Source: Fimbriimonas sp. (GTDB lineage: Bacteria; Armatimonadota; Fimbriimonadia; Fimbriimonadales; Fimbriimonadaceae). From it: DNA of 64,000 nucleotides. Both the position numbers and the translations under genes were made by a program. Under the pieces are notes generated by a model that worked only from the letters and a program-made list of their open reading frames with translations, searched no databases and had not been told where the DNA came from. Where the stretch lies: the NCBI GenBank assembly GCA_031292555.1, contig JARLGV010000101.1:1-64000 (forward strand), given 5' to 3'. Position 1 is the first letter of the stretch. Each line of letters begins with the position of its first letter. Shown here piece after piece: positions 1-64,000 of this stretch.

Positions 1-1
1 T

Positions 2-433
2 ACGGTGATGTCCGCTTCGGCCTGGGCGTTCAATCCGCACGGTCACGGCCACGGCAAGGCACATGGCCATGCGCATGCGGCATCGAAACCGGCCGCTCAC
101 CACGCGGCGGCGAAGCCGGCCGCTCACCACGCGGCGGCGAAGCCGGCTGCTCATCACGCGTCGGCGAAGCCGGCTGCTCATCATGCGGCTGCTCATCATG
201 CGGCTGCTCATCATGCGGCTGCCCACCATGCGACGGCTCATCACGGTCCTGCAAAGGCGGGCCATGGACGTGGAAAGGGCATTTGGCACGGAAAGGGCGG
301 AAAGAACCCCGGTGCGAAGTATGGCCTAAGCCCCGCGGAATACACGAAAGCGCTCGCCTACGTTAAGGCCCACCACATGACGAAGGCTCAGGCCATGGAG
401 GCCTACAAGAAGCACAAGGGAAAGAAGCCCTAG
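2..433 (+). CDS. Histidine/alanine-rich secreted repeat protein (5' end cut off)
   Basis: The reading frame is open from the first in-frame base, so the gene starts before the window. The first visible residues (TVMSASAWA) look like the end of a signal peptide with an AxA-type cleavage site, which suggests export. The body is a low-complexity array of AKPAAHH-like units followed by AAHH units, with about 30 histidines, and then a basic Gly/Lys stretch. The last 45 residues (KYGLSPAEYTKALAYVKAHH and onward) look like a small folded alpha-helical tail. I recognise no family. Clustered histidines often bind Ni, Zn or Cu, so a metal-buffering periplasmic role is possible but is inference only. 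It converges on the 2-epimerase gene and ends in a strong terminator. Confidence 0.7.
   Translation, partial: TVMSASAWAFNPHGHGHGKAHGHAHAASKPAAHHAAAKPAAHHAAAKPAAHHASAKPAAHHAAAHHAAAHHAAAHHATAHHGPAKAGHGRGKGIWHGKGGKNPGAKYGLSPAEYTKALAYVKAHHMTKAQAMEAYKKHKGKKP
85..245 (+). repeat. In-frame tandem repeat: 24-bp units then 15-bp units
   Basis: About four copies of a 24-base unit (gcgaagccggccgctcacca type, encoding AKPAAHHA) run from 85 to about 180. About four copies of a 15-base unit (gctcatcatgcggct type, encoding AHHAA) run to about 245. Copies differ mostly at silent third positions, and lengths are multiples of three, so the array stays in frame. Copy number is likely to vary between strains. 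It is not a CRISPR: there are no unique spacers and it is coding. Confidence 0.8.
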
Positions 434-482
434 TTCTGACGACTATCAGCAACGATCGACCTAACGTCCCAATCAAGCAGAA

Positions 483-518
483 CGAGCCCCATAGCGCTAG
501 CCATGGGGCTCGATTTTT
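483..518 (+). terminator. Intrinsic terminator between convergent genes
   Basis: A perfect 10-bp stem (cgagccccat at 483-492 pairing with atggggctcg at 503-512) with a 10-base loop is followed by a run of five T (514-518). It lies 50 bases after the stop of the His-rich gene and 11 bases from the stop of the convergent 2-epimerase gene. The reverse strand has only a weak T-rich tail, so it may serve both directions but is best for the plus strand. Confidence 0.85.
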
Positions 519-528
519 GGGTTGTGGT

Positions 529-1611
529 CTATCGGTGGAGATGACCTAACAGGATCTTGATGACGGCAGTGCTTGCTTCTGGCACCATGTACTCGACCGG
601 AGGAATCCACTTCGAATTCTCCGCGAGCACGACGCGGATGGCAAGCGCGATTTGATCCGGATTTCCACCGGATAGTACATTGCTTCCTGCTTCCAAAGTT
701 TCTGGGCGCTCGGTGACGTCACGTAGCGTTACGCTCGGAACGTTGAAGATCGCACACTCTTCCTGAACGGTCCCGCTGTCGCTAAGAACGACCCGGGCGT
801 TCTTCTCGAGCTTGACAAACTCGAACAGACCGAAGGGAACGCTAACTTTCACCAAGTCGTGCGGCTTCACATCCGGCTGTTCGGCAAGGCGCTTTGCAGT
901 TCGCGGGTGAACACTCCAAATGACCGGCTGACCATAGGTGGTCGCAATGTTGTTGAGCGCCGTTACGAATCCGGCAAGTCGTTCCGGCTTGTCGACGTTT
1001 TCCTCACGGTGCAGCGTTACGAGGAAGTACTCACCCACCTTGAGCGACAGATCTTCCAGAATCGAAGACGCATCGATCTGAGGCTCGTAGTAGTCAAGAA
1101 CCTCCTTGATCGGATTTCCCGTAACGTAGATTCTTCGCCCAGGAATACCCTCCGCAAGCAGGTTCTTTCGACTTCGCTCCGTGTAGGGCATCAGGATGTC
1201 GCTACTGTGATCGATGATCCTGCGATTGACCTCTTCAGGTACCCGGTCATCGTAGCATCGGTTGCCTGCCTCCATGTGGTAAACGGGAATGGCAAGCCGC
1301 TTCGCGACAATCGCCGCCATGCTGCTGTTGGTGTCGCCCAGTACGAGGAATCGATCTGGCTTTTCTTGCCGTAGGATCTTCTCGACCTTCTCAAGGATGA
1401 CTCCGATCTGCTCGCCGAACGATCCCGTCGCACCCAGATAATGATTCATCGGACGAATCGAAAGTTGTTGCAGGAATACGTCGTTCAGGTTGACGTCATA
1501 GTTCTGGCCCGTGTGGATCAGAACCTGGTCGCAAAGCTGATCGAGCTTCTTGATGATGAGGCAAAGTCGGATCAACTCGGGACGCGTGCCGAGCATTGTG
1601 ACTACTTTCAT
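529..1611 (-). CDS. wecB: Non-hydrolysing UDP-N-acetylglucosamine 2-epimerase (WecB/FnlC family)
   Basis: 360 aa, the usual family length, GT-B fold. Visible motifs are GTRPE (8-12), LGDTNSS (91-97), HMEAGNR (112-118), HREENVD (201-207) and DSGTVQEE (278-285). Classical WecB makes UDP-ManNAc from UDP-GlcNAc, which would feed the WecC-type dehydrogenase at 4128-5411. The HREEN form of the fourth motif, as opposed to HRRENFG, resembles the FnlC/WbjD/CapG branch that epimerises a 6-deoxy talosamine nucleotide to UDP-L-FucNAc. The neighbouring RmlD-like and cupin genes also favour that branch. Its ATG overlaps the stop of the upstream gene (ATGA), so translation is probably coupled. Family is secure; substrate is open. 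Confidence 0.9.
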   Translation of the reverse strand: MKVVTMLGTRPELIRLCLIIKKLDQLCDQVLIHTGQNYDVNLNDVFLQQLSIRPMNHYLGATGSFGEQIGVILEKVEKILRQEKPDRFLVLGDTNSSMAAIVAKRLAIPVYHMEAGNRCYDDRVPEEVNRRIIDHSSDILMPYTERSRKNLLAEGIPGRRIYVTGNPIKEVLDYYEPQIDASSILEDLSLKVGEYFLVTLHREENVDKPERLAGFVTALNNIATTYGQPVIWSVHPRTAKRLAEQPDVKPHDLVKVSVPFGLFEFVKLEKNARVVLSDSGTVQEECAIFNVPSVTLRDVTERPETLEAGSNVLSGGNPDQIALAIRVVLAENSKWIPPVEYMVPEASTAVIKILLGHLHR

Positions 1612-2522
1612 GCTGAGAACCTATAGGCGGCCATTTCATCCACCATTTGTTCGACGGTCGGCGGCGTGGCATACCCGGCAGCTGCCCATACGGCCAGGTT
1701 GGCCTCCTGGTTAAGCGTTGCCAATGTGCGATCGATCACCGTTCCGGCTGCAACCGGATTGATCGTAATATCGCTTCGCCCGTATGCCGATGCGAACGCT
1801 TTGAGTAGGTCGGACTTCACGATCTTGCCTGACGGTACGACATGTAGTACCTGAGGCAATTCGACGCTGCTTTTTACAACTCCCAGGGCCAGCCTGCCGA
1901 AGTGAATCGTTGTGACGCCATTCCAAGCGTGGTTTGTGAATCCGTTCACGCTAGCGCCCTGGGCTTGTCCCAGGAACCAATCAAGCAACGACACATGCGC
2001 CTTGGGTTCCGGCCCGATGATTGAGCATCGAAGGTGACGCAATTGGGGTGCGGGGACTTCGCCGAGACTCTTGCTCTTGCCGTAGACGTCGAGGGCATCG
2101 TGAGAGTCCTTCTCGGTGTAATCGCCCTTGGCGCCAGAGTAGACGCAGTCGGTCGCAATCTGAAGCACGGTCGTACCCGTTTTGTCAGCAGCTTTGGCAA
2201 GAAGGTGCGGGAACAAGGAGTTGACCCTGGTCGCGCGCTCCGTTTCAACCGGATTGTTGTCGTGGATGTACGGTTTGATTACTCCGATTGAGTTGACGGC
2301 CCATCGACATCCATCGAGGATTGAGGCAATCGCATCGACGTCGAGTGACTCCGCGTTGAAAACTTTGACACTCACAGACGGATATCGGGCCGCAAGAGTT
2401 TGGGCCAATTCAGGCTCGCGTACCGTGGCAACGAGTTCGTTGTTGCCATCCGCGGCAAACACATCGAGAACAGCCGCGCCCAGCATTCCGGACGCGCCAA
2501 AAATTGAGACTTTGTTTGACAT
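1608..2522 (-). CDS. RmlD-like NAD(P)-dependent sugar reductase (SDR)
   Basis: 304 aa extended SDR. It has an N-terminal nucleotide-binding GASGMLG (9-15), TDCVYSG (124-130) and the catalytic YGKSK pair (Tyr147, Lys151), all typical of dTDP-4-dehydrorhamnose reductase relatives. The start is placed at MSNKVSIF, where a GAGAA ribosome site lies about 7 bases upstream, because the longer frame runs into the preceding gene without similarity to the fold. It lies 17 bases after the cupin gene and overlaps the 2-epimerase gene by four bases. In FnlB/CapF the reductase and cupin are fused in one protein. Here the same two modules are adjacent separate genes, so a split CapF-like 4-keto reductase is my preferred reading; an RmlD proper is the alternative. 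Confidence 0.8.
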   Translation of the reverse strand: MSNKVSIFGASGMLGAAVLDVFAADGNNELVATVREPELAQTLAARYPSVSVKVFNAESLDVDAIASILDGCRWAVNSIGVIKPYIHDNNPVETERATRVNSLFPHLLAKAADKTGTTVLQIATDCVYSGAKGDYTEKDSHDALDVYGKSKSLGEVPAPQLRHLRCSIIGPEPKAHVSLLDWFLGQAQGASVNGFTNHAWNGVTTIHFGRLALGVVKSSVELPQVLHVVPSGKIVKSDLLKAFASAYGRSDITINPVAAGTVIDRTLATLNQEANLAVWAAAGYATPPTVEQMVDEMAAYRFSA

Positions 2523-2539
2523 AGTTGATTCTCGTCGGC

Positions 2540-2992
2540 TCAGCGCTCGACTACTTCCCAAGCATCCCAGTAACGGGCTTCAAAGCGAATATCGTCTCCC
2601 CTCGACTCCTCGATCGTGCTGGTTGAGAAGAACATCAATCGGGCATCGGCAGAAAGCGTCTTGAATCCATTAGCGTAACCGGCCGGAATATAGAGGATGG
2701 TGGGCGCGGTTGCCGATAGAACGTATCGGTGGATTTCCGCGCTCTTATCAGGATTCTCCCAATCATCGACCTTCACGGCCGCGACGATGGCGGAACCACT
2801 TACCGGCAGGACATACTTGGCCTCTTTCTTGTGGCCGTGCCAGGCTCTGACGAATCCGGTGACATGGTTTTGTACCATGTAGAATCGCTTAACGTCCGAG
2901 AACGAGAAATCGTTGGCAAACGTAAGTTGCCCACGATCGTCCACGGCAAGACCAGCCTTTATGATCCGAGGCGTTTCATTGCTTTCACTCAT
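2540..2992 (-). CDS. RmlC-like cupin, sugar 3,5-epimerase or ketoisomerase
   Basis: 150 aa single cupin. Histidines at RAWHGHKKEAKYV (residues 49-61) and the downstream YIPAGYANGF (101-110) match the RmlC/WxcM pattern, where a His-containing strand and the PxGxAHGF segment line the active site. The usual His of AHGF is Asn here. Members epimerise or isomerise 4-keto-6-deoxy nucleotide sugars in the cytoplasm. It sits 10 bases after the SDR gene at 3003-3950 and 17 bases before the RmlD-like gene, so it is mid-operon. It could also correspond to the C-terminal cupin of CapF/WbjC, which acts in UDP-L-FucNAc synthesis. Exact reaction not resolvable from sequence alone. Confidence 0.75.
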   Translation of the reverse strand: MSESNETPRIIKAGLAVDDRGQLTFANDFSFSDVKRFYMVQNHVTGFVRAWHGHKKEAKYVLPVSGSAIVAAVKVDDWENPDKSAEIHRYVLSATAPTILYIPAGYANGFKTLSADARLMFFSTSTIEESRGDDIRFEARYWDAWEVVER

Positions 2993-3002
2993 CTGAACAA
3001 GT

Positions 3003-3950
3003 TTAGCGGAAATCGAGGTGAGCCTTAAACATATCCAGGTACCTATGGTTCGTATAAATCGGATTGTTCACATTCTTAATCCGACCTTGCTCTAGTATTG
3101 CTTTAAGCTCCCCTATACCGTCGTCCACTGTGAAGCACGGATCAAAGCCCAGTACCTGCTTCGCTTTGGCACTGCTGACTTTGTAGTTGCGTGAGTCTTC
3201 GAATTTCATGTCGACTACTTCGACATCTAGATCGGGGAAGTGCTGTTTCACGGCGGATGCCAATGTCAGCATCTTCATGTTCGTAGTATGAATATTGAAG
3301 ACGCCCGACTCAGGGGCCTCCACCGCAAGGATGGCCGCTCGAGCTGCGTCTCGGACATGGAGAAGCGGTCGCCACTGCTCACCACCGAACACCTTGATGT
3401 GCCTTTCTGTATGAGCTTTGACCGTCATCGTGTTTACCACGAGATCCAACCTTATCCGCGAGAATTGATCGCTTATTCCAAACAGGGTGCCGAGTCGGAA
3501 GACGATTGCGTTCTTACCGCTCAAGAACGTCTCAGCCAGACACTTGGTGGTTGCGTACACGGAGAGGGGTCTTAATGGCGAGTCTTCGGTCAGTTCTCCA
3601 TCTTGGGCGCCATAAACCGAACATGTCGACATGAAGACGATACGCCCGTCGAAGTTCTCTGCGAGCCATTTGACGGTTTCAGTATTCACATGCTCGGATA
3701 CCTCTGGGTCCACCGAACATGCTCCATCGCCGACGATCGCGGCGAGCCAAATCACGGCATCGGCCCATTCAATGTGCGGCCTGAGTGCCGCTTCGTTTCG
3801 CACATCTCCAAACGCGAAGTCGACACGCTTCCGATAGCTTTCCTCGAAGAGTAGATTGTCGAACACCCGCACTTGATGTCTGCTTCCAGAGAGCAAATCA
3901 GTAACTGCGCCCCCTACATATCCGGCTCCTCCCACAACAAGTAGATTCAT
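3003..3950 (-). CDS. NAD-dependent epimerase/dehydratase (extended SDR)
   Basis: 315 aa. GGAGYVG (7-13) binds NAD. The active site is the STCSVYG strand (108-114) with the YATTK pair (Tyr132, Lys136), placing it with GalE-type epimerases acting on nucleotide sugars. It lacks the TDK/DEVYG-type signatures of 4,6-dehydratases. It closely resembles the C-terminal part of the membrane-anchored SDR at 26623-28212: both share AAIVGD/GAIVGD, QWRP(L/F)xHVxD and an RNYxV motif near the C-terminus. The 177 bases between it and the WecC-type gene suggest it may have its own promoter. Substrate unknown; a role in making one of the polymer sugars is likely. Confidence 0.82.
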   Translation of the reverse strand: MNLLVVGGAGYVGGAVTDLLSGSRHQVRVFDNLLFEESYRKRVDFAFGDVRNEAALRPHIEWADAVIWLAAIVGDGACSVDPEVSEHVNTETVKWLAENFDGRIVFMSTCSVYGAQDGELTEDSPLRPLSVYATTKCLAETFLSGKNAIVFRLGTLFGISDQFSRIRLDLVVNTMTVKAHTERHIKVFGGEQWRPLLHVRDAARAAILAVEAPESGVFNIHTTNMKMLTLASAVKQHFPDLDVEVVDMKFEDSRNYKVSSAKAKQVLGFDPCFTVDDGIGELKAILEQGRIKNVNNPIYTNHRYLDMFKAHLDFR

Positions 3951-4127
3951 GATTCTCTAGCAGACACAGGTTTTGGTGATTTTTACCTTACGCCTTACTA
4001 TGGCACACGCGCCATTTCCCACCTTGCATCGCAATTCAATCCATGCGGACTTTAGCCTCTCGGACGGCGGCCGACGATTCCCGCAGGTCCTTTGGCGGGA
4101 AGAAGAACTTCGCGAGGGGCCATTGTC

Positions 4128-5411
4128 CTAGTCAGGCTTTCGTGACGGATGTGAGCCCACAACCTGAACGGCGAACCCCGATCGAACCCAAAATTCGGCG
4201 TCCAGCACGCCACGTGTGTCAATCACTTGCTTCCCGGCCATTGACCATGCTTGCGTCGGCTGCAGGTTGCGGAACTCGCTATGATCGACGAGAAGCAGCA
4301 GCAAATCAGCGCCACTAAGGGCCGCATGAAGGTCCGTTACCGATCGAAACTTGGGGTCGAGTCGTTTCACGTGTGGATCGAAGCAGCGGAGCGAATACCC
4401 TTCCTCGGTCAATAAATGGATAACGCGCATGGCCGGACTCTCCCTAATGTCGTCCACATCTGCCTTAAACGACATTCCGAGGCAGGCGATGACGTACTCC
4501 GTAGGTGTTCTCCCGATGGACGTACTTCGCACCAGTTCTACAACGTGCTCTGGCATTCCGTCATTGATTCGACGTGCCAACTGGATGAGTGGGGACTGAC
4601 CTGGAGCTGCTTGAGCGAGGAACCAGGGGTCTACGGCGATGCAATGTCCACCAACGCCGGGGCCGGGGCTGAGCACCCTGACCCTGGGGTGGTGATTTGC
4701 AAGGCGGATCGCCTCCCATACGTTGAATCCTACAGTCTCTGCAATAAGTGCAAACTCGTTCGCGAGCGCAATATTGACGTCTCGAAAGGTGTTCTCGATG
4801 AGCTTGACGGCCTCTGCGGTGATGGCGTCGGTCTCAATAATCTCGCCCGTTACAAAACTGGCGTAAAGCTCCGCGCCGGCTTGGGCGGATATCTGGTTGA
4901 TTCCACCGACGACTCGGTCATTCTGGGTGAGTTCGACCATTATCCGGCCAGGCAGCACCCTTTCCGGCGAGTAGCACAGCATAAAGTCAACACCCGCCCT
5001 CAGCCCAGACTGCTCAAGGATCGGCTGAACCAAGCCGGAAGTGGTTCCTGGTGGCGACGTGCTTTCAAGCACAACGAGGCAACCGGGTCGCAGGAACGGG
5101 ACCAGAGATCGGGCAGCAGCTTGTACCGATTGAAGATCGGCTTGGAGGTTGACGGTTAGGGGCGTCGGAACTGCGATGATGTATGCATCGCAGACCTCGG
5201 GAGTGTCTTGTGCGGCCAGATTGCCGGATGCGACGCAGGAGACTACCAGATCGAGTAGTCCAGGCTCTTCGACATGTAACGGGCCGACATTGATAGCTTC
5301 GAGAATCTTCTCGTTAAGGTCGACTCCGACCACGTGCTTACCCGTCGCGGCCAATATGGCAGCCGTGGGGAGACCGATGTAACCTAACCCAACTACACAC
5401 ACCGTCTCCAT
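4128..5411 (-). CDS. wecC: UDP-N-acetyl-D-mannosamine dehydrogenase (WecC type)
   Basis: 427 aa, typical of UDP-sugar 6-dehydrogenases. Visible features are the NAD-binding GLGYIG (8-13), ESTSPPGTT (116-124), YSPERVLPG (147-155), Lys203 and the catalytic cysteine in GGHCIAVDPW (Cys257). The enzyme oxidises C6 of UDP-ManNAc twice to give UDP-ManNAcA, an acidic building block of exopolysaccharides. The 2-epimerase at the end of the same operon could supply the substrate. The ESTSPPGTT motif and overall pattern favour WecC over UDP-glucose dehydrogenase. It lies 70 bases downstream of the flippase gene on the same strand. Confidence 0.9.
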   Translation of the reverse strand: METVCVVGLGYIGLPTAAILAATGKHVVGVDLNEKILEAINVGPLHVEEPGLLDLVVSCVASGNLAAQDTPEVCDAYIIAVPTPLTVNLQADLQSVQAAARSLVPFLRPGCLVVLESTSPPGTTSGLVQPILEQSGLRAGVDFMLCYSPERVLPGRIMVELTQNDRVVGGINQISAQAGAELYASFVTGEIIETDAITAEAVKLIENTFRDVNIALANEFALIAETVGFNVWEAIRLANHHPRVRVLSPGPGVGGHCIAVDPWFLAQAAPGQSPLIQLARRINDGMPEHVVELVRSTSIGRTPTEYVIACLGMSFKADVDDIRESPAMRVIHLLTEEGYSLRCFDPHVKRLDPKFRSVTDLHAALSGADLLLLLVDHSEFRNLQPTQAWSMAGKQVIDTRGVLDAEFWVRSGFAVQVVGSHPSRKPD

Positions 5412-5481
5412 GTGAGATTCAACTTGGAACGGCCTACTATACCTTTCGGTTCCCGCAACCTCGGCAGAGTCGCCGGATGCC

Positions 5482-7047
5482 TCAGGTTCGGGCGAGCCGC
5501 CCCCTGACCTTCCCGATCACCTTTCCATAGATTGACTTGGGAATCAAGCCGACGGCGGTCGCGATGCCGAGATAGAGAGCTGCGGCGAGGGTCCCCAAAA
5601 TGAAGAAGCCGATGGTTGCGTCCATCCGGCTTGTTGGTTTGGCGACCAACTGCGATCCGTAGTAGGTCACAACCGAACAGATCGCCACAACAAAAAGGAA
5701 CCATCGTGCCTTTGCTGTCGACTCGTTGGGAAGATCCACCAATCGAGGAAGGATGAATGTGAACGCAACCGCCGACACCGCCCAAGTCGACCCGGATGCG
5801 ATGACGGTTCCGAGGGGACCGATCGTCATGACGAGAACGATGGTGAGCACGAGGTTGCCGACAAGGTTGATCACGACGTAGGCCGTTTCGACCCAGACTT
5901 TGCCGATCGCCCGGCAAATCGCCGTACCCGGTCCTGTCAGGATGACTGCGCTGGCATTTCCAGTAAGGAGGATCAAAACGATCAGCGCAACTTGAGGCCG
6001 TGAATATCCGAGCCACATGAACATGAGTCGATCGTGAAGGCCGGCCACGATCACGGTGACGATCCCTGCCGCGGCTGCCACCAGTACGATCATGTTCGCG
6101 TAGAGCCTTTGGACGCCGACCCAGTTCTTTGCCGCGTGCATGGAGCCGGCCGCGGTCAGCAGTGGGGAATAGAAGAACCGCGATACTTCCATCACCAACA
6201 CCGCTAGGCGTGCGGCTATGCCGTAATAGCCGACCCATGTTGTAGAGGCGAATCTCGCGAGAACCAGCTTGTCCGTTTGGTCTCGAAGCGCCTGAGAACA
6301 CGATCCGATAATCAGAAAGAAACCGTACCGCGCCATCGACTTCAGTTCCACGACAGTCGGCGTGGTGGGCACGAGCGATATGCCGCCACACAGTTTGTAT
6401 GCCGTTCGGAAATAGAGAACCGAGGCAACGAGGGTTCCGGCAGAGAGGCCTATAAGAAGGCCCTCGTAGGCATAGTTGAGGCGGATGAGGATGATCGCCG
6501 TCACGTAATTCACAACTAGCGCGATCGCTTGTATGACGGTTACGACGCCACTGCGTTGGCAGCCAGAGATCGCACTCCCCATCGTGTCATTGATGCCGCC
6601 CAGAACCGTGACGCATACGACGCTAGGGAATACCCAAGCAACTTGGCTCGCATACTGAGCTTTGATGTGCAGGCCATGAATGAGCGGATATCGAATCATC
6701 CACACGCCTGATCCCAACACAAGAAGGAATACCAGGATCGACAGGACTCCGATTCGAATCATCCGGCGAATCGTCGCGTAATCGTCGGTGCCGTGCGCCT
6801 GGCTGATCTTCCAGAGCAATGTTCCATTCACGGAAGTCTGGAACATCGCACACAAGGACGCGATCGCGGTCATCAACTCCCAAATGCCGAATCCCTCGAT
6901 TCTCAACTTCGAAGTTATGAAGGGAACCGCGATCAGCGATGTGGTTGCCGTAACGACACGGCAACCCATAATCAGCCCGCTGTTCTGGAACAGCCTCCGT
7001 CTTAGTTCGCTGTCCTTGGGATCGGGCAAATTACGAGGCTGTTCCAT
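5482..7047 (-). CDS. Wzx-like oligosaccharide flippase (MOP superfamily)
   Basis: 521 aa polytopic membrane protein with about 14 predicted helices spread over its length. An early conserved segment (LIAVPFITSKLRIEGFGIWE, residues 38-57) is typical of polysaccharide flippases. It should move lipid-linked repeat units across the inner membrane. Its start codon lies inside the end of the Wzz-like gene (17-base overlap), so the two are co-transcribed and probably co-translated. Together with the co-polymerase, the export protein and the ligase/polymerase-like protein at 20017-21369 it makes a Wzx/Wzy-type assembly line. The substrate is unknown. Confidence 0.88.
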   Translation of the reverse strand: MEQPRNLPDPKDSELRRRLFQNSGLIMGCRVVTATTSLIAVPFITSKLRIEGFGIWELMTAIASLCAMFQTSVNGTLLWKISQAHGTDDYATIRRMIRIGVLSILVFLLVLGSGVWMIRYPLIHGLHIKAQYASQVAWVFPSVVCVTVLGGINDTMGSAISGCQRSGVVTVIQAIALVVNYVTAIILIRLNYAYEGLLIGLSAGTLVASVLYFRTAYKLCGGISLVPTTPTVVELKSMARYGFFLIIGSCSQALRDQTDKLVLARFASTTWVGYYGIAARLAVLVMEVSRFFYSPLLTAAGSMHAAKNWVGVQRLYANMIVLVAAAAGIVTVIVAGLHDRLMFMWLGYSRPQVALIVLILLTGNASAVILTGPGTAICRAIGKVWVETAYVVINLVGNLVLTIVLVMTIGPLGTVIASGSTWAVSAVAFTFILPRLVDLPNESTAKARWFLFVVAICSVVTYYGSQLVAKPTSRMDATIGFFILGTLAAALYLGIATAVGLIPKSIYGKVIGKVRGRLART

Positions 7048-8329
7048 CGGAGCTTTGCCCTGCGGACCGCTTCGCCTTTCGCCTTGCCTTTACGTTGAGC
7101 ATTCCCGCACAGAAAAGGAACCCGAGTACGCCTCCGATCGCCGGGTTTCGGGCATACCGTTTGTTTACGGGAAGGTCCTCGATGTACGGCTCCTCCACCA
7201 GCGCCCACTTCACTTGGTCGACTTTGGACGCTACCTTGGCTTCCTCGTATTTTGCACGCAGGGTGGTCGATACGGTGCCCAAGATCGTCACTTCTCTTGC
7301 TTTCTGTGCGACTATAACGGCTTCTTCAGGAGCGGCCGTAGCTAGCTCGTTTACGATCGCCAACTGATACTGGAGCGTCATCTTGTTCGCCTCAAGCGTT
7401 GCAATGGCGGGGTCCAAATTGACGTCGACGCTCTTCAGGTAGCGCGCGATCTCCTGGTTTAGGGTGCTCTTGGTGACTTCGATCTCACGTTTCGCGGCTA
7501 CAACCTTCGGTGCGTCTGGACCCAAAGTTGTTTCGAGCACGTGGAGGCCGTACTCCAAAGAGACCAACTTGGTGCGGAAATCTCCAAAGCTCTTGATGCC
7601 GGTTGGAAGGTCTGGCATCGTGGGTATGAGCTTGGCCTGCTGTCGCGCGATTTTAATACTTGCCTCGACAGTGCCCAATTGAAGCTGCAGATCGAGCCGT
7701 TCCTTCAGATAGGTGCCTGCCGACATGGGGTCCGTCGGACTGATCGGAGCCTTCATATGTTTCTCGTACTCGGCGAGATCTTGTTCGGCTCGTTCGAGCT
7801 TCCCCTCTTGTTCGTGTACTGACTCTTCCAGGTATTGAGCCTGGATCCCGGCAGTTGTGAAGAGAATTTTCTTCTGCAGTTCAGTGACGCCGTCAAGGGC
7901 GCCACGCACTACCTTTAGAGCCTTTGCCCGATCCCAATCCTCCCAGGACACAACAAGGAGAGCCTGCTTCTGTTTTCTCTCGGTTTGCAGGCCCTTTTCG
8001 ACTGCTCGCCGGGGTAGGCCAGTCTGCTTCATGATGTGCGTAACTACACTTCGGCTGGTGAGCACGCCTTCCAGCACCTGCATCGGGTCTGGGGCGTTTG
8101 GACTCAATGCCGACGCTAACGATGCGCCTGCAGATCCTCCGAGATCCGAAGGCAGCACGGTTAGAATCGTCGCATCCGCTTTCCAACGGGGTGGGACGAC
8201 CAAGGTGCCGATTAGGACGACGCCGGCACTGATAAGCGTCCACCTGAGGATTAGCTTACGTTGACCGCGCAAAGGATCCGTAAACGCGCGAAGATCGATC
8301 TCGCCTGAATTGTCGGGTGACTTTTGCAT
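7031..8329 (-). CDS. Wzz-like polysaccharide co-polymerase / chain-length determinant
   Basis: 432 aa. One transmembrane helix lies near the N-terminus (about 27-46, ILRWTLISAGVVLIGTLVV), followed by a long periplasmic region rich in predicted helix and coiled coil, and a second helix near the C-terminus (about 397-413). A short basic tail follows. This is the PCP topology that sets chain length or couples polymerase to export. No Walker motifs or tyrosine-rich tail are present, so the BY-kinase domain often fused in such proteins is missing and no kinase gene is adjacent. It sits between the export-protein gene and the flippase gene. There is no good ribosome site before the ATG. Confidence 0.85.
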   Translation of the reverse strand: MQKSPDNSGEIDLRAFTDPLRGQRKLILRWTLISAGVVLIGTLVVPPRWKADATILTVLPSDLGGSAGASLASALSPNAPDPMQVLEGVLTSRSVVTHIMKQTGLPRRAVEKGLQTERKQKQALLVVSWEDWDRAKALKVVRGALDGVTELQKKILFTTAGIQAQYLEESVHEQEGKLERAEQDLAEYEKHMKAPISPTDPMSAGTYLKERLDLQLQLGTVEASIKIARQQAKLIPTMPDLPTGIKSFGDFRTKLVSLEYGLHVLETTLGPDAPKVVAAKREIEVTKSTLNQEIARYLKSVDVNLDPAIATLEANKMTLQYQLAIVNELATAAPEEAVIVAQKAREVTILGTVSTTLRAKYEEAKVASKVDQVKWALVEEPYIEDLPVNKRYARNPAIGGVLGFLFCAGMLNVKARRKAKRSAGQSSDGTAS

Positions 8330-8356
8330 AAGGAAATTCGTTTCTGATTTTTGGGC

Positions 8357-8387
8357 GCCGATCCCGTCAGGTCAAGACGGGATCGGC
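8357..8387 (-). other. Strong intercistronic stem-loop without U-tract
   Basis: A perfect 12-bp stem (gccgatcccgtc at 8357-8368 with gacgggatcggc at 8376-8387) and a 7-base loop fills most of the gap between the stop of the export-protein gene and the start of the co-polymerase gene. On the transcribed strand it is followed by GCCCAAAAATC, not by T residues, so it is not a classical terminator. It may protect the 3' end of the upstream message or reduce read-through so that the export protein and PCP are made in different amounts. Confidence 0.7.
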
Positions 8388-8394
8388 ACTCAAG

Positions 8395-11300
8395 TTACTT
8401 GACCAGGGCGTGGACGATGGCGATAAGGAGTCCGGCGTTTGTGACCTGCGCCAGTTCGGTCGCAAAGTCTGCACCCTTGTCGCGCAGGTGGTCGGCCATG
8501 ACCTTGGTCGGAATGAAGATCGTGTCTCCTGGCTCCAGACGCGTCTTCATCGAGGCCTTCAGAATGCTGCCCGAAGCTCGAATCACGATGATCTGTTCGA
8601 GTGCCGCATCCGATGTCGCACCGCCAGAGTGATCGATGTAGTAGAGCATGCTCCTGCCCTGCTCGAACCTAACAGCCGTAGCAGAGGCCACCGCACCAGT
8701 TACTACGACTGAGATCGGCGTTTCGGGCACATAGATGACGTCGCCATCGCGCACGACGACATCGTCACGCGAGCCGGGATGCTTAAGGGCCTTTTCAACG
8801 TTCACGTTGATCGTCCCAAGCGGCTCAAGGCTTGCCGGCTTTAGTTCTCGAGCCGGAGTTGCAGCAGGCTTCTCGGTCAAGCCGTTTGTACTGTTCGGTC
8901 CCGAATTGGTGTTCGGCGCAATTCCGCCGGCCGCCACCGTGACGGAGGGCTGGCTCGCCTTGGACGCCTCGGTTAGGGCTCGCAGCTTGTCGACTTCGCT
9001 CCGTGCCAGGGCACGCTTAAACTCGTCGGCCTGAATCGTTGTGATAACTTCCTGAATGCGAGGGCCAAGAGTGACTTGCGCCTCCGTCCTCAAGTTCTTC
9101 GCAATTCTCGTGAACTGAGAGCCTAACGGATATGCGTTTGGCAGGACCCCGCCAGCTCGTTTGAACAGTTGGGAGAGATGCACGGTGTTCGAGGTGACCA
9201 GGTAGGGTCCAGGGTTCTTGACGTATCCCAACACCGTGATCGTCATGGGTTGATCCATGATCGTCGCGTCTTCGGGGATGGTTACATAGTCGCCGTCTTG
9301 AAGAATGATTGCCGCCCCCGCGGGGCCTTCCATCTCTTGCAGGTCGAACTTCTTAACGGGTGTGCCCTCAGGAGTGCGGGCCGTCGCCAACTCGATTCGA
9401 TCGCTTGCTTTGGGTGTTGGGCCACCGGCGATTCTGATGAGGTCCTGAAGGGTCATTCCCTCGGCTCGAGGATAGGTCTTTGGAGCCTGCACGGCGCCTG
9501 CAATCGAGACGCTCTGCTTGGGACGAAACTGGGTTTCTTCCTTCGTATAGACGTTAAGCTTGTCACCCGGCTTGAGCACGATATCGCTCGCCGGATCGTG
9601 GCTCATGACCTTGTTCAGGTCGATGATCTTCATCTCTCCAAACGTGCCATCCAGGTTGAGACGCTGCAAGTAGGCACGATCGGCATAGGCGGTCGGAAGA
9701 GGGTTGCCCGCAATTGCGAGCAGATCATGCACGCGCATGCCCTGGGAGAGCGTGTAGTGGTTAGGCACTTGAACCGCGCCCACGATGTCGACTTCCTGCT
9801 TCGGCTGGAAGTTGGCTTGCTCTCTAGTGTAGATCGTGACTAGGTCTCGGCTGGCCAACTCGGGATTGTTAGAAGCGTCACCCTCAAGCGCCTTGGCAAC
9901 GTTGAATGTGATCAACGGGCCAGGCGTTCCGTCCAGATTCGTGCGCTGGATGAACGCGTGATCCAAGTCCGCATTCGGTAGAACGTTGCCCGCAAGAAGG
10001 ATCAGGTCGCGGACCGTCATGTGAGGGCTTAGTGGGAAGCTGAGCGGCTTTACGACTATCGCTGGCGCCGCCGCTGGCTCCGGTACCTTTCCGCTTTCCT
10101 TGATGCCGTTCGCGTTTGTCGCTGCGACCGTATTCTGTACGGCTGTCGCGGCGGCCGTGTTCTGTACCGCTGTCGCGGCAACCTCAGGTCCCTTTGACTG
10201 GGCTGTCCCGGCGTCCTTGGGTACATCCTTGACTGTGTCAGTGACAAGGCCCTGAACTGGACCTTGTATTGAAACCGTTTGATCTGCGATATACGCGGAC
10301 TCGCGGACAGTCAACACAGTCAATGCATCGCGGTCTTGCAGGACGACGTCGTCGGTCGGATCACCGAGCATCGCCTTCCTCAAATTGATCTTCAGGAGTG
10401 GCCCGACAGTTCCGTCGAGGTTTGTCCTCTGAACAAACGCGAGAGTGTCGAAGGCATCGGGAGCCAAGCCGCCTACTTGGAGGAGGACGTCCTTGACGGT
10501 CATGTTGTCCTTTCGCTCAAAGGTGCCCGGCTTGTTGACCGCGCCTTTGACCGTGACCTTTCTCACGCCCATCCACTGGATGTCGTTGACGTCGTAGATG
10601 ATCAGTTCGTCATCTTCCTGAAGAAGGATGTTCGCCTTGGGATCTCGCTTATACGCCTTCTCCAAGTCAATTCTGATCAACGTGTGGGTGGTTTGGTCGT
10701 CGTTTCGACGAACCAGATCGGCGCGCTCCATGTATGCATTGGGCATGAAGCCTCGAGCTGCATCGATCAGGTCGGCGACGGTCATGCCCTTGGTGAGACC
10801 GTAATGGTGCGGTTGGTCGACCGGACCGACAATCGTCACTTCGTTGACTAGGTCCTTTCGAATGCTGTAGACGTTTACGTCGTCCTCGTCCCGCATCACT
10901 GGGTTATTCGCCGCATCCTTTATCTCAGCGTTGACGTCAAGCAGATACCGCTCCACGTGATCTCGCGTGGTTTCGATGGAGATCTTTTGGGCGATACCGC
11001 TCGGCTTGACTCCGCCGCCGAAATGCAGCAGGTCCCTAAGTTTCTCGTTGCCTTTAAGTTCGTAAACCGATGGACGGACGACTTCACCTTGAAGCGCCAC
11101 GAGGTTTTCTGCTGGCGGAATGTAGATGACGTCGCCGGGCTGAAGTGGTACGTCCTCGCGGTAATTGAGGTTAACAAGCTGATCGTACAGGTCGAATTCT
11201 CGGACGAATCCGTTGGTCCTCTTGAGGACGATACGCCTCAACGTTCCTTTCTCGTTGGGACCGCCTGACATGTAGATCGCGTTGAACAGCGTCATGATCG

Positions 11301-12213
11301 AGGGCATCTGGTACGTGCCGGGCGCATAGGACTCGCCGCTTATCGTGATCGACATCGAACGCAGCTCCTTAAGCTGAACCGTGACGTCGGCATCCCGGAC
11401 TCCCTTCTTTACGGCGATTTTTAACGTGTGCTCTAGCTGAGCCAGGGTTTGGCCCCGAACTACGATCTTTTCGCCGGTCTGAGGAATCGTGATATATCCT
11501 TGGCCGTCAACCGTCAAGTCCTGATTCGTCGGATCTTGCGTCGGGCTGGAAACCCGCATCGTTAACGCATCGCCCGGGCCAAGTTGATATCGATCCGGCA
11601 CGGGCATGAAGATGTTGCCCAGGTTGTTCTGCTCAGGGCCAGTGATCGTCTTCGTAGGATCGATATTCAGCCGGTACGCGCCGTTATTGAGAAGCAAGCG
11701 CCGCGCTTCGATCGCATATCGGGCCGCTTCGAACTGGGAGAAACCAAAAATCGGTAGACCGTGGGCGCCCGTAAACTTGTGCTTGGCCATGATCTCCGTG
11801 ATCGAACTCGGAGGGTTGACGCTAATGTTCGCTGGTTGGCCGGCGGCGTTGGTTGACGATTGCTGTTGCTGCCCAGGGTTGACGACTACGACTCCGGGAG
11901 CCCCTCCCGTCGTTGTTGGATTGGCTTGGCCCCCGCCCTGACCTCCCGGAGGGAGCAGAGGATTACCGACGGCTCCTGGCAGTTGCACTCCGCCTCCGCC
12001 TCCGCCACCTTGAGCCCCGCCTTGTCCCAAAATTGTTGAGACGGGCGTACCTGTGCCCTGATCGTTCTTTTTCTTGTCGTCGTCGTTCTGCCCGAGCTGG
12101 CCAAAGGCCGTTCCGGCGCCCAACATCATCAGAGCCAGGATTGACAAACTGCCGATAGAGAGGGTTCGACGAGCAGAAAGGCGTAGCCTGCGATACGTCT
12201 TGGAGGTTTTCAT
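8395..12213 (-). CDS. Giant multi-SLBB outer-membrane polysaccharide export protein (Wza-like)
   Basis: 1272 aa from MKTSKTYR, several times longer than classical Wza (about 380 aa). A signal sequence (about residues 18-39, SIGSLSILALMMLGAGTAFG) precedes a Gly/Gln-rich linker. A poly-export domain begins at DRYQLGPGDAL. Then come nine SLBB-like units, each with a (V/I)xGxVxxPxxY-type first strand and a later LLxxAGG-type helix. An Ala-rich insert splits unit five, and an Ala/Pro/Asn-rich linker precedes the ninth unit. The C-terminus ends in a hydrophobic helix. No lipobox cysteine is visible. By family the protein forms a periplasm-to-surface conduit for polysaccharide. Start chosen because a longer frame adds 46 residues with no signal-peptide character before this Met. 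Confidence 0.88.
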   Translation of the reverse strand: MKTSKTYRRLRLSARRTLSIGSLSILALMMLGAGTAFGQLGQNDDDKKKNDQGTGTPVSTILGQGGAQGGGGGGGVQLPGAVGNPLLPPGGQGGGQANPTTTGGAPGVVVVNPGQQQQSSTNAAGQPANISVNPPSSITEIMAKHKFTGAHGLPIFGFSQFEAARYAIEARRLLLNNGAYRLNIDPTKTITGPEQNNLGNIFMPVPDRYQLGPGDALTMRVSSPTQDPTNQDLTVDGQGYITIPQTGEKIVVRGQTLAQLEHTLKIAVKKGVRDADVTVQLKELRSMSITISGESYAPGTYQMPSIMTLFNAIYMSGGPNEKGTLRRIVLKRTNGFVREFDLYDQLVNLNYREDVPLQPGDVIYIPPAENLVALQGEVVRPSVYELKGNEKLRDLLHFGGGVKPSGIAQKISIETTRDHVERYLLDVNAEIKDAANNPVMRDEDDVNVYSIRKDLVNEVTIVGPVDQPHHYGLTKGMTVADLIDAARGFMPNAYMERADLVRRNDDQTTHTLIRIDLEKAYKRDPKANILLQEDDELIIYDVNDIQWMGVRKVTVKGAVNKPGTFERKDNMTVKDVLLQVGGLAPDAFDTLAFVQRTNLDGTVGPLLKINLRKAMLGDPTDDVVLQDRDALTVLTVRESAYIADQTVSIQGPVQGLVTDTVKDVPKDAGTAQSKGPEVAATAVQNTAAATAVQNTVAATNANGIKESGKVPEPAAAPAIVVKPLSFPLSPHMTVRDLILLAGNVLPNADLDHAFIQRTNLDGTPGPLITFNVAKALEGDASNNPELASRDLVTIYTREQANFQPKQEVDIVGAVQVPNHYTLSQGMRVHDLLAIAGNPLPTAYADRAYLQRLNLDGTFGEMKIIDLNKVMSHDPASDIVLKPGDKLNVYTKEETQFRPKQSVSIAGAVQAPKTYPRAEGMTLQDLIRIAGGPTPKASDRIELATARTPEGTPVKKFDLQEMEGPAGAAIILQDGDYVTIPEDATIMDQPMTITVLGYVKNPGPYLVTSNTVHLSQLFKRAGGVLPNAYPLGSQFTRIAKNLRTEAQVTLGPRIQEVITTIQADEFKRALARSEVDKLRALTEASKASQPSVTVAAGGIAPNTNSGPNSTNGLTEKPAATPARELKPASLEPLGTINVNVEKALKHPGSRDDVVVRDGDVIYVPETPISVVVTGAVASATAVRFEQGRSMLYYIDHSGGATSDAALEQIIVIRASGSILKASMKTRLEPGDTIFIPTKVMADHLRDKGADFATELAQVTNAGLLIAIVHALVK
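10126..10179 (-). repeat. Two-copy 27-bp direct repeat inside the export-protein gene
   Basis: Two near-identical blocks (10130-10152 and 10157-10179, spaced by 27 bases) encode two copies of an ATAVQNT-type nonapeptide in an Ala-rich insert that interrupts the fifth SLBB unit. The difference is two silent or near-silent changes. It looks like a recent in-frame duplication in a flexible linker. Confidence 0.75.
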
Positions 12214-12517
12214 AGATAAGTGGAAATCCCTAATCAAACGATTGGAGCCATGGCATAGTACCATACGAAATCGACCGGTTTTGGCCGCAAACAGACTCAA
12301 AGGAGTGCCCGACTCGCGCCTATTCCGATGGGTCGAAATCATCTCCTTCATAATAGATGTCCAGGTTCGACATCGGCCAGATTATTGGGCCTTAAGGCAT
12401 TGGCCAATCGCACACTGCGAAGAACAATCTTCCGTTACAGGTAGTTCCACTCCACTACAACGGCCCTCAAACTAGCGTGTTGCCCCTTCGAACGTCCAGC
12501 CATGCCGAAGGAAATGG

Positions 12518-12554
12518 ATCCGCTCGCAGAACAACGTAGTGACCGCGAGCGGAT
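12518..12554 (-). terminator. Hairpin after the TviB-type gene (weak terminator)
   Basis: A perfect 10-bp stem (atccgctcgc at 12518-12527 with gcgagcggat at 12545-12554) and a 17-base loop begin 7 bases past the stop codon on the minus strand. The bases after it (CCATTTCCTTC) are only mildly T-rich, so termination may be partial. This would separate the dehydrogenase from the long export operon while allowing some read-through. Confidence 0.5.
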
Positions 12555-12560
12555 GACGGA

Positions 12561-13859
12561 CTAGAGGGTGAGAAGAGTGACGCCTTCGGGAATCCGGTCG
12601 GGCGCGACAGCAGACTTGACGTCGTAGAGTAGGCCATCTGACTTGAGGCATCTCTCGAACAGCTGATCCAGTTGGTCGCGGATGGCCCGATGGGGAACGG
12701 CGACGATCACGGCGTCGACTTTCTCCAGAGATTCAAGTGGGCAAAGCTTCAATCCGTACTCCTCTTCGACGCCGTGGAAGTCTGCAATCGGGTCGTAAAC
12801 AAGCGGCTCAATCCCGTACTCCCGCAATTCGAGCACGACGTCGATGACTCGTGTATTGCGGATGTCGGGGACATTCTCCTTGAACGTGAAGCCGAGGATG
12901 GCCACCGATACAGAGTCAAGGTTCTGACGCCTTGCAACTAGGGCTTTAACGACCGACTGGGCCACATAACGACCCATGCGGTCGTTGATGCGCCGGCCGG
13001 CAAGAATCACCTCGGGATGGTATCCCATTTGCTCTGACCTAGCCGTGAGGTAGTAGGGGTCCACGCCGATGCAGTGACCACCTACAAAACCAGGAGTGAA
13101 TTTGAGGAAATTCCACTTCGTTCCGGCGGCTTCCAACACTTCATGGGTTGCAATACCCAAGCGTCCAAAGATCAACGCCAATTCGTTCATGAGAGCGATA
13201 TTGACGTCTCGTTGAGTGTTCTCAATGACCTTGGCTGCTTCGGCGACCTTGATGGTGCTAGCTCGGTGCACTCCGGCATCGATGATCAACCCATAGACCG
13301 AAGCGACTCTCTCGAGGGTCTTGTTATCCTCTCCCGAAACAACTTTTACGATCGTGGACAACATATGTTGCCGATCGCCCGGGTTGATTCTTTCGGGGGA
13401 GTAACCCACCGTGAAATCAACGCCCGCGACAAGGCCAGACGATTGCGCGAGTATCGGCCGGCAGACGTCTTCGGTGACGCCGGGATATACCGTCGATTCA
13501 TAGACGACGCATGCACCCAACGTCAAATGAGCTCCGACCGTTTTGGATGCGGACTGAAGAGCACTGAGGTCGGGTTGACGATTATTGTCGATCGGCGTCG
13601 GCACGGTAACGATAAAAAACGTTCTTCCGTCAAGATCCGATGGGTCGGCGGTGAACCGGACGCCACACTCCCCAAGCGTTTCGGCGTCGAATTCGCCGGT
13701 TGAGTCGAATCCCGACCGAAGCTTCTCAATACGGTGGCGGCTGACGTCGAAACCAACGACGTCAAGCCCCTTTTGCCCAAATGCGACGGCTACCGGTAAG
13801 CCGACGTATCCTAAACCTACAACGCAGATCCTTTCCTGATTTGCGGCGCTATCTGCCAA
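12561..13859 (-). CDS. tviB: UDP-N-acetylhexosamine 6-dehydrogenase (TviB/WbpO type)
   Basis: 432 aa. GLGYVG (15-20) binds NAD; ESTVYPGVTE (121-130), YSPERINPGD (153-162), Lys210 and the catalytic cysteine in GGHCIGVDPYY (Cys263) are all present. The YESTVYPG and ERINPGD pattern is that of TviB/VipA/WbpO, which oxidise UDP-GlcNAc or UDP-GalNAc to the uronic acid, unlike the WecC pattern of the second dehydrogenase in this window. So two different N-acetylhexosaminuronic acids may be made. It is the first gene of the leftward block. The 209 bases between its stop and the next gene suggest partly separate transcription. Confidence 0.88.
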   Translation of the reverse strand: MADSAANQERICVVGLGYVGLPVAVAFGQKGLDVVGFDVSRHRIEKLRSGFDSTGEFDAETLGECGVRFTADPSDLDGRTFFIVTVPTPIDNNRQPDLSALQSASKTVGAHLTLGACVVYESTVYPGVTEDVCRPILAQSSGLVAGVDFTVGYSPERINPGDRQHMLSTIVKVVSGEDNKTLERVASVYGLIIDAGVHRASTIKVAEAAKVIENTQRDVNIALMNELALIFGRLGIATHEVLEAAGTKWNFLKFTPGFVGGHCIGVDPYYLTARSEQMGYHPEVILAGRRINDRMGRYVAQSVVKALVARRQNLDSVSVAILGFTFKENVPDIRNTRVIDVVLELREYGIEPLVYDPIADFHGVEEEYGLKLCPLESLEKVDAVIVAVPHRAIRDQLDQLFERCLKSDGLLYDVKSAVAPDRIPEGVTLLTL

Positions 13860-14263
13860 ACTGAACTCCTTTCAATAAGCCTAATCTGAACGAATACTTT
13901 ACCAGGCAACCTCGTACTTTTCAGGCCACCGTGACCTTAGCCTTGACTCCATCTGCAACGACGAATCATCGGCGGTAGACAAGGCCACCCGGACCTTTGA
14001 CCTACTCGGACAGAACCATAACGGCCCATGAAGAGGTCATCTTGCGGGTAGAATCGCCATTCGGTCATTCGCAAAGGAAACATGTCGGTCGCTTCAAACG
14101 GGGCCAAGCCCTACGGTATTCGGTCTATTGCGGCAATGCTTGAATCCACTTCACCGACCTTTCTAGCTTCGGCCTGTTCGCACGCTCGGAAGGGAATGCG
14201 ACAGGATGAGCGGGTTTTTAGTTTGGTCATGATGATTGGCGGAGCGCCAGGAGGTTGCTTGCC
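13860..14263. other. Divergent intergenic region, no confident gene
   Basis: About 400 bases between two divergently transcribed genes, where promoters for both must lie. I see a TAGAAT hexamer at 14049-14054 for the rightward gene but no matching -35. A 61-codon frame from 14082 runs into the start of the glycosyltransferase gene; it has no similarity I recognise and a poorly spaced ribosome site. A clear AGGAGG lies at 14249-14254. Nothing else stands out. Confidence 0.5.
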
Positions 14264-15415
14264 TTGAGGATGCTGCGTGTCGTAAAGGGTGCGAAGCTCG
14301 AGCTCGGCGGACCTGTTGAGGCGATGTTTCAGTGCGCCAGGCAACTCCAAGAGATGGGGCACTCTACCGAGATCCTATCGATGGATGCGCCAGGCGATCC
14401 GGGGATTAGCGACACTGTCTTCAAAGTCCACGCTATGGGACCGGCAAAGACGAGTTTCGGTTTCAGCCCTCGGACGGCTCCCTGGTTGGAGGCTCACATC
14501 GCCGACTACGACGTAGTGATCGTGCACGGGGTTTGGCTTCACCACGGTTGGGTCGTACGCAATGCGGCACGCAAACACAAGGTGCCATATTTCGTATACA
14601 CCCACGGTAGCCTCGATCCCTACATTAGGCGCGCCTACCCGATCAAAGCAGTCAAGAAGCAGGTTTATTGGCCATTCGAAACGAGGGTGCTGCACGATGC
14701 TCAAGCCGTACTTTTCACGACAGAAGAGGAGCGACTGACATCGAGACAGTCCTACAAGCCCTACAAGGTTGTCGAGCGGGTCGTGCCTTATGGCACTTCG
14801 GCCCCAGTATTCACCGAAAGCCAGATCGACAAGTTCTATGAAATCGTTCCCAAAGCGCGGAACAAGCGCGTCATCCTCTGCGTCGGCCGTTTTCATCCGA
14901 TCAAGGGCATGGATCTGCTGATGGAGGCGTTCGGTCGGGTCTTTGCCAAGGATTCGAACTGGATTCTGGTGGTAGCCGGTCCCGATGAATGCGGGTTAAA
15001 GGCAGGATTCGAGCAAATTGCTCAGACCTATGGAGTTGCTGATCGAGTCTTCTTCCCCGGCATGATCAAGGGAGAGGCTAAGTGGGGCGCGTTCCGCGCC
15101 GCAACCGTGTTCGCGCTTCCTAGCCACCACGAGAATTTCGGGATAGCGGTGGCCGAAGCCTTAAGCTGCGGAACGCCGGTCCTGGTATCTGACAAGGTGA
15201 ATATCTGGCGGGAGGTCACTGCTTCACGGGCAGGACTGGTTGCGCCCGATACGCTGGACGGAGCCGTCCTGCTGCTCAAGGAACTCAAGGGGCTGTCACC
15301 GGAAGACCTCACCGATATGGGTAAGCGGGCTACGGATTGTTTTGTCTCCCACTTCGAGGCTACTCGAATGGCAGCCGGCCTGCTTGAAGTCATTGCGGAA
15401 CTTGGCAGCCGCTAG
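14264..15415 (+). CDS. Glycosyltransferase family 4
   Basis: 383 aa GT-B enzyme. The C-terminal half has the nucleotide-sugar binding region GRFHPIKGMDLLMEAF and the EX7E-type motif in HENFGIAVAEAL, followed by GTPVLVSD. These mark retaining GT4 transferases that add sugars to a lipid-linked glycan on the cytoplasmic face. The start is uncertain. AGGAGG at 14249-14254 is ideally spaced (9 bases) for the TTG at 14264, while the ATG at 14270 is also in frame and would shorten the protein by two residues. It stands alone on the plus strand and converges with the GT9 gene, with 29 bases between stop codons. Donor and acceptor unknown. Confidence 0.87.
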   Translation: MRMLRVVKGAKLELGGPVEAMFQCARQLQEMGHSTEILSMDAPGDPGISDTVFKVHAMGPAKTSFGFSPRTAPWLEAHIADYDVVIVHGVWLHHGWVVRNAARKHKVPYFVYTHGSLDPYIRRAYPIKAVKKQVYWPFETRVLHDAQAVLFTTEEERLTSRQSYKPYKVVERVVPYGTSAPVFTESQIDKFYEIVPKARNKRVILCVGRFHPIKGMDLLMEAFGRVFAKDSNWILVVAGPDECGLKAGFEQIAQTYGVADRVFFPGMIKGEAKWGAFRAATVFALPSHHENFGIAVAEALSCGTPVLVSDKVNIWREVTASRAGLVAPDTLDGAVLLLKELKGLSPEDLTDMGKRATDCFVSHFEATRMAAGLLEVIAELGSR

Positions 15416-15444
15416 CGTAGCGACCGGAATCGACAGAAATCTCT

Positions 15445-16533
15445 TTACGGATTGCCACGCGCTAAACGCGACAGTTCGAGTGTCTTTCGTGCCGATTCGT
15501 ACACCGCATCGCTCTGAATGGCGGTAAGGCACTCGTTCTGACGGTCGCAAGTTTGCAGAAGGCATCCTTCGCATGGTGTGGCGAATCGATGAACGACATG
15601 CTGATCACCATACGGATACCAGCGCCCCGGCCAGTCGCGAGCACTGAATATTGCCACGCATGGCACACCGGTGGCAGCTGCGATGTGCATCGTTCCAGTG
15701 TCATTGCCAAGATACATGTCGCAATGCTCGAAAACCGCGGCAGATTGCCGAATTGTGAGGTCGCCGGCGATGTTCCGGGAGTTGGGCACCTGCCGTTCGA
15801 ACTCCTCTAAGTAACCTCTCTCGGCAGGACTGCCAAAAAGCAGAAACGTCGAAGGTCGGGAGTCCTGGAGCTTCTTGCCGACTTCGATGAAGCGATTAAG
15901 GGGCCAGAGTTTCGCTGGCATCTTGCTGCCCGCGCCCAAAGCGATGACCGGCTTTGAAGTGTCAATCCCGTTTTGGGTTAGCCAAGTCTCCGCGAATGCT
16001 CGCTCGTCTTCGGTAAGGCCCAAGTGGGTGAGCGAATTTGGACTATCGGAGGTGAACACGCCGTCGCGTTTCAAGTGGCCGAGAAGAACATCCACCTCTC
16101 GCCTAACGGTTGGGAGCGGTGAACCTCCGGGTCGATAGTCAGTCTCGCGGAAGCCCGTCATCCCTACAATCTGCTTTACGCCGGCCATCCGGAAGAACTT
16201 CTCGTCGCGATCAAGCTGCTGCGGAGTTCGGTGGGAGGGCAGATAGACAAGCATGTCCAGCCTCTTGGATCGCAGCTTTGCGAGGAGCTTCAACATGTCA
16301 AGCTTGCTTGCACCTTCGGAACTGCTCTTGTACGACATCCATTCGTCATAGACGGCGCCAGCGCGGAGCACTTCCGTGCCAGTTGTCACTTGGCCGGAGC
16401 TTTGCTGGGTCAGGTACGTGATCTTGGCATTCGGAAACCGCTTTCGAACCGTCCACAGGGCCGGTAAGGCAACGATCGTGTCTCCAAGGTTGCCTATTCT
16501 GAATACCCCGATTCGCTCTGGGTCTCTGCTCAT
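15445..16533 (-). CDS. Glycosyltransferase family 9 (heptosyltransferase-like)
   Basis: 362 aa. The N-terminal FRIGNLGDTIVALPAL (11-26) and the later GNDTGTMHIAAATGVPCVA are the two hallmark segments of ADP-heptose:LPS heptosyltransferases. A cysteine cluster near the C-terminus (CEGCLLQTCDRQNEC) is common in this family and could bind a metal. The gene overlaps the end of hldD by four bases (ATGA) and lies in the same operon as hldD and hldE, which make ADP-L-glycero-D-manno-heptose. Heptose transfer is therefore well supported by both motif and context. Acceptor unknown: lipid A core or a capsule linker are both possible. Confidence 0.9.
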   Translation of the reverse strand: MSRDPERIGVFRIGNLGDTIVALPALWTVRKRFPNAKITYLTQQSSGQVTTGTEVLRAGAVYDEWMSYKSSSEGASKLDMLKLLAKLRSKRLDMLVYLPSHRTPQQLDRDEKFFRMAGVKQIVGMTGFRETDYRPGGSPLPTVRREVDVLLGHLKRDGVFTSDSPNSLTHLGLTEDERAFAETWLTQNGIDTSKPVIALGAGSKMPAKLWPLNRFIEVGKKLQDSRPSTFLLFGSPAERGYLEEFERQVPNSRNIAGDLTIRQSAAVFEHCDMYLGNDTGTMHIAAATGVPCVAIFSARDWPGRWYPYGDQHVVHRFATPCEGCLLQTCDRQNECLTAIQSDAVYESARKTLELSRLARGNP

Positions 16534-17507
16534 GCCGATGCATGCCCTCGCGAAAGGGCCAGTTGACGCTCGGACTGCAACATGCCGATGTAATCGACGA
16601 CCCCTTCCTCAAGCGTATGAGTCTGCTTCGTGAAACCGTGGCTGCGGAGGAGGCTCAAGTCGGCGCGGGTATTGAACTGATATTTGTCCGCAAGCGTGGT
16701 CGGAAAGTCGATGTACTCGATCTTGCCGCACCCGGTCGCCGCGATCACCGCATTGGCCAGATCGTTCCATGTGCGGCTCCGTCCCGATCCCGCATTCACA
16801 ATGGTTTTTGTCACGTCGCGTTCCCAGAAGTGCAAGTTGATGTCGACGATATCCTTCACGTAGACGAAATCGCGTGTCTGCTGGCCCGGGCCGTATGCAC
16901 CATATCCGCCAAACAAACGGGCGGAACCCGTTGCCATGATCTGGTTGTAGAACTGCACGACCATCGACGACATCTTGCCCTTGTGCGACTCTCCTGGTCC
17001 ATAGACGTTGAAGTAACGCAGGCCCACGATCGTGCTCTGAGCATGAGGCATCACTCGCTTCACATATTGGTCGAAGAGCAATTTCGAGTAACCGTAGACG
17101 TTCAGCGGAGCTTCCGTTCCGTCCGATTCACATGCCAACTCGGTATGGCCGTAGACGGCCGCACTCGAAGCATAAATGAACCTACTCTTGTTGGCCACGC
17201 AGTAGTTGAGCAATTGCTTGGAATACTCGAAGTTGTTGGCAAGCATGTACTTGCCGTCGTATTCCATCGTGTCGGTGCATGCACCCTCGTGGATGATCCC
17301 GCGAACGCCGGTGAAGTCCCCGTTCGATAGCCTTTGCAGAAACTCCTCCTTGTCGATGTAGTCGCGAAAGCTCGTCCCAACCAGGTTCCGGTACTTGTCC
17401 GACTTTCGGAGGTTGTCCACGACAACGATATCGTCCTCGCCCATCTGATTGAGTCGTTTGAGAATGTTGCTGCCTACGAATCCTGCGCCGCCGGTGAGAA
17501 TAATCAT
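16530..17507 (-). CDS. hldD: ADP-L-glycero-D-manno-heptose 6-epimerase
   Basis: 325 aa, close to the E. coli enzyme. GGAGFVG (6-12), the family-specific HEGACTDT (73-80), SSAAVYG (114-120) and catalytic YGYSK (Tyr138, Lys142) are visible. It epimerises C6 of ADP-D-glycero-D-manno-heptose, the last step of the activated-heptose pathway. It lies 36 bases after hldE and is translationally coupled to the GT9 gene. High confidence from the HEGACTDT motif and the operon partners. Confidence 0.95.
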   Translation of the reverse strand: MIILTGGAGFVGSNILKRLNQMGEDDIVVVDNLRKSDKYRNLVGTSFRDYIDKEEFLQRLSNGDFTGVRGIIHEGACTDTMEYDGKYMLANNFEYSKQLLNYCVANKSRFIYASSAAVYGHTELACESDGTEAPLNVYGYSKLLFDQYVKRVMPHAQSTIVGLRYFNVYGPGESHKGKMSSMVVQFYNQIMATGSARLFGGYGAYGPGQQTRDFVYVKDIVDINLHFWERDVTKTIVNAGSGRSRTWNDLANAVIAATGCGKIEYIDFPTTLADKYQFNTRADLSLLRSHGFTKQTHTLEEGVVDYIGMLQSERQLALSRGHASA

Positions 17508-17543
17508 TGTTTTCAGTAGTTAAGGAAACTCATCGCCTGGATG

Positions 17544-19073
17544 CTAGAGCTTCTCAATGCGATCGGCCAAGTACGATGTGCTAACGCCTGGCACTAGAGG
17601 AACTAGCTCGATGCGGCCACCGTTCTGTTCGATGATTTCGTGCCCGACAACTGTCTCACGCGTATAATCGCCACCCTTGAACAGAACGTCCGGTAACAGA
17701 GCCTCCAGAAGTTGAAGTGGGGTGTCCTCCTCGAAGACGACCACTGCATCGACGGCCTCGAGGGCTGACAAAACCGTCACCCGCTTGTCCTCCGACATCA
17801 GTGGGCGAGATTCACCCTTCAGACGTCGAACCGAAGCGTCCGAGTTGATGGCCACGATCAACCTATCCACCCTCGACGTGGCGTCTTCGAGCATGGTGAC
17901 GTGCCCGGCGTGAAGCAGATCGAAGCATCCGTTAGTGAAACCCACGACAAGGCCCTGGCTCTTCCAAAGCCCGACGACTGTCTTCAGATCCTCAACCTCG
18001 TACCGCTTTCTCCCGCGTTCGCCCCGGCTGTGGTTCTGGATTGCAAGGAGCAATTCGTCGCGCTGAATCGGTCGCGAGCCGACGTGACTGATCACCTCTG
18101 CGGCGGCGAGAGTGGCCAATACGAGCGAGTCGTTTCGGTCCAGCCCCGCCGAGAGAGCCGCAACCATCGTTGCCATGACGGTATCCCCCGCTCCAGAAAC
18201 GTCAAAGACTTCTCGTGCCATCGTCGGCACCCGATGTACTCCATCGTCTGAGATGAGGGCCATGCCCTGGGCACCGAGGGTTAGAGCCACGAACTCGAGT
18301 CCCAGGTGACAGCGCAACTGCTGAGCGGCTTCCACAGCGTCGTGATGAGGCCAGTCAAGTGCCTTCGCCAGTTCCATCATCTCTGATCGGTTTGGTTTGA
18401 TGCACGTGACCCCCCGGTACTTCTCGTAGTTCTTGCCTTTAGGGTCCACGAACGTCGGAGTTCCTTCTGACGCGAAGAATTCGATAAGCTTCTGACACGC
18501 ATAGGGGGTGAGCACACCTTTTGCGTAATCCGAAAGGATGACCGCGTTGGGCTTCCGTTGCCTGGCAACCGAAATGATGGATGAAACAAGTTCGTCTGCT
18601 TGCAGGTCAGTAATCGGAGACGCGTCCTCCTCGTCTAGACGAAGCAGTTGTCGGTCGGAGGCTAGGACTCGGGTCTTTACGATTGTTCCTCTCGGAATGC
18701 TAAGTTGCAGTGCCGAGGTCGATATGCCTATATCGGCGCATTTGGTTTTGAGTTCGCGTGCTGCTTCATCGTCTCCGACGATTCCTGCCAACTCGACATG
18801 AATGTGAAGCGCCGCCAAGTTTGCCGCGACATTTGCCGCTCCCCCAAGCGTACTGAAGCGTCTGTTGAGCTTCACGACCTGAACTGGCGCCTCCGGCGAA
18901 ATCCGATCGCAGTCGCCGACGAGGTAGCGATCGAGCATGATGTCGCCGATCACGAATACGCTCAGCTTGGGGAACTCACGCATGAGAGCGAGCTTTGCGG
19001 GCATGCCCTCATGCTTCATTCGAAGTGGTAGGTGGGCAGCGGCATTCTGCTGTTCGTTTACTGGCGATGACAT
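17544..19073 (-). CDS. hldE: Bifunctional heptose 7-phosphate kinase / heptose 1-phosphate adenylyltransferase
   Basis: 509 aa from MSSPVNEQ, slightly longer than E. coli HldE (477). N-terminal PfkB-type kinase: GDIMLDRY (43-50), GGAANVA (77-83) and the GAGDTV signature with catalytic Asp (294-299). C-terminal nucleotidyltransferase: FTNGCFDLLHAGH with the HxGH motif (388-391). It phosphorylates D-glycero-D-manno-heptose 7-phosphate at C1 and later adenylates heptose 1-phosphate. About 35 extra residues precede the kinase fold, so a start at an internal Met (residue 19 or 24) is also possible. First gene of the hldE-hldD-GT9 operon and divergent from gmhA. Confidence 0.94.
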   Translation of the reverse strand: MSSPVNEQQNAAAHLPLRMKHEGMPAKLALMREFPKLSVFVIGDIMLDRYLVGDCDRISPEAPVQVVKLNRRFSTLGGAANVAANLAALHIHVELAGIVGDDEAARELKTKCADIGISTSALQLSIPRGTIVKTRVLASDRQLLRLDEEDASPITDLQADELVSSIISVARQRKPNAVILSDYAKGVLTPYACQKLIEFFASEGTPTFVDPKGKNYEKYRGVTCIKPNRSEMMELAKALDWPHHDAVEAAQQLRCHLGLEFVALTLGAQGMALISDDGVHRVPTMAREVFDVSGAGDTVMATMVAALSAGLDRNDSLVLATLAAAEVISHVGSRPIQRDELLLAIQNHSRGERGRKRYEVEDLKTVVGLWKSQGLVVGFTNGCFDLLHAGHVTMLEDATSRVDRLIVAINSDASVRRLKGESRPLMSEDKRVTVLSALEAVDAVVVFEEDTPLQLLEALLPDVLFKGGDYTRETVVGHEIIEQNGGRIELVPLVPGVSTSYLADRIEKL

Positions 19074-19441
19074 CGGTTCGCTAAGGCACGTCCTATAGGG
19101 TTTTGTTCGGATGGTGTACGCCAAGCCATCAAGGCTGATCAGCCCGTGCCGCCTGACTGTCGAAGCCCACCACATCCTACATCGGACCGAGGCGACCGCG
19201 GATGGGGCGGCTAAACGTCAACCCCATGATCGTACCTTGGAGCCGGCGGTAAGTGTCCAGACGGAGACTGCACCTTTCCGGTCTGGAGCATAGCGCAACG
19301 GAAGTCAAGATGGGCAGATGGTGGGCCAAGGGCCCATGAGATTTTGAACACGTAAGACAAAGGTCCTTATCGAAAGGCCTCGTCGCAAGCGTCTCAGTCC
19401 AGCGGGTGTCTGGCAAGGAGGGGTCGGGTATACAGATCCCC
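19074..19441. other. Divergent hldE/gmhA intergenic region with stem-loops
   Basis: Roughly 370 bases that should contain both promoters. It holds two inverted repeats in series: atgggg/ccccat (19202-19207 with 19222-19227) and tccagac/gtctgga (19256-19262 with 19281-19287). A TGGGCC-aag-GGCCCA repeat lies at 19322-19336. A TATACA -10-like hexamer (19429-19434) ends 7 bases before the gmhA ATG, and TATAGG occurs 17 bases before the hldE start on the minus strand. No coding frame is convincing. Confidence 0.55.
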
Positions 19442-20020
19442 ATGTCGAGTGCCCTTATACGCTCGTCGCTTCAAGAAGCGTCGAGATGTCTTGCTATTGT
19501 GCTTGCCGATGAAGCGCTACAAGCCACACTGTCTAGCCTTACGAGCAGGCTCGTCGATACCTTCAACGCCGGCGGCAAGGTACTGGCAGGAGGGAATGGC
19601 GGGAGCATGGCAGATGCCATGCATTTTGCTGAGGAATGGACCGGGCGATTCAAGAAGGACCGAAAGCCGTTTCCGGCTCTTGCAATGTCCGACCCGACGC
19701 ATTGGACCTGTGTTGGTAACGACTATGGGTTCGAGTATGGATTCAGCAGAATGGTCGAAGCGTTTGCCAAGCCAGGCGACGTCGTCCTACTTCTGTCAAC
19801 ATCGGGCAACTCGAAGAACTTGCTATTGGCAGCCGAGTCTGCGCGAGCCGCAGGTGCTCATGTGGTCGGGTTTCTCGGGCGTGGCGGCGGATCGCTCGCG
19901 CCGCTTTGCGATACGGTATTCATGGCGCCCGGCGAAACATCCGACCGGATCCAAGAGATACACATGATGTGCCTGCACATCCTTATCGAAGCAACTGAAG
20001 TCGAACTAGGCGTTGCCTAG
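19442..20020 (+). CDS. gmhA: Sedoheptulose 7-phosphate isomerase
   Basis: 192 aa SIS-domain protein of usual length. Visible are GGNGGSMADAMHFAEEWTGR (50-69, with zinc or catalytic His61 and Glu65), the phosphate-binding STSGNS (119-124) and QEIHMMCLHILIE (171-183) with the second catalytic His. It converts sedoheptulose 7-phosphate to D-glycero-D-manno-heptose 7-phosphate, the entry step of the heptose pathway completed by hldE, gmhB and hldD in this window. ATG at 19442 is chosen. The nearest purine-rich site (aaggag, 19415-19420) is too far, and a TATACA hexamer ends 7 bases before the ATG, so the message may be leaderless. Its stop is interlocked with that of the convergent ligase gene. 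Confidence 0.93.
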   Translation: MSSALIRSSLQEASRCLAIVLADEALQATLSSLTSRLVDTFNAGGKVLAGGNGGSMADAMHFAEEWTGRFKKDRKPFPALAMSDPTHWTCVGNDYGFEYGFSRMVEAFAKPGDVVLLLSTSGNSKNLLLAAESARAAGAHVVGFLGRGGGSLAPLCDTVFMAPGETSDRIQEIHMMCLHILIEATEVELGVA

Positions 20021-21369
20021 CCAGGATCCTCGCCCATCGGAGTTTCAGTAGGTAATTCGGGTGCGTCGGTTGTCCGATTTACAGCAGCGAAGGGAACGGT
20101 CGACACGATTGCAAGCGATCCCATGACGAGCAAGTTGAACGTCGAGTTCCCTTCAAAGTCGAACGACATTCCCGCGGCAAGCAATGCCACCAAGTTATAC
20201 CAATGCAGCGATGTTTTGGCCTGTTTGCGCGTTTGCCAGAGTATGTAGAAGAAGGCCGTATAGAAGAGAATGAATCCAAGGAAGCCCCGTTCGTAAAGGA
20301 CAGTCAGGGTCGAATTGTCGATCGTATCCTGTCCTGTTCGGAACTCCTGTCCGACTTCGGTCGAGGAACCAGGGCCGGCGCCCAGAACCACCTCTTTAGG
20401 ACCCCACGTGTCGAGGATCTTGCTGATGGCAAGCTTCGATGCCTCTTGGCGGGTTGCGACGTTTTCGCTTCCTTCCGATCCAGCGCTGCTTCCGATACCA
20501 ATTCGGCTTGCCCAGACCATGACGATCGGATCGTCTAGGAGTTTGTCAGCGGCGCCGGAGAGAAAGACCCCCGTAGCAAGCACGCATAGCGCGCCCAAAC
20601 AGATCCAGAACTTTCTGGTGTAAATCACCGCGAGGCCAATAACGAACACGATGATCCCTAGCGCAATCGTTCTGGAGACCGTGATGGCGGCCCCAGCAGC
20701 CAGAATCGCAAGGAAAACCACTCGAAGGATTGGCGACTTGACATTGAAGACATAAGGAATGCAGACCATCATGAGGGTCGCCATCAAGATTGGGTTGCCC
20801 TGGGTGCCGATTCCACGAACGATATCGAATCCGGTGATCGCCTCACCGTTCGACTTCATGCTCTCATCGATGAACTTCTGATAGAGCGGAATCCGGAACC
20901 CCCCGATCGTGTCGAGCACCCCAATGAAGGCCGCAAGCGAGCAGCAGAATAGGGTGGTTCGAATCAACCAGTTCAGTCCGTACCGCTCGATCATGTAGAC
21001 CAGGATTACGTAGTTCAGGCCAAAGACGCAGAAATAGAGGATCGCCCATTGCATTGCACGCATGGGGAATTCCGTGTCAAACGACGCAACGAAAAGCAGC
21101 AGAGTGCATGCGCCCTGCAATCGGACATACCGTAGCTTGAGGTACTTCCAAATTGAGTTCTTGGACGTATACGAAAGGTAGAACCAGAGCGCCATAGTGG
21201 CGCATACAGATGGCGCGAGCGGCTTTCCAGCAAAGGGGATACCAGGCACGCCACGGTCAAGCGGCAGCAAGGTGTAGACGAAAATCAGCAGCGAAACCGC
21301 GGTGACTTCGGCATTGAACCTTGGAATCCGGAGCGTAAGACTCGGAGTCCGCGCGACTCCGACACTCAC
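20017..21369 (-). CDS. O-antigen ligase / polymerase-like membrane protein (Wzy/WaaL type)
   Basis: 450 aa with about ten predicted membrane helices and a large periplasmic loop that carries GAGPGSSTEVGQEF, then DNSTLTVLYERGFLGFILF. This is the Wzy_C arrangement found in O-antigen ligases and polymerases. Start placed at GTG 21369, because AAAGGAG lies about 10 bases upstream and the GTG overlaps the stop of the GT2 gene by one base (TAGTG). A longer frame to 21426 would overlap that gene by 58 bases. It may polymerise repeat units flipped by the Wzx-like protein, or ligate the chain to lipid A core; the sequence does not decide. Confidence 0.85.
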   Translation of the reverse strand: MSVGVARTPSLTLRIPRFNAEVTAVSLLIFVYTLLPLDRGVPGIPFAGKPLAPSVCATMALWFYLSYTSKNSIWKYLKLRYVRLQGACTLLLFVASFDTEFPMRAMQWAILYFCVFGLNYVILVYMIERYGLNWLIRTTLFCCSLAAFIGVLDTIGGFRIPLYQKFIDESMKSNGEAITGFDIVRGIGTQGNPILMATLMMVCIPYVFNVKSPILRVVFLAILAAGAAITVSRTIALGIIVFVIGLAVIYTRKFWICLGALCVLATGVFLSGAADKLLDDPIVMVWASRIGIGSSAGSEGSENVATRQEASKLAISKILDTWGPKEVVLGAGPGSSTEVGQEFRTGQDTIDNSTLTVLYERGFLGFILFYTAFFYILWQTRKQAKTSLHWYNLVALLAAGMSFDFEGNSTFNLLVMGSLAIVSTVPFAAVNRTTDAPELPTETPMGEDPG

Positions 21370-22235
21370 TATCGCGTATCTCCTTTCGCCTGTGTGTCTC
21401 TGGCGCGGTCGGATGGTGAGATCCACTCGCCGTTTTTGCGCCGGTAGCCTCTCGCAAAGGCACTGCCAATTCGCCAGAATCGTTCGATCGAGAGCCAGAA
21501 TTTCACGATGGCTCGCAAGAAGTTGTTTCGTTGGTAAAGGTCGCGATATCGAATTCGCTCCGCTTCTCGCGCTTCGTGAACCTTCGGATCGACATCCGCC
21601 CGTGTGGTTGTCTGTTCCGGATGTCTTCGCCAGTCGGCAATGATACGGTCCACCATTGAGAACTTCAAGCCGGCCCCCATCATTCGAAGCGTCCAGTCGC
21701 CGTCTCCGGTGAATTTCAGCGCTTCATTGAAATAGAGATCGTGCTGACGTAAGGAAGTAGTTCTTACGATCAGCGAACAGTGCCAAACGAAGAAATGGTA
21801 CGGGAGGACCCACAGCGGGTATTTGTGGCGGCGCTGCATTGCGTATGGGTAGCCGTCCGGGTCAATGAACCGAGTAGCTCCATGCACGACATCGGCCTTG
21901 GGATGGGTCTCGGCATGATGGACCAAGGCCTCGATGGCCGTGTTGTCGTAGTATCGGTCATCGTGCGAGATGGTGGTCACCCAATCGCCCTTGGCTTCAC
22001 GAAAACCTTCGTTCAGCGTTGCGTACTGGCCCTTATTGGCGCGCGTCCACCAGCGCAAATGCGGATATTTCTTCAGGATCTCAACAGTTTTGCCGCCGTC
22101 CGTCGATCCGTCGTCGATGATGATGTGTTCGATGTTGGGATAGGTCTGGTCGCGGACGCTCACGATCAGTTCCTCAATAAAGTTGGAGCCGTTGTAAACG
22201 GGTGTGACAATGGAAACCAACGGACGCTGCGTCAT
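21369..22235 (-). CDS. Glycosyltransferase family 2
   Basis: 288 aa. The N-terminal GT-A domain begins VSIVTPVYNGSNFIEELI (7-24), with the IIIDDGSTDGG loop and a DxD-like ISHDD metal site near residue 90. HDLYFNEALKFTGDGDW follows as the acceptor-side ED-type region. Such inverting transferases add sugars to lipid-linked intermediates. The C-terminal 60 residues are basic and could bind the membrane surface. A GGGGGA ribosome site lies 6 bases before the ATG. It is directly upstream of the ligase-like gene and shares a base with it. Donor unknown. Confidence 0.87.
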   Translation of the reverse strand: MTQRPLVSIVTPVYNGSNFIEELIVSVRDQTYPNIEHIIIDDGSTDGGKTVEILKKYPHLRWWTRANKGQYATLNEGFREAKGDWVTTISHDDRYYDNTAIEALVHHAETHPKADVVHGATRFIDPDGYPYAMQRRHKYPLWVLPYHFFVWHCSLIVRTTSLRQHDLYFNEALKFTGDGDWTLRMMGAGLKFSMVDRIIADWRRHPEQTTTRADVDPKVHEAREAERIRYRDLYQRNNFLRAIVKFWLSIERFWRIGSAFARGYRRKNGEWISPSDRARDTQAKGDTR

Positions 22236-22596
22236 TCAAAGTCCCCCAAATCGATACCGGCCCACGCATTCGGTGAGAATTCGCACCATAGCCACTTGTT
22301 CAAGGGGCGAATGTCCAGAGTTGCATGCGACAACGAAGACGTCTCGTCCCGGCGATTCCTTTCGCCATCCGATGGTATGGAATTCGAACGCGATTCCTGC
22401 CACGCGATGGGGAGCTTCTGTCGAGTTCTCAATTGGCTCATATCCCAAACGCGATCCGCTTGAACCAACCACTAACGGAGGCCGTGCGCGACAGCATAAT
22501 ACCCAACGGGCGGTCCGACCCAAACGTTCCCTTAGGCTCTAGTAACGGTCAATTGAGTCGACAGCCCCAATGGCGGACCGACTCCGTTGTCGGCAA
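22236..22596 (-). other. Intergenic stretch before the GT2 gene; possible relic frame and promoter
   Basis: About 360 bases on the coding strand between the DUF4091 stop and the GT2 start. A promoter candidate is annotated at 22496-22524. Two overlapping frames read into the GT2 start. One (from 22523) stops directly against its ATG, and the other (from 22468) overlaps it as ATGA. The first contains a plausible stretch (VFVVACNSGHSPLEQVA), but neither resembles a family I know. A decayed or very small gene is possible. Confidence 0.35.
22496..22524 (-). promoter_or_regulatory. Sigma-70-like promoter candidate for GT2-ligase
   Basis: Reading the minus strand, TTTGGG (22524-22519) and TATTAT (22501-22496) are separated by exactly 17 bases. 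The -10 is strong and the -35 weak. Transcription would start near 22489 and run into the GT2 and ligase-like genes. Confidence 0.35.
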
Positions 22597-24921
22597 TCAG
22601 TGTTTACGAAGTTTCTCCAGAAGTGCTACCGCTCGGGTTCGGATCGAATCCGCCGAGTCCTGATCCACTCCCTCCTTCCACGGAATCGGCCCCGAACGCC
22701 GTTGACTCAAGAGACTTGCATCCGAGATCACCGCGTTTGCCTCACGTTCGTCCGGCGTGCCTTTGGCGGCTCTAGCCAATTCCCGGAATATCTGGCTTTC
22801 CCACATACCGTCGCGCAATGCCTCCCATTGCAGACTGGTCGTCATCGGGTCACCAAGGAAAAGGGGAGAGAAACCGGTTTGGAAGGCGCCTTGCTCTTTC
22901 CACGAACTTGGTGCCGCTCCAATGTCGGTAAACGACCAATACTGGATGCCGCGAACGTTATCGGCATAAGCCATCCAAGGAACCAGTCGATAGTAGTCTG
23001 TCGGGTCCAGGTCTTTGGGGCTCGGGCGTGTGGCATAGTACCAATACTCCTTGCCGGCGGAAAGGCGCCGATACTGATTCGTCAGGCCGGAGTCGGGAAG
23101 AATTGTCGACTCCTCGAAGCAGACGACATCTACGTCGGAGAAGACCTTCTGAACCCGTTCGGGACCCAGGTCCTTGAACAGCGGATCTTCGAACACCAGC
23201 ACAGAATTCGTTGCGGACTTGATGGCCTCCGCCCAGGTATCGATCAACTCGGCTTGGCGAACCGTCTTGGGTTCATCGACCAGCAGAACGAGTACCCGGC
23301 AGCCGGGATCAATCGAATGAAGGTGCTCACCGATTGCCTTCATCCAGGCGCCGAACCGAATTCCAAAATCGGGCGTGCCGATCTGAGCGCCGGCAAACGT
23401 GTCCCGGTAGCCAATCGCCAGGATGCGGTTTCTCATTCCGGGCGTGGAACTGACCCATCGATCGACTTTTCCGAAGTCCAGCCCAGTAAGAGCGTTTCCA
23501 GAGAACTGCTCGGCTTTGGGCATCGGCAGGATTCGGGCTTGAGCGCAGACCGTGTCGATGGGGAAATCTTTCACCAAGTCACGGTAGGCAGGCTCCTCGG
23601 CTTGACTGATCCCGCCAAAGCCGAATCCGTCCATATAGTCCCAACCTGCCAGCGACAATTCGGGTTTTGAAAGCTGAACAGCAGATACGTCTATGTCCAG
23701 AGGTATGTTTCCAACCGCCACCGAACCCGCTTGTAGCGTCAGATCAAGGTGAGTGTGGCCAGGCGTCAACTTGGCTCCATCGACTTGGACCCAGATCCTG
23801 TCGGTGGTTCCTGGCCTTACATTCAGCGTCACAGGACCACCGTTGGGTTTGCTGTAGGGTAGGGCAGAAGCGACCAGTTTGCCTCCGTAGGTCATCGTCC
23901 ATGGGCATTGGGCGATGCGCAGATAGTCCGGAAGCGAAGGTGAGCCGTTCACAAGGACCTGGACTGGCGTCGGCGAATCGACGCTATTCGAGATCAAGAA
24001 AGCATCGCCCCGCTGTTCTCCAACGAACGTATCGACAACCAGTTTGGGAGCGGCTTCGTTAGAACTTGGGAACTCGTGGATATCAAGCGGAGCGAATCGG
24101 TTCTTCTTCCAAAGGCGCATTCCTCGCAATCCGTGCGCCTTGGCAATTCTCACCCAGGTCGCCGGAATTTCCGATCGCTTCGTCGGCATCTGGATCCCCA
24201 GCGCACCTGCCCTGGATTTTGCCTCTGCGGTATCTCGAGCCTGAAAGTCGGCCTTTCCGGCTGTGTCGAGCACTTCTTGAAGGTCTTTCTTCAAATCGGT
24301 AATCGCCGGAACAATCGGCTGCCCGGTGGAGCCCGTCGAATAGACCTCGAGTTCGTCGGAAAAGAAACCGGTTACTGGAACGATCCCGAGTCTGACGAAG
24401 CGGCACGTCTTTCCAACCGCTGTCAGCTTGTATACAAATCTCTGATAGGGTGGAAGGGTATCAACCGGTTCTGGAAGGCTAAGAATCCCCAGCCGGTCCC
24501 AGGTCGTTCCGTCGTTGCTCCCATATGCCGCGATGGCTCGGGGCAGCCTGACTTTGCCGGCGGCCCCCGCACCGGAGGATATATCGATAGAGTCGATCGC
24601 CTGAGGGGTCCCAAGATCCAGCGTGATGTAAATAGGCGAGACGTCTGCCCATCCTACGGCTGACTTGTCCAGCCACATCGTGCCAGTTGTGATCTTGCCG
24701 TCCGTCAACTGGGTTGGGTCGTCTGGATCGGTCGTCAAGTTGTAGTTAGGCTTCGGCGAGTATTCCAGAGTTTTGCCCAGGGCGATATTATTGCCTTGGA
24801 GTCCGGGTAATTCGGGGACCCGAGGTCCGCAGGCGATTGCCGCCCCGATCGAGACCGAAATGGCAAAGGCAACGAAAGACCGCTTGGTGATGTGTCGGAG
24901 GATGGTTAGGCAGGCGCGCAT
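22597..24921 (-). CDS. Lipoprotein with discoidin-like domain and DUF4091 (glycoside hydrolase-like)
   Basis: 774 aa. The signal peptide ends in a lipobox (IGAAIAC, Cys31), so it should be lipid-anchored. Residues about 45-195 form an F5/8 type C-like jelly-roll carbohydrate-binding domain (ITLDLGTPQAIDSIDIS, then YGSNDGTTWDRLG, FVRLGI). The remainder matches the DUF4091 type of putative glycoside hydrolases, with LVLLVDEP and later YWYYATRPSPKDLDPTDYYR and YWSFTDIG. It lies among glycosyltransferase genes, 100 bases after a GT4 gene and upstream of GT2, so trimming or editing the same surface polymer is a reasonable guess. Enzymatic activity is not established from sequence. Confidence 0.8.
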   Translation of the reverse strand: MRACLTILRHITKRSFVAFAISVSIGAAIACGPRVPELPGLQGNNIALGKTLEYSPKPNYNLTTDPDDPTQLTDGKITTGTMWLDKSAVGWADVSPIYITLDLGTPQAIDSIDISSGAGAAGKVRLPRAIAAYGSNDGTTWDRLGILSLPEPVDTLPPYQRFVYKLTAVGKTCRFVRLGIVPVTGFFSDELEVYSTGSTGQPIVPAITDLKKDLQEVLDTAGKADFQARDTAEAKSRAGALGIQMPTKRSEIPATWVRIAKAHGLRGMRLWKKNRFAPLDIHEFPSSNEAAPKLVVDTFVGEQRGDAFLISNSVDSPTPVQVLVNGSPSLPDYLRIAQCPWTMTYGGKLVASALPYSKPNGGPVTLNVRPGTTDRIWVQVDGAKLTPGHTHLDLTLQAGSVAVGNIPLDIDVSAVQLSKPELSLAGWDYMDGFGFGGISQAEEPAYRDLVKDFPIDTVCAQARILPMPKAEQFSGNALTGLDFGKVDRWVSSTPGMRNRILAIGYRDTFAGAQIGTPDFGIRFGAWMKAIGEHLHSIDPGCRVLVLLVDEPKTVRQAELIDTWAEAIKSATNSVLVFEDPLFKDLGPERVQKVFSDVDVVCFEESTILPDSGLTNQYRRLSAGKEYWYYATRPSPKDLDPTDYYRLVPWMAYADNVRGIQYWSFTDIGAAPSSWKEQGAFQTGFSPLFLGDPMTTSLQWEALRDGMWESQIFRELARAAKGTPDEREANAVISDASLLSQRRSGPIPWKEGVDQDSADSIRTRAVALLEKLRKH

Positions 24922-25021
24922 CGCTATTCAGGACGACGCCATTTTCCTTTAAGTTCCTAGCGCACTTGCTTGGAGCCAACCTTTGGCAACTCTGGACTGA
25001 GATATCAGGCTCTGCCGTCTT

Positions 25022-26242
25022 TCAGCTCTTGTGGGTCGCTCGAACGAGCATCTTCTCGAATTCGGCGCAAAGTACTGTACGGCTATATCGATCCACCGCC
25101 GCCTCTCTTCCGCGTTGACCCATAAGGAGCAGTTCCTCCTTTGGCATGGCATAGAATTGCCGAATGGCGTCTGCCATCGCTTTGGGATCCTCAGGCGGAA
25201 CCGAAATACCTGCTTGGGATTCCGCAACTAGGTCGGCGGTATCGCCTTCGACTGCGTTCAGAGTCGGTTTGCCGACCGCGAAGTGGCTCACAACCTTGGA
25301 TGGAACGGTAATGAAGAAAAGCGGGTCCTTTTTCAGGTGAGCAATAAGTACGTCCGAAAGCGCATAGAGGTCAGGCATCTCGTTGCTTTGCAACAGCCCT
25401 AGGAATTTGACATTCGGAAGCGTCATTTCAACGGCCTTGGCGCGTATATTCTCCTCGTCAACCCCTCCTCCCGCAAAGACTATCTGAACCTCCGGCAAGT
25501 CGCGAAGAAGATCGGCTGCGTAGAGGACCGTTTCGAGCCCCTGTGCGAGGCCGATCGTTCCTGCATACACAACGTTGAATTTCCCGTCCAATCCGAGCTC
25601 CTTGGCTTTAACTGGATTGGGCGCCACTGGTCGGTAGTAATCGGTGTCGATCCAGTCGAAGATTACGTCGATCTTCTCTGACGGAACGCCTTTTTCAATG
25701 AGATTACGCTTGCATCCAGGGGACCCGACGCGTATGCGCGCTGCCTTCTTGTATGTCCAATTGCATAAGGAATTCAGCGTATTGAGGATGGATTTGTTGT
25801 TCATCATCCCGGTGGCCGTAAGGGTCTCGGGCCACATGTCGAGGACATCCAACGTGAACTTGGTTCGCCAGAAAAGACCCAAAATGTAAGCACTCACGCA
25901 CAGGGTCGGCAACTGAATGATGTGGATGAGATTGGGCCTTCGTAATAGCCACGGCCCGAGGAAAAGGAATGAAACGGCAAGCGTCGATAGATTTAGGATC
26001 CTCCTGATCTTGCTGCGGCTGTGGTCGGGATAGATCGGGAGGCGTAGTACGTCGATTCCTTCGATGACCTCTCGTTGGAACAGCTTTACTTTATATCCGG
26101 GATAAATCGTGCCGGATGGCCAGTTTGGATAGCCGGTGACAACCTGGACCTGATGGCCACGGCTTTGTAGCTCTTGGGCCATTTCCAAGAACATTCGGCG
26201 CGGTTCCGGTAGAAAGTTTTGAGTGAGGATGATGACTTTCAT
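25022..26242 (-). CDS. Glycosyltransferase family 4 (WbuB-like)
   Basis: 406 aa GT-B. The start MKVIILTQNFLPEPRRM leads into a Gly-rich N-terminal fold and a membrane-facing hydrophobic stretch (LAVSFLFLGPWLLRR, about 90-104) as in WbuB relatives. The C-terminal domain has FNVVYAGTIGLAQGLETVL and the VPSKVVSHFAVGKPTLNAV region that replaces the usual EX7E segment in this subfamily. These enzymes transfer sugars, often N-acetyl-fucosamine, to lipid-linked intermediates. ATG 26242 is preferred over a TTG three codons earlier; neither has a strong ribosome site. It heads a leftward block with DUF4091, GT2 and ligase genes. Confidence 0.85.
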   Translation of the reverse strand: MKVIILTQNFLPEPRRMFLEMAQELQSRGHQVQVVTGYPNWPSGTIYPGYKVKLFQREVIEGIDVLRLPIYPDHSRSKIRRILNLSTLAVSFLFLGPWLLRRPNLIHIIQLPTLCVSAYILGLFWRTKFTLDVLDMWPETLTATGMMNNKSILNTLNSLCNWTYKKAARIRVGSPGCKRNLIEKGVPSEKIDVIFDWIDTDYYRPVAPNPVKAKELGLDGKFNVVYAGTIGLAQGLETVLYAADLLRDLPEVQIVFAGGGVDEENIRAKAVEMTLPNVKFLGLLQSNEMPDLYALSDVLIAHLKKDPLFFITVPSKVVSHFAVGKPTLNAVEGDTADLVAESQAGISVPPEDPKAMADAIRQFYAMPKEELLLMGQRGREAAVDRYSRTVLCAEFEKMLVRATHKS

Positions 26243-26622
26243 CGTTTCCAATCGAGCTAGCCGAAGGTCGTAAGCCTGGCAGGGAACTCAGCGCGAGATT
26301 TTACCAGAGCCCCCCGGCGATCGAAGGAGTCCGGGACCGATGGCGGCAAGGGACCTCAATCAACTAGCAATAGGTTTGCATAGAATGTGCCGAATAGTGG
26401 ATCTCAATTGTGGGCCACTTTCGCACCCTCATTGAGAATCGCGAAAACCCGACTTAGCATGTCTAGGGAGTAGGTCCCGTTTGCTTCAATTCGAGGAAAC
26501 ACAGTGTATACTCCCGAATGCGGTACCGCAAAACGGTTAAGCAGACATTTTTCACTGAACACCTATATTGGGCTTCGCGCCTTGAATTGGATGGCAGTGC
26601 TTTTTTATTTAGAGGGGGAACA
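26243..26622. other. Divergent intergenic region and long leader of the membrane-SDR gene
   Basis: This 380-base region separates the leftward GT4 from the rightward SDR operon. It holds a TATACT hexamer at 26507-26512, a perfect palindrome at 26519-26530 and a T-run (26601-26606) just before the SDR ribosome site. An ATG at 26518 opens a frame into the SDR gene but adds 35 residues with no family similarity. No independent gene is seen. Confidence 0.5.
26507..26530 (+). promoter_or_regulatory. -10 element with adjoining 12-bp palindrome
   Basis: TATACT (26507-26512) is followed at the expected start-site position by the perfect palindrome TGCGGTACCGCA (26519-26530). TTCAAT 16 bases upstream is a poor -35. 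A repressor binding over the transcription start of the membrane-SDR/lhgO/gmhB/galE operon would explain the arrangement. Downstream, cactg (26553-26557) can pair with cagtg (26595-26599) just before six T, a weak attenuator-like feature. Confidence 0.35.
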
Positions 26623-28212
26623 ATGACAAAAGAGCAATCGGGGTTGACCCGGAACCGGAGACTGGACATCGTCTTCCGGTGCTGTGCTGACGCTCTCATG
26701 TTCAACGCGGCCATTTTGGCCGGGCTCGTGAGTAGCTTCTTAATTCGGCAGACGCCTCTGAAGGCGAGTAATTCCGCGCCGGCGTTTTCAGAATTGTTGG
26801 GTCGCTATCTGCCGTGGTCGCCGTTGTTTACGGCGCTGGCTTTGACCATCTTCTATTTGTTCGGCTTTTACACCAGGGGCAGAGCCTACCGAAGCAAATA
26901 TAAGGCTCTCTATGTTGCTCAAGCGGTAACGGTTGTATTTTTGATTCTGGCTGCCGCGACGTATTTCGACGCCGACGCCGCGGTCCTTCCGAGAACCACA
27001 CTGGTCACGTCTTGGGTTGTTGCAGTCGCGATGCTTACTGGAGCCCGGGTCTGGTCGGCAATTTGGAAATCGATGCTGGACCGAGAACGAGCCCAGGAGA
27101 CGGAAGCTGTTTCGGCCACCGCACCACCGCTCATTCTCGTAATCGGCGGCGCTGGCTATGTTGGTTCGGCACTTCTCCCCAAACTGCTCGATAAGGGATA
27201 CCGCGTACGGCTTTTTGACCTATTTATGTACGGCGAGGAACCAGTAGCCAATCTCATGGAACATGAGCGGCTCGAAGTGCTTCGGGGCGACTTCCGGCAG
27301 TTGGACAAAATCGTGAAATCGATGGACGGAGTCGATGCGGTAATCCACTTGGGTGCAATCGTTGGGGATCCAGCATGTGCCCTGGATGAGGAGTTCACGA
27401 TCGAAGTGAACCTTACCGCCACCCGAATGATTGCGGAGGTTGCCAAGGCTCGGGGAATCAAGCGCTTTATCTTTGCCAGCACCTGCAGCGTCTACGGCGC
27501 GAGCGACGAAATCCTCGACGAGCGATCGGCGCTCAACCCGGTTTCGCTGTATGCCCGTAGCAAGATCGCCTCGGAGAAGGTTCTTGGTAATCTGAACAGC
27601 GAGCGATTCGCAACGACTATCCTGCGATTCGGCACGGTCTATGGGCTTTCGGGCCGTACGCGCTTCGACCTCGTCGTCAACCTACTCACCGCCAAAGCGG
27701 TCGTGGACAGCAAGATCACGGTCTTTGGCGCGGATCAGTGGAGGCCGTTCGTTCACGTGGATGACACTGCTTCTGCCGTATTGGCGGTTCTCGAAGCTCC
27801 CGTCGACGTCGTTCGCGGTCAGATCTTCAACGTTGGCTCGGAAGAGCAGAACAAGACCCTTGGTGAACTCGGTGCGATGATTCAGCGTCAGGTTCCGACT
27901 GCCGAGTGCATCTGCAGCCTTGGGGACAGCGATCGGCGCAACTATCGCGTTCGCTTCACCAAGATCTCGCAGCGAATCGGCTATAAGCCGAAGTGGACGC
28001 TCGAAGCGGGGATCAGTCAGGTAATTCAGGCGTTCCAGGACGGCCGAGTGACCGACTACCGAGACGACAAGTACAGCAACGTTCAGTTCCTCAAGAACGA
28101 AGAGGGGCAGAAGTATCTAACCACCGATGTCGCATGGCTGAAATCGTTGATCGAAAACAGCTATAGCGAACAGCAGCTACCCAGCACACAGGACCAGGTT
28201 ACGGTTAGGTGA
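26623..28212 (+). CDS. Membrane-anchored NAD-dependent epimerase (4-TM domain fused to extended SDR)
   Basis: 529 aa. Residues about 1-170 hold four predicted membrane helices, including a segment resembling the N-terminus of polyisoprenyl-phosphate sugar transferases and WbpM/CapD enzymes (LFYLFGFY-type). A soluble SDR follows: GGAGYVG, STCSVYG and YARSK supply the NAD site and the Ser/Tyr/Lys triad. The dehydratase motifs of WbpM are absent, so it is more likely an epimerase than a 4,6-dehydratase. Start chosen at ATG 26623 because AGAGGGGG lies directly upstream. Its SDR part is closely similar to the soluble gene at 3003-3950. Its stop overlaps the lhgO start (GTGA), so the two are coupled. 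Confidence 0.82.
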   Translation: MTKEQSGLTRNRRLDIVFRCCADALMFNAAILAGLVSSFLIRQTPLKASNSAPAFSELLGRYLPWSPLFTALALTIFYLFGFYTRGRAYRSKYKALYVAQAVTVVFLILAAATYFDADAAVLPRTTLVTSWVVAVAMLTGARVWSAIWKSMLDRERAQETEAVSATAPPLILVIGGAGYVGSALLPKLLDKGYRVRLFDLFMYGEEPVANLMEHERLEVLRGDFRQLDKIVKSMDGVDAVIHLGAIVGDPACALDEEFTIEVNLTATRMIAEVAKARGIKRFIFASTCSVYGASDEILDERSALNPVSLYARSKIASEKVLGNLNSERFATTILRFGTVYGLSGRTRFDLVVNLLTAKAVVDSKITVFGADQWRPFVHVDDTASAVLAVLEAPVDVVRGQIFNVGSEEQNKTLGELGAMIQRQVPTAECICSLGDSDRRNYRVRFTKISQRIGYKPKWTLEAGISQVIQAFQDGRVTDYRDDKYSNVQFLKNEEGQKYLTTDVAWLKSLIENSYSEQQLPSTQDQVTVR

Positions 28213-29408
28213 GGTCTTCGAACGTTGTGTTTATTGGCGGCGGGATAGTTGGACTATCCGCCGCCTTTAAGTTTTCTGATCGGTTCCCAGATAAAAAGAT
28301 TACGCTGCTGGAGAAGGAGAACGAGATTTGCCTTCACCAGACCGGTCGCAACTCGGGCGTAATCCACTCGGGCATCTACTATAAGCCAGGATCTCTCAAG
28401 GCAAAGACCTGCCGGACTGGAAAGGCGCAGCTTGAGGCGTTTTGCGAGGAGCATGGCATCAAGTACGAGCGATGCGGAAAGGTCATCGTCGCCGTTGATC
28501 CCAGCCAGATCGAGAGACTTGAGAATATTCAGCGCCGAGGCATCGACAACGGCATCCCCTGCGAATTGATCGGCAAGGAACGACTTAACGAGTTGGAGCC
28601 GCATGCAGCTGGCGTCAAGGCGATCCATGTGCCGGAGACGGGGATCGTCGACTACGTCGGCATGTGTCAGACTCTGGCGTCGATTCTACGAGAACGTGGA
28701 AACGAGATCGTGCTTAATGCGAAGGTCCTGTCGGCGAAGGAAACCGCGGGAGAGGTCGTCGTTGAGTCCACTCAGGGCGCCTATACGACGGCGCTGATGG
28801 TGAACTGTGCCGGCTTGCACTCAGATAGGCTGGTCAAGAATTCGGGCCAGAAGCCCACCGCGAAGATCGTCCCATTCCGGGGCGAGTATTTCGAGCTCAA
28901 GCCTGCTGCCGAGCACTTGTGCAAGAACCTGATCTATCCGGTGCCCGATCCATCGTTTCCCTTCTTGGGCGTCCATTTCACAAGGATGGTGCTTGGCGGA
29001 GTGGAGTGCGGTCCGAACGCAGTGTTGGCCCTTGCCCGAGAAGGATATCGCAAGACGGATCTTAGTATCTCCGACCTATTCGAGACCTTGGGCTACAGCG
29101 GGTTCCGCAAGCTGGCGACCAAGCACCTCAAGATGGGCATGCAAGAGATGATGCGTTCTGCGAGCAAATCGCTTTTCGTGAAGTCGCTTCAAGAACTGAT
29201 ACCAGAGATCCGTAGTCAGGATATCGTGCCTGCCCCATCGGGAATACGTGCTCAGGCGGTCTTGGCAGACGGTTCGCTCGTGGACGACTTCAGCTTTATC
29301 GAGACAGATCGAATCGTTCACGTGGTCAACGCACCGTCTCCAGCGGCAACTGCATCTTTGGCGATTGGCGACCATGTTGTCGAGCATCTGGCGACGCACG
29401 TAGGCTGA
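28209..29408 (+). CDS. lhgO: L-2-hydroxyglutarate oxidase-like FAD enzyme
   Basis: 399 aa. The N-terminal GGGIVGLSAAFKF (10-22) binds FAD. HQTGRNSGVIHSGIYYKPGS (about 44-63) is the hallmark of LhgO, and PFRGEYFEL and GIRAQAVLADGSLVDDF follow as in the family. LhgO oxidises L-2-hydroxyglutarate to 2-oxoglutarate at the membrane, passing electrons to quinone. It begins with GTG overlapping the SDR stop. Placement in a nucleotide-sugar operon is unusual. It may recycle hydroxyglutarate formed by a 2-oxoglutarate-coupled sugar dehydrogenase of the WbpB kind, although no WbpB is in this window, or act on a related hydroxy acid. Family confident; substrate in this context not. Confidence 0.85.
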   Translation: MRSSNVVFIGGGIVGLSAAFKFSDRFPDKKITLLEKENEICLHQTGRNSGVIHSGIYYKPGSLKAKTCRTGKAQLEAFCEEHGIKYERCGKVIVAVDPSQIERLENIQRRGIDNGIPCELIGKERLNELEPHAAGVKAIHVPETGIVDYVGMCQTLASILRERGNEIVLNAKVLSAKETAGEVVVESTQGAYTTALMVNCAGLHSDRLVKNSGQKPTAKIVPFRGEYFELKPAAEHLCKNLIYPVPDPSFPFLGVHFTRMVLGGVECGPNAVLALAREGYRKTDLSISDLFETLGYSGFRKLATKHLKMGMQEMMRSASKSLFVKSLQELIPEIRSQDIVPAPSGIRAQAVLADGSLVDDFSFIETDRIVHVVNAPSPAATASLAIGDHVVEHLATHVG

Positions 29409-29455
29409 TAGATCGCCCGGGATGGTAGTCCTGCCTCGGACAGACCACGCGCCGG

Positions 29456-29461
29456 TATAAT
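29456..29461 (+). promoter_or_regulatory. Consensus TATAAT before gmhB
   Basis: A perfect TATAAT ends 10 bases before the gmhB ATG, in the 63-base gap after lhgO. No convincing -35 is present 16-18 bases upstream. If used, the transcript would have a leader of about 3 bases, so gmhB-galE could be expressed independently as a near-leaderless message. Confidence 0.5.
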
Positions 29462-29471
29462 CCGGCGGTTC

Positions 29472-30056
29472 ATGGGCTCTATTGAAACCGTTGCGCCGCG
29501 TGCCGCGCTGTTCCTCGACCGTGACGGGGTCATCATTGAGAATCGTCCCAACTATGTTCGACAGAAAAGCGACGTCTCGTTCATCGACGAAGCTATCGTT
29601 GCCGGCCGCGAAGTCACTCAAGCTGGGCACCCTATCTTTGTCGTGTCGAACCAGGCCGTCGTTGGAAAGGGCATCATGCCTCTGGACGAGGTGGTTTCCA
29701 TCAACGAGTGGATCATGGATTCCTTGCGTAGCAAGGGAGTCGGGATTGTAGCCGCGTACATTTGCCCACACGTCGGCGAAGACAACTGCGATTGCCGCAA
29801 ACCGAGGCCCGGCATGTTGATACGCGCAGCTTCGGAACACGGACTAGATCTATCTCGTTCGGTAATGGTGGGAGATAACCTTCGCGACCTTCAAGCCGCA
29901 GAGGCGGCTGGCGCGAAAGGTAAGCTCGTGCGGACCGGCATGGGGGCGGATCAGGAACAAGAAGTTCTTCGAGTGGGGCTGGGTAAATGGTTGGTATTCG
30001 ACCACCTTCTCCACGCGTTGCCGTCCATATTGTCGGACTTGGAGGGTTCGATCTAG
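29472..30056 (+). CDS. gmhB: D-glycero-D-manno-heptose 1,7-bisphosphate 7-phosphatase
   Basis: 194 aa HAD-IIIA phosphatase. The catalytic LDRDGVI loop (15-21), SNQAVVGKG (about 59-67), the zinc-binding CPHVGEDNCDCRKPRPGM (about 98-115) and MVGDNLRDLQAA are all visible. This Cys/His site is typical of GmhB. It removes the 7-phosphate from heptose bisphosphate made by HldE and so completes the ADP-heptose route, although it is about 10 kb from the other heptose genes. Its TAG is followed directly by the ATG of galE with no gap. Confidence 0.92.
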   Translation: MGSIETVAPRAALFLDRDGVIIENRPNYVRQKSDVSFIDEAIVAGREVTQAGHPIFVVSNQAVVGKGIMPLDEVVSINEWIMDSLRSKGVGIVAAYICPHVGEDNCDCRKPRPGMLIRAASEHGLDLSRSVMVGDNLRDLQAAEAAGAKGKLVRTGMGADQEQEVLRVGLGKWLVFDHLLHALPSILSDLEGSI

Positions 30057-31037
30057 ATGCGGATTTTGGTTACCGGTGGCGCCGGATTCATCGGAAGTGT
30101 GATTGCGGCAAGCCTTATCGAAGCAGGGCACGAGGTCGTCGTTTTGGACGATCTTCGATATGGTCATTGTGCCGCAGTTCCAGCGGGAGCCGGATTCGTC
30201 AAGGCAAGTGTTGAAGACGCATCTGCGGTCATGGCCGCGTTTCGGGAGACGTCGTTCGATGCCGTAGTACACCTTGCAGGCGAAGCCTCCGTAGGTGAGT
30301 CAGCGCTCGATCCGGGGCGTTTCTATACCGTCAATCTCCAGGGCGGCATCAACGTTCTTGAGGGTATGCGCTGCACTGGGGTCGAGAGGATTATCTTCTC
30401 GTCGACCGCTTCGATCTTCGGCGAGCCCGATCGAATACCGATTACCGAAACCAACTCTCAAAAGCCCATCAACGCTTATGGAGAGACAAAGCTGGCATTT
30501 GAAAAGGCACTTAAGTGGTACAGGCGCAGCTTCGGTATTCGGCACGTCTCGTTCCGGTACTTCAATGCTTGCGGCGCCACTGCGACCCACGGCGAGGATC
30601 GAGTGAAGGAAACTCACCTTATTCCAATCCTGCTCCAAGTTGTCCTAGGCATCCGGCCGGAAATCACTTTGTTCGGGACCGATTACCCGACGCCGGATCG
30701 CACTTGCGTCCGAGACTACGTACATGTGGCCGATATCGCCCAAGCCCACCTGCTCGGGCTGGATCGAATCGACGAATTGGAAGAGGCGGCGTACAATCTC
30801 GGCAGCGGGACCGGCAATTCCAACCTCGAAGTGATCGAGACGGCTCGAAAAGTGACTGGACATCCGATTCCGGTGAAGATCGGCGATCGGCGTCCCGGCG
30901 ATCCGGCAGTTCTGGTCGCCGGCTCCGATTTGGCTCGCGAAGTTCTGGGTTGGGATCCGCAATATGCTCATATCGAGCAGATGGTCCAGTCCGCTTGGGA
31001 TTGGCGCTCGAACTTCCCAGATGGATATCCCAAGTAG
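30057..31037 (+). CDS. galE: UDP-glucose/UDP-N-acetylglucosamine 4-epimerase
   Basis: 326 aa, typical GalE length. GGAGFIGS (7-14), HLAGEASVGESALDP, SSTASIFG and YGETK (catalytic Tyr and Lys) followed by FRYFNACGA and TCVRDYVHVADIA form the full GalE pattern. It interconverts UDP-glucose and UDP-galactose, and some members also use the N-acetyl forms. The site that admits N-acetyl sugars (residue near position 297 in the E. coli enzyme) cannot be judged here. Directly abuts gmhB and ends the rightward operon. Confidence 0.92.
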   Translation: MRILVTGGAGFIGSVIAASLIEAGHEVVVLDDLRYGHCAAVPAGAGFVKASVEDASAVMAAFRETSFDAVVHLAGEASVGESALDPGRFYTVNLQGGINVLEGMRCTGVERIIFSSTASIFGEPDRIPITETNSQKPINAYGETKLAFEKALKWYRRSFGIRHVSFRYFNACGATATHGEDRVKETHLIPILLQVVLGIRPEITLFGTDYPTPDRTCVRDYVHVADIAQAHLLGLDRIDELEEAAYNLGSGTGNSNLEVIETARKVTGHPIPVKIGDRRPGDPAVLVAGSDLAREVLGWDPQYAHIEQMVQSAWDWRSNFPDGYPK

Positions 31038-31053
31038 GCATCGGATGGCCCGG

Positions 31054-31082
31054 TTGCCAGGGCACGCTCCTTGTGCTAGAGT
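31054..31082 (+). promoter_or_regulatory. Sigma-70-like promoter
   Basis: TTGCCA (31054-31059) and TAGAGT (31077-31082) are 17 bases apart. The predicted start near 31089 gives a leader of about 68 bases before the unknown gene at 31157. A GATAAG also lies 7 bases before that ATG, so either this promoter or a near-leaderless start could serve it. Confidence 0.4.
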
Positions 31083-31156
31083 ACAGACGCCGTTAAGGCT
31101 CTAAATCGACATCTGGATGTGAAACGCTTCGAAGTGTTGCAACGATAAGAACTAAC

Positions 31157-31591
31157 ATGATGAACAGCCTTGTATTCGAAACCCAGGGCACTTGGGATAC
31201 AACCACGCTCTTCAACAACACAGACGAAGAGGTGTTGGCCGATCGCCTGTTTGTGAGTTTGCGCAGAGCGCGGGGATGGCTTGGAAATGATCGAGGAGGC
31301 GAATTGACGGCCTATGTGATCCTCCAAGACAGCCCGGATCAGGAGCACGGGATCTTTCCGGGCTCGCTTGAAATCAGGGTGCCGCGCCATAACCTGCTGA
31401 TCGTCAACCGAGACCCCCACTTTGCATTTGAAAACACACAGATCTACTATCAGGAGATCGAAGTGACTATGAGCATTGCCGAACTCTATCTGGAGATCGA
31501 CCCCGACCAGAACATTGTCCAATGCTATATGAGCCTTTTCCAAGGTCATGGCATTGGAAGCGGCAATGCCGAAACCTTTACCCTCCTCTAA
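31157..31591 (+). CDS. Hypothetical protein, 144 aa
   Basis: I recognise no family. The protein is acidic, has no signal peptide or membrane helix, and alternates short beta-like segments (AYVILQD, SLEIRVPRHNLLIVNRD, YQEIEVTMSIAELYLEID), which suggests a compact beta-rich cytoplasmic domain. ATG ATG at 31157 is the only sensible start. It lies 119 bases after galE with its own promoter candidate and 12 bases before the Gly-rich protein gene, so those two may be co-transcribed. Base composition is like the neighbours. Confidence 0.6.
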   Translation: MMNSLVFETQGTWDTTTLFNNTDEEVLADRLFVSLRRARGWLGNDRGGELTAYVILQDSPDQEHGIFPGSLEIRVPRHNLLIVNRDPHFAFENTQIYYQEIEVTMSIAELYLEIDPDQNIVQCYMSLFQGHGIGSGNAETFTLL

Positions 31592-31603
31592 TCGTGGTGA
31601 TAC

Positions 31604-32236
31604 ATGATGCATCGTAAAGCTCTCCTATCGCGTGTACTGGTCGCAATCCTCTTGGTGGCGATCTTGCTTATTCCAATCGATGCCCTCGCCCAACGGCGCG
31701 GCTCATTTGGTGGTGGTAGATCCTTTGGCGGTTTTGGCGGCAGCTCGCGCATGTCGACTCCCCGCTTCGGCGGATCGTTCGGTGGCCGTTCGTCCGGCAG
31801 CAGCTTCGGAGGGATGCGGCGAAGCACTGGTTCGTTCGGATCGAGCGGTGGCTCAGTTCGATCGGGCGGTGGTTCGTTCGGCCGCTCCGGTAGCTCGTTC
31901 GGCAGTTCTCGGACCTTCACCGGAACCCAATCGCGCGGTGGCTCGCCATTCGCGCCCAGAACTTCCTTCGGGGGGCCGGGATATAACTACTACGGCGGAG
32001 TTCACTACTACAATGGCTATGCAATCCACTCGTATGGCATGGGATATGGAAGCTACTGGTTCCATCCTGCCTGGTATTACTGGATGCCGTTTCACCCGGC
32101 GTTCTACTACGGCCCTCCCACCTATGTGAACGGATACTATGAGCCGGGCGGCTTCAGCTTCTTCCGCTTCATCATCGGCACGCTGATCATCGTGTTCATA
32201 TTCGCGATCATCATCCGGTTGTTCACTCGACGCTAA
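31604..32236 (+). CDS. Secreted Gly/Ser-rich protein with Tyr/Trp-rich region and C-terminal membrane helix
   Basis: 210 aa. A signal sequence (about 8-29, LSRVLVAILLVAILLIPIDA) is followed by about 95 residues of FGG/SFG-type low-complexity sequence. A Tyr/His/Trp-rich stretch (about 125-170, with YYGGVHYYNGYAIHSYGMGY) comes next. The protein ends with one strong membrane helix (about 188-206) and a basic LFTRR end. This layout is seen in many uncharacterised bacterial membrane proteins; a function cannot be given. The aromatic and glycine-rich part may phase-separate or stick to surfaces. Its stop codon interlocks with that of the convergent vanW gene. Confidence 0.65.
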   Translation: MMHRKALLSRVLVAILLVAILLIPIDALAQRRGSFGGGRSFGGFGGSSRMSTPRFGGSFGGRSSGSSFGGMRRSTGSFGSSGGSVRSGGGSFGRSGSSFGSSRTFTGTQSRGGSPFAPRTSFGGPGYNYYGGVHYYNGYAIHSYGMGYGSYWFHPAWYYWMPFHPAFYYGPPTYVNGYYEPGGFSFFRFIIGTLIIVFIFAIIIRLFTRR

Positions 32237-32970
32237 CGGTACTGGACTACCCGGTTCATCGCCGGGTAGGTGTCCATTGAGATGAGTTCTTTTTGGCCGC
32301 CAGAGAGGCGATAGACCGCTACCTCGCACCCTTCCTTACCCGTATTGCGCACGTGCTCTCGACCGGACCGGGCCCCGATTTGGTAGGTCTGGAAATCCTG
32401 CTCTTGACGAAGCTCGGTCAGGACCTGAGGTTTTGTCTTCAAGCTTTCGGCAGCTACCAGTCTGATTACGAGGATGTCTCCCTCCTGAGAGCCTTCGATG
32501 CGAACAGGGAAGGAATAAGGGTTGCGAAATCGAAGATCGATATTGCTAAATGCCACCGCCGCGTCTCTGCCCGGCGAAATGTATCCTGGAGCGAAGCGGT
32601 GCCGGTGTCGCTCAACGATCGTCATGCCGGCCAAGAGAGCGGCATTGTAGAGGGTCGTCGAAGTTTGGCAGACTCCACCACCCCAGTCTGAGATCAGTTG
32701 ACCGTTGTAGCTGACAGGCGCTCTTCGATAACCTTGGTCCTGGGAAAACGATCCCACGCGATGGTTGAATGAGAACACCTGGCCAGGCATGATCTTTGCC
32801 CCCTGTAACCGGTCGAGGGCAAGCAGAGAGTTATGGCGTTGAGAATGGCTTCTGCCGTCCAGTGACGTACCGAACGCGGCTATCGTGCGATCTCTCGGCA
32901 TGGACGAGAACGATAGGCTGCCGGCCGCGATGGCAACCACGCACGCCGCGATCGAGATAGCAGTCTTCAT
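32233..32970 (-). CDS. VanW family protein
   Basis: 245 aa with a cleavable or anchoring N-terminal hydrophobic segment (about 5-22). The VanW core is clear: IMPGQVFSFNHRVGSFSQDQ, then GGGVCQTSTTLYNAALLAG with an invariant Cys, and FSNIDLRFRNPYSFPVRI. VanW proteins occur beside vancomycin-resistance genes and in many envelopes, but their biochemical role is unproven. The fold and partners suggest binding to, or processing of, peptidoglycan. Its start overlaps the alpha-2-macroglobulin stop by four bases, so it is the last gene of that operon. Confidence 0.87.
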   Translation of the reverse strand: MKTAISIAACVVAIAAGSLSFSSMPRDRTIAAFGTSLDGRSHSQRHNSLLALDRLQGAKIMPGQVFSFNHRVGSFSQDQGYRRAPVSYNGQLISDWGGGVCQTSTTLYNAALLAGMTIVERHRHRFAPGYISPGRDAAVAFSNIDLRFRNPYSFPVRIEGSQEGDILVIRLVAAESLKTKPQVLTELRQEQDFQTYQIGARSGREHVRNTGKEGCEVAVYRLSGGQKELISMDTYPAMNRVVQYR

Positions 32971-35900
32971 TTGACCTCCATAGGGGTTTCAGGGCCGGCG
33001 GCGCTCAACGAAATGTCATACATGCTCGACAGGGCTGTTGGCAGGGCGTTGCTCACGCCAATCCCCTCCGCCTTCATGTTATATGTGATCGTCTGCTTGC
33101 CCTCGGGTAGGCGCCGAACGAAGAAGCACACCTTCTCGTCACGAACGACGATCTTATCCCACCAATAGGTCCACTCCTCGCCTTCGTCCAGTTCCTCACG
33201 CTCAGTAACCCGGCAGTTGCTTGGCGTCGGGTCTTCGATGAGCAGGAACTCCCTTGGCTTAGTCGATTCGATCGTCAATTCGACCCGAATCGTGTCACCG
33301 CTGGTGGCGCTCGTAACCGGCCTGCGACTTGGAAGGAGCCGAAGCGTGCCATCTTCCAGCTTGCGTGTCTCCATAACGAAGTACTTCCGAGAGATATGGA
33401 AGCCAGGGACCGGATTGGACGGCAGGATTGGAGTCTCGATCTGAGTAGCCTTTAGGTCGAGCGACGAATAACAAGTGCCCTTTCCCTTCATTTCGATTCG
33501 GACGACATTGGATCCGGGCTGCATCTCTGAAACCGGGATCGTGAACGACTTTGCCGCTCCGTCGATACTTGTGGGTATGAGGTGGACGTTACCAGCCAAG
33601 CGGCCGTTGACGGTGACCCGAGCATCGAAGCCGCCGGCAAGTTCCTTCGTTCTAGACATGTAGGCGGTGAGCCCTACCAACACATACGAGGTGTCTCTTG
33701 TCGAGTCCCACATATCGAATCGACGTCGGGCCATTAGGTAACGAACAATCCGTGGCACAATCGGATCACTTGGCCGGCCGGCCATAAACGCGGTCAGGCA
33801 GATCGCCGTGCCTTCTGCTCCCCATTCCTCGTCGCCGTCGCTCCAGTATGCCCCTTTCGGGCTCTGGTGGGCCGTACGAACGAGCCGATCCAAGTAAGCA
33901 TCGCGTTTGGCCTCATATTTGGGGCCCAGCCCGTTTGCCGCCAGCGCGACGGTTGCCAATACCGATGCGTCAGCCTTTCTCAAGATGAGGCCCTCCATTG
34001 CCTGTACCGCCTCCTTCGATTTTCCGTATCGCGAGAGGGCATAGACCACGTAGCTTCGGTTCCGCAGGGAATCATTCTTCCAGTCCTTGGATTTCATGCG
34101 CTTGATACACCAATCGATCGCCTTTCCCGTGTCGGCCTTGTGGGTTGGGTACCCGGCCTGTCGGCTCCGATCCAGTCCATCAAGCACGAGCGCGGTCATG
34201 AACGGATCGCTCTTGTCGTTTTGCCACCAGCCCCAGCCTCCATCCGAATGCTGCATCACGCCTAATCTCACCATGGAGTCCTCAGCGATCTTCACGATCT
34301 GGCTGTGCAGGGCGGGCTTGGGTATTCCAAGTTCACGAACCGTTTTCTCCACTAGGACGCTAGGCATGAAGCGGCTCATTGTCTGCTCAACGCACCCATA
34401 GGGGAAACCGACCAATCCGTCAAGTGAGTTCATGAGTGCGCCGGTCATAGTACTGCTAAGGTCTATCTTGAGGCGCCCGGTAGTTCGATCCGTATTAGGT
34501 GCCAACCGCACCTCAAAACTCTTCGATTGGGTCATCACATCCGACTGTGACTGCCACTCCGGAATTCCGTGGGCGAACACTTGGAACCCTTGTTCGACTC
34601 CGTCGTTGGCTCCGCCGTCGATCCATGCCTTCGCGGTAAGCATGGCTGGTCCAGGGTCATGGGTGTTAAGCGTGAATGGAACCGCCGTCGGCTTGTCCTT
34701 GGATACGAGAACTGTTTGATTGCTCTTGCCCTCGATGGCAATCCCTGTCCCTACAAGATTCAAATGGACGCTTTGGTCAACACCGGTGTCGTTCGTGACG
34801 ATCACGTTCATCTGGCTTCGATCGCCTTGAACCATGTAGTCGGGCATCTCCAACCGAACCATAAGGTCCTTCCTGACGTTGAATTTGGCAATCGCCTTGC
34901 CGACGATCGTATCGTCGGTCACACCAACCGCAGTGGCACGCCATTCAGTCAAGTTGTCGGGAAGCGTTACTGTTACGTTCGCTATGCCATCAAGACCGGT
35001 TTGGACGGAGGGCATCCATGCGGCAGTGTCCAAGAACTTCCTTCGAATCGAGACGTTGGGTGAACCCTTGTCCCCGCCGTCCAAGTAGACCTCTGCGAAC
35101 GAGTAGGTCGTCGCGACCTCGTTACTTCGGCGCGGATAGAACGATTCGAGGATGTTGAAGCCATCTTCGCGGATTGCATAGATCGACTCGTCGACAACGC
35201 CGAGCGAGACGTCTGCCGAAATGGGTTTCCCTTTGGGATCTCTCGTTCGTATTGTTAGTTTTGCCGTGTCCCCGGGCAGATAGGTGGCTCGGCCGCTTTG
35301 AACCGATATCTGGAGTTTGTGGTGCTCCGGATCGACCGACAGGCGCGTGTTGGCTTCGTAGAACTTCTTCTTCCGGACATATGCGACGCTGACGAAGCAG
35401 TTGGGAGAGTATTCGCTCGCGACCGGCAGAGTGATCAGGGTCGTTGTGCCAGGCAGGGCCACGACCCGCTTCCAGATTATGGTGCTTGTTTGGACAGTCA
35501 CGAGCGCCGACCCGCCGGGGCTGATCGTGCGAATCATGACCCTTGCCTGGTCCCCTGCCTTGTAATGCCGTTTGTCCAGGGTGACGTCGATGCGCGATTG
35601 GTCTGCTTCCGCGTTCCAGGCCTCGCCCAAGACGTAGACGTGATCCTCGGAGCGAATGATGTGTCCTCCTTCGTCCCGACTATCGGCGACCATCAGGATG
35701 GAACCGCTTGTCGAGGCTCGAACCGGGACATGAACGATGCCGTCAGGCCCGGTCCGGCAGGTATAGGTGCCAAGTTGCCGGAGAACCGACTTCTCGTCCT
35801 TCCAACTTTCCTTGCTGACCGCTATCGTTACAGTGGCATTTGGAACGGGTAATCGATCGTCCGTATTCGTCTTCGTGGATACTTGCAGGTCGATGTCCTG

Positions 35901-37658
35901 GCCCGGGCGTGCCAAATAGTTCTCGGATTGGACGGTAAGGTCAAAGGCTCCTCGAGTGGCTCGGACGCTTCCTGACTCCGACACGTATTTGTGCGACTCG
36001 TCAGATGTGCTGACGTCAATGCTGAAGTCGAGATCGTTCATCGGAATCGCGGAGTCGTTGGGCTGGCGAGATTCAAATTCGACGATCGCCTGCCCCTTTG
36101 CGTCGGTCGTCACTTCAACCTGTTTGGAAAGGTCGCCGCCCCGGTATGCGTAAGAGCTTTCAGCTTCGTCGTCGTCCGCGTCATGTCTGAATGCGGCAGA
36201 CGCGTAGATATTCGCGTTCAGTTTCGCTCCGACGACCGGGCCCCCGTAATAGTAGGAGCACTGAACCGCAACCTGAATCTTGTCTCCGATGATATAGTTT
36301 GCCCTTAACGGCTTGATCTGGATGCTGAATTCGGGCTTTCGATACGAGACCATCGACACGGTCTGAGAACCCATTCCGCCGAATCCTGAAGCCTCGATGC
36401 GATAGCTTCCAGGCCCCGCTTCCTTGCTTGTAACGAAGCTTCCATGAAAGGCGCCATGGACCGATGCCTGGACCTCTAGTTTGGCCATTGGCTCGTCGTC
36501 GGTGTCCTTGACAACCAAGTGAATCGGGCCCGGCTTGGGTGGAAGGTACTTCTCACCGCTCCGACTCCTTACAATCCCCTTGAACTGGACGACATCGCCA
36601 GGGCGGTATACAGGCCGATCGGTATAGAGAACGATATTTGCGTCTCCGTCCCCGTTCGATTGTGCATTTGTGTAGACGCCGACAACAGCCACGGAACGCC
36701 CGACTGTAGCAAGAACGGCGGCTCTAGCGTCGTCGTTTGGTCCCGCCACCATGTACCTCGACTCTGCCAAGCCATCGACATTCGTCCTCGTAACGGCAAC
36801 CCCCGCTGACGTGGGGCGCGAATAGACCGTCGCATTCTGAACGGGTTGTCCAGACGTCAGGTCTGTAACGAAAGCCAAGAGGCGTCCCCGGGCCGTCTTG
36901 GTCACCAACGCGATGCTGCTGACATTGACATAGGTCGAGATGCTCGCATGGGCGCCCTTACACTTCACCCAGTAAAATCCGGGATTCAGCACCGGCAGGG
37001 ACAACGGGTCGACAAATGCTCCCTCGTAGTCCCGATTCTTGATTCCATGGCGAAAGTCGACTTCGCTGGACGAGAATCCTTTGAAGACAGGCGGCATGTC
37101 GCTGCCTTCTCCAATCCTCAAACCGTTGACCGCTCGTCCGAACATCCCAGATTTGAGCATCTGCTCAATGTCGATGCGATCCACCTGGACGTCGACAAAA
37201 GAGCCAACTCGAAAACCGTGCAATTCCAGTTTCGGCGCCTCTGACGGCATCCAGACCCTTTGGCTCGCATAGAGTTTCAGATATGGATCGTTAGGATCAA
37301 GACGCAATGTAGCGCGCGTTGGGCGTCCTTCCGTCACCGTAATCGTACGTGGCTTTTGAGTGTGCTCCGACGCCGAAACCGACAAATCGTAATCGCCAAC
37401 TTTGACGTTGCGAAAACGGAAATGCCCCTTCTTGTCGCAGGTAACGGAACGCTCCCGGGCGTTGTCGTCGTCATGGACGCTCAACATCACTTCGGCTTCT
37501 GCGAGTGGCTTGCCGGTCTCTGCAAGCAGCACCGTTCCCTCTAGTTGTCCGAAGGGGGTTTCCTGCGTTACTCCAAACGAGAAGGCAATAATGCAAAGCA
37601 CGAGACCGGCGACAAGAGCAAGGAATTGACCGATCTCAATGCCGAGGATTCGTCTCAC
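32967..37658 (-). CDS. Bacterial alpha-2-macroglobulin with intact thioester
   Basis: 1563 aa. An N-terminal membrane helix or uncleaved signal (about 8-29) is followed by a CarboxypepD_reg-like beta-sandwich (LEGTVLLAETGKPLAEAEV). Macroglobulin domains (MG2 at YTDRPVYRPGDVVQFKGIVR), a long bait-containing middle and the thioester domain with GCVEQT follow. Cys1089 and Gln1092 form the thioester that traps attacking proteases covalently. Start set at GTG 37658: GGAGG lies 4 bases upstream and the codon overlaps the stop of the preceding gene (GTGA). The usual partner PBP1C is absent from the window; VanW and a polytopic protein are the operon mates. No lipobox is seen, so it may be held by its N-terminal helix. 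Confidence 0.92.
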   Translation of the reverse strand: MRRILGIEIGQFLALVAGLVLCIIAFSFGVTQETPFGQLEGTVLLAETGKPLAEAEVMLSVHDDDNARERSVTCDKKGHFRFRNVKVGDYDLSVSASEHTQKPRTITVTEGRPTRATLRLDPNDPYLKLYASQRVWMPSEAPKLELHGFRVGSFVDVQVDRIDIEQMLKSGMFGRAVNGLRIGEGSDMPPVFKGFSSSEVDFRHGIKNRDYEGAFVDPLSLPVLNPGFYWVKCKGAHASISTYVNVSSIALVTKTARGRLLAFVTDLTSGQPVQNATVYSRPTSAGVAVTRTNVDGLAESRYMVAGPNDDARAAVLATVGRSVAVVGVYTNAQSNGDGDANIVLYTDRPVYRPGDVVQFKGIVRSRSGEKYLPPKPGPIHLVVKDTDDEPMAKLEVQASVHGAFHGSFVTSKEAGPGSYRIEASGFGGMGSQTVSMVSYRKPEFSIQIKPLRANYIIGDKIQVAVQCSYYYGGPVVGAKLNANIYASAAFRHDADDDEAESSYAYRGGDLSKQVEVTTDAKGQAIVEFESRQPNDSAIPMNDLDFSIDVSTSDESHKYVSESGSVRATRGAFDLTVQSENYLARPGQDIDLQVSTKTNTDDRLPVPNATVTIAVSKESWKDEKSVLRQLGTYTCRTGPDGIVHVPVRASTSGSILMVADSRDEGGHIIRSEDHVYVLGEAWNAEADQSRIDVTLDKRHYKAGDQARVMIRTISPGGSALVTVQTSTIIWKRVVALPGTTTLITLPVASEYSPNCFVSVAYVRKKKFYEANTRLSVDPEHHKLQISVQSGRATYLPGDTAKLTIRTRDPKGKPISADVSLGVVDESIYAIREDGFNILESFYPRRSNEVATTYSFAEVYLDGGDKGSPNVSIRRKFLDTAAWMPSVQTGLDGIANVTVTLPDNLTEWRATAVGVTDDTIVGKAIAKFNVRKDLMVRLEMPDYMVQGDRSQMNVIVTNDTGVDQSVHLNLVGTGIAIEGKSNQTVLVSKDKPTAVPFTLNTHDPGPAMLTAKAWIDGGANDGVEQGFQVFAHGIPEWQSQSDVMTQSKSFEVRLAPNTDRTTGRLKIDLSSTMTGALMNSLDGLVGFPYGCVEQTMSRFMPSVLVEKTVRELGIPKPALHSQIVKIAEDSMVRLGVMQHSDGGWGWWQNDKSDPFMTALVLDGLDRSRQAGYPTHKADTGKAIDWCIKRMKSKDWKNDSLRNRSYVVYALSRYGKSKEAVQAMEGLILRKADASVLATVALAANGLGPKYEAKRDAYLDRLVRTAHQSPKGAYWSDGDEEWGAEGTAICLTAFMAGRPSDPIVPRIVRYLMARRRFDMWDSTRDTSYVLVGLTAYMSRTKELAGGFDARVTVNGRLAGNVHLIPTSIDGAAKSFTIPVSEMQPGSNVVRIEMKGKGTCYSSLDLKATQIETPILPSNPVPGFHISRKYFVMETRKLEDGTLRLLPSRRPVTSATSGDTIRVELTIESTKPREFLLIEDPTPSNCRVTEREELDEGEEWTYWWDKIVVRDEKVCFFVRRLPEGKQTITYNMKAEGIGVSNALPTALSSMYDISLSAAGPETPMEVK

Positions 37659-39034
37659 AACGCCTCCTCTGCTCTGTCCCGGCGCGAGACCGCAACAATG
37701 CCGATGGCGGCCAGAATCATGGCGATCGTCCAAATGCCGAATGCATGCAACTTGGCCTGTCTAGTGAAGTCGATTGTCTCCCCGATCCAGTCCACCGCAA
37801 CTGAGTTGGTCGCCCCCGCCGCTATCGCCACCGCAAGCGGCAATGCGCTGGAAGCAGGACGAGTTGTAACGAGAAAGGCTCCCAAGCCAAGGCCGACCAC
37901 CACTCCCGAAGCACCCTTAGACCCGAGTACGACGATCGACAACGCAGGCAAGCAGATCAGGACGAATCCCCACAGTATCGATCCCACCGCTCGAGTCGCC
38001 GGTTTGGCGGGACGCCGTTCGATGAACCAGTCGAAGAACATCATCGGAATCATTCCGCCGACGACGATTCCAGTTACGCCGTAATGCTGCCCGATGTCTA
38101 GAGCCCGCGAGGTATCGGGCGACGCATCCCTAAGGACGCGATACATAAGCAGTCCGATTGTCGGTCCCATCGCGAGTATCGCGCGGTCGTTTCCCAGAAG
38201 CAGCAGAATGAAGGAGCCCTCCAGAACAGTGGCAGCGATGCCGAAACCGCGAAGCACCGAGAATCCGATCGTGGCCAGCGCCAACCAAGTGGCGGCAGCC
38301 AATCCGGTTCGTAACGGCGTTGCCGGAACATCTTTGGGCAGGAGCCAATTGGTCACAAGTGCGGCCAACGCAGGCATGCCGATTACGAGCCAGAGATTTG
38401 GCCCGATTGAAAGTCTGGAAACAAGATATCCGGCTGTTGCGGCGAGAACCGCGATTACGGGTGGCTCGACCTTTGCCATGGGCTTCGGAAGGAGCTTGCG
38501 GGCGCCAAGGAACAGGACGCCAGCGACAGAGAGCCCGATGCCCATGGCAACTCCAACTAGGGCCCGGCTCGTGGGTCCTTCGCTGTCCTTTCCCAGATAA
38601 TCCGTCATGGCGACGATGCCGCCGACGATGGCGGCCGCGGTCGGGCCCCGGAGTTCACCGAAGACGATTGCCCCAATGCCGACCGCAAATGCGTAGGCCA
38701 ATCCCACCTCTTGAAAGCTGTTTGCTCGAACGAGATGCGCGACACAGGATCCGGCGATCGCCAGCGCCAAACTTCCCCCAATTGCCAACCCACTGATTGC
38801 GACCGCGGCGATCGCCACGGTCCCACCAGCAACGAGGCTTGCGATCACTGCCCGCTGATCGTCGACTTGTCCGAATCTGATGGTGGCGTATCCTCCGAGT
38901 ACCAACAGGAAGACTAGAGCTGCAACAGACCGAAAGTTAGGAACGGCGAAGCGTTTCTGTCCTTCGGGGACTTCGCTCAAGACGATGCAAAGTGCGGCAA
39001 GCAGTAACGCAAGAATCGGTTGAATGGATGTCAT
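37655..39034 (-). CDS. Polytopic membrane protein of unknown function
   Basis: 459 aa, very hydrophobic, with about 12-14 predicted helices and short Gly/Ala-rich loops. No transporter signature that I recognise. A loop near residues 144-155 (DYLGKDSEGPTS) and one near 300-315 are the main polar segments. AGGGG lies 5 bases before the ATG. It is the first gene of the operon with alpha-2-macroglobulin and vanW; its stop overlaps the macroglobulin start codon. A role in the same envelope-protection function is inferred from that coupling only. Confidence 0.7.
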   Translation of the reverse strand: MTSIQPILALLLAALCIVLSEVPEGQKRFAVPNFRSVAALVFLLVLGGYATIRFGQVDDQRAVIASLVAGGTVAIAAVAISGLAIGGSLALAIAGSCVAHLVRANSFQEVGLAYAFAVGIGAIVFGELRGPTAAAIVGGIVAMTDYLGKDSEGPTSRALVGVAMGIGLSVAGVLFLGARKLLPKPMAKVEPPVIAVLAATAGYLVSRLSIGPNLWLVIGMPALAALVTNWLLPKDVPATPLRTGLAAATWLALATIGFSVLRGFGIAATVLEGSFILLLLGNDRAILAMGPTIGLLMYRVLRDASPDTSRALDIGQHYGVTGIVVGGMIPMMFFDWFIERRPAKPATRAVGSILWGFVLICLPALSIVVLGSKGASGVVVGLGLGAFLVTTRPASSALPLAVAIAAGATNSVAVDWIGETIDFTRQAKLHAFGIWTIAMILAAIGIVAVSRRDRAEEAL

Positions 39035-39318
39035 TTGGCCCCTTCGGTCACCGCGCCCCGACGGGGGAACGTTTCAGGGCTAGGTTTCACTAAATGGACG
39101 GGTAAGTCCTTTCCGCGTATCTTGCTATTTTGCGATTTTTTTCGACACGGTTGACAACGCTTAACCGTGAAAACAGTGTTTGGGATATAGAATCACTAAC
39201 TTGGCGCAATCCTGGAAAGCCGTGATATTGTAAGGTGGCTAGCGTGGGCTCGGACCGGTAGCCGGGAGTCGAGCTTGACGGGTGGAAAGGGGCGAGTAGA
39301 TACGGGAGGACAAACGAA
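39035..39318. other. Divergent intergenic region with inverted repeat and structured leader
   Basis: Contains a 7-bp inverted repeat cacggtt (39146-39152) and aaccgtg (39163-39169), which could be an operator. A promoter candidate TTGGCG (39201-39206) and TATTGT (39226-39231) has a long 19-base spacer. The leader before the rightward gene can form ggcta/tagcc (39237-39241 with 39259-39263) or, instead, gctcg/cgagc (39248-39252 with 39270-39274) around ccgg-tag-ccgg. GGGAGG lies 9 bases before the ATG at 39319. No coding frame of note. Confidence 0.45.
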
Positions 39319-40017
39319 ATGGGAGAGGAGTTGCCTTACTCAGTCACTGCCGATGAACCAACTGGCGCCGACAAGGCTAAGCCGACTCTTGAACGAACGA
39401 TCGCATTTGCCTCTCTCTTGGTCGCAGTGTTCTTGGCGATCCTTCTGGCGGCCCGGGAGTGCCTAGCACACACGACGAACGCCACCTTTGCCACGTTGAT
39501 TGCCGGGGCGACCTTGGTCGTCCTCGTCGCAACCGCCATAGCTCGACCCCATCAAGATGAACACTTTGCCCCGAAATGGGGATTGATTACGTACCCAATC
39601 ATCCTTGGTGCAGCCGCCTTTGTCTTCATTTCGGCTTCATGGACTTCCCAAGAAAGCCTTGAGCTCTCGCCTGCCCTATTGCCAGGTCTAGGACTATTTG
39701 TTAGCCTCGTCGCCCCGTTCGTCGTACCGAATCAGATGGCTTTCGGTCTGGGTGGAATTGCTCCGAAGTGTTTCTTGATGTCGGCCGCAATGCACTACAC
39801 GGCGAATACGGACTGGGGCATTTTTGCCTCGAACAACTTGATCAGTCCGCAGACGGCGATCTGCTCGATGGTCTTGTTTACCGCGTTAACGAGTACCATC
39901 TTTATGGCGTTCAAACTGAAGTTGCCAAGCTGGATCATGATTCTGATTGCCGCTGTTATTACATTCCCTTGTATTCACAAGATTGAGGCGCCATTGGTCG
40001 TCTTTCACATTCTCTAG
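39319..40017 (+). CDS. Small polytopic membrane protein, unknown
   Basis: 232 aa with an acidic N-terminal tail of about 25 residues and roughly seven predicted helices (for example [20 protein letters not shown] and [16 protein letters not shown]). I recognise no family. A strong GGGAGG ribosome site supports the ATG. The aldolase gene follows after 44 bases, with a TACAAT hexamer in the gap, so it may or may not share a transcript with the aldolase. Function not assignable. Confidence 0.65.
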
Positions 40018-40018
40018 G

Positions 40019-40024
40019 TACAAT
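40019..40024 (+). promoter_or_regulatory. -10 element (TACAAT) before the aldolase gene
   Basis: TACAAT begins one base after the stop codon of the membrane-protein gene. A TTGGTC lies upstream at 39994-39999 with a 19-base spacer, which is long. Transcription would start near 40031 and give a leader that includes the AAGGAG used by the aldolase TTG start. Confidence 0.4.
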
Positions 40025-40061
40025 TAAGACTCAGGGAAGAATATCAAGGAGAAACGGCGAA

Positions 40062-41126
40062 TTGACCACAGCACAAATTCAACAGCTATTGGGACAGGAT
40101 GAGTCCCTATTGACCCACGTCAGCACCACGATTCCGAAGCAAAGCCTTCACCTCCCGGGTCCTGATTTCTTGGATCGCATCTTCATTCCAACGGACCGAA
40201 ATTCGCAGGTCTTGCGATCTCTTCAGGCCTTGTACGGCCACGGCCGATTGGCTAATACCGGCTATCTCAGCATTCTCCCAGTCGACCAGGGAATTGAGCA
40301 TAGCGCGGGCGCCAGCTTCGCACCCAATCCCGAATACTTCGATCCGGAGAACATCGTCAAGTTGGCGATCGAGGGCGGATGCAACGCTGTCGCTTCCACA
40401 TTAGGGGTGTTGGGAGCGGTGAGCCGCAAGTTTGCCCACAAGATTCCTTTCATCGTGAAGATCAACCACAACGAACTTCTCACCTATCCGAACAAGTTCG
40501 ACCAAGTGATGTTCGCGAGCATCGAACAGGCATGGAACATGGGCGCAGTCGCGGTTGGAGCTACGATCTACTACGGCAGCGACGAGAGCACTCGGCAGAT
40601 TCAAGAGGTCACGCAGGCCTTCGAAGCGGCGCATGAGCTTGGATTGGCTACGATTCTTTGGTGCTACCTCCGCAATCCAGCCTTCAAGAAGGACAAGGAC
40701 TACCACACCTCGGCCGACTTGACCGGACAGGCTAATCACCTCGGCGCAACGATTCAAGCCGACATTCTCAAGCAGAAGCTGCCCGAGAACAACGGCGGAT
40801 ACAAGGCGCTCAAAGGCGAGAAGGGCGACTACGGCAAGACTGACGAGCGCGTCTATACGAAGCTCACGAGTGAGAATCCGATCGACCTTTGCCGCTACCA
40901 GGTTGCGAACGGCTACATGGGTCGCATCGGCCTGATTAACAGCGGTGGCGCCTCCGGTAAAAACGATCTTGCCGAAGCAGTGAAGACGGCAGTTATCAAC
41001 AAACGAGCGGGCGGAACCGGTCTGATCAGCGGTCGCAAAGCGTTCCAGAAGCCGATGGGCGAAGGCGCCGAGCTGCTGAACTCGATCCAAGACGTCTATC
41101 TGGACGCGAACGTAACGATCGCGTAA
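40062..41126 (+). CDS. fbaB: Class I fructose-bisphosphate aldolase (FbaB/DhnA type)
   Basis: 354 aa, close in length to E. coli FbaB. The conserved [20 protein letters not shown] (about 71-90), the [19 protein letters not shown] segment and [11 protein letters not shown] with the phosphate-binding glycines are characteristic. The enzyme cleaves fructose 1,6-bisphosphate through a Schiff-base lysine in the cytoplasm and does not need zinc. It starts with TTG; AAGGAG lies about 10 bases upstream and no ATG nearby fits. The S1-domain gene follows only 4 bases later, so both are on one transcript. Confidence 0.93.
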
Positions 41127-41130
41127 TCGG

Positions 41131-41964
41131 ATGATCCAAATTGGAAGCTACAACCGGCTCGAAATCGTCAGAAAGGTCGACTTCGGCGTTTATCTGAGCG
41201 ATGGCGAATCGGATGTATTGCTACCAATCCGTCAGGTTCCTCCGAAAGCTGGGCAAGGGACTATCCTCGACCTGTTCGTCTACACGGACTCCGAGGATAG
41301 GCCCATTGCGACAACCCACAGACCCTTTGCGGTCGCGGGAGAGTTTGCCCTTATGCGCATTGTCAGCTTGAGCGCGATCGGCGCCTTTGCCGATTGGGGC
41401 ATTCCAAAGGATCTACTAATTCCTCTCTCCGAGCAGCGGCAGCCGCTCGTCGAAGGGCGCAGCTATGTCGTTCGCGTCGTGCTCGACATCCTGACCGATC
41501 GTGTCATCGGGAGCACGAAGCTCTCCAAGTATCTGGATCCAGACACCTCCAAACTGAAGGAGGGGCAACAAGTCGAGGCGCTGATTATCCATCGGATGGA
41601 GCATTCGACAATGGCCATTATTGATGGCCGATTCTCGGCTGCGTTTTTCCCCGACGAGATCCATCGTCCGCTTAAGGTTGGCGAGAAGACGCCCGCCTTC
41701 GTCAAGAAGATCCGGGAGGATGGCAAGATTTCGCTTTCGTTGACTCCGGTTGGATACCAAGCGGTAGCCGAGCGTGCGCCGGATATTATACGCATGCTTG
41801 AAAAGGAGGGAGGATTTCTGCCCTTTAGCGATAGTTCAAGCCCTGAGGAGATTAGAAAGGTCTTCGGGATGAGCAAAGGCAGTTTCAAGAAGCTGTTGGG
41901 GAAGCTCCTCAAGGAAGATCGGATCGAGATAAGCTTCCACGGCATTCGGCTGAAGAGGCGATAG
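41131..41964 (+). CDS. cvfB: CvfB-like S1 RNA-binding protein
   Basis: 277 aa. The layout is that of CvfB/YitL. Three S1-type OB folds occupy most of the protein: the first begins IGSYNRLEIVRKVDFGVYLS, the second spans ALMRIVSLSAIGAFADWGIPKDLLIP, and the third covers about 150-205. A winged-helix end follows (PEEIRKVFGMSKGSFKKLLG, about 232-252). Such proteins bind RNA and affect expression of surface and virulence factors in Gram-positive bacteria; the role here is unknown. It starts 4 bases after the aldolase stop, so coupled synthesis is likely. Confidence 0.85.
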   Translation: MIQIGSYNRLEIVRKVDFGVYLSDGESDVLLPIRQVPPKAGQGTILDLFVYTDSEDRPIATTHRPFAVAGEFALMRIVSLSAIGAFADWGIPKDLLIPLSEQRQPLVEGRSYVVRVVLDILTDRVIGSTKLSKYLDPDTSKLKEGQQVEALIIHRMEHSTMAIIDGRFSAAFFPDEIHRPLKVGEKTPAFVKKIREDGKISLSLTPVGYQAVAERAPDIIRMLEKEGGFLPFSDSSSPEEIRKVFGMSKGSFKKLLGKLLKEDRIEISFHGIRLKRR

Positions 41965-42034
41965 CAGGTCTCGACTCGATCTTCCGAATACACGTGCGAT
42001 GCGCTTGTCCCTTCGACGGCGCGTATCGAATAGG

Positions 42035-42397
42035 ATGGTGAGGATGGATCCAAGTTATCGCAGTCGATTCCTCTCCTATATCGGATTAGCGGTTGTATGC
42101 GTCTTTGCCGCGATTCCCCTGCAAAGTGCGTCGCACGTTATGTCGGATGCGCTTGTTCTGGGCTCGGGACTTCTTTTTGTAGGAGCGATCGTAGTGGGGG
42201 TCAAGGGAAGGCTGTCTCGATACGATCTTTCCGAACTCGAGAAGTTCGATGCAAGTGAGCGGCAACTAAGGAGTGAACCGGGTGTTCCGGGCGAATTCGA
42301 TAGCGCTTATTGCATGGTTTGCGGGGAAGCCTACGATATGCGTTTGGCCTATTGTCCAAGGTGCAAGTCGCCACAGGGCGGAGCGCCATGCGGCTAG
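42035..42397 (+). CDS. Small membrane protein with C-terminal zinc ribbon
   Basis: 120 aa. Two predicted helices (about 12-29 and 37-56) are followed by a cytoplasmic tail that ends in a CMVCGEAYDMRLAYCPRC zinc-ribbon pattern (two CxxC pairs) and a further Cys near the end. No family recognised. Starts at ATG 42035 or the in-frame ATG 42044, the latter directly preceded by GTGAGG; the difference is three residues. It stands alone between the CvfB-like and lipoprotein genes. Confidence 0.6.
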   Translation: MVRMDPSYRSRFLSYIGLAVVCVFAAIPLQSASHVMSDALVLGSGLLFVGAIVVGVKGRLSRYDLSELEKFDASERQLRSEPGVPGEFDSAYCMVCGEAYDMRLAYCPRCKSPQGGAPCG

Positions 42398-42507
42398 GCC
42401 GGGCTCAGAACGGAACGTATCGGGAATTCGTTAAAATGATGCCAGAAAGTGAGACTTTTCCTGAGATAGGTCAGTCTCTCCTAGGGAAACGGAGTACAAG
42501 TAAGACA

Positions 42508-43323
42508 ATGATAAAAAGGATTCTTGCAGGCACAATCGGAGCGCTCGTACTGGTCGGCTGCGGCGGGTCGAGTAACTCGGGCACCGCGTTTGTCTATGGC
42601 GTAAACGCCGATCCCAACGTTGGCAACGTGTCGATTTTGGCAAACGGCAGCACTGTTTTGAGCGGCGCCTCCTACGCTTCGAGCTCTTCGTCCTTCGTTA
42701 ATATCAGCAGCGGGGCGAATGCGGCCGTGTATGTCACGAACTCGACGGGTCAGCAGTTGGCAGGTACGACTTACCTGTCTGGGTTTACTACCGGGAATTA
42801 CTACAACATCTACGCATACGGTAGCTCGAGCAATCAGTCCATCGCGATTCTTCCTGTCGATGTTTCGCTTCCAATAAATCCTACGGATCCTGGGGGCACT
42901 TATGGGCGCATTATGTTCACCAACACGTCGGTGTATCAGCCTTCCGTCGATGTCTATGTCACGACGCAGTCTTCGGTCGCCGGGCTCACGCCAACAGTAA
43001 GCGGACTGACCGCTTTCAATTCCGGCTTTACGACCGAGAAAAATAACATCGCACCGAATACCTACAATGTGATTTTCACGACGGCAGGTACGCAAAATGT
43101 CATCGCCACTGTTTCGGGACTAAACGTGTCTACCGTCACATCGGGCTCGGGTGAGAATCTGATCAGCGTCGTTGGTATCACCGACGCCCAAGGAACCACC
43201 ACTCCTGCCCTACAGCAGGCTTTGACGCCGATCATATTCCAGCCGGTTAGCGGGGCCATTGCCCCGTCAGCCAACGTAAGGCCGATGATCATCAAAGGCT
43301 CCAAGCCGGTCGCTCCTAAATAG
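42508..43323 (+). CDS. DUF4397-type lipoprotein
   Basis: 271 aa. The signal peptide ends in a lipobox, LVLVGCGGSS (Cys18), so the protein should be lipid-anchored in the envelope. The rest consists of Ser/Thr/Gly-rich beta strands with YVTNSTGQQLAGTTYLSGFT and YNIYAYGSS, typical of DUF4397 (two copies, about 30-110 and 125-215). These domains are found in many secreted proteins without a known activity. ATG 42508 is chosen for the signal peptide. TACAAG ends 7 bases before it, and GGAG lies 13 bases upstream. A terminator-like hairpin follows the gene. Confidence 0.78.
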   Translation: MIKRILAGTIGALVLVGCGGSSNSGTAFVYGVNADPNVGNVSILANGSTVLSGASYASSSSSFVNISSGANAAVYVTNSTGQQLAGTTYLSGFTTGNYYNIYAYGSSSNQSIAILPVDVSLPINPTDPGGTYGRIMFTNTSVYQPSVDVYVTTQSSVAGLTPTVSGLTAFNSGFTTEKNNIAPNTYNVIFTTAGTQNVIATVSGLNVSTVTSGSGENLISVVGITDAQGTTTPALQQALTPIIFQPVSGAIAPSANVRPMIIKGSKPVAPK

Positions 43324-43365
43324 GGCAATCATTTTGATCGCGGGTGGATCTCTCCGGAGGTCGAT

Positions 43366-43395
43366 AGGGGCAGAAACTGAAAGGTGGCTGCCCCT
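43366..43395 (+). terminator. Terminator-like hairpin after the DUF4397 lipoprotein
   Basis: aggggcag (43366-43373) pairs with ctgcccct (43388-43395), an 8-bp stem with a 14-base loop, 43 bases past the stop. The bases after it (CTCTCATT) are only partly T. It separates the lipoprotein gene from the GH95 gene. Confidence 0.45.
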
Positions 43396-43439
43396 CTCTC
43401 ATTGCCAAAGCTCGTGCCCTCTCCGGGCCATAATGGCAC

Positions 43440-45872
43440 ATGCTGCCACTGTTCGTTATGGCCACTCCCGCCGCAGGTCCTGCCGGCAACCTGAGAATTT
43501 GGTTTGACAAGCCGGCTGAGACCTTTCAGTCTTCGTTGCCGGTTGGCAACGGCCGATTGGGTGGGATGCTCTTCGGAGATCCGTTCAACGACAAGATCGT
43601 CTTGAACGAGTCATCAATGTGGTCTGGCAGACAACTGGATCAGAACAGGGAAGGCGCGTGGAAATCGCGTTCGATGATCTTGGAACTGCTTATGCAGGGC
43701 AAGAACTCGGAGGCGGAGGGGATGATGGACAGCGCCTTCACATGTGACGGCCCCGGAAGTGGTTCCGGGAACGGCAAGGACGGGCCGTACGGATGCTATC
43801 AGGTCTTGGCCAACCTGGATCTCCGGTTCCCACAAACCGGTTCGCCAATTGAACACTACCGAAGAGAACTTGACCTTGAGAGTGGCTATGCCCGAACATC
43901 GTTCGACTCGGCCGGAGTCGCTCAGACAAGGGAACTCATCGCGTCGGCGCCCGACCAGGTCATTGCGTATCGGATTCGTTCTTCCAAGGCGGGCTCACTT
44001 GTCTTCAGTGTTGGACTAACTCGACCAGAGCGCGGCAAAGTTCATCAGGACGGGGATCATGGCATCGCGATTGAGGGCAGGCTCAACGATGGCTCGGGTG
44101 GTGAAGGTCTTGCCTACATCGGACGCGTGCGAGTCATCCCGGCGGGAAAGGGACGGGTCGAGGTCTCGGGTGATCATGTCAGTGTCTCGGGCGCAGACGA
44201 TGTGCTTGTATTGGTGAGCGCTGGGACCAGCTACTCCGGCCCGATCGCAGGGAATCACATGGGGGCCTCCTATCGCGAGGTTACGAAGGCGCAGATCGAA
44301 TCTGCCTCGAAGAAATCTTGGGAACGGATACTCGAGGTTCAGCGCAAGGACCACCGGAAGCTCTTCGATCGGTACTCATTGCACCTGGAGGGTCCCTCTC
44401 GGGACGACCTTCCGACTCCGAAGCGGTTGGAAGCGTTCGAGAAGGACGGTAATGACGTGGGCTTGGAGGCGATATACGCCCAATTCGGTCGATACCTGTT
44501 GATTAGCTCCTCCCGCGAGGGGGGCTTGCCCGCGAACCTGCAAGGGCTATGGGCGGAGGAGTTGCAGACGCCTTGGAATGCGGACTACCACCTTGACATC
44601 AACGTACAGATGAACTATTGGCTAGCGGAGTCGACGAACCTATCCGAGTGCCACCTGCCTCTCACCAGTTTGGTGGAGTCGCTCGTCGAGCCAGGAGCGA
44701 GGACGGCCAAAGCCTACTACAACGCTCCCGGCTGGATCGCCCACGTCATTACAAATCCATGGGCGTTCACAGCGCCTGGCGAAAGTGCGTCTTGGGGAAG
44801 CACCAATACCGGCTCGGGATGGCTCTGCGAGCACCTTTGGGACCACTTTCTTTACACCCGTGATCGGAAATACTTGAAGCGCATCTATCCGATCCTAAAG
44901 GGGGCGGCAGAGTGTTTCAACTCGATTCTCGTGAAGGAACCTAAGCACGGGTGGTTGGTGACCGGGCCATCCAACTCGCCGGAGAACGCTTTTCGCCTAC
45001 CGGACGGGCGTGTCGCCCACACGTGCCTTGGCCCAACGATCGACGAGCAGATCCTGCGGGAGTTATTTGAAAACACCTCGGCGGCGGCTCGAGAGCTTGG
45101 CGTCGACGCGGAATTTGCAGCCGTCCTCGATGCGTCCCGCCGAGAACTCGCGCCGAATCAGATCGGGCCGGATGGACGCCTTCAGGAGTGGCTGGAGCCG
45201 TACGAAGAGGTCGAGCCCCACCATCGGCACACGTCGCACCTTTATGGGCTGTTTCCATCGGACCAGATCACTGAATTCGGGACTCCAGATTTGGCCGAAG
45301 CGACGCGAAAAACCCTGGTTGCGCGTGGCGATGAGAGCACCGGCTGGAGCATGGCTTGGAAGGTCTGCTTCTGGGCTCGGCTGGGTGATGGAGACCACGC
45401 CGAGCGTCTGCTCCATCTCCTGCTCAGGCCGACTGGAGCGGTCGGATACAACATGACTAATGGGGGAGGGACCTATCCGAATCTGTTCGACGCGCATCCT
45501 CCTTTCCAGATAGACGGGAATTTCGGGGCGAGTGCAGGTGTTTCGGAGATGCTTATGCAGAGCCATCGGGAACGCCCGGGCGAGCCGTTCACAGTGAGCC
45601 TGTTGCCGGCACTGCCATCCAAATGGCGATCGGGCGAGGTAAAGGGGATGCGCGCACGCGGCGGAATCGAAGTGGACATCAGTTGGAAGGACGGCGCCCT
45701 GAAGAACGCTCAACTTCGGTCGACGGTGAACGTGGCGCAATCCGTGCGATTGAGAACGAAGGGACCTGTCCGAATCTTGTCCGGTTCAACGCACGTGCCG
45801 GTCCGAACTGTCGATTCAAACGTCGTCACGTTCGATCTGCCCAGCCATGCAACTTTCAGAGTGGAGGGTTAA
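43440..45872 (+). CDS. GH95 alpha-L-fucosidase or galactosidase
   Basis: 810 aa, typical for GH95. The N-terminal beta domain begins [20 protein letters not shown] and carries [19 protein letters not shown]. The (alpha/alpha)6 catalytic domain has [64 protein letters not shown] and [13 protein letters not shown], and [17 protein letters not shown] ends the domain. These include the Asn/Asp/Glu residues used by GH95. No clear signal peptide is seen at this start, so it may be cytoplasmic or the start may lie elsewhere. CATAAT ends 5 bases before the ATG. It removes terminal L-fucose or related sugars from glycans. Confidence 0.9.
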
Positions 45873-45916
45873 CATCGGACGTGGTTTGTTCTCAGGGATC
45901 GGTCCCTTACCGGCCT

Positions 45917-45945
45917 TTGGGCCGACGGCGTATCTCAGGGATAAT
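45917..45945 (+). promoter_or_regulatory. Sigma-70-like promoter for the acetyltransferase gene
   Basis: TTGGGC (45917-45922) and GATAAT (45940-45945) are 17 bases apart. The -10 ends 11 bases before the ATG at 45957, so the leader would be about 4 bases. There is no purine-rich ribosome site, in line with a near-leaderless message. Confidence 0.5.
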
Positions 45946-45956
45946 GTTCTCTTACA

Positions 45957-46553
45957 ATGAGTGCGACAATCCGATTGGTCCGGCCGGAGGATGCGGAGGA
46001 GACTGCTGCGATCTATCGGCCATTTGTGACGGACACGCCCGTCTCTTTCGAGTCCCAGGCGCCTGATGCCGATGAGATGCGACAAAGGATTGGGGCGATC
46101 CTACCCAGTTATCCATGGCTGGTCTGCGACCTCGATGGGCAGTTGGCCGGGTATGCCTATGCCAGCCAGCATCGTCCCCGATATCACTACCGGTGGTCGG
46201 TGGATGTGACGGTATATATCCACGAAGGGTTCAGGCGCCGCCGAATCGGGTACGCGCTATACGCATCCTTGCTAGCCTTGCTGCCCATCCAGGGTTTCGT
46301 TTCGGCCCACGCGGGGATTACCTTGCCGAACGACGGAAGCGTAGGGCTACACGAGGCCCACGGGTTCCGGCAGATCGCGCTATACCCTGCTGTAGGGCAC
46401 AAGTTTGGCGTCTGGCATAGCGTGGGTTGGTGGCACCGACTTCTGCAAGATCCTCCCGCCGAACCCTCCAATCCGATAGATCTCCATTCGGCCCAAGCGG
46501 ATCCGAGATGGCTGCCTGCAATGGCTGCGGGCCAGGTGCTTGACACGCAATGA
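45957..46553 (+). CDS. GNAT acetyltransferase (phosphinothricin acetyltransferase-like)
   Basis: 198 aa. IRLVRPEDAEETAAIYRPFV (5-24), SFESQAPDADEM, LAGYAYASQHRPRYHYRWSV, DVTVYIHEGFRRRRIGYALY with the acetyl-CoA pyrophosphate loop (RRRRIG) and GFRQIALYPAVGHKFGVWHS match the Pat/YncA type. These enzymes acetylate amines such as methionine sulfone analogues or glufosinate-like compounds. About 30 extra C-terminal residues are of no clear role. It overlaps the next gene by four bases (ATGA). Confidence 0.88.
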   Translation: MSATIRLVRPEDAEETAAIYRPFVTDTPVSFESQAPDADEMRQRIGAILPSYPWLVCDLDGQLAGYAYASQHRPRYHYRWSVDVTVYIHEGFRRRRIGYALYASLLALLPIQGFVSAHAGITLPNDGSVGLHEAHGFRQIALYPAVGHKFGVWHSVGWWHRLLQDPPAEPSNPIDLHSAQADPRWLPAMAAGQVLDTQ

Positions 46554-47020
46554 AGGAAGTGACTCCTGAGGAAGACGCCAAGATCCAGCAGTCGTTTAGA
46601 GTCTGTCGGGAAGAGGTAAAGCACGAATACGGCGTGCTCGCCAACCGTTTGAACTCCTACATCACGTCGCAAGCGTTTCTGGTGTCGGGTTACGCGGTGT
46701 CGATGGCGAATACGAATCCGGTCTGGGGAAGCGCATTTCGGTTGGTCTATCCGTTGATTCTCTGCATACTCGGAATGATTCTCTCCATCCGGGCCAAACC
46801 GGGAATATCTGGAGTCTGTCGTGTGATTCAACAGTGGCATGCCAAGCAAAGTGAGCTATTCCGGTCCGGCGCCTCGCTGGACGACTACAGCGTTCTTAGG
46901 CACGATTCAGTTAAGAAGATCCACGATAACAACTTGATCTTCGCCCAGTCCTCAACCTATATCTTCGGTGGAGCGTGGATTTTGATGGGCCTGCTTTCGA
47001 TATACCTGCACTTCGCCTAG
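46550..47020 (+). CDS. Hypothetical membrane protein, 156 aa
   Basis: Two to three predicted membrane helices (about 37-52, 64-82 and 135-154) flank a polar segment; the N-terminal 30 residues are charged and helical (EDAKIQQSFRVCREEVKHEY). No family I can name with confidence. It is coupled to the acetyltransferase gene by an ATGA overlap. Its TAG stop interlocks with the stop of the convergent PD40 gene. Confidence 0.65.
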   Translation: MKEVTPEEDAKIQQSFRVCREEVKHEYGVLANRLNSYITSQAFLVSGYAVSMANTNPVWGSAFRLVYPLILCILGMILSIRAKPGISGVCRVIQQWHAKQSELFRSGASLDDYSVLRHDSVKKIHDNNLIFAQSSTYIFGGAWILMGLLSIYLHFA

Positions 47021-48309
47021 CCGCTAGACTTAACTTGGGGGCTGAAGACGGGGAAGCCGAAATCGCCATCGCCGGTAACGGCTCGCATCGTGCCATCGTC
47101 GATCCTCAAATCGTAGATCGTCCGCTTGCCTCGGGTGTCGCGTATTGCCAGGAGAAGGTGGTTGCCGTCGGGACTCCAACTTGGTTCGTGGACGTCTCCA
47201 GGAACCTTGAATTGCTTAAAGCCGGGATCGCGCGTGGTAGGGAAGTTGGCGACCATCGTGGGAGTCAGGCCTCCGTTCTCGATCTTGCCGATCACCAACA
47301 CGAGAGACGACCCATCCGGCTTGATCGCCGGTGAACCGAAGGCGACCTTGTCGCTCTTGGTTATCAACGTGCTCTGGCCTTTCTCCAAGTCATATATTGC
47401 GACCGCATTCATGAATGGCTTGGGAGTCGGGTTACCATTGGGGTCGGTTGGTGGGACGTCGGGCCATTGGAAGTTCTGGATCGTATAGACGACATTTCCA
47501 TCCTTTGGGTTAACTGCAAGATCGATATGCTCTGCCGAAGCAATCGCCTTTGGCTGGGGGAGCTTTCCGCTTTCGGGCTGCATATCCTGCAAAATCAGCA
47601 CCTCGCCGTTCTCGCGACGCATGATGCCGGCGATGTATCGCTTATTTCCACACCACTGGGCGACTCGGAAGCTGGTGCCGAGGCGACCATAGACGCCCTG
47701 GAACTGGCTGTCGATGCCACCCTTCTCGTTTTCGTCCCCCTGAGTCTGGGTGATTTCTTTGGTCGTTGGCGGAAGAACCTGCTCGGTCGAAGTGTTCGCC
47801 GGGTCGAATTGCTGCACCAAGCCGCCGCAGGTGATCAGAGATTTCGCCTCACCGTCTCGCTCGTCAGTGGGTTGAACGGAAAAGGTCGGATTGCTTCGAG
47901 CGCGAGTGCCGGTTGTCCTTTGCTCGGCTGGCTTTTCCAGTTTCGGTGACCATCGGTAGAGGTTAAAGTTGTGCTCGCTCCGGTCGCTGATGAAATAGAG
48001 GAAATTCCCCTTCGGCGACCAGGCCAGATCACGATCAGTCGAATGAGACTTGTATCCGAGGTCTCGATGAATCACTCCGTCTGGCGATATCAATACCGCC
48101 TGGTGCCCCTCGGGCAAGTACTCGACGGCGGCGACCCAGCCGGCTGTATCGGAGGAGACGAGCATATCCAGGTCCGAGCGGTACTTGAGGAACCAGAGCA
48201 AGCCGTAGAGCAAACTGCCGACAACAACGACCAGACAGAATGTCCGAATGGCAAGTTTCTTGCTAATTTGCGGCAATATCGATGGCGAATTACTGTTGGC
48301 AGATCCCAT
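47017..48309 (-). CDS. Membrane-anchored PD40 (TolB-like) beta-propeller protein
   Basis: 430 aa. A single helix near the N-terminus (about 22-42) anchors a periplasmic domain built of PD40-type blades: DLAWSPKGNFLYFISDRSE, FGSPAIKPDGSSLVLVIGK and EPSWSPDGNHLLLAIRDTRG. Such propellers serve as protein-interaction platforms. An acidic, Gln/Pro-rich insert lies at about 150-205. It sits 10 bases after fmt on the same strand, so it is probably the last gene of the hflX-prmC-def-fmt group. No pal, tolA or tolQ is nearby, so this is not a standard TolB. Confidence 0.72.
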   Translation of the reverse strand: MGSANSNSPSILPQISKKLAIRTFCLVVVVGSLLYGLLWFLKYRSDLDMLVSSDTAGWVAAVEYLPEGHQAVLISPDGVIHRDLGYKSHSTDRDLAWSPKGNFLYFISDRSEHNFNLYRWSPKLEKPAEQRTTGTRARSNPTFSVQPTDERDGEAKSLITCGGLVQQFDPANTSTEQVLPPTTKEITQTQGDENEKGGIDSQFQGVYGRLGTSFRVAQWCGNKRYIAGIMRRENGEVLILQDMQPESGKLPQPKAIASAEHIDLAVNPKDGNVVYTIQNFQWPDVPPTDPNGNPTPKPFMNAVAIYDLEKGQSTLITKSDKVAFGSPAIKPDGSSLVLVIGKIENGGLTPTMVANFPTTRDPGFKQFKVPGDVHEPSWSPDGNHLLLAIRDTRGKRTIYDLRIDDGTMRAVTGDGDFGFPVFSPQVKSSG

Positions 48310-48319
48310 AGACGTCTGT

Positions 48320-49228
48320 TCAAACTAAACGCGATCCGGGGCGTAAGCGTGCCCCGTTTGCGAAGTCCCTTCCGGTCATCCTCTTTTTACCTTCTGGCTG
48401 AACCTCGTGAAGCTCGATTGACCCGTTTAGGAAGCCAACCGTTAGCGGCGAAGTAGAAATGACCTCACTCGGCTCGCCAAGTCGCTCGGATAGCCTGGCT
48501 TGAGACAAACGCAAAAGGCCGTGGGCACTTCGGACGAAAGCGCCCGGTTCCGGAGTGAAGGCGCGGAAACGAGCGTATTCCTCGTGAGCGGGTCGCCCAA
48601 AGATCAATTCCGCTTCTGATTTCTCGATTTTGGCCGCATAGGTAGCGTCCTCGTTGATCTGGGGCTGAATGGGATAGTTTCCGGCCACAATGCGCGGCAT
48701 CCACTCCTGTGCCATCTCGGCGGCGATGGCCGCAAGTCGGAACTGTAAGTCGCCGTAGGTTTCATCGGCGAGGATCTCGCAGCGGCGAATATCGATGATC
48801 GCGCCGGTGTCCATGCCCTTATCCATCTGCATGAGCGTGACGCCAGTCTGCGGTTCGCCATTGAGCAGGCATCGCTGGATTGGGGCGGCGCCCCGGTACT
48901 TGGGCAAGATCGAACCGTGGAGATTGATGCCACCAAATTTCGCGGTATCGAGGAGGCGTTGGGACAGGATCTGTCCGTAGCTTGCCACGACAAGGGCGTC
49001 CGGCTTGATTTCGAGGAACCGCTCGATCCACTCCGGTGCTCTGCTCTTCTCTGGCGTCTCGACGGGCAAGCCGAGTTCGATGGCCTGCAGCTTGATCGGA
49101 GACGGGGTGAGGCGCAGTCCACGCCCGCTAGGACGATCGGGCTGGGTCACGACGAGAGACACGTCGTTGGCAAGAATGCGAAGCGACGGGATGGCAAAGG
49201 AACCAGTGCCGAAAAAGATCAGCGACAT
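48320..49228 (-). CDS. fmt: Methionyl-tRNA formyltransferase
   Basis: 302 aa. FFGTGSFAIPSL (5-16), the formyl-folate site with Asn102, His104 and the conserved HGSILPKYRGAAPIQ (104-118), and the C-terminal OB-like domain (about 205-300) are all present. It formylates the initiator Met-tRNA with 10-formyl-tetrahydrofolate. It begins 3 bases after the end of def, the usual fmt/def pairing. High confidence. Confidence 0.95.
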   Translation of the reverse strand: MSLIFFGTGSFAIPSLRILANDVSLVVTQPDRPSGRGLRLTPSPIKLQAIELGLPVETPEKSRAPEWIERFLEIKPDALVVASYGQILSQRLLDTAKFGGINLHGSILPKYRGAAPIQRCLLNGEPQTGVTLMQMDKGMDTGAIIDIRRCEILADETYGDLQFRLAAIAAEMAQEWMPRIVAGNYPIQPQINEDATYAAKIEKSEAELIFGRPAHEEYARFRAFTPEPGAFVRSAHGLLRLSQARLSERLGEPSEVISTSPLTVGFLNGSIELHEVQPEGKKRMTGRDFANGARLRPGSRLV

Positions 49229-49231
49229 GGG

Positions 49232-49768
49232 CTATTCTGCTGGGTCATCGGATCCTTCAGGATTTGTCCAGTGCAGAGTCTCAGCGATCACCTTATCGAT
49301 GAACAAGACGCCGTCCAGATGGTCGATTTCATGCTGCACTACTCGAGCAGGCATGCCCTCTAGTTCGTAGGTCAATTCTCTGCCCCGGCGGTCCAGGGCT
49401 TCTACCTCCACGTATTGAGCGCGCTTAACGTCGCCGTACAAACCGGGGATGCTCAGGCAGCCTTCCTGTCCCACCTGCTCGCCCTCGGAAACCACGATCT
49501 TCGGATTAATGAGCGCAGTTGGTCTCATGCCGTCCGGGGCGATCACGATGATCCTCTGAAGGATGCCGACTTGGGGCGCGGCCAACCCGACGCCATTGGC
49601 CTTTCGCATGATTCTCATCATGTCGTCGATCAATAGAAGGGACTTCTTGTTGATCTTCGTCACATCGCCTGCCACCTGTCGAAGGACAGGCGCAGGGATC
49701 TTGACGACCGGGCGCTCGCCGTTCTGCACGTAGAGATGCTTGTATTCGTCAGGAACGACGATCTGCAT
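49232..49768 (-). CDS. def: Peptide deformylase
   Basis: 178 aa. Motifs: GVGLAAPQ (59-66), EGCLSIP with the metal ligand Cys104 (102-108) and QHEIDHLDG with His146, Glu147 and His150. It removes the formyl group from nascent proteins and uses Fe or Zn. ATG 49768 is chosen because it leaves 8 bases after the prmC stop; a longer frame would read through the end of prmC. The order prmC-def-fmt on one strand suggests an operon for translation factors. Confidence 0.95.
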   Translation of the reverse strand: MQIVVPDEYKHLYVQNGERPVVKIPAPVLRQVAGDVTKINKKSLLLIDDMMRIMRKANGVGLAAPQVGILQRIIVIAPDGMRPTALINPKIVVSEGEQVGQEGCLSIPGLYGDVKRAQYVEVEALDRRGRELTYELEGMPARVVQHEIDHLDGVLFIDKVIAETLHWTNPEGSDDPAE

Positions 49769-49776
49769 TCCAAGAA

Positions 49777-50628
49777 TTATGAATCGTTCGGCGTCCTTTT
49801 GGCACGTTCGAAAAGCACAGTTCGGTCGATGCCTCCAAGATCCTTCATTGTGCCCACGTGCAGCCACCCATGTTCAGTGAAGATATGCGCGACGGAAATG
49901 GCTTGGCGGTAGCCGACTTCCACTGCCAATCGTCCGTCACTCGACAGATGACTGGCGCCCTCTTTGGCGAGTCGCTCGTAAAGCTCCAGCCCAGTCTGCC
50001 CGCTAAAGAGCGCCAGTCGGGGCTCGTATCCCACGACCTCTTCTGCCAGCGATTCGCTCAATGCGATATAAGGAGGGTTGGAAAGGATCAAGTCGAACTG
50101 CCTATCGCCGAGACCTGCAAACATGTCCGACAAGACCAGCTCGATATCGACGTTCAGCGCGTTGGCGTTCTGTCGAGCAACGTCGAGGGCGCCTTCAGAA
50201 ATGTCGGTGGCGACGACATCTGCTTGGGGGAATTCGCACTTCACGGTGATTGCGATACAGCCCGATCCGGCGCCCAGGTCAAGGACCTTCGGGCGGTTGC
50301 CTTGGCGGGGTCGAATCCAGTCGAGAGCGAATTCGACCAAGAGCTCGGTTTCCTGCCTTGGAATGAGAACCCGCGGGTCCACGTAGAACACGCGGCCGTA
50401 AAACTCGCGCCGACCGACGATGTAGGCAAGTGGTTCGTGATTCATTCGACGGGCGAGCAACGGGTCCAAGATTTTGATCGGTGCAATGTCTTCGCCGTGT
50501 GCGAACAGCCACGATCGGTCGACGCCGAGTGCATGGCAGGCGAGGAGCTGCGCCTCCAAAAAGGCAGCGTCGACTCCATTGGCACTTAGCGCGTCACGAG
50601 ACTTGGTCAGCCATTCGCGAACTAGGAT
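49777..50628 (-). CDS. prmC: Release factor glutamine methyltransferase (start probably ATC)
   Basis: 283 aa if translation starts at 50628. The methyltransferase core has the SAM site DLGAGSGC (117-124) and NPPYIALSE with the glutamine-binding NPPY (184-187). PrmC methylates the GGQ glutamine of release factors RF1 and RF2. From the first canonical codon (TTG 50559) the protein would be 260 aa and lack the start of its N-terminal helix bundle. In-frame upstream codons continue the family-typical N-terminus (REWLTKSRDALSANGVDAAF) up to a stop two codons before 50628. No ATG, GTG or TTG lies in between, but GGAGGG is 7 bases before an ATC codon. So an ATC start is likely. Confidence 0.88.
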   Translation of the reverse strand: MLVREWLTKSRDALSANGVDAAFLEAQLLACHALGVDRSWLFAHGEDIAPIKILDPLLARRMNHEPLAYIVGRREFYGRVFYVDPRVLIPRQETELLVEFALDWIRPRQGNRPKVLDLGAGSGCIAITVKCEFPQADVVATDISEGALDVARQNANALNVDIELVLSDMFAGLGDRQFDLILSNPPYIALSESLAEEVVGYEPRLALFSGQTGLELYERLAKEGASHLSSDGRLAVEVGYRQAISVAHIFTEHGWLHVGTMKDLGGIDRTVLFERAKRTPNDS

Positions 50629-50670
50629 TGATCAGCCCTCCGGTTATCTCCTAGGAAGGCAGCGCGCCTC

Positions 50671-51936
50671 TCAAACACGGTACTTCTCGAGCTTCTGGCG
50701 CATCTCCGAGACCAACTCGGCTTCGATGTAGATGCCATCCTCCCGATACTCCTGCTTGAGAACTCGGCCGAAGTTATAGCACTCCTGCAACATGGACTGA
50801 AATTCGTATGGGATTAGCGCATGAACTGTCCCGAGGAGAGATTGGACTTGTCTCTTGATCGCAAGTTGGAGGTCGTTCAAACCGTGGCCGTTGAATGCCG
50901 ATATGGCAACCGAATTCGGCCACTCGGCAACGATCCGCCTCAGTTCGACCTTATTTGGAATGAGGTCGATCTTGTTGAATATCGTGACCATTGGCTTGTC
51001 GTGAGCCCCAAGCTTCTCAAGAGTCTCCATTACAGCATCTGACTGCATCTCCCATGCCGGATTGGAGAGGTCGACGACATGCATGATGAAATCGGAGTAC
51101 GTGACTTCCTCTAGAGTGGACTGGAAGGCGGCAACCAGGTGAGTTGGCAGTTTGCGGATGAAGCCAACCGTATCGGTTAGGAACAATGCGTATCCATCGG
51201 CGAGGTCAATCTTTCGGGTCGTCGGATCCAGCGTGGCGAATGGCATTGCATCGGCAAGTAGGTCGGTGCCGGCCATTTGGTTCATCAAGGTTGACTTTCC
51301 GGCGCTCGTATAGCCGACGATGGAGGCGAATGGAAACGGGTGTTTTCGCCTTCCGGCGCGCTGCTGGTTTCGAATGCGCTTGACCTCTTCGATCTCGTCC
51401 TTAAGCGACGAAATCCGGTCTCGTGCAAGGCGCCGGTCAGATTCGAGTTTGGTTTCGCCGGGACCCCTCATTCCGATGCCGCCTTTCTGCCGTTCGAACT
51501 TCGTGTAGACGGACATAAGCTTTGGCATCATGTACGTCAACTGGGCAAGCTCCACCTGCAGCATGCCTTCGCGCGTTCGTGCTCTCCGGGCGAAGATGTC
51601 AAGGATGAGCTGGGTGCGATCGATCACCTTGCACTTGAAAGCCTCCTCCAAGTTTCTTTGCTGCATGCCGCTGACCTCGCTGTCGATCAGAACGAGATCG
51701 GCCTTGACCTCCTGAGCCAAGGCTCGAATTTCCTCGACCTTCCCGGTGCCCACAAAGGTGCCCTTGTAAGGGCGATCCAGTCGTTGACGGATCGAAGCGA
51801 TCGGTTGCACCGCAGCGGCTTCGCAAAGACCCGCCAATTCGTCCTCCACGATCTGGTCTTCGGTTTCGTCTTCGTTGACAAAGACGAGCACGGCCGTTTC
51901 GGTGGGGATTTCCAGATTCTGAAGGGTTTTTGCCAT
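50671..51936 (-). CDS. hflX: GTPase HflX
   Basis: 421 aa. The HflX N-terminal domain (KGTFVGTGKVEEIRAL, 58-73) is followed by a coiled linker with GGIGMRGPGETKLE (152-165). The G domain has G1 GYTSAGKST (208-216), G3 DTVGF (255-259) and G4 NKID. The C-terminal extension ends in YRV. HflX binds the 50S ribosome and splits stalled or heat-damaged ribosomes. It precedes prmC by 42 bases and has a TATAGA hexamer 10 bases upstream of its ATG. Confidence 0.95.
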   Translation of the reverse strand: MAKTLQNLEIPTETAVLVFVNEDETEDQIVEDELAGLCEAAAVQPIASIRQRLDRPYKGTFVGTGKVEEIRALAQEVKADLVLIDSEVSGMQQRNLEEAFKCKVIDRTQLILDIFARRARTREGMLQVELAQLTYMMPKLMSVYTKFERQKGGIGMRGPGETKLESDRRLARDRISSLKDEIEEVKRIRNQQRAGRRKHPFPFASIVGYTSAGKSTLMNQMAGTDLLADAMPFATLDPTTRKIDLADGYALFLTDTVGFIRKLPTHLVAAFQSTLEEVTYSDFIMHVVDLSNPAWEMQSDAVMETLEKLGAHDKPMVTIFNKIDLIPNKVELRRIVAEWPNSVAISAFNGHGLNDLQLAIKRQVQSLLGTVHALIPYEFQSMLQECYNFGRVLKQEYREDGIYIEAELVSEMRQKLEKYRV

Positions 51937-51960
51937 CGGGGAAGTGTCTATAGGAGAAGA

Positions 51961-51977
51961 CGCCGGAGGATCCGGCG
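51961..51977 (-). terminator. Terminator-like hairpin between the outer-membrane protein gene and hflX
   Basis: cgccgga (51961-51967) pairs with tccggcg (51971-51977) around a GGA loop. On the minus strand it is followed by TCTTCTCCT, a loosely T-rich tail, and then by the hflX promoter region. It probably ends the upstream transcript. Confidence 0.5.
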
Positions 51978-51999
51978 CCTCTGCCCTTAGGCGTGCTCT

Positions 52000-52557
52000 T
52001 TATAGACTGAACAAGGCATACGTTGCGCTCAAGCTCAAGCCGTCGAAATCGAATCCGCTTGATGGGGTGAAGAAGTTATATTTGGCCGAGACTCGAATCT
52101 TCGAGCCGATCTGGAAGCCAGCTTCCAAACCTGCCGTACCACCCAGGCGCTTGACACCGAAGTGGCTGCCTGCGGTGTCCGTGATGCTGTAGTCGTAATA
52201 GGCCACACCAGCGAACGGCCGGATGTAAGGCAGAAACTCAGAGCTGTTATCGACACCGAAGTGGTATTCGTAGCCGAATGTATAAGGGACGATGTAAAGC
52301 GAGTTCGAATTGCCCTTCGCCACGATCAGCGAAAGCGATGGCGTGATCGATCCCTCGCTCGGACGGCTGACGCCGGTAGCGCCGAAACCAATCTGGAAGG
52401 CGCCCGAACCCAGGTCCTTTCGGATTTCGCTGCTTGACGGCATGAAAATCCCGATTGAAGGTCCGAAGGATGCGGACGGGGGAGTTGGCTGCTGCGCAAA
52501 GGCAGGCGAAACGACCGTAACGAGCGCTCCAAGCGCGACCAGCGACTTCTTATTCAT
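52000..52557 (-). CDS. Small outer-membrane beta-barrel protein
   Basis: 185 aa. A clear signal peptide (MNKKSLVALGALVTVVSPAF, cleavage after AFA at about residue 21) is followed by alternating beta strands with aromatic girdle residues (SLYIVPYTFGYEYHFGV, FAGVAYYDYSI, SKIRVSAKYNFF). It ends in LSATYALFSL. About eight strands would fit an OmpX/OmpW-size barrel, although the last residue is Leu instead of Phe. ATG 52557 fits the signal peptide; a start three codons earlier is also possible. TATGAT lies just upstream. Supports a two-membrane envelope. Confidence 0.75.
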   Translation of the reverse strand: MNKKSLVALGALVTVVSPAFAQQPTPPSASFGPSIGIFMPSSSEIRKDLGSGAFQIGFGATGVSRPSEGSITPSLSLIVAKGNSNSLYIVPYTFGYEYHFGVDNSSEFLPYIRPFAGVAYYDYSITDTAGSHFGVKRLGGTAGLEAGFQIGSKIRVSAKYNFFTPSSGFDFDGLSLSATYALFSL

Positions 52558-52572
52558 AAAAACCATTGGCTA

Positions 52573-53316
52573 TCATAGCCCTCGCAGAAAATACCCGTTT
52601 GCGACTCTGTCTATCTCCTGGGTTACTTGTTTTACGGCTGCGTCAAAAATCCGTTCCCCTTTTTCGGCTGTTGCAAGAGTCGCATAGCCATAGGAGCCTT
52701 GCTCGGTTATCTCGTCGAAGTGATGGACCATACCGGCAACCGCCGGGTCGGAGGCAAGTCCATCGTCCCGTAGTTTGCCAGTTCGCACCAGGTCCGGATG
52801 CAGATAAAGCATCAGGCTCGTCTCGGCCTCGCACGCGTGTCTCATTTCCTTTAGCGGACCTTCAAGCGTATCCGAGATCACGGTTTTGACGAAATCGAAA
52901 TAGGCCGATTGGCCGATCGTCGCCTGCAAGTGAGCCTCCTTGAGGCGGCGTGCGGCGATGCCGTTCGGTTCGCGGTTCCCGCCATGTCCATTCAGGATGT
53001 AGAACTTGTGGAATCCATGGGGAAGAAGGCTCTCTACACAGCTTTGGATCTCGCCCATGTAGCTGTCGAAGTCGGAACTCAAGCTGCCAGGAAAGCGGAG
53101 GTGGTGGCCGCTTGCTCCAAGCCAAAGCGTCGGGATGAGGATGACAGACTCTGTCAGCCGTGCTTCTACCGCCTCCGCAACCGCCGTGACGATGAGCGAG
53201 TCGGTGAAGAGAGGTAGGTGGGGACCATGCTGCTCAAGCGATCCGGTTGGAATGAGCACGACGCAATCCCGCCGGAAACCCTCGACATCTTGCCAGGTTG
53301 CGTCCTGCAGTTTCAT
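52573..53316 (-). CDS. Creatininase-family metal-dependent amidohydrolase
   Basis: 247 aa. The metal-binding motifs are PTGSLEQHGPHLPLFTD (23-39), NGHGGNREPNG (about 109-119) and HACEAETSLMLYL with the conserved CE.ET. Family members include creatinine amidohydrolase, FAPy deformylase (ArfB) and MftE peptidases; the sequence does not say which this is. It lies 51 bases downstream of dnaA on the same strand and 15 bases before the outer-membrane protein gene. It could be a maturation or salvage enzyme. Confidence 0.85.
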   Translation of the reverse strand: MKLQDATWQDVEGFRRDCVVLIPTGSLEQHGPHLPLFTDSLIVTAVAEAVEARLTESVILIPTLWLGASGHHLRFPGSLSSDFDSYMGEIQSCVESLLPHGFHKFYILNGHGGNREPNGIAARRLKEAHLQATIGQSAYFDFVKTVISDTLEGPLKEMRHACEAETSLMLYLHPDLVRTGKLRDDGLASDPAVAGMVHHFDEITEQGSYGYATLATAEKGERIFDAAVKQVTQEIDRVANGYFLRGL

Positions 53317-53367
53317 GCGGTGAGCATACTTGATGCCCCTGCTTCACGAATCTCCGGCATCGACGGT

Positions 53368-54744
53368 TCAGCCTTCTGGATAGAGACTGCGGATCAGCAT
53401 CTTCACCGCGGCACGCAGCTCGCGGTCATGGTGCATCATCTCTTGAATCTTCGTGTAAGCATGCATCATCGAAGTGTGATCTCGATCGCCAAATAGCCCG
53501 CCTATATGCTTCCAAGAGTCACCAGTGATCTCTCGAGTGACATACACGGCTATGTGCCTTGCGTGAACGATCGGGGCCTTGCGAGAGGCGCCGGTGATCT
53601 CGTCCGACGTGATCTTGAAGTGTTTGCCGATGGTACCGATGATCTCAGTGAAAGCCGGCTTCGCCAGGACGCCGGATCGGTAATAGGTGTCCACCATCGC
53701 ATGAGCAAGCTCCATCGTAATGCCAGAACTTTCGATGCTCGACTGTACCGCCAGCTTCGTAAGAGCGCCTTCCAAGATGCGAATGTTGCCGGGAACATTT
53801 TCGGCAAGGTACATAGCCACGCCGTGCTCAAGGTCCATATGCTCTTGCATTGCCTTGGAGCGAAGGATCGCGCACCTTGTCTCGGTGTCCGGCATTTGAA
53901 CGTCGGCGACCAGTCCCCACTCGAAGCGGGATCGGATGCGCTCGTCGAACAGATACAGGTCCCTAGGAGGCCGATCGGAAGTCAGCACGATCTGTTTGCC
54001 CATAGAGTGCAGGTAATTGAACGTGTGAAAGATCTCTTCCTGCGTTTTGTCCTTTCCCGCAATGAGTTGGATATCGTCGACTAGCCAGACCTCTAGCGAA
54101 CGCTGGGTCCGGCGGAAGTGCTCCATTTTGCCAGCCTGAAGAGCGTTGACAAAGCCCTCGGTGAATTGCTGTGCACCGACGTAGGCGATTGGGCACTTTG
54201 GGTCCACAGCCCGGATCTCTCGAGCGATTGAGTGAAGCAAATGCGTCTTTCCGAGGCCGCTGGCGCCATAGATGAAAAGCGGATTGTACTTCTTGCCCGG
54301 ATTCTGCGCGACTGCCTTGGCGCCGGCTACCGCGAGCCGATTGCTTGGGCCAACGACAAACGTATCGAATGAGAACTTCTCGTAGGGACGAAAACCGGTA
54401 TCTACGGAAGTCGAAATTGGGATGGGCGCCGAGGTCAGGTTAGGCTGAGGCTTCTTCTCTTGAAGTTGCGAGACCAGCTCCACGACGACGTGAGAACCCA
54501 TTTCATCCGACAAAAGGGTCTGCAGGGTATTTAAGTATCGTTCCTTGACCCACTCCATCACGAATCGACCGGGCACGTTGATTTGGACGATTCCGTTGTT
54601 ACATGAAACGGGAGTCAGTGGGCGGATAAACCGCTCAAACCACGCTGAAGGAATATCCGGCCCGAGACGCTTGATTACACCCTCCCACGCACTTTGCAGA
54701 TCGGTAGTTTCCGTTAACTCCTCATGGCTGAATAGGTCTTTCAT
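53368..54744 (-). CDS. dnaA: Chromosomal replication initiator DnaA
   Basis: 458 aa from ATG 54744 (a TTG seven codons earlier is in frame). Domain I (about 10-85) is followed by a short Gln/Pro linker. The AAA+ domain has Walker A GASGLGKT (160-167) and Walker B VWLVDDIQ. The DNA-binding domain IV has the signature DRDHTSMMHA near the C-terminus. It binds DnaA boxes and melts the origin. dnaN and recF do not follow, and the next genes are unrelated, so this is not the classic dnaA-dnaN arrangement. A TATAAT and a DnaA-box-like site lie upstream. Confidence 0.96.
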   Translation of the reverse strand: MKDLFSHEELTETTDLQSAWEGVIKRLGPDIPSAWFERFIRPLTPVSCNNGIVQINVPGRFVMEWVKERYLNTLQTLLSDEMGSHVVVELVSQLQEKKPQPNLTSAPIPISTSVDTGFRPYEKFSFDTFVVGPSNRLAVAGAKAVAQNPGKKYNPLFIYGASGLGKTHLLHSIAREIRAVDPKCPIAYVGAQQFTEGFVNALQAGKMEHFRRTQRSLEVWLVDDIQLIAGKDKTQEEIFHTFNYLHSMGKQIVLTSDRPPRDLYLFDERIRSRFEWGLVADVQMPDTETRCAILRSKAMQEHMDLEHGVAMYLAENVPGNIRILEGALTKLAVQSSIESSGITMELAHAMVDTYYRSGVLAKPAFTEIIGTIGKHFKITSDEITGASRKAPIVHARHIAVYVTREITGDSWKHIGGLFGDRDHTSMMHAYTKIQEMMHHDRELRAAVKMLIRSLYPEG

Positions 54745-54784
54745 GGTCTCATCGATGGGCGACAATTCGCCGGGTGGGGAACGG

Positions 54785-54794
54785 ATTATACACG
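54785..54794 (-). promoter_or_regulatory. dnaA -10 overlapping a DnaA-box-like site
   Basis: On the minus strand TATAAT occupies 54790-54785, 40 bases before the dnaA ATG. On the plus strand TTATACACG (54786-54794) matches the DnaA box TTATNCACA at eight of nine positions. This overlap would allow DnaA to repress its own promoter, as in other bacteria. No second clear box was found nearby. Confidence 0.5.
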
Positions 54795-54993
54795 CAAGTC
54801 ATGAGAACACGGTGATGGCCGAACTCCGTAAAAGCCGATAGAACGGCAATGAGGGGAATGAATTGCCTGTAGATACGATTTTAAGATAAATTATCGGAGG
54901 ATATCCTCAAATATCGCTTGATATAGTAGATGATCTCAAACTGGTATGACAGGCGTCTACGGTGTCGGCAAACCTGACATTTTCACGGGATCT

Positions 54994-55013
54994 TCCGAAT
55001 CGCACGATTCGGA
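54994..55013. promoter_or_regulatory. Perfect 20-bp palindrome upstream of thiamine pyrophosphokinase
   Basis: TCCGAATCG (54994-55002) and CGATTCGGA (55005-55013) form 9-bp arms separated by CA. A TACCAT hexamer follows at 55015-55020 and ends 6 bases before the ATG at 55027. A palindrome between -35 and -10 is a good place for a repressor. If the gene instead started at 54946 the palindrome would be coding, which seems less likely. Confidence 0.5.
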
Positions 55014-55026
55014 GTACCATCAGAGT

Positions 55027-55704
55027 ATGGTTCGAACCCTTAACAAAGATCGCATTCTTGGGGTATTAGCGGGCCAAGATCTCAACCCAAAACGAGTCGC
55101 TAAATGGGCAGAATCTGCCGAATTCGTGGTTGCGGCTGACGGAGGCGCAAACCTCTTGTACGATGAGGGGATTATCCCCGACGTAGCGATCGGAGATTTT
55201 GATTCGATTTACGATAGTACTAAGACTGCGCAAACGACACTCGTTCACGCGCCCGATCAAGATACCTCGGACTGCGAGAAACTCCTTGACTATGTGAGGT
55301 CGATTGGGGGAGAGCGGATCACGCTCTGTAGCGTCGAGGGGGACCATCTGGACCACTTGATGGCGACGTTTCATGCTGCCGCCAAATCTCCTTTGGACGT
55401 GCGACTCGTCGTGAGAAGAGGCATCGTCCAACTTCTCAAGGGGCCAGTTGAGTGCTTCTACGACCTACCGGTCGGAACGCGACTCTCGCTATTGCCAATC
55501 ACCGTCTGCTCGATCGTAGATCTTCATGGCGTTCAATGGCCGCTGGTTGACGTCGAGTTGAGCCCTGCCGGGATGTTCAGCTTGTCGAATCGAACTACGG
55601 GACCGGTTCAGGTTTCGATCACGTCGGGGGTTGCCGCCCTCTTTCTTTCGCATCCGTCCCTCGAATTGCCGCACTGGTCGGGTGATTTGTCGCCGATCCC
55701 ATGA
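55027..55704 (+). CDS. thiN: Thiamine pyrophosphokinase
   Basis: 225 aa from ATG 55027. ADGGAN (37-42), PDVAIGDFDS (51-60) and DQDTSDCEK (77-85) are the substrate and metal-binding motifs of TPK, and GDHLDH with the C-terminal beta sandwich (about 145-220) follows. It transfers pyrophosphate from ATP to thiamine to make the cofactor TPP. A longer frame from about 54945 adds 27 residues that include a palindrome and match no family. The symporter gene follows 12 bases later, so thiamine uptake or salvage may be linked. Confidence 0.93.
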   Translation: MVRTLNKDRILGVLAGQDLNPKRVAKWAESAEFVVAADGGANLLYDEGIIPDVAIGDFDSIYDSTKTAQTTLVHAPDQDTSDCEKLLDYVRSIGGERITLCSVEGDHLDHLMATFHAAAKSPLDVRLVVRRGIVQLLKGPVECFYDLPVGTRLSLLPITVCSIVDLHGVQWPLVDVELSPAGMFSLSNRTTGPVQVSITSGVAALFLSHPSLELPHWSGDLSPIP

Positions 55705-55716
55705 CAAAATGGCCGA

Positions 55717-57165
55717 GTGCCATCGGAAACGCTCAAGATAGGCTATCTGGATGGGGCGGTCATCGCCTTATTTGTTGCCGCGGTGCTTGGACTCGGTTTC
55801 TCGGCGCGACTTCGCGACGTGTCGATTCTGCAGTATCTAGCGGCGGGGCGAAGCCTGTCGCTCCCCGCATTTGTTGCGACGCTGGTCAGCACTTGGTATG
55901 GCGGGGTCCTGGCGGTAGGAAGTTCGGTGGAATGGAAGGGCGTCGGCGGCCTGCTTTTGTTTGGGATGCCCTATTACGTCTTTGCGCTGGTCTATGCGCT
56001 GGCATTTGCAAAGCGTGTTCGTGAAGCGGACCAGATCAGCATTCCGGAGCGACTCGCCCAACGTTGGGGTAAAGCGGCAGGCTTGGTTGGGGCGATCTTG
56101 ATTTTTCTACTCGCCGTTCCGGCTGCCCACGTGCTGATGCTCGGGACGATGGTTCATCTTGTCACTGGATGGGGCACCGTTCTCTCGCTAGTCGTCGGCA
56201 CCGTCGTGGGAACGTTGTTTTTGTATCGCGGAGGGCTCTTGGCCGATGTCCGAGTCGGATTGCTGGCATTCCTTCTCATGTACATCGGATTCTTTGTGGT
56301 GCTGGGCTGGTGTCTCATACACATGCCGCCGGCCACAATGATTCGTAAGCTGGATCCCGCGCTACTGCACTGGGACGGCAACGTTGGTTGGGTAGGTCTC
56401 ACGAGTTTCTTCATCCTGGGCGCTTGGACGGTAGTCGACCCTGGATTCCACCAACGCGTGTCCAGTGCACGGAGTCCCGAACTGGGAAAGCGGGGCCTGT
56501 TCTACTGCATCGGGTTCTGGATGCTCTTCGACGTGATGAGCGTCACAACTGGCCTATACGCGATCGCGCTACTCAAGCCGACGCCGCCTGGACTGGAACT
56601 CTTCCCATTGCTGGGTGAGAAGGTCTTGCCGCCCGGACTGAAGGCAGTGTTCCTGTGCGGTCTGACGGGAGCAGTCCTGTCGGCGATGGTTGGCTACACG
56701 CTAGTAAGCGGAGCGACGTTTGGCCGCGAGTTTCTTGGACGTCTGAACCCGAGCCTAGATGAGCAGGCGATCAAGCTCCGAACTCGAATCGGCTTCGGAG
56801 TCGCCTGTCTGCTAGCGGTTGGGATAGCCCTCACGGTTCAAAACGTAGTCGTCGACCTTTGGTACGCCTATAGTGGAGCGGTTGTCGGAGCCCTGATCCT
56901 GCCCGTAACTGCGATCTACGTGCCCAGATTCAAGCTGACGGTCTCATCGAAGTGGGCGGTCGCCTCGATGATCACGGCATTTATCACCAGTTTCGCATGC
57001 TTGATTTACGGTAAGAGAACTGATAACCCCTCTTTGGAAGTCTCTTATGCAGGGCAGACGTTTACCTTCGGGACACTCATTCCCGGATTGATCGTTTCTG
57101 CCATCGTGCTGAGCCTCGGGGAATTGGCAAGCAGGAGGGCAACAACATATGACAAACGAAATTGA
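55717..57165 (+). CDS. Sodium:solute symporter family protein
   Basis: 482 aa with about 13 predicted helices. The SSS core includes YLAAGRSLSLPAFVATLVST (about 39-58), the GGVLAVGSSVEWKG region and the long loop with FLGRLNP. The start is a GTG 12 bases after the thiamine pyrophosphokinase stop. SSS proteins take up sugars, amino acids, vitamins or other organic ions with sodium; the substrate cannot be read from sequence. Its proximity to thiN makes thiamine or a precursor a possibility. The end overlaps the FHA gene by 17 bases. Confidence 0.85.
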   Translation: MPSETLKIGYLDGAVIALFVAAVLGLGFSARLRDVSILQYLAAGRSLSLPAFVATLVSTWYGGVLAVGSSVEWKGVGGLLLFGMPYYVFALVYALAFAKRVREADQISIPERLAQRWGKAAGLVGAILIFLLAVPAAHVLMLGTMVHLVTGWGTVLSLVVGTVVGTLFLYRGGLLADVRVGLLAFLLMYIGFFVVLGWCLIHMPPATMIRKLDPALLHWDGNVGWVGLTSFFILGAWTVVDPGFHQRVSSARSPELGKRGLFYCIGFWMLFDVMSVTTGLYAIALLKPTPPGLELFPLLGEKVLPPGLKAVFLCGLTGAVLSAMVGYTLVSGATFGREFLGRLNPSLDEQAIKLRTRIGFGVACLLAVGIALTVQNVVVDLWYAYSGAVVGALILPVTAIYVPRFKLTVSSKWAVASMITAFITSFACLIYGKRTDNPSLEVSYAGQTFTFGTLIPGLIVSAIVLSLGELASRRATTYDKRN

Positions 57166-57568
57166 AGATCAGGCGGCAGTTGCCGATATGGAACAGGCCC
57201 ATGACGGGATCGTCGACACTCAAGCCGAAGCGGCGCCGCTAGCGCAGACGGCGAAACTCGTTCTCAAGCGCGGCGGGGTGCTTACGGATGTGGAATTCAT
57301 CGTTCACCCGCCGGCAACGATAGGCCGGTTCGATCCGAGCATCGGCCCGATCGATGTCGACCTCGGCCCACAACCGGAGGGCGCCTACGTTAGTCGCAAG
57401 CATGCTCGAATCGTTTGCGAAGACGGAGTCTGGAAGGTAGTCGATCTCGGGTCAAGTAACGGGACGTTTGTTCTCCACGACGACTTCGAGCGGGTAGAGG
57501 AAGCCGAACTCGTAAACGGTCAAGAGTTCGCGCTTGGAAATGCTCGATTCGTGTTCCAGCTCGAGTAG
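57149..57568 (+). CDS. FHA-domain protein
   Basis: 139 aa. A disordered acidic N-terminus (about 1-30) precedes one FHA domain. Diagnostic residues are in TIGRFDP (about 57-63), YVSRKHARI (about 85-93) and LGSSNGTFV (about 106-114), which bind phosphothreonine peptides. No kinase is adjacent, so its partner is unknown. It overlaps the symporter gene by 17 bases and ends in a hairpin shared with convergent purM. Confidence 0.9.
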   Translation: MTNEIEDQAAVADMEQAHDGIVDTQAEAAPLAQTAKLVLKRGGVLTDVEFIVHPPATIGRFDPSIGPIDVDLGPQPEGAYVSRKHARIVCEDGVWKVVDLGSSNGTFVLHDDFERVEEAELVNGQEFALGNARFVFQLE

Positions 57569-57592
57569 GTCGGCAACCCGAGGTAAGCGATC

Positions 57593-57617
57593 AGAGCGGG
57601 CGGATTCCGCCCGCTCT
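57593..57617. terminator. GC-rich hairpin between FHA and purM
   Basis: agagcgggcgga (57593-57604) and tccgcccgctct (57606-57617) are perfect complements with one base between, giving a long GC stem. It lies between two convergent genes, 25 bases after one stop and 9 bases from the other. No T-run follows on either strand, so it would act as a bidirectional pause or block and not as a classical terminator. Confidence 0.6.
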
Positions 57618-57625
57618 GCGCCGGG

Positions 57626-58666
57626 CTAGACGATCTGGACTTCGTGAGAACCGGGTTGCACTTCGCCGACAATAGCGGCCGATTCCCCATTTTCGTTTAG
57701 TCGCTGGACGAGACCGGGCGCTTCGAAGCGGTCGGCAATAATCACCATGCCGATGCCCATGTTGAACGCGCGATACATCTCGACGTCGGGAATATTGCCT
57801 GATTGCTGAATCAAGTTGAAGATTGGCAGAGGAGTCCACGATCGCTTTTCGATGACTACGCGTACGTCCGAGGGCAGCACCCTGGGAATGTTATCGTAAA
57901 GTCCCCCACCCGTGACGTGGGCAACCGCGTAGATGTTATCGGAATCTTGGAGCATTGGATAGACCGCGTTGAAGTAGCACCGGTGCGGCCGGATCAATTC
58001 CGAACCGATGGTTTTGCCCAATCCAGGCACTTCGTCGCGTACGGATAGGCCTCCCATCTCAAATAGAGCTCGCCTTGCGAGCGAATAACCATTCGTGTGG
58101 AGGCCGTTGCTGGCAATGCCGATGACCGAATCGCCCTGTTTCATCTTGCCTCGCGGAAGCTTGCGATCCATGTCGACCACGCCGATAATAGAACCTACCA
58201 GGTCGATCTCATCTTCGAGGTAGACGCCTGGCATCTCTGCCGTTTCTCCTCCAACCAAAGATGCTCCGACATCCTTGCATGCTTGTGCCATCCCGCGAAC
58301 GATCTCCTCGAACATCAGGCCCTGTAACCGCGAGCAGCCGAAGTAGTCCAGGAAGAAAAGCGGCTTGGCGCCTTGGCACAGGATGTCGTACACGCAGTGG
58401 TTGACAATATCCTGGCCAAGACCGGAATACTCGCCCACCATGGCGGCGACTTTCGTCTTTGTGCCCACGCCGTCGATCGAACTTACGAGCAGCGGATGCT
58501 CGATATCGCCGAATGAAGGGCGAAACAGAGCTCCAAACCCGCCGACGCCGGAAACGACGCTATCGGTGTAGGTCGCCTTTACGTCTCCGATCACGGCTCG
58601 CAAAGCGCGCTGCGCTTCATCGATATCCACCCCCGCCGATCGGTAGGTCAGTTGCTCGTCAGGCAT
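57626..58666 (-). CDS. purM: Phosphoribosylformylglycinamidine cyclo-ligase (AIR synthetase)
   Basis: 346 aa, typical. The N-terminal YRSAGVDIDEAQRAL, GVGGFGALF and LVSSIDGVGTKTKVA carry the conserved Asp and glycines. LVGGETAEMPGVY and DSVIGIASNGLHTNGYSLAR follow, and HVTGGGLYDNIPRVLP is near the C-terminus. It closes the imidazole ring to make aminoimidazole ribonucleotide in purine synthesis. No other pur genes are nearby. Confidence 0.96.
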   Translation of the reverse strand: MPDEQLTYRSAGVDIDEAQRALRAVIGDVKATYTDSVVSGVGGFGALFRPSFGDIEHPLLVSSIDGVGTKTKVAAMVGEYSGLGQDIVNHCVYDILCQGAKPLFFLDYFGCSRLQGLMFEEIVRGMAQACKDVGASLVGGETAEMPGVYLEDEIDLVGSIIGVVDMDRKLPRGKMKQGDSVIGIASNGLHTNGYSLARRALFEMGGLSVRDEVPGLGKTIGSELIRPHRCYFNAVYPMLQDSDNIYAVAHVTGGGLYDNIPRVLPSDVRVVIEKRSWTPLPIFNLIQQSGNIPDVEMYRAFNMGIGMVIIADRFEAPGLVQRLNENGESAAIVGEVQPGSHEVQIV

Positions 58667-58761
58667 GCTCTGAATCGTACCTGCGCGGTGGGCCAGTCAG
58701 CCAAAACTCGGACGGGGCAGCAGCAACGAAACTCGAAGCATCGTGGTACAACCTACACGAC

Positions 58762-59568
58762 ATGAGTGAGCAGCGAATCAGGGTGGCAGTGGTGGGTGCA
58801 GCCGGGCGAATGGGGCGAGAGGTGCTTCGAGCGCTCGGGTGTGATCCTGGCTTCGAAGTTGTGGCTGCAATCGACCGAACCGAAGTCGGTTCACAGACCC
58901 AAGATCTCGCCGGCCCTTTGGCGCCGAATCTTTCAGTGGAAGATAGCTTGGAGGCCGCACTCGACCGCACCAAGCCGTCGGTAATCGTAGAGTTCTCCCA
59001 CCATTCGGTGGCGTTGCCCCACGCGAAAGCCTGTGTAGAGCGGGGAGTTTCGTTCGTGTTCGGAATGACCGGCCTATCGGAGGCTGGACTGGTCGAGATT
59101 GGCGAACTATGCGTACAGCACGGCACTCCAGGGATGTACGTTCCCAACTTCGCGATCGGCGCCGTTTTGATGATGCACTTCGCCGAGCTTGCCGCCAAGT
59201 GGCTTCCGGACGCGGAAGTAATCGAATTTCATCACGACCGTAAGGAGGATGCTCCCAGCGGCACGGCAATGCTAACGGCTGACAAGATCAGCCGAGCACG
59301 GACAACCGACCCCACTCCGCTTCCTAAGCCGCTGATCAAAGCGGATGGTGCCCGAGGCGGCTCAGTGGGCGCCGTTCCGGTTCACTCTGTGCGTCTGCCC
59401 GGACTGCTTGCCCATCAAGAAGTCATCTTCGGCGGCCCGGGTGAGACCCTAACGATTCGGCACGACTCGCTAGATCGGGCGTCGTTTATGCAAGGGGTTA
59501 AGGTATGTGCCAAGACCGTCCGATCGCTCCACGGACTGACCGTCGGGCTGGACAAGATTCTTTTCTAG
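58762..59568 (+). CDS. dapB: 4-hydroxy-tetrahydrodipicolinate reductase
   Basis: 268 aa. GAAGRMG (12-18) binds NAD(P)H. EFHHDRKEDAPSGTA (about 152-166) holds the catalytic His and Lys and the substrate-binding SGT, and HSVRLPGLLAHQEVIFGG is the C-terminal core. It reduces HTPA in the lysine and diaminopimelate pathway. ATG 58762 is chosen; a much longer frame upstream reads antisense to purM and is not family-like. TACAAC ends 9 bases before the ATG, and no ribosome site is evident. Confidence 0.95.
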   Translation: MSEQRIRVAVVGAAGRMGREVLRALGCDPGFEVVAAIDRTEVGSQTQDLAGPLAPNLSVEDSLEAALDRTKPSVIVEFSHHSVALPHAKACVERGVSFVFGMTGLSEAGLVEIGELCVQHGTPGMYVPNFAIGAVLMMHFAELAAKWLPDAEVIEFHHDRKEDAPSGTAMLTADKISRARTTDPTPLPKPLIKADGARGGSVGAVPVHSVRLPGLLAHQEVIFGGPGETLTIRHDSLDRASFMQGVKVCAKTVRSLHGLTVGLDKILF

Positions 59569-59584
59569 ACAAGCTTGGTGGACG

Positions 59585-60271
59585 CTAGAAGTGCTTCTCG
59601 GTTCGAAACATTCCGGCTTTCATGAGCACGGGGAGTCCCTTGTCGTCGAGATAGACCTCTCGAAGCACGCCGTCTCGAACGTCGCGGACCTCGTGAACCT
59701 GGATACGGTGGACCCCTAAGTTGATCCATCGCTTGCCGACATAGGTGGTCTCAACCCGTTGCCACCGGGCGTTTTCGATGTCGAAGACGGTGCTTCGGAC
59801 CGTGGTGCCGGGACTGGGCTGTTTCTGGCTGAACCACAGATCGCTTTCGTCGGCCAGGCTATAGCCTAGTGGCGGCGAAGTGGTCCGTTCAGTCGTGCGG
59901 GCCCGGGATTGGTGGTCGTCTTGGGTCACGACCAATACGGCGGTTCCGGTGTCGTCGTAATGGACCTTAAGGGAGATCTCGTGCTTTCCGCCCGAACCTG
60001 ATTCGGTGATCGTCTCGGACTCGGTTATCGGAACAGCATTGCGGTCGATGACTTTCGTCTGAACGATCTTGCGGGTGGTTCCGTCGTCTTCCTTGCCTTG
60101 GAGGATGAAGATGCTGGTCTTCCGTCCGTGGTCGAATTTCTCCGAATACGAACCCCCACCGACCTTCGCATCACCCCGGTAAATGTCCAGTTGAATTTCG
60201 GTTTTGCTGAACCCGACCATCGCGATCAGGACGGGAATGAAAGGGGCCTTGAACATTTTCTTAACGATCAA
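59585..60271 (-). CDS. Secreted protein, unknown, 228 aa
   Basis: A short hydrophobic N-terminus (about 8-20, APFIPVLIAMVGF) may be a signal peptide. The rest alternates beta segments (IQLDIYRGDAKVGGGSYSEKF, SIFILQGKEDDGT, KWINLGVHRIQVHEVRD-like) as in small periplasmic beta proteins. No family recognised. An internal Met at residue 6 is an alternative start. It overlaps the stop of the FAD-protein gene by four bases (ATGA), so it is coupled to it and may be its partner. Confidence 0.55.
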   Translation of the reverse strand: MIVKKMFKAPFIPVLIAMVGFSKTEIQLDIYRGDAKVGGGSYSEKFDHGRKTSIFILQGKEDDGTTRKIVQTKVIDRNAVPITESETITESGSGGKHEISLKVHYDDTGTAVLVVTQDDHQSRARTTERTTSPPLGYSLADESDLWFSQKQPSPGTTVRSTVFDIENARWQRVETTYVGKRWINLGVHRIQVHEVRDVRDGVLREVYLDDKGLPVLMKAGMFRTEKHF

Positions 60272-61293
60272 TCCTCTTCTACTAAAAGTGAGGCCGTTCG
60301 CGTTCCGACCTCGAATGCATCCTCGATATGCCCTCCAACAAGGCCATCGCTCGCGACTAGGATTCGGGAGCCCTTTGGGTTCACATTCTCAAATGTGGCC
60401 AAGCTCTCCGGTTGCGAGTACTTCCATCGAATTACATTCCAGCTTTTGGGGCTTTGGAACGACGGCCCATACAGTCTTTCGACAAAGCCGGTCACGGTTT
60501 GAACCAGAAACTGGTCGTCCTGCTCGTACTGAACATGACTGTAGGTTGCGCTAAGCTGGGCCACCAGCGCGGTACCGCCCTCTGGCGCCCTTCCGGGGGC
60601 CTTGACCGATTCGAGACACAGCCAGGTCATCGGATGAAGCTGCTCGGTATCCAGCAGTGCATGGTATTGGGTGCGCGGTAACGGCGCGTCGTATCCTAGC
60701 AGAAGGCTGAGGCAAGGGCGGTATCGCACATTACCGGTCGGCCGATTCTCTCCCAACCTCCAAAGCAGAAGCGAAGTTTGGGGAATCGGTGCCGACAGAA
60801 TGATCGCGTCGAACCCTTCGTCTTCAATCTGGAACCGTCCGTTCGCCCGCTCGATTTCGTCTACGTTTTGATTGAGCCTAATGTCGAGGCCCTCTGCCAG
60901 TTTTTGGGCGAGGACAACGTTTCCGCCGGCAAAAGTGTAGCGAGGCGTCCCGTTGCTACCCGGCGATACTCTTAGCCCTGAGTGAACATAGATCGGCTTC
61001 TCTATCTTGACGAGATCTTCGGTGTGCAATTCCTCGAGAAGAAACCTCTCAATCCTCTTGCCGCGCGGCGCAATGCTCGTTGCACCGGTGTCCCACACGA
61101 ATCCGTCTTTTTTGATCGTAGATACGCGGCCCCCGACGGATGCCGCCCGTTCGAAGACGACTACTTTGTGTCCGTTGTAGTGCAATTGGCGGGCAGCGGA
61201 AAGGCCGCTGATGCCCGCGCCGACGATCCCAACCTTCACTCGTTCACGGTCCTTAACATAGCGACGTATAAAATCGGCGAAAGCCGCCTCCAA
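60268..61293 (-). CDS. Renalase-like FAD-dependent amine oxidoreductase
   Basis: 341 aa. [17 protein letters not shown] (21-37) is the FAD-binding Rossmann motif, followed by [14 protein letters not shown] with the GGR motif and a [10 protein letters not shown] loop, as in renalase-type proteins. The C-terminal [22 protein letters not shown] carries the second FAD-contact motif. Many members have unknown substrates; this one likely oxidises a small amine or reduced nicotinamide. An extra N-terminal 20 residues precede the Rossmann fold and may hold a later start. Coupled to the downstream beta protein. Confidence 0.82.
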
Positions 61294-61358
61294 ATCGCGT
61301 GGTTCCAGCGACTTGGCATGATTCGAACGTACCTCATCTCAAGCCCAACCGTCTCAAT

Positions 61359-62522
61359 ATGATGCTCTCGACTGTTCTCGTAGCCGTTCTTTCGCTTGTT
61401 CAATCCTCGCAGACGATCACGCCGAACTCATTCTATGACCTCATGCATTCGGCCCACCGAGACGCCGACGTCGCCGGGATCGTCGATAAGTGGTTCGGGG
61501 CCCAAGCGCTTCGCGACGGGACTTCGGTCAAAGTTCAGGGGCTGTTTGCCGTGTGGGCGATCTCGGCGCCAACCTCGAAGCGGGTCCATGTGATTACAGA
61601 GGACTCAAGCTATCTCCTTTCCCTAACTCCCCTTGAACGGACGGGCAAGTGGGTCGGATCGGATCGGCTGCCCGAGGGCTTTGGCGGACGATGGGCATAT
61701 GAGGTGGATGGCCAACGGTTGGGTGATTGGAAGGCGATCGAGGCGTACTCCTCCGATCCCGATAGCGAGCCGCGTCCAGAGAACCCCAAGGGAACTGTTA
61801 CACAGAAGCCGTCATGGCATAGCAGCGTGTTTGAAGGAACGGACCGCGATTGGTGGGTCTATGTGCCGGCTCAGTATAGGGCCGACGAGCCAGCTTGCAC
61901 GATGATCTTTCAGGACGGCCAATCGATGGTTCGATATGTGCCAACGGTGATGGACAACCTGATCGCCAAGAAGGAGATGCCGGTGACGGTCGGCATCTTC
62001 ATCAGTCCGGGGAGTTTCTCCGGGAAGTCGTCGAACCGGAGTTTTGAGTACGACACCCTATCGGATCGGTACTCGCGTTTCCTATTGGACGAGATCCTCC
62101 CCGAGGTCGAGAAGACAGTCAAACTGCGCCAGGATCCGGGCAGCCGGGCGATTGCCGGCATCAGCAGTGGAGGAATCTGCGCGTTCACTGCCGCTTGGCA
62201 GCGCCCGGACCAGTTCTCGAAGGTCATGTCCTGGGTCGGCTCATTCACTAACATCGCTCATGGCACAGACAATCGGGAGGGCGGTCACAACTATCCGGCG
62301 TTGATACGGCTCACCGAACCGAAACCGATCCGCGTGTTTCTGCAGGACGGAAGCAACGATCTGGATAACGAATTCGGGAACTGGCCATTGGCCAATCAGT
62401 CAATGGCAGCCGCGCTCAAGTTCAAGGGATACGACTATCGGTTTGTGTTCGGGCATGGATTCCACAGCGACCTTCAAGGAAGGGCCATTCTGCCCGATGC
62501 GCTTCGATGGCTCTGGCGCTAA
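61359..62522 (+). CDS. Secreted alpha/beta-hydrolase of the esterase D / enterochelin esterase type
   Basis: 387 aa from MMLSTVL, which gives a signal peptide (about 1-17). An N-terminal beta domain of about 150 residues is followed by an alpha/beta-hydrolase. The nucleophile lies in [11 protein letters not shown] (GxSxG). Asp in the [16 protein letters not shown] region and His in [10 protein letters not shown] complete the triad. Related to YbbA and Fes-like esterases that cleave siderophore esters or other acyl groups. No siderophore genes are nearby. An earlier start (61299) would add 20 residues without signal-peptide character. Confidence 0.82.
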
Positions 62523-62567
62523 GTTCTTGCATCCTGACGGTGATGCGTAACGTACAATGTCGTGACC

Positions 62568-63143
62568 GTGGAAGGACCTGAGCATCGCTTTTACTCGGAT
62601 GATGAAGCAGAGGAGATCCTGCGCCTTGCCGCGTCCCAATCAGCTTCGCCGAGAGCCATCGATCGAGAGCGTTTACTTGCTACGGCGTCGGAGCTGGGGA
62701 TATCACCAGAAGCCGTGGAGCAGGCAGAGAACCAGTTGCGGTCGCAGAAATTGGAGTCCCAATTTCGCCTGGAGTTCGCCGACCGGCAACGGCGTGAATT
62801 CGGAACGCACCTGGTCACTTACCTGATCATCAACGCGTTCTTGCTTGCCATAAACCTGCTGACAGGCATTCAGGAACTCTGGTTCGTATTTCCCCTTCTC
62901 GGATGGGGGATCGGACTGGCGATTCATGCCTACGCTACTCTCGTCAAGAGCGGGGGCCTCTATCGGGACGGCTATGAAAAGTGGGTCGCCACAAAGGTGG
63001 TGACTCCCGAGGAACGTGCCGCCATCGCGACTGTCGTTGGGGCCAAGTCAGAGTTTTCTGAGGGAAGGCCGTTTGTCGTGGGGATACACATCGGCGCGAG
63101 ACCCGGAGAACGGAACCGCCATGCCAGAAACCGCCGGGACTGA
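62568..63143 (+). CDS. 2TM-domain protein (first of two tandem paralogues)
   Basis: 191 aa from GTG 62568, chosen because it aligns with the start of the downstream paralogue (RFYxxDEAEx-ILRLA block at the same distance from the start). An N-terminal helical region (about 1-75) is followed by two membrane helices (about 85-100 and 108-124) with the LLGWGIGLAIHAYATL motif of 2TM domains, then a basic tail. Function unknown; such domains occur near regulators and as small membrane adaptors. TACAAT ends 9 bases before the GTG. An earlier in-frame GTG at 62562 is possible. Confidence 0.75.
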   Translation: MEGPEHRFYSDDEAEEILRLAASQSASPRAIDRERLLATASELGISPEAVEQAENQLRSQKLESQFRLEFADRQRREFGTHLVTYLIINAFLLAINLLTGIQELWFVFPLLGWGIGLAIHAYATLVKSGGLYRDGYEKWVATKVVTPEERAAIATVVGAKSEFSEGRPFVVGIHIGARPGERNRHARNRRD

Positions 63144-63578
63144 CCAATTTGACCTTCCCGATCCAGCAAGAGAACTCCCAGGATTCGCCCCTTGCCGTCA
63201 ATTCGCAATATTGGCGAAGCCGCCGGCCAGTGACTGAACCTAGACTTGGCACCTGAACTGCATTCAGGTCCATGAACGGGAAGAGACTGTCATCGCTATA
63301 AGGAAATACCGCGCCGTTTCGGCAAGTCGATTCCCCCGCAGTTCCTTGACCTACCCCGTCGCTTGTCTTGGGGCGGTCACCAAGGCTGCCGCTTGGTTTT
63401 TGATTGCCGTCTTGGCCTGGGCGATCGTTCTCGTCGTCGATGGACCTCGGGCTTTAGGTGGATCGGACGACACCGAACGGTCCGGTTTGGCGCGATGGCG
63501 AATACGGTACATCTGGCTCGGCGCTCTAGATGGAAATTCGATCAACCCACATCGCTTTCAAGACGTACAATAGGATCG
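63144..63578 (+). other. Intergenic stretch between the 2TM paralogues
   Basis: About 435 bases without a confident gene. A small frame from TTG 63346 to 63573 encodes one hydrophobic helix but has no ribosome site and ends inside the promoter of the second 2TM gene. An inverted repeat acctgaa/ttcaggt lies at 63251-63257 and 63263-63269. TACAAT at 63566-63571 is the likely -10 for the second 2TM gene. Confidence 0.4.
63566..63571 (+). promoter_or_regulatory. -10 element 7 bases before the second 2TM gene
   Basis: The hexamer TACAAT is followed by AGGATCG and then ATG, so transcription would start at or next to the start codon. The first paralogue has the same CGTACAAT context at 62551-62558. 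Confidence 0.5.
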
Positions 63579-64000
63579 ATGGCCGAGAGTCAGCAGCGCT
63601 TCTATAAAGAAGACGAAGCAGAGCAGATATTGCGTTTGGCCTCCAACATCTCGTCCCCGGCTGCAGGAATGAGTCGAGATCGACTCCTTGAAACGGCCGC
63701 TGAGCTAGGCATATCGCCCGAATCGGTGGAGCTTGCCGAACGGCAGCTTCAGGTGTCGCGACTCGAACAGAGCGATCGTGCGGAGTTTGATCGGAGGATT
63801 CGGCGGGATTTCTATAGCCACTTGGCCAGCTACGTTATTGTCAATGGCGGGCTCTGCGCCATTAACCTGGCGACAGGCGGCTACTTCTGGGCTATCTGGC
63901 CGATGCTTGGCTGGGGAATCGGATTGGCCTTCAGCGTGTTCGAGACTTTCTTTCGAAGCAGCGAGGGCTATCACGAGGAGTTCGAAAAGTGGCGAGCCAA
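63579..64000 (+). CDS. 2TM-domain protein, second tandem paralogue (3' end cut off)
   Basis: 140 residues visible before the window ends. The N-terminus MAESQQRFYKEDEAEQILRL and GISPESVELAERQL match the first copy closely. The two helices follow (YSHLASYVIVNGGLCAINLA and LGWGIGLAFSVFETFF). The order and spacing of blocks are the same in both copies, so this is a tandem duplication with divergence. The real end lies beyond the window. Function unknown. Confidence 0.75.
   Translation, partial: MAESQQRFYKEDEAEQILRLASNISSPAAGMSRDRLLETAAELGISPESVELAERQLQVSRLEQSDRAEFDRRIRRDFYSHLASYVIVNGGLCAINLATGGYFWAIWPMLGWGIGLAFSVFETFFRSSEGYHEEFEKWRA

Follow-up and report, generated by a model that had tools for sequence, protein, structure and literature searches.

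A trio of genes found across Armatimonadota, encoding a polytopic membrane protein, a thioester alpha-2-macroglobulin (A2M) and a short VanW-domain protein, suggests a previously undescribed guard-and-repair unit of the cell envelope. We describe it here from a 64,000-nucleotide stretch of a Fimbriimonas sp. contig, referred to in its entirety as the window. The unit is defined by the genes themselves, their overlaps, their co-occurrence and joint absence, a natural fusion of two of them, a predicted fold, and the conserved thioester of the A2M together with the conserved Cys and His of VanW. Support for the genetic unit is strong, the three genes very probably sharing a joint genetic function, and from it we infer the following arrangement: a periplasmic protease trap would act together with an L,D-cross-linker and with an inner-membrane partner of pyrophosphatase fold. 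To this full guard-and-repair reading, taken as a whole, we assign a probability of about 0.5.

A2Ms are protease-trapping proteins like those of the human immune system. In bacteria, a guard-and-repair pairing in the periplasm has been proposed for Type I A2M and PBP1C (PMC4498604, PMC5764988). The locus studied here bears on two open questions, namely what bacterial A2Ms do and why they travel with cell-wall enzymes. In particular, the finding that another kind of cross-linker accompanies this trap, and is fused to it in one instance, would be independent and testable support for the guard-and-repair idea. What is more, the newly recognised VanW transpeptidases would gain a concrete biological setting.

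Gene architecture

The three-gene minus-strand operon with four-base overlaps that had been proposed in the preliminary description is borne out, the overlapping stops and starts being GTGA and ATGA (Table 1). Since a start codon at -4 recurs at both junctions in related loci, these overlaps are more than chance. For the A2M, a longer frame beginning with TTG at 37733 is also open, and the GTG at 37658 was preferred because the -4 start is kept in relatives. Scans for promoters and terminators returned no more than would be expected by chance, and PADLOC gave no defence-system match. At its downstream end, the operon meets a convergent plus-strand gene for a Gly/Ser-rich protein (31604-32236), whose stop overlaps that of VanW tail to tail by 4 bases (32233-32236). 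Elsewhere in the window, a 1318-residue ORF on the minus strand (8395-12351), located within a polysaccharide gene region, looks like a polysaccharide-export protein of unusual length in which many domains are repeated.

Table 1. Positions of the genes, junctions and thioester codons in the window.
Feature	Coordinates	Strand	Basis
Polytopic membrane protein gene, first of the operon	37655..39034	minus	ORF, ATG start, 459 aa, 16 helices
Type I (thioester) A2M gene	32967..37658	minus	GTG start, 1563 aa, Pfam domains
Short VanW gene	32233..32970	minus	245 aa, PF04294 match, N-terminal membrane/signal segment
GTGA stop/start overlap, membrane protein/A2M	37655..37658	minus	sequence; start codon at -4 (-4 overlap) in 23/27 loci of order-level relatives
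ATGA stop/start overlap, A2M/VanW	32967..32970	minus	sequence; start codon at -4 (-4 overlap) in 28/28 complete loci of order-level relatives
CVEQ thioester codons, A2M residues 1089-1092	34383..34394	minus	alignment numbering, counted from GTG at 37658

The A2M protein and related genes of the genome

According to Pfam, the A2M carries MG2, bMG3, bait-region, A2M, TED (PF07678) and bMG10 domains, as well as a CarboxypepD_reg domain near its N terminus. Its thioester motif, PYGCVEQ, is of the CxEQ type and lies within the TED domain, with C1089, E1091 and Q1092 invariant in the order-level alignment. A thioester in TED, combined with MG2, bait, A2M and bMG10 domains, places the protein among Type I bacterial A2Ms and apart from Type II (Mag), in which the A2M is without a thioester. 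Type I A2Ms are usually, but not obligatorily, encoded together with PBP1C, and here VanW is found instead. Both the A2M and the short VanW have one hydrophobic N-terminal segment each, and therefore both should face the periplasm. That said, three otherwise intact cassettes outside the order (L108, L112 and L120) encode an A2M without CxEQ, the L112 sequence reading PYGSAED, and this counts against the main reading.

In total, the genome contains two A2M and two VanW genes. The second A2M (L005, G000:C76, 5712-11454) is without the CxEQ motif; it overlaps a thioredoxin-fold and polysaccharide-deacetylase gene by four bases, and an AMMECR1-like gene lies upstream of it. This deacetylase could be a further partner acting on the wall. 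The second VanW, 454 residues long, includes a G5 domain and is not near any A2M. The proposal that VanW takes the place of PBP1C would have been weakened by a PBP1C paired with another A2M copy, which was looked for in this genome and not found. Namely, the PBP1C-type C-terminal domain (PF06832) is absent from the genome and never rises above the curated cut-off across 113 genomes of the order, and the single transglycosylase-domain (class A) protein found in the genome is encoded on contig C87, apart from both A2M contigs.

The short VanW protein

The short VanW matches PF04294 at an E-value of 2.5e-43, with 147 bits against a Pfam cut-off of 27. A 2024 finding, summarised in PMC12729407, identifies VanW-domain proteins of C. 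difficile as L,D-transpeptidases with a Cys-His-small-residue triad. In the proteins studied here, all 26 order-level sequences aligned keep Cys101 and His124, and all 24 phylum-level ones keep the aligned Cys106 and His129, the same positions being invariant in the long VanW form as well; the identity of the catalytic residues in the short form comes from the literature and from alignment, not from a solved structure. An action of VanW on peptidoglycan becomes more credible because VanW-domain proteins include L,D-transpeptidases and because neither the Cys nor the His varies here, and the short form is predicted to be, probably, an active L,D-transpeptidase.

Could such an enzyme serve sensing and not repair? 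In this alternative, bait cleavage or thioester exposure would signal an attack on the envelope, and VanW would fix the A2M or another protein to peptidoglycan, with no cross-linking of glycan strands. Attachment of proteins to peptidoglycan is indeed within the capacity of YkuD-family L,D-transpeptidases (PMC12729407), and in the gene fusion described below the enzyme is part of the A2M chain. However, no attachment site is visible, and VanW enzymes are so far known only as cross-linkers, and we consider the sensing alternative unlikely.

Another possibility is that the short VanW has no catalytic role and, as an accessory that binds peptidoglycan, holds the A2M at the wall, in which case the unit would be a protease shield only. 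The protein is little more than a VanW domain: in its 245 residues, Pfam found no second domain, including PG4 as in LdtCd4/5. PMC12729407 mentions some VanW proteins without L,D-transpeptidase activity, which counts against the main reading, and the short form lacks the extra regions of the long one, which also counts against it. On the other hand, the Cys and His are invariant in all order- and phylum-level sequences aligned, which argues for catalysis, and a purely binding role is, in our view, quite unlikely.

Conservation within and beyond the phylum

In the order-level sample (113 genomes), two forms of VanW can be told apart, the short one and one of approximately 470 residues. The short form lies downstream of an A2M and on its strand in 60 genomes of the order, and is directly adjacent to it in 59. 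In G072, one gene is inserted between the two, a 730-residue ORF (L078, G072:C1, 4289-6481) which we take to resemble a BlaR1/M56 sensor. The two nearest families (f1 and f2, together 93 genomes) contain a Type I A2M in 64 genomes, and these have the membrane protein in 64 of 64 cases and the short VanW in 61 of 64, the A2M match in the three genomes without VanW being shortened, which fits a contig end. None of the three genes is present in 28 of the 93 genomes, and one fragmented genome has the membrane protein only. Within the window's own genus, the unit occurs in 10 of 20 genomes (in one on a cut contig), while the other 10 are without all three genes, two of them having only a distant A2M at 25% identity.

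A further family, f3, retains A2M and VanW, mostly at separate places, and no membrane protein was detected there. Tight linkage is therefore not obligatory. In G045, VanW lies apart, with the membrane protein and the A2M still together. At one locus of family f3 (L067, G098, 1713-8638), an A2M without a nearby VanW is followed by an overlapping gene for a 604-residue TPR protein.

Relatives of the unit fall in Armatimonadota, including Fimbriimonadaceae and Chthonomonadaceae. Outside the order, 46 of the 69 short VanW genes among the matches listed lie directly downstream of an A2M, in 23 families. At 23 outside-order loci, a recognised gene of the membrane-protein family immediately precedes the A2M, and at four further ones an unrecognised polytopic ORF occupies its position. 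In other words, the adjacency of VanW to A2M, reported from this genome in the preliminary description, is phylum-wide in the neighbourhood survey and not restricted to it.

At least two A2M-VanW pairs are found in sequences labelled as other phyla, both on MAG contigs and both without the membrane protein. In a Gloeobacterales MAG (L164), a partial A2M lies nine bases from a short VanW, and the contig end cuts the locus. In the other, a contig of the 'Firmicutes bacterium UBA6811' MAG (L193), A2M and VanW form one protein of 1706 residues, with the thioester A2M first and VanW last, as in the operon, and with the thioester and VanW residues present. A natural fusion of this kind is strong evidence that A2M and VanW act jointly. 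One more locus with the full trio (L153) is labelled Actinomycetota, and it is probably the same contig as that of an Armatimonadota-placed genome.

One could argue that the conserved proximity reflects nothing but shared expression of envelope genes without any joint function, and the unlinked arrangement in most f3 genomes, along with the separate VanW of G045, would agree with this. However, the joint presence and absence within one genus, the persistence of four-base overlaps over deep divergence, and the gene fusion outside the phylum all speak against it, making such an explanation improbable. Finally, the VanW name and a weak similarity to the NCBIfam vanW (glycopeptide-resistance) models might suggest a glycopeptide-resistance accessory lying by chance beside the A2M, but, at 56 bits against a cut-off of 365 that is not reached, with an A2M and a membrane protein as conserved partners, and with no vanHAX-type cluster adjacent to the gene at the locus, this is most improbable.

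A membrane protein with a pyrophosphatase fold

No family in Pfam or NCBIfam covers the 459-aa membrane protein, and PF03030 gave no match at E-values up to 1 in any of 25 members of its family. The AlphaFold model (pLDDT 90.3, pTM 0.92) has approximately 16 membrane helices. In a VIA structural comparison, this model matched a proton pyrophosphatase at a Z of 33.0, with an rmsd of 3.3 over 422 of the 459 residues (best unrelated, 7.2). A distant homologue, modelled from the phylum-wide alignment, matches membrane pyrophosphatases (M-PPases) at a Z of 36.7 and an rmsd of 2.9 over 469 of 509 residues (best unrelated, 7.9). Sequence identity between the family and M-PPases in the structural alignments is 11-17%, with the fold matching over nearly the whole length.

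Profile comparison with M-PPases gave a probability of 95.7 over 364 columns for the phylum-wide alignment in local mode, while the order-level alignment in global mode gave nothing, the phylum-wide local mode alone yielding the match. In the control runs, unrelated polytopic proteins reached at most 3 and single M-PPases 5 to 83, two higher scores belonging to genuine members of the family that the control set still contained (L078 and L074). When PDB sequences were searched with the membrane profile (hmmsearch), only EccD and SecG came up, as weak matches that we judged to be chance ones for a hydrophobic sequence. According to the models, then, the membrane protein is predicted to have the 16-helix M-PPase fold.

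The motifs GNTT, DxxxDxxxKxE, KxADxG and DPFKDT occur in all four M-PPases compared and in 0 of 36 members of the membrane family. Because these catalytic motifs have been lost, pyrophosphate-driven ion pumping is predicted to be absent. At the phylum level the family has no conserved acidic position. All 28 sequences have K or R at the positions of Arg299, Arg425 and Lys428, and 24 of 28 do at that of Lys373; if the M-PPase topology holds, these conserved basic residues would be situated at cytoplasmic helix ends near the old active site. An M-PPase-fold membrane family lacking catalytic motifs appears to be undescribed, and the trio reveals a conserved family that neither Pfam nor NCBIfam models. 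The earlier interpretation of the locus is partly supported, VanW being adjacent to A2M across the phylum and no PBP1C-type domain having been found in the genome, and it missed both the constancy of the membrane protein and its predicted M-PPase fold.

The genome also encodes a separate canonical M-PPase elsewhere. In this genus (G000:C9:32717-35608 and relatives), the open frame of the canonical M-PPase spans about 1060-1240 residues, and its Pfam match is split in two, so that a large insertion lies mid-protein.

Proposed function

How might the three proteins work together? We envisage that the genes are co-translated and yield one unit of inner membrane and periplasm, presumably as a complex. 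The A2M would be its Type I protease trap, in which bait cleavage leads to a conformational change and the thioester then bonds to the attacker. Beside it, the short VanW, as a probable L,D-transpeptidase, would strengthen or repair peptidoglycan, doing by a different chemistry the job that has been proposed for PBP1C in E. coli.

The membrane protein, being without a hydrolytic centre, would most likely anchor, sense or energise the complex from the inner membrane. By analogy, it may do for the A2M what MagB does for MagD, setting location and stability, or it may sense or energise. A more specific, and doubtful, proposal is that ions, a ligand bearing phosphate or a signal in the form of a conformational change cross the inner membrane by way of this M-PPase-fold protein, which in this way drives or gates the covalent trap and the cross-linker. 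Arg299, Lys373, Arg425 and Lys428 could line an anion site near the former pyrophosphate site. If true, this would mean that a pyrophosphatase fold has been turned into a signalling or energising subunit.

Comparison with known systems

A search of the open-access literature for macroglobulin with VanW, Armatimonadetes or LD-transpeptidase returned no relevant paper, which is not proof of novelty. The A2M-VanW unit, for which we found no earlier description, seems new, as a variant of the pairing of A2M with a cell-wall enzyme. Its parts resemble several known systems, each in a different respect. With M-PPases (H+/Na+-PPase, PF03030), the membrane protein shares the 16-helix fold; these have about 670-760 residues, however, against 459 here, and their catalytic motifs and PF03030 match are missing from the membrane protein. 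With LdtCd4 and LdtCd5 of Clostridioides difficile, as they are described in PMC12729407, the short VanW shares a VanW domain with Cys and His, whereas those two enzymes are membrane-attached and have PG4 binding domains, and the protein studied here is short, with a single domain found, and linked to an A2M.

The mag operon of Pseudomonas offers another parallel, in that operon partners hold the A2M and the membrane partner, MagB, governs the location of MagD (PMC5764988). That said, MagD is without a thioester, there are six mag genes, and MagB has one predicted transmembrane helix as opposed to sixteen here. Finally, the A2Ms of E. coli and Salmonella (ECAM/YfhM and Sa-A2M) with PBP1C have in common with the present unit that an inner-membrane thioester A2M is encoded together with a peptidoglycan-cross-linking enzyme. 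Unlike those, the A2M described here carries a CarboxypepD_reg domain in its N-terminal part and lacks a clear lipobox, its partner is a VanW-domain protein and not a PBP, and a polytopic membrane gene leads the operon.
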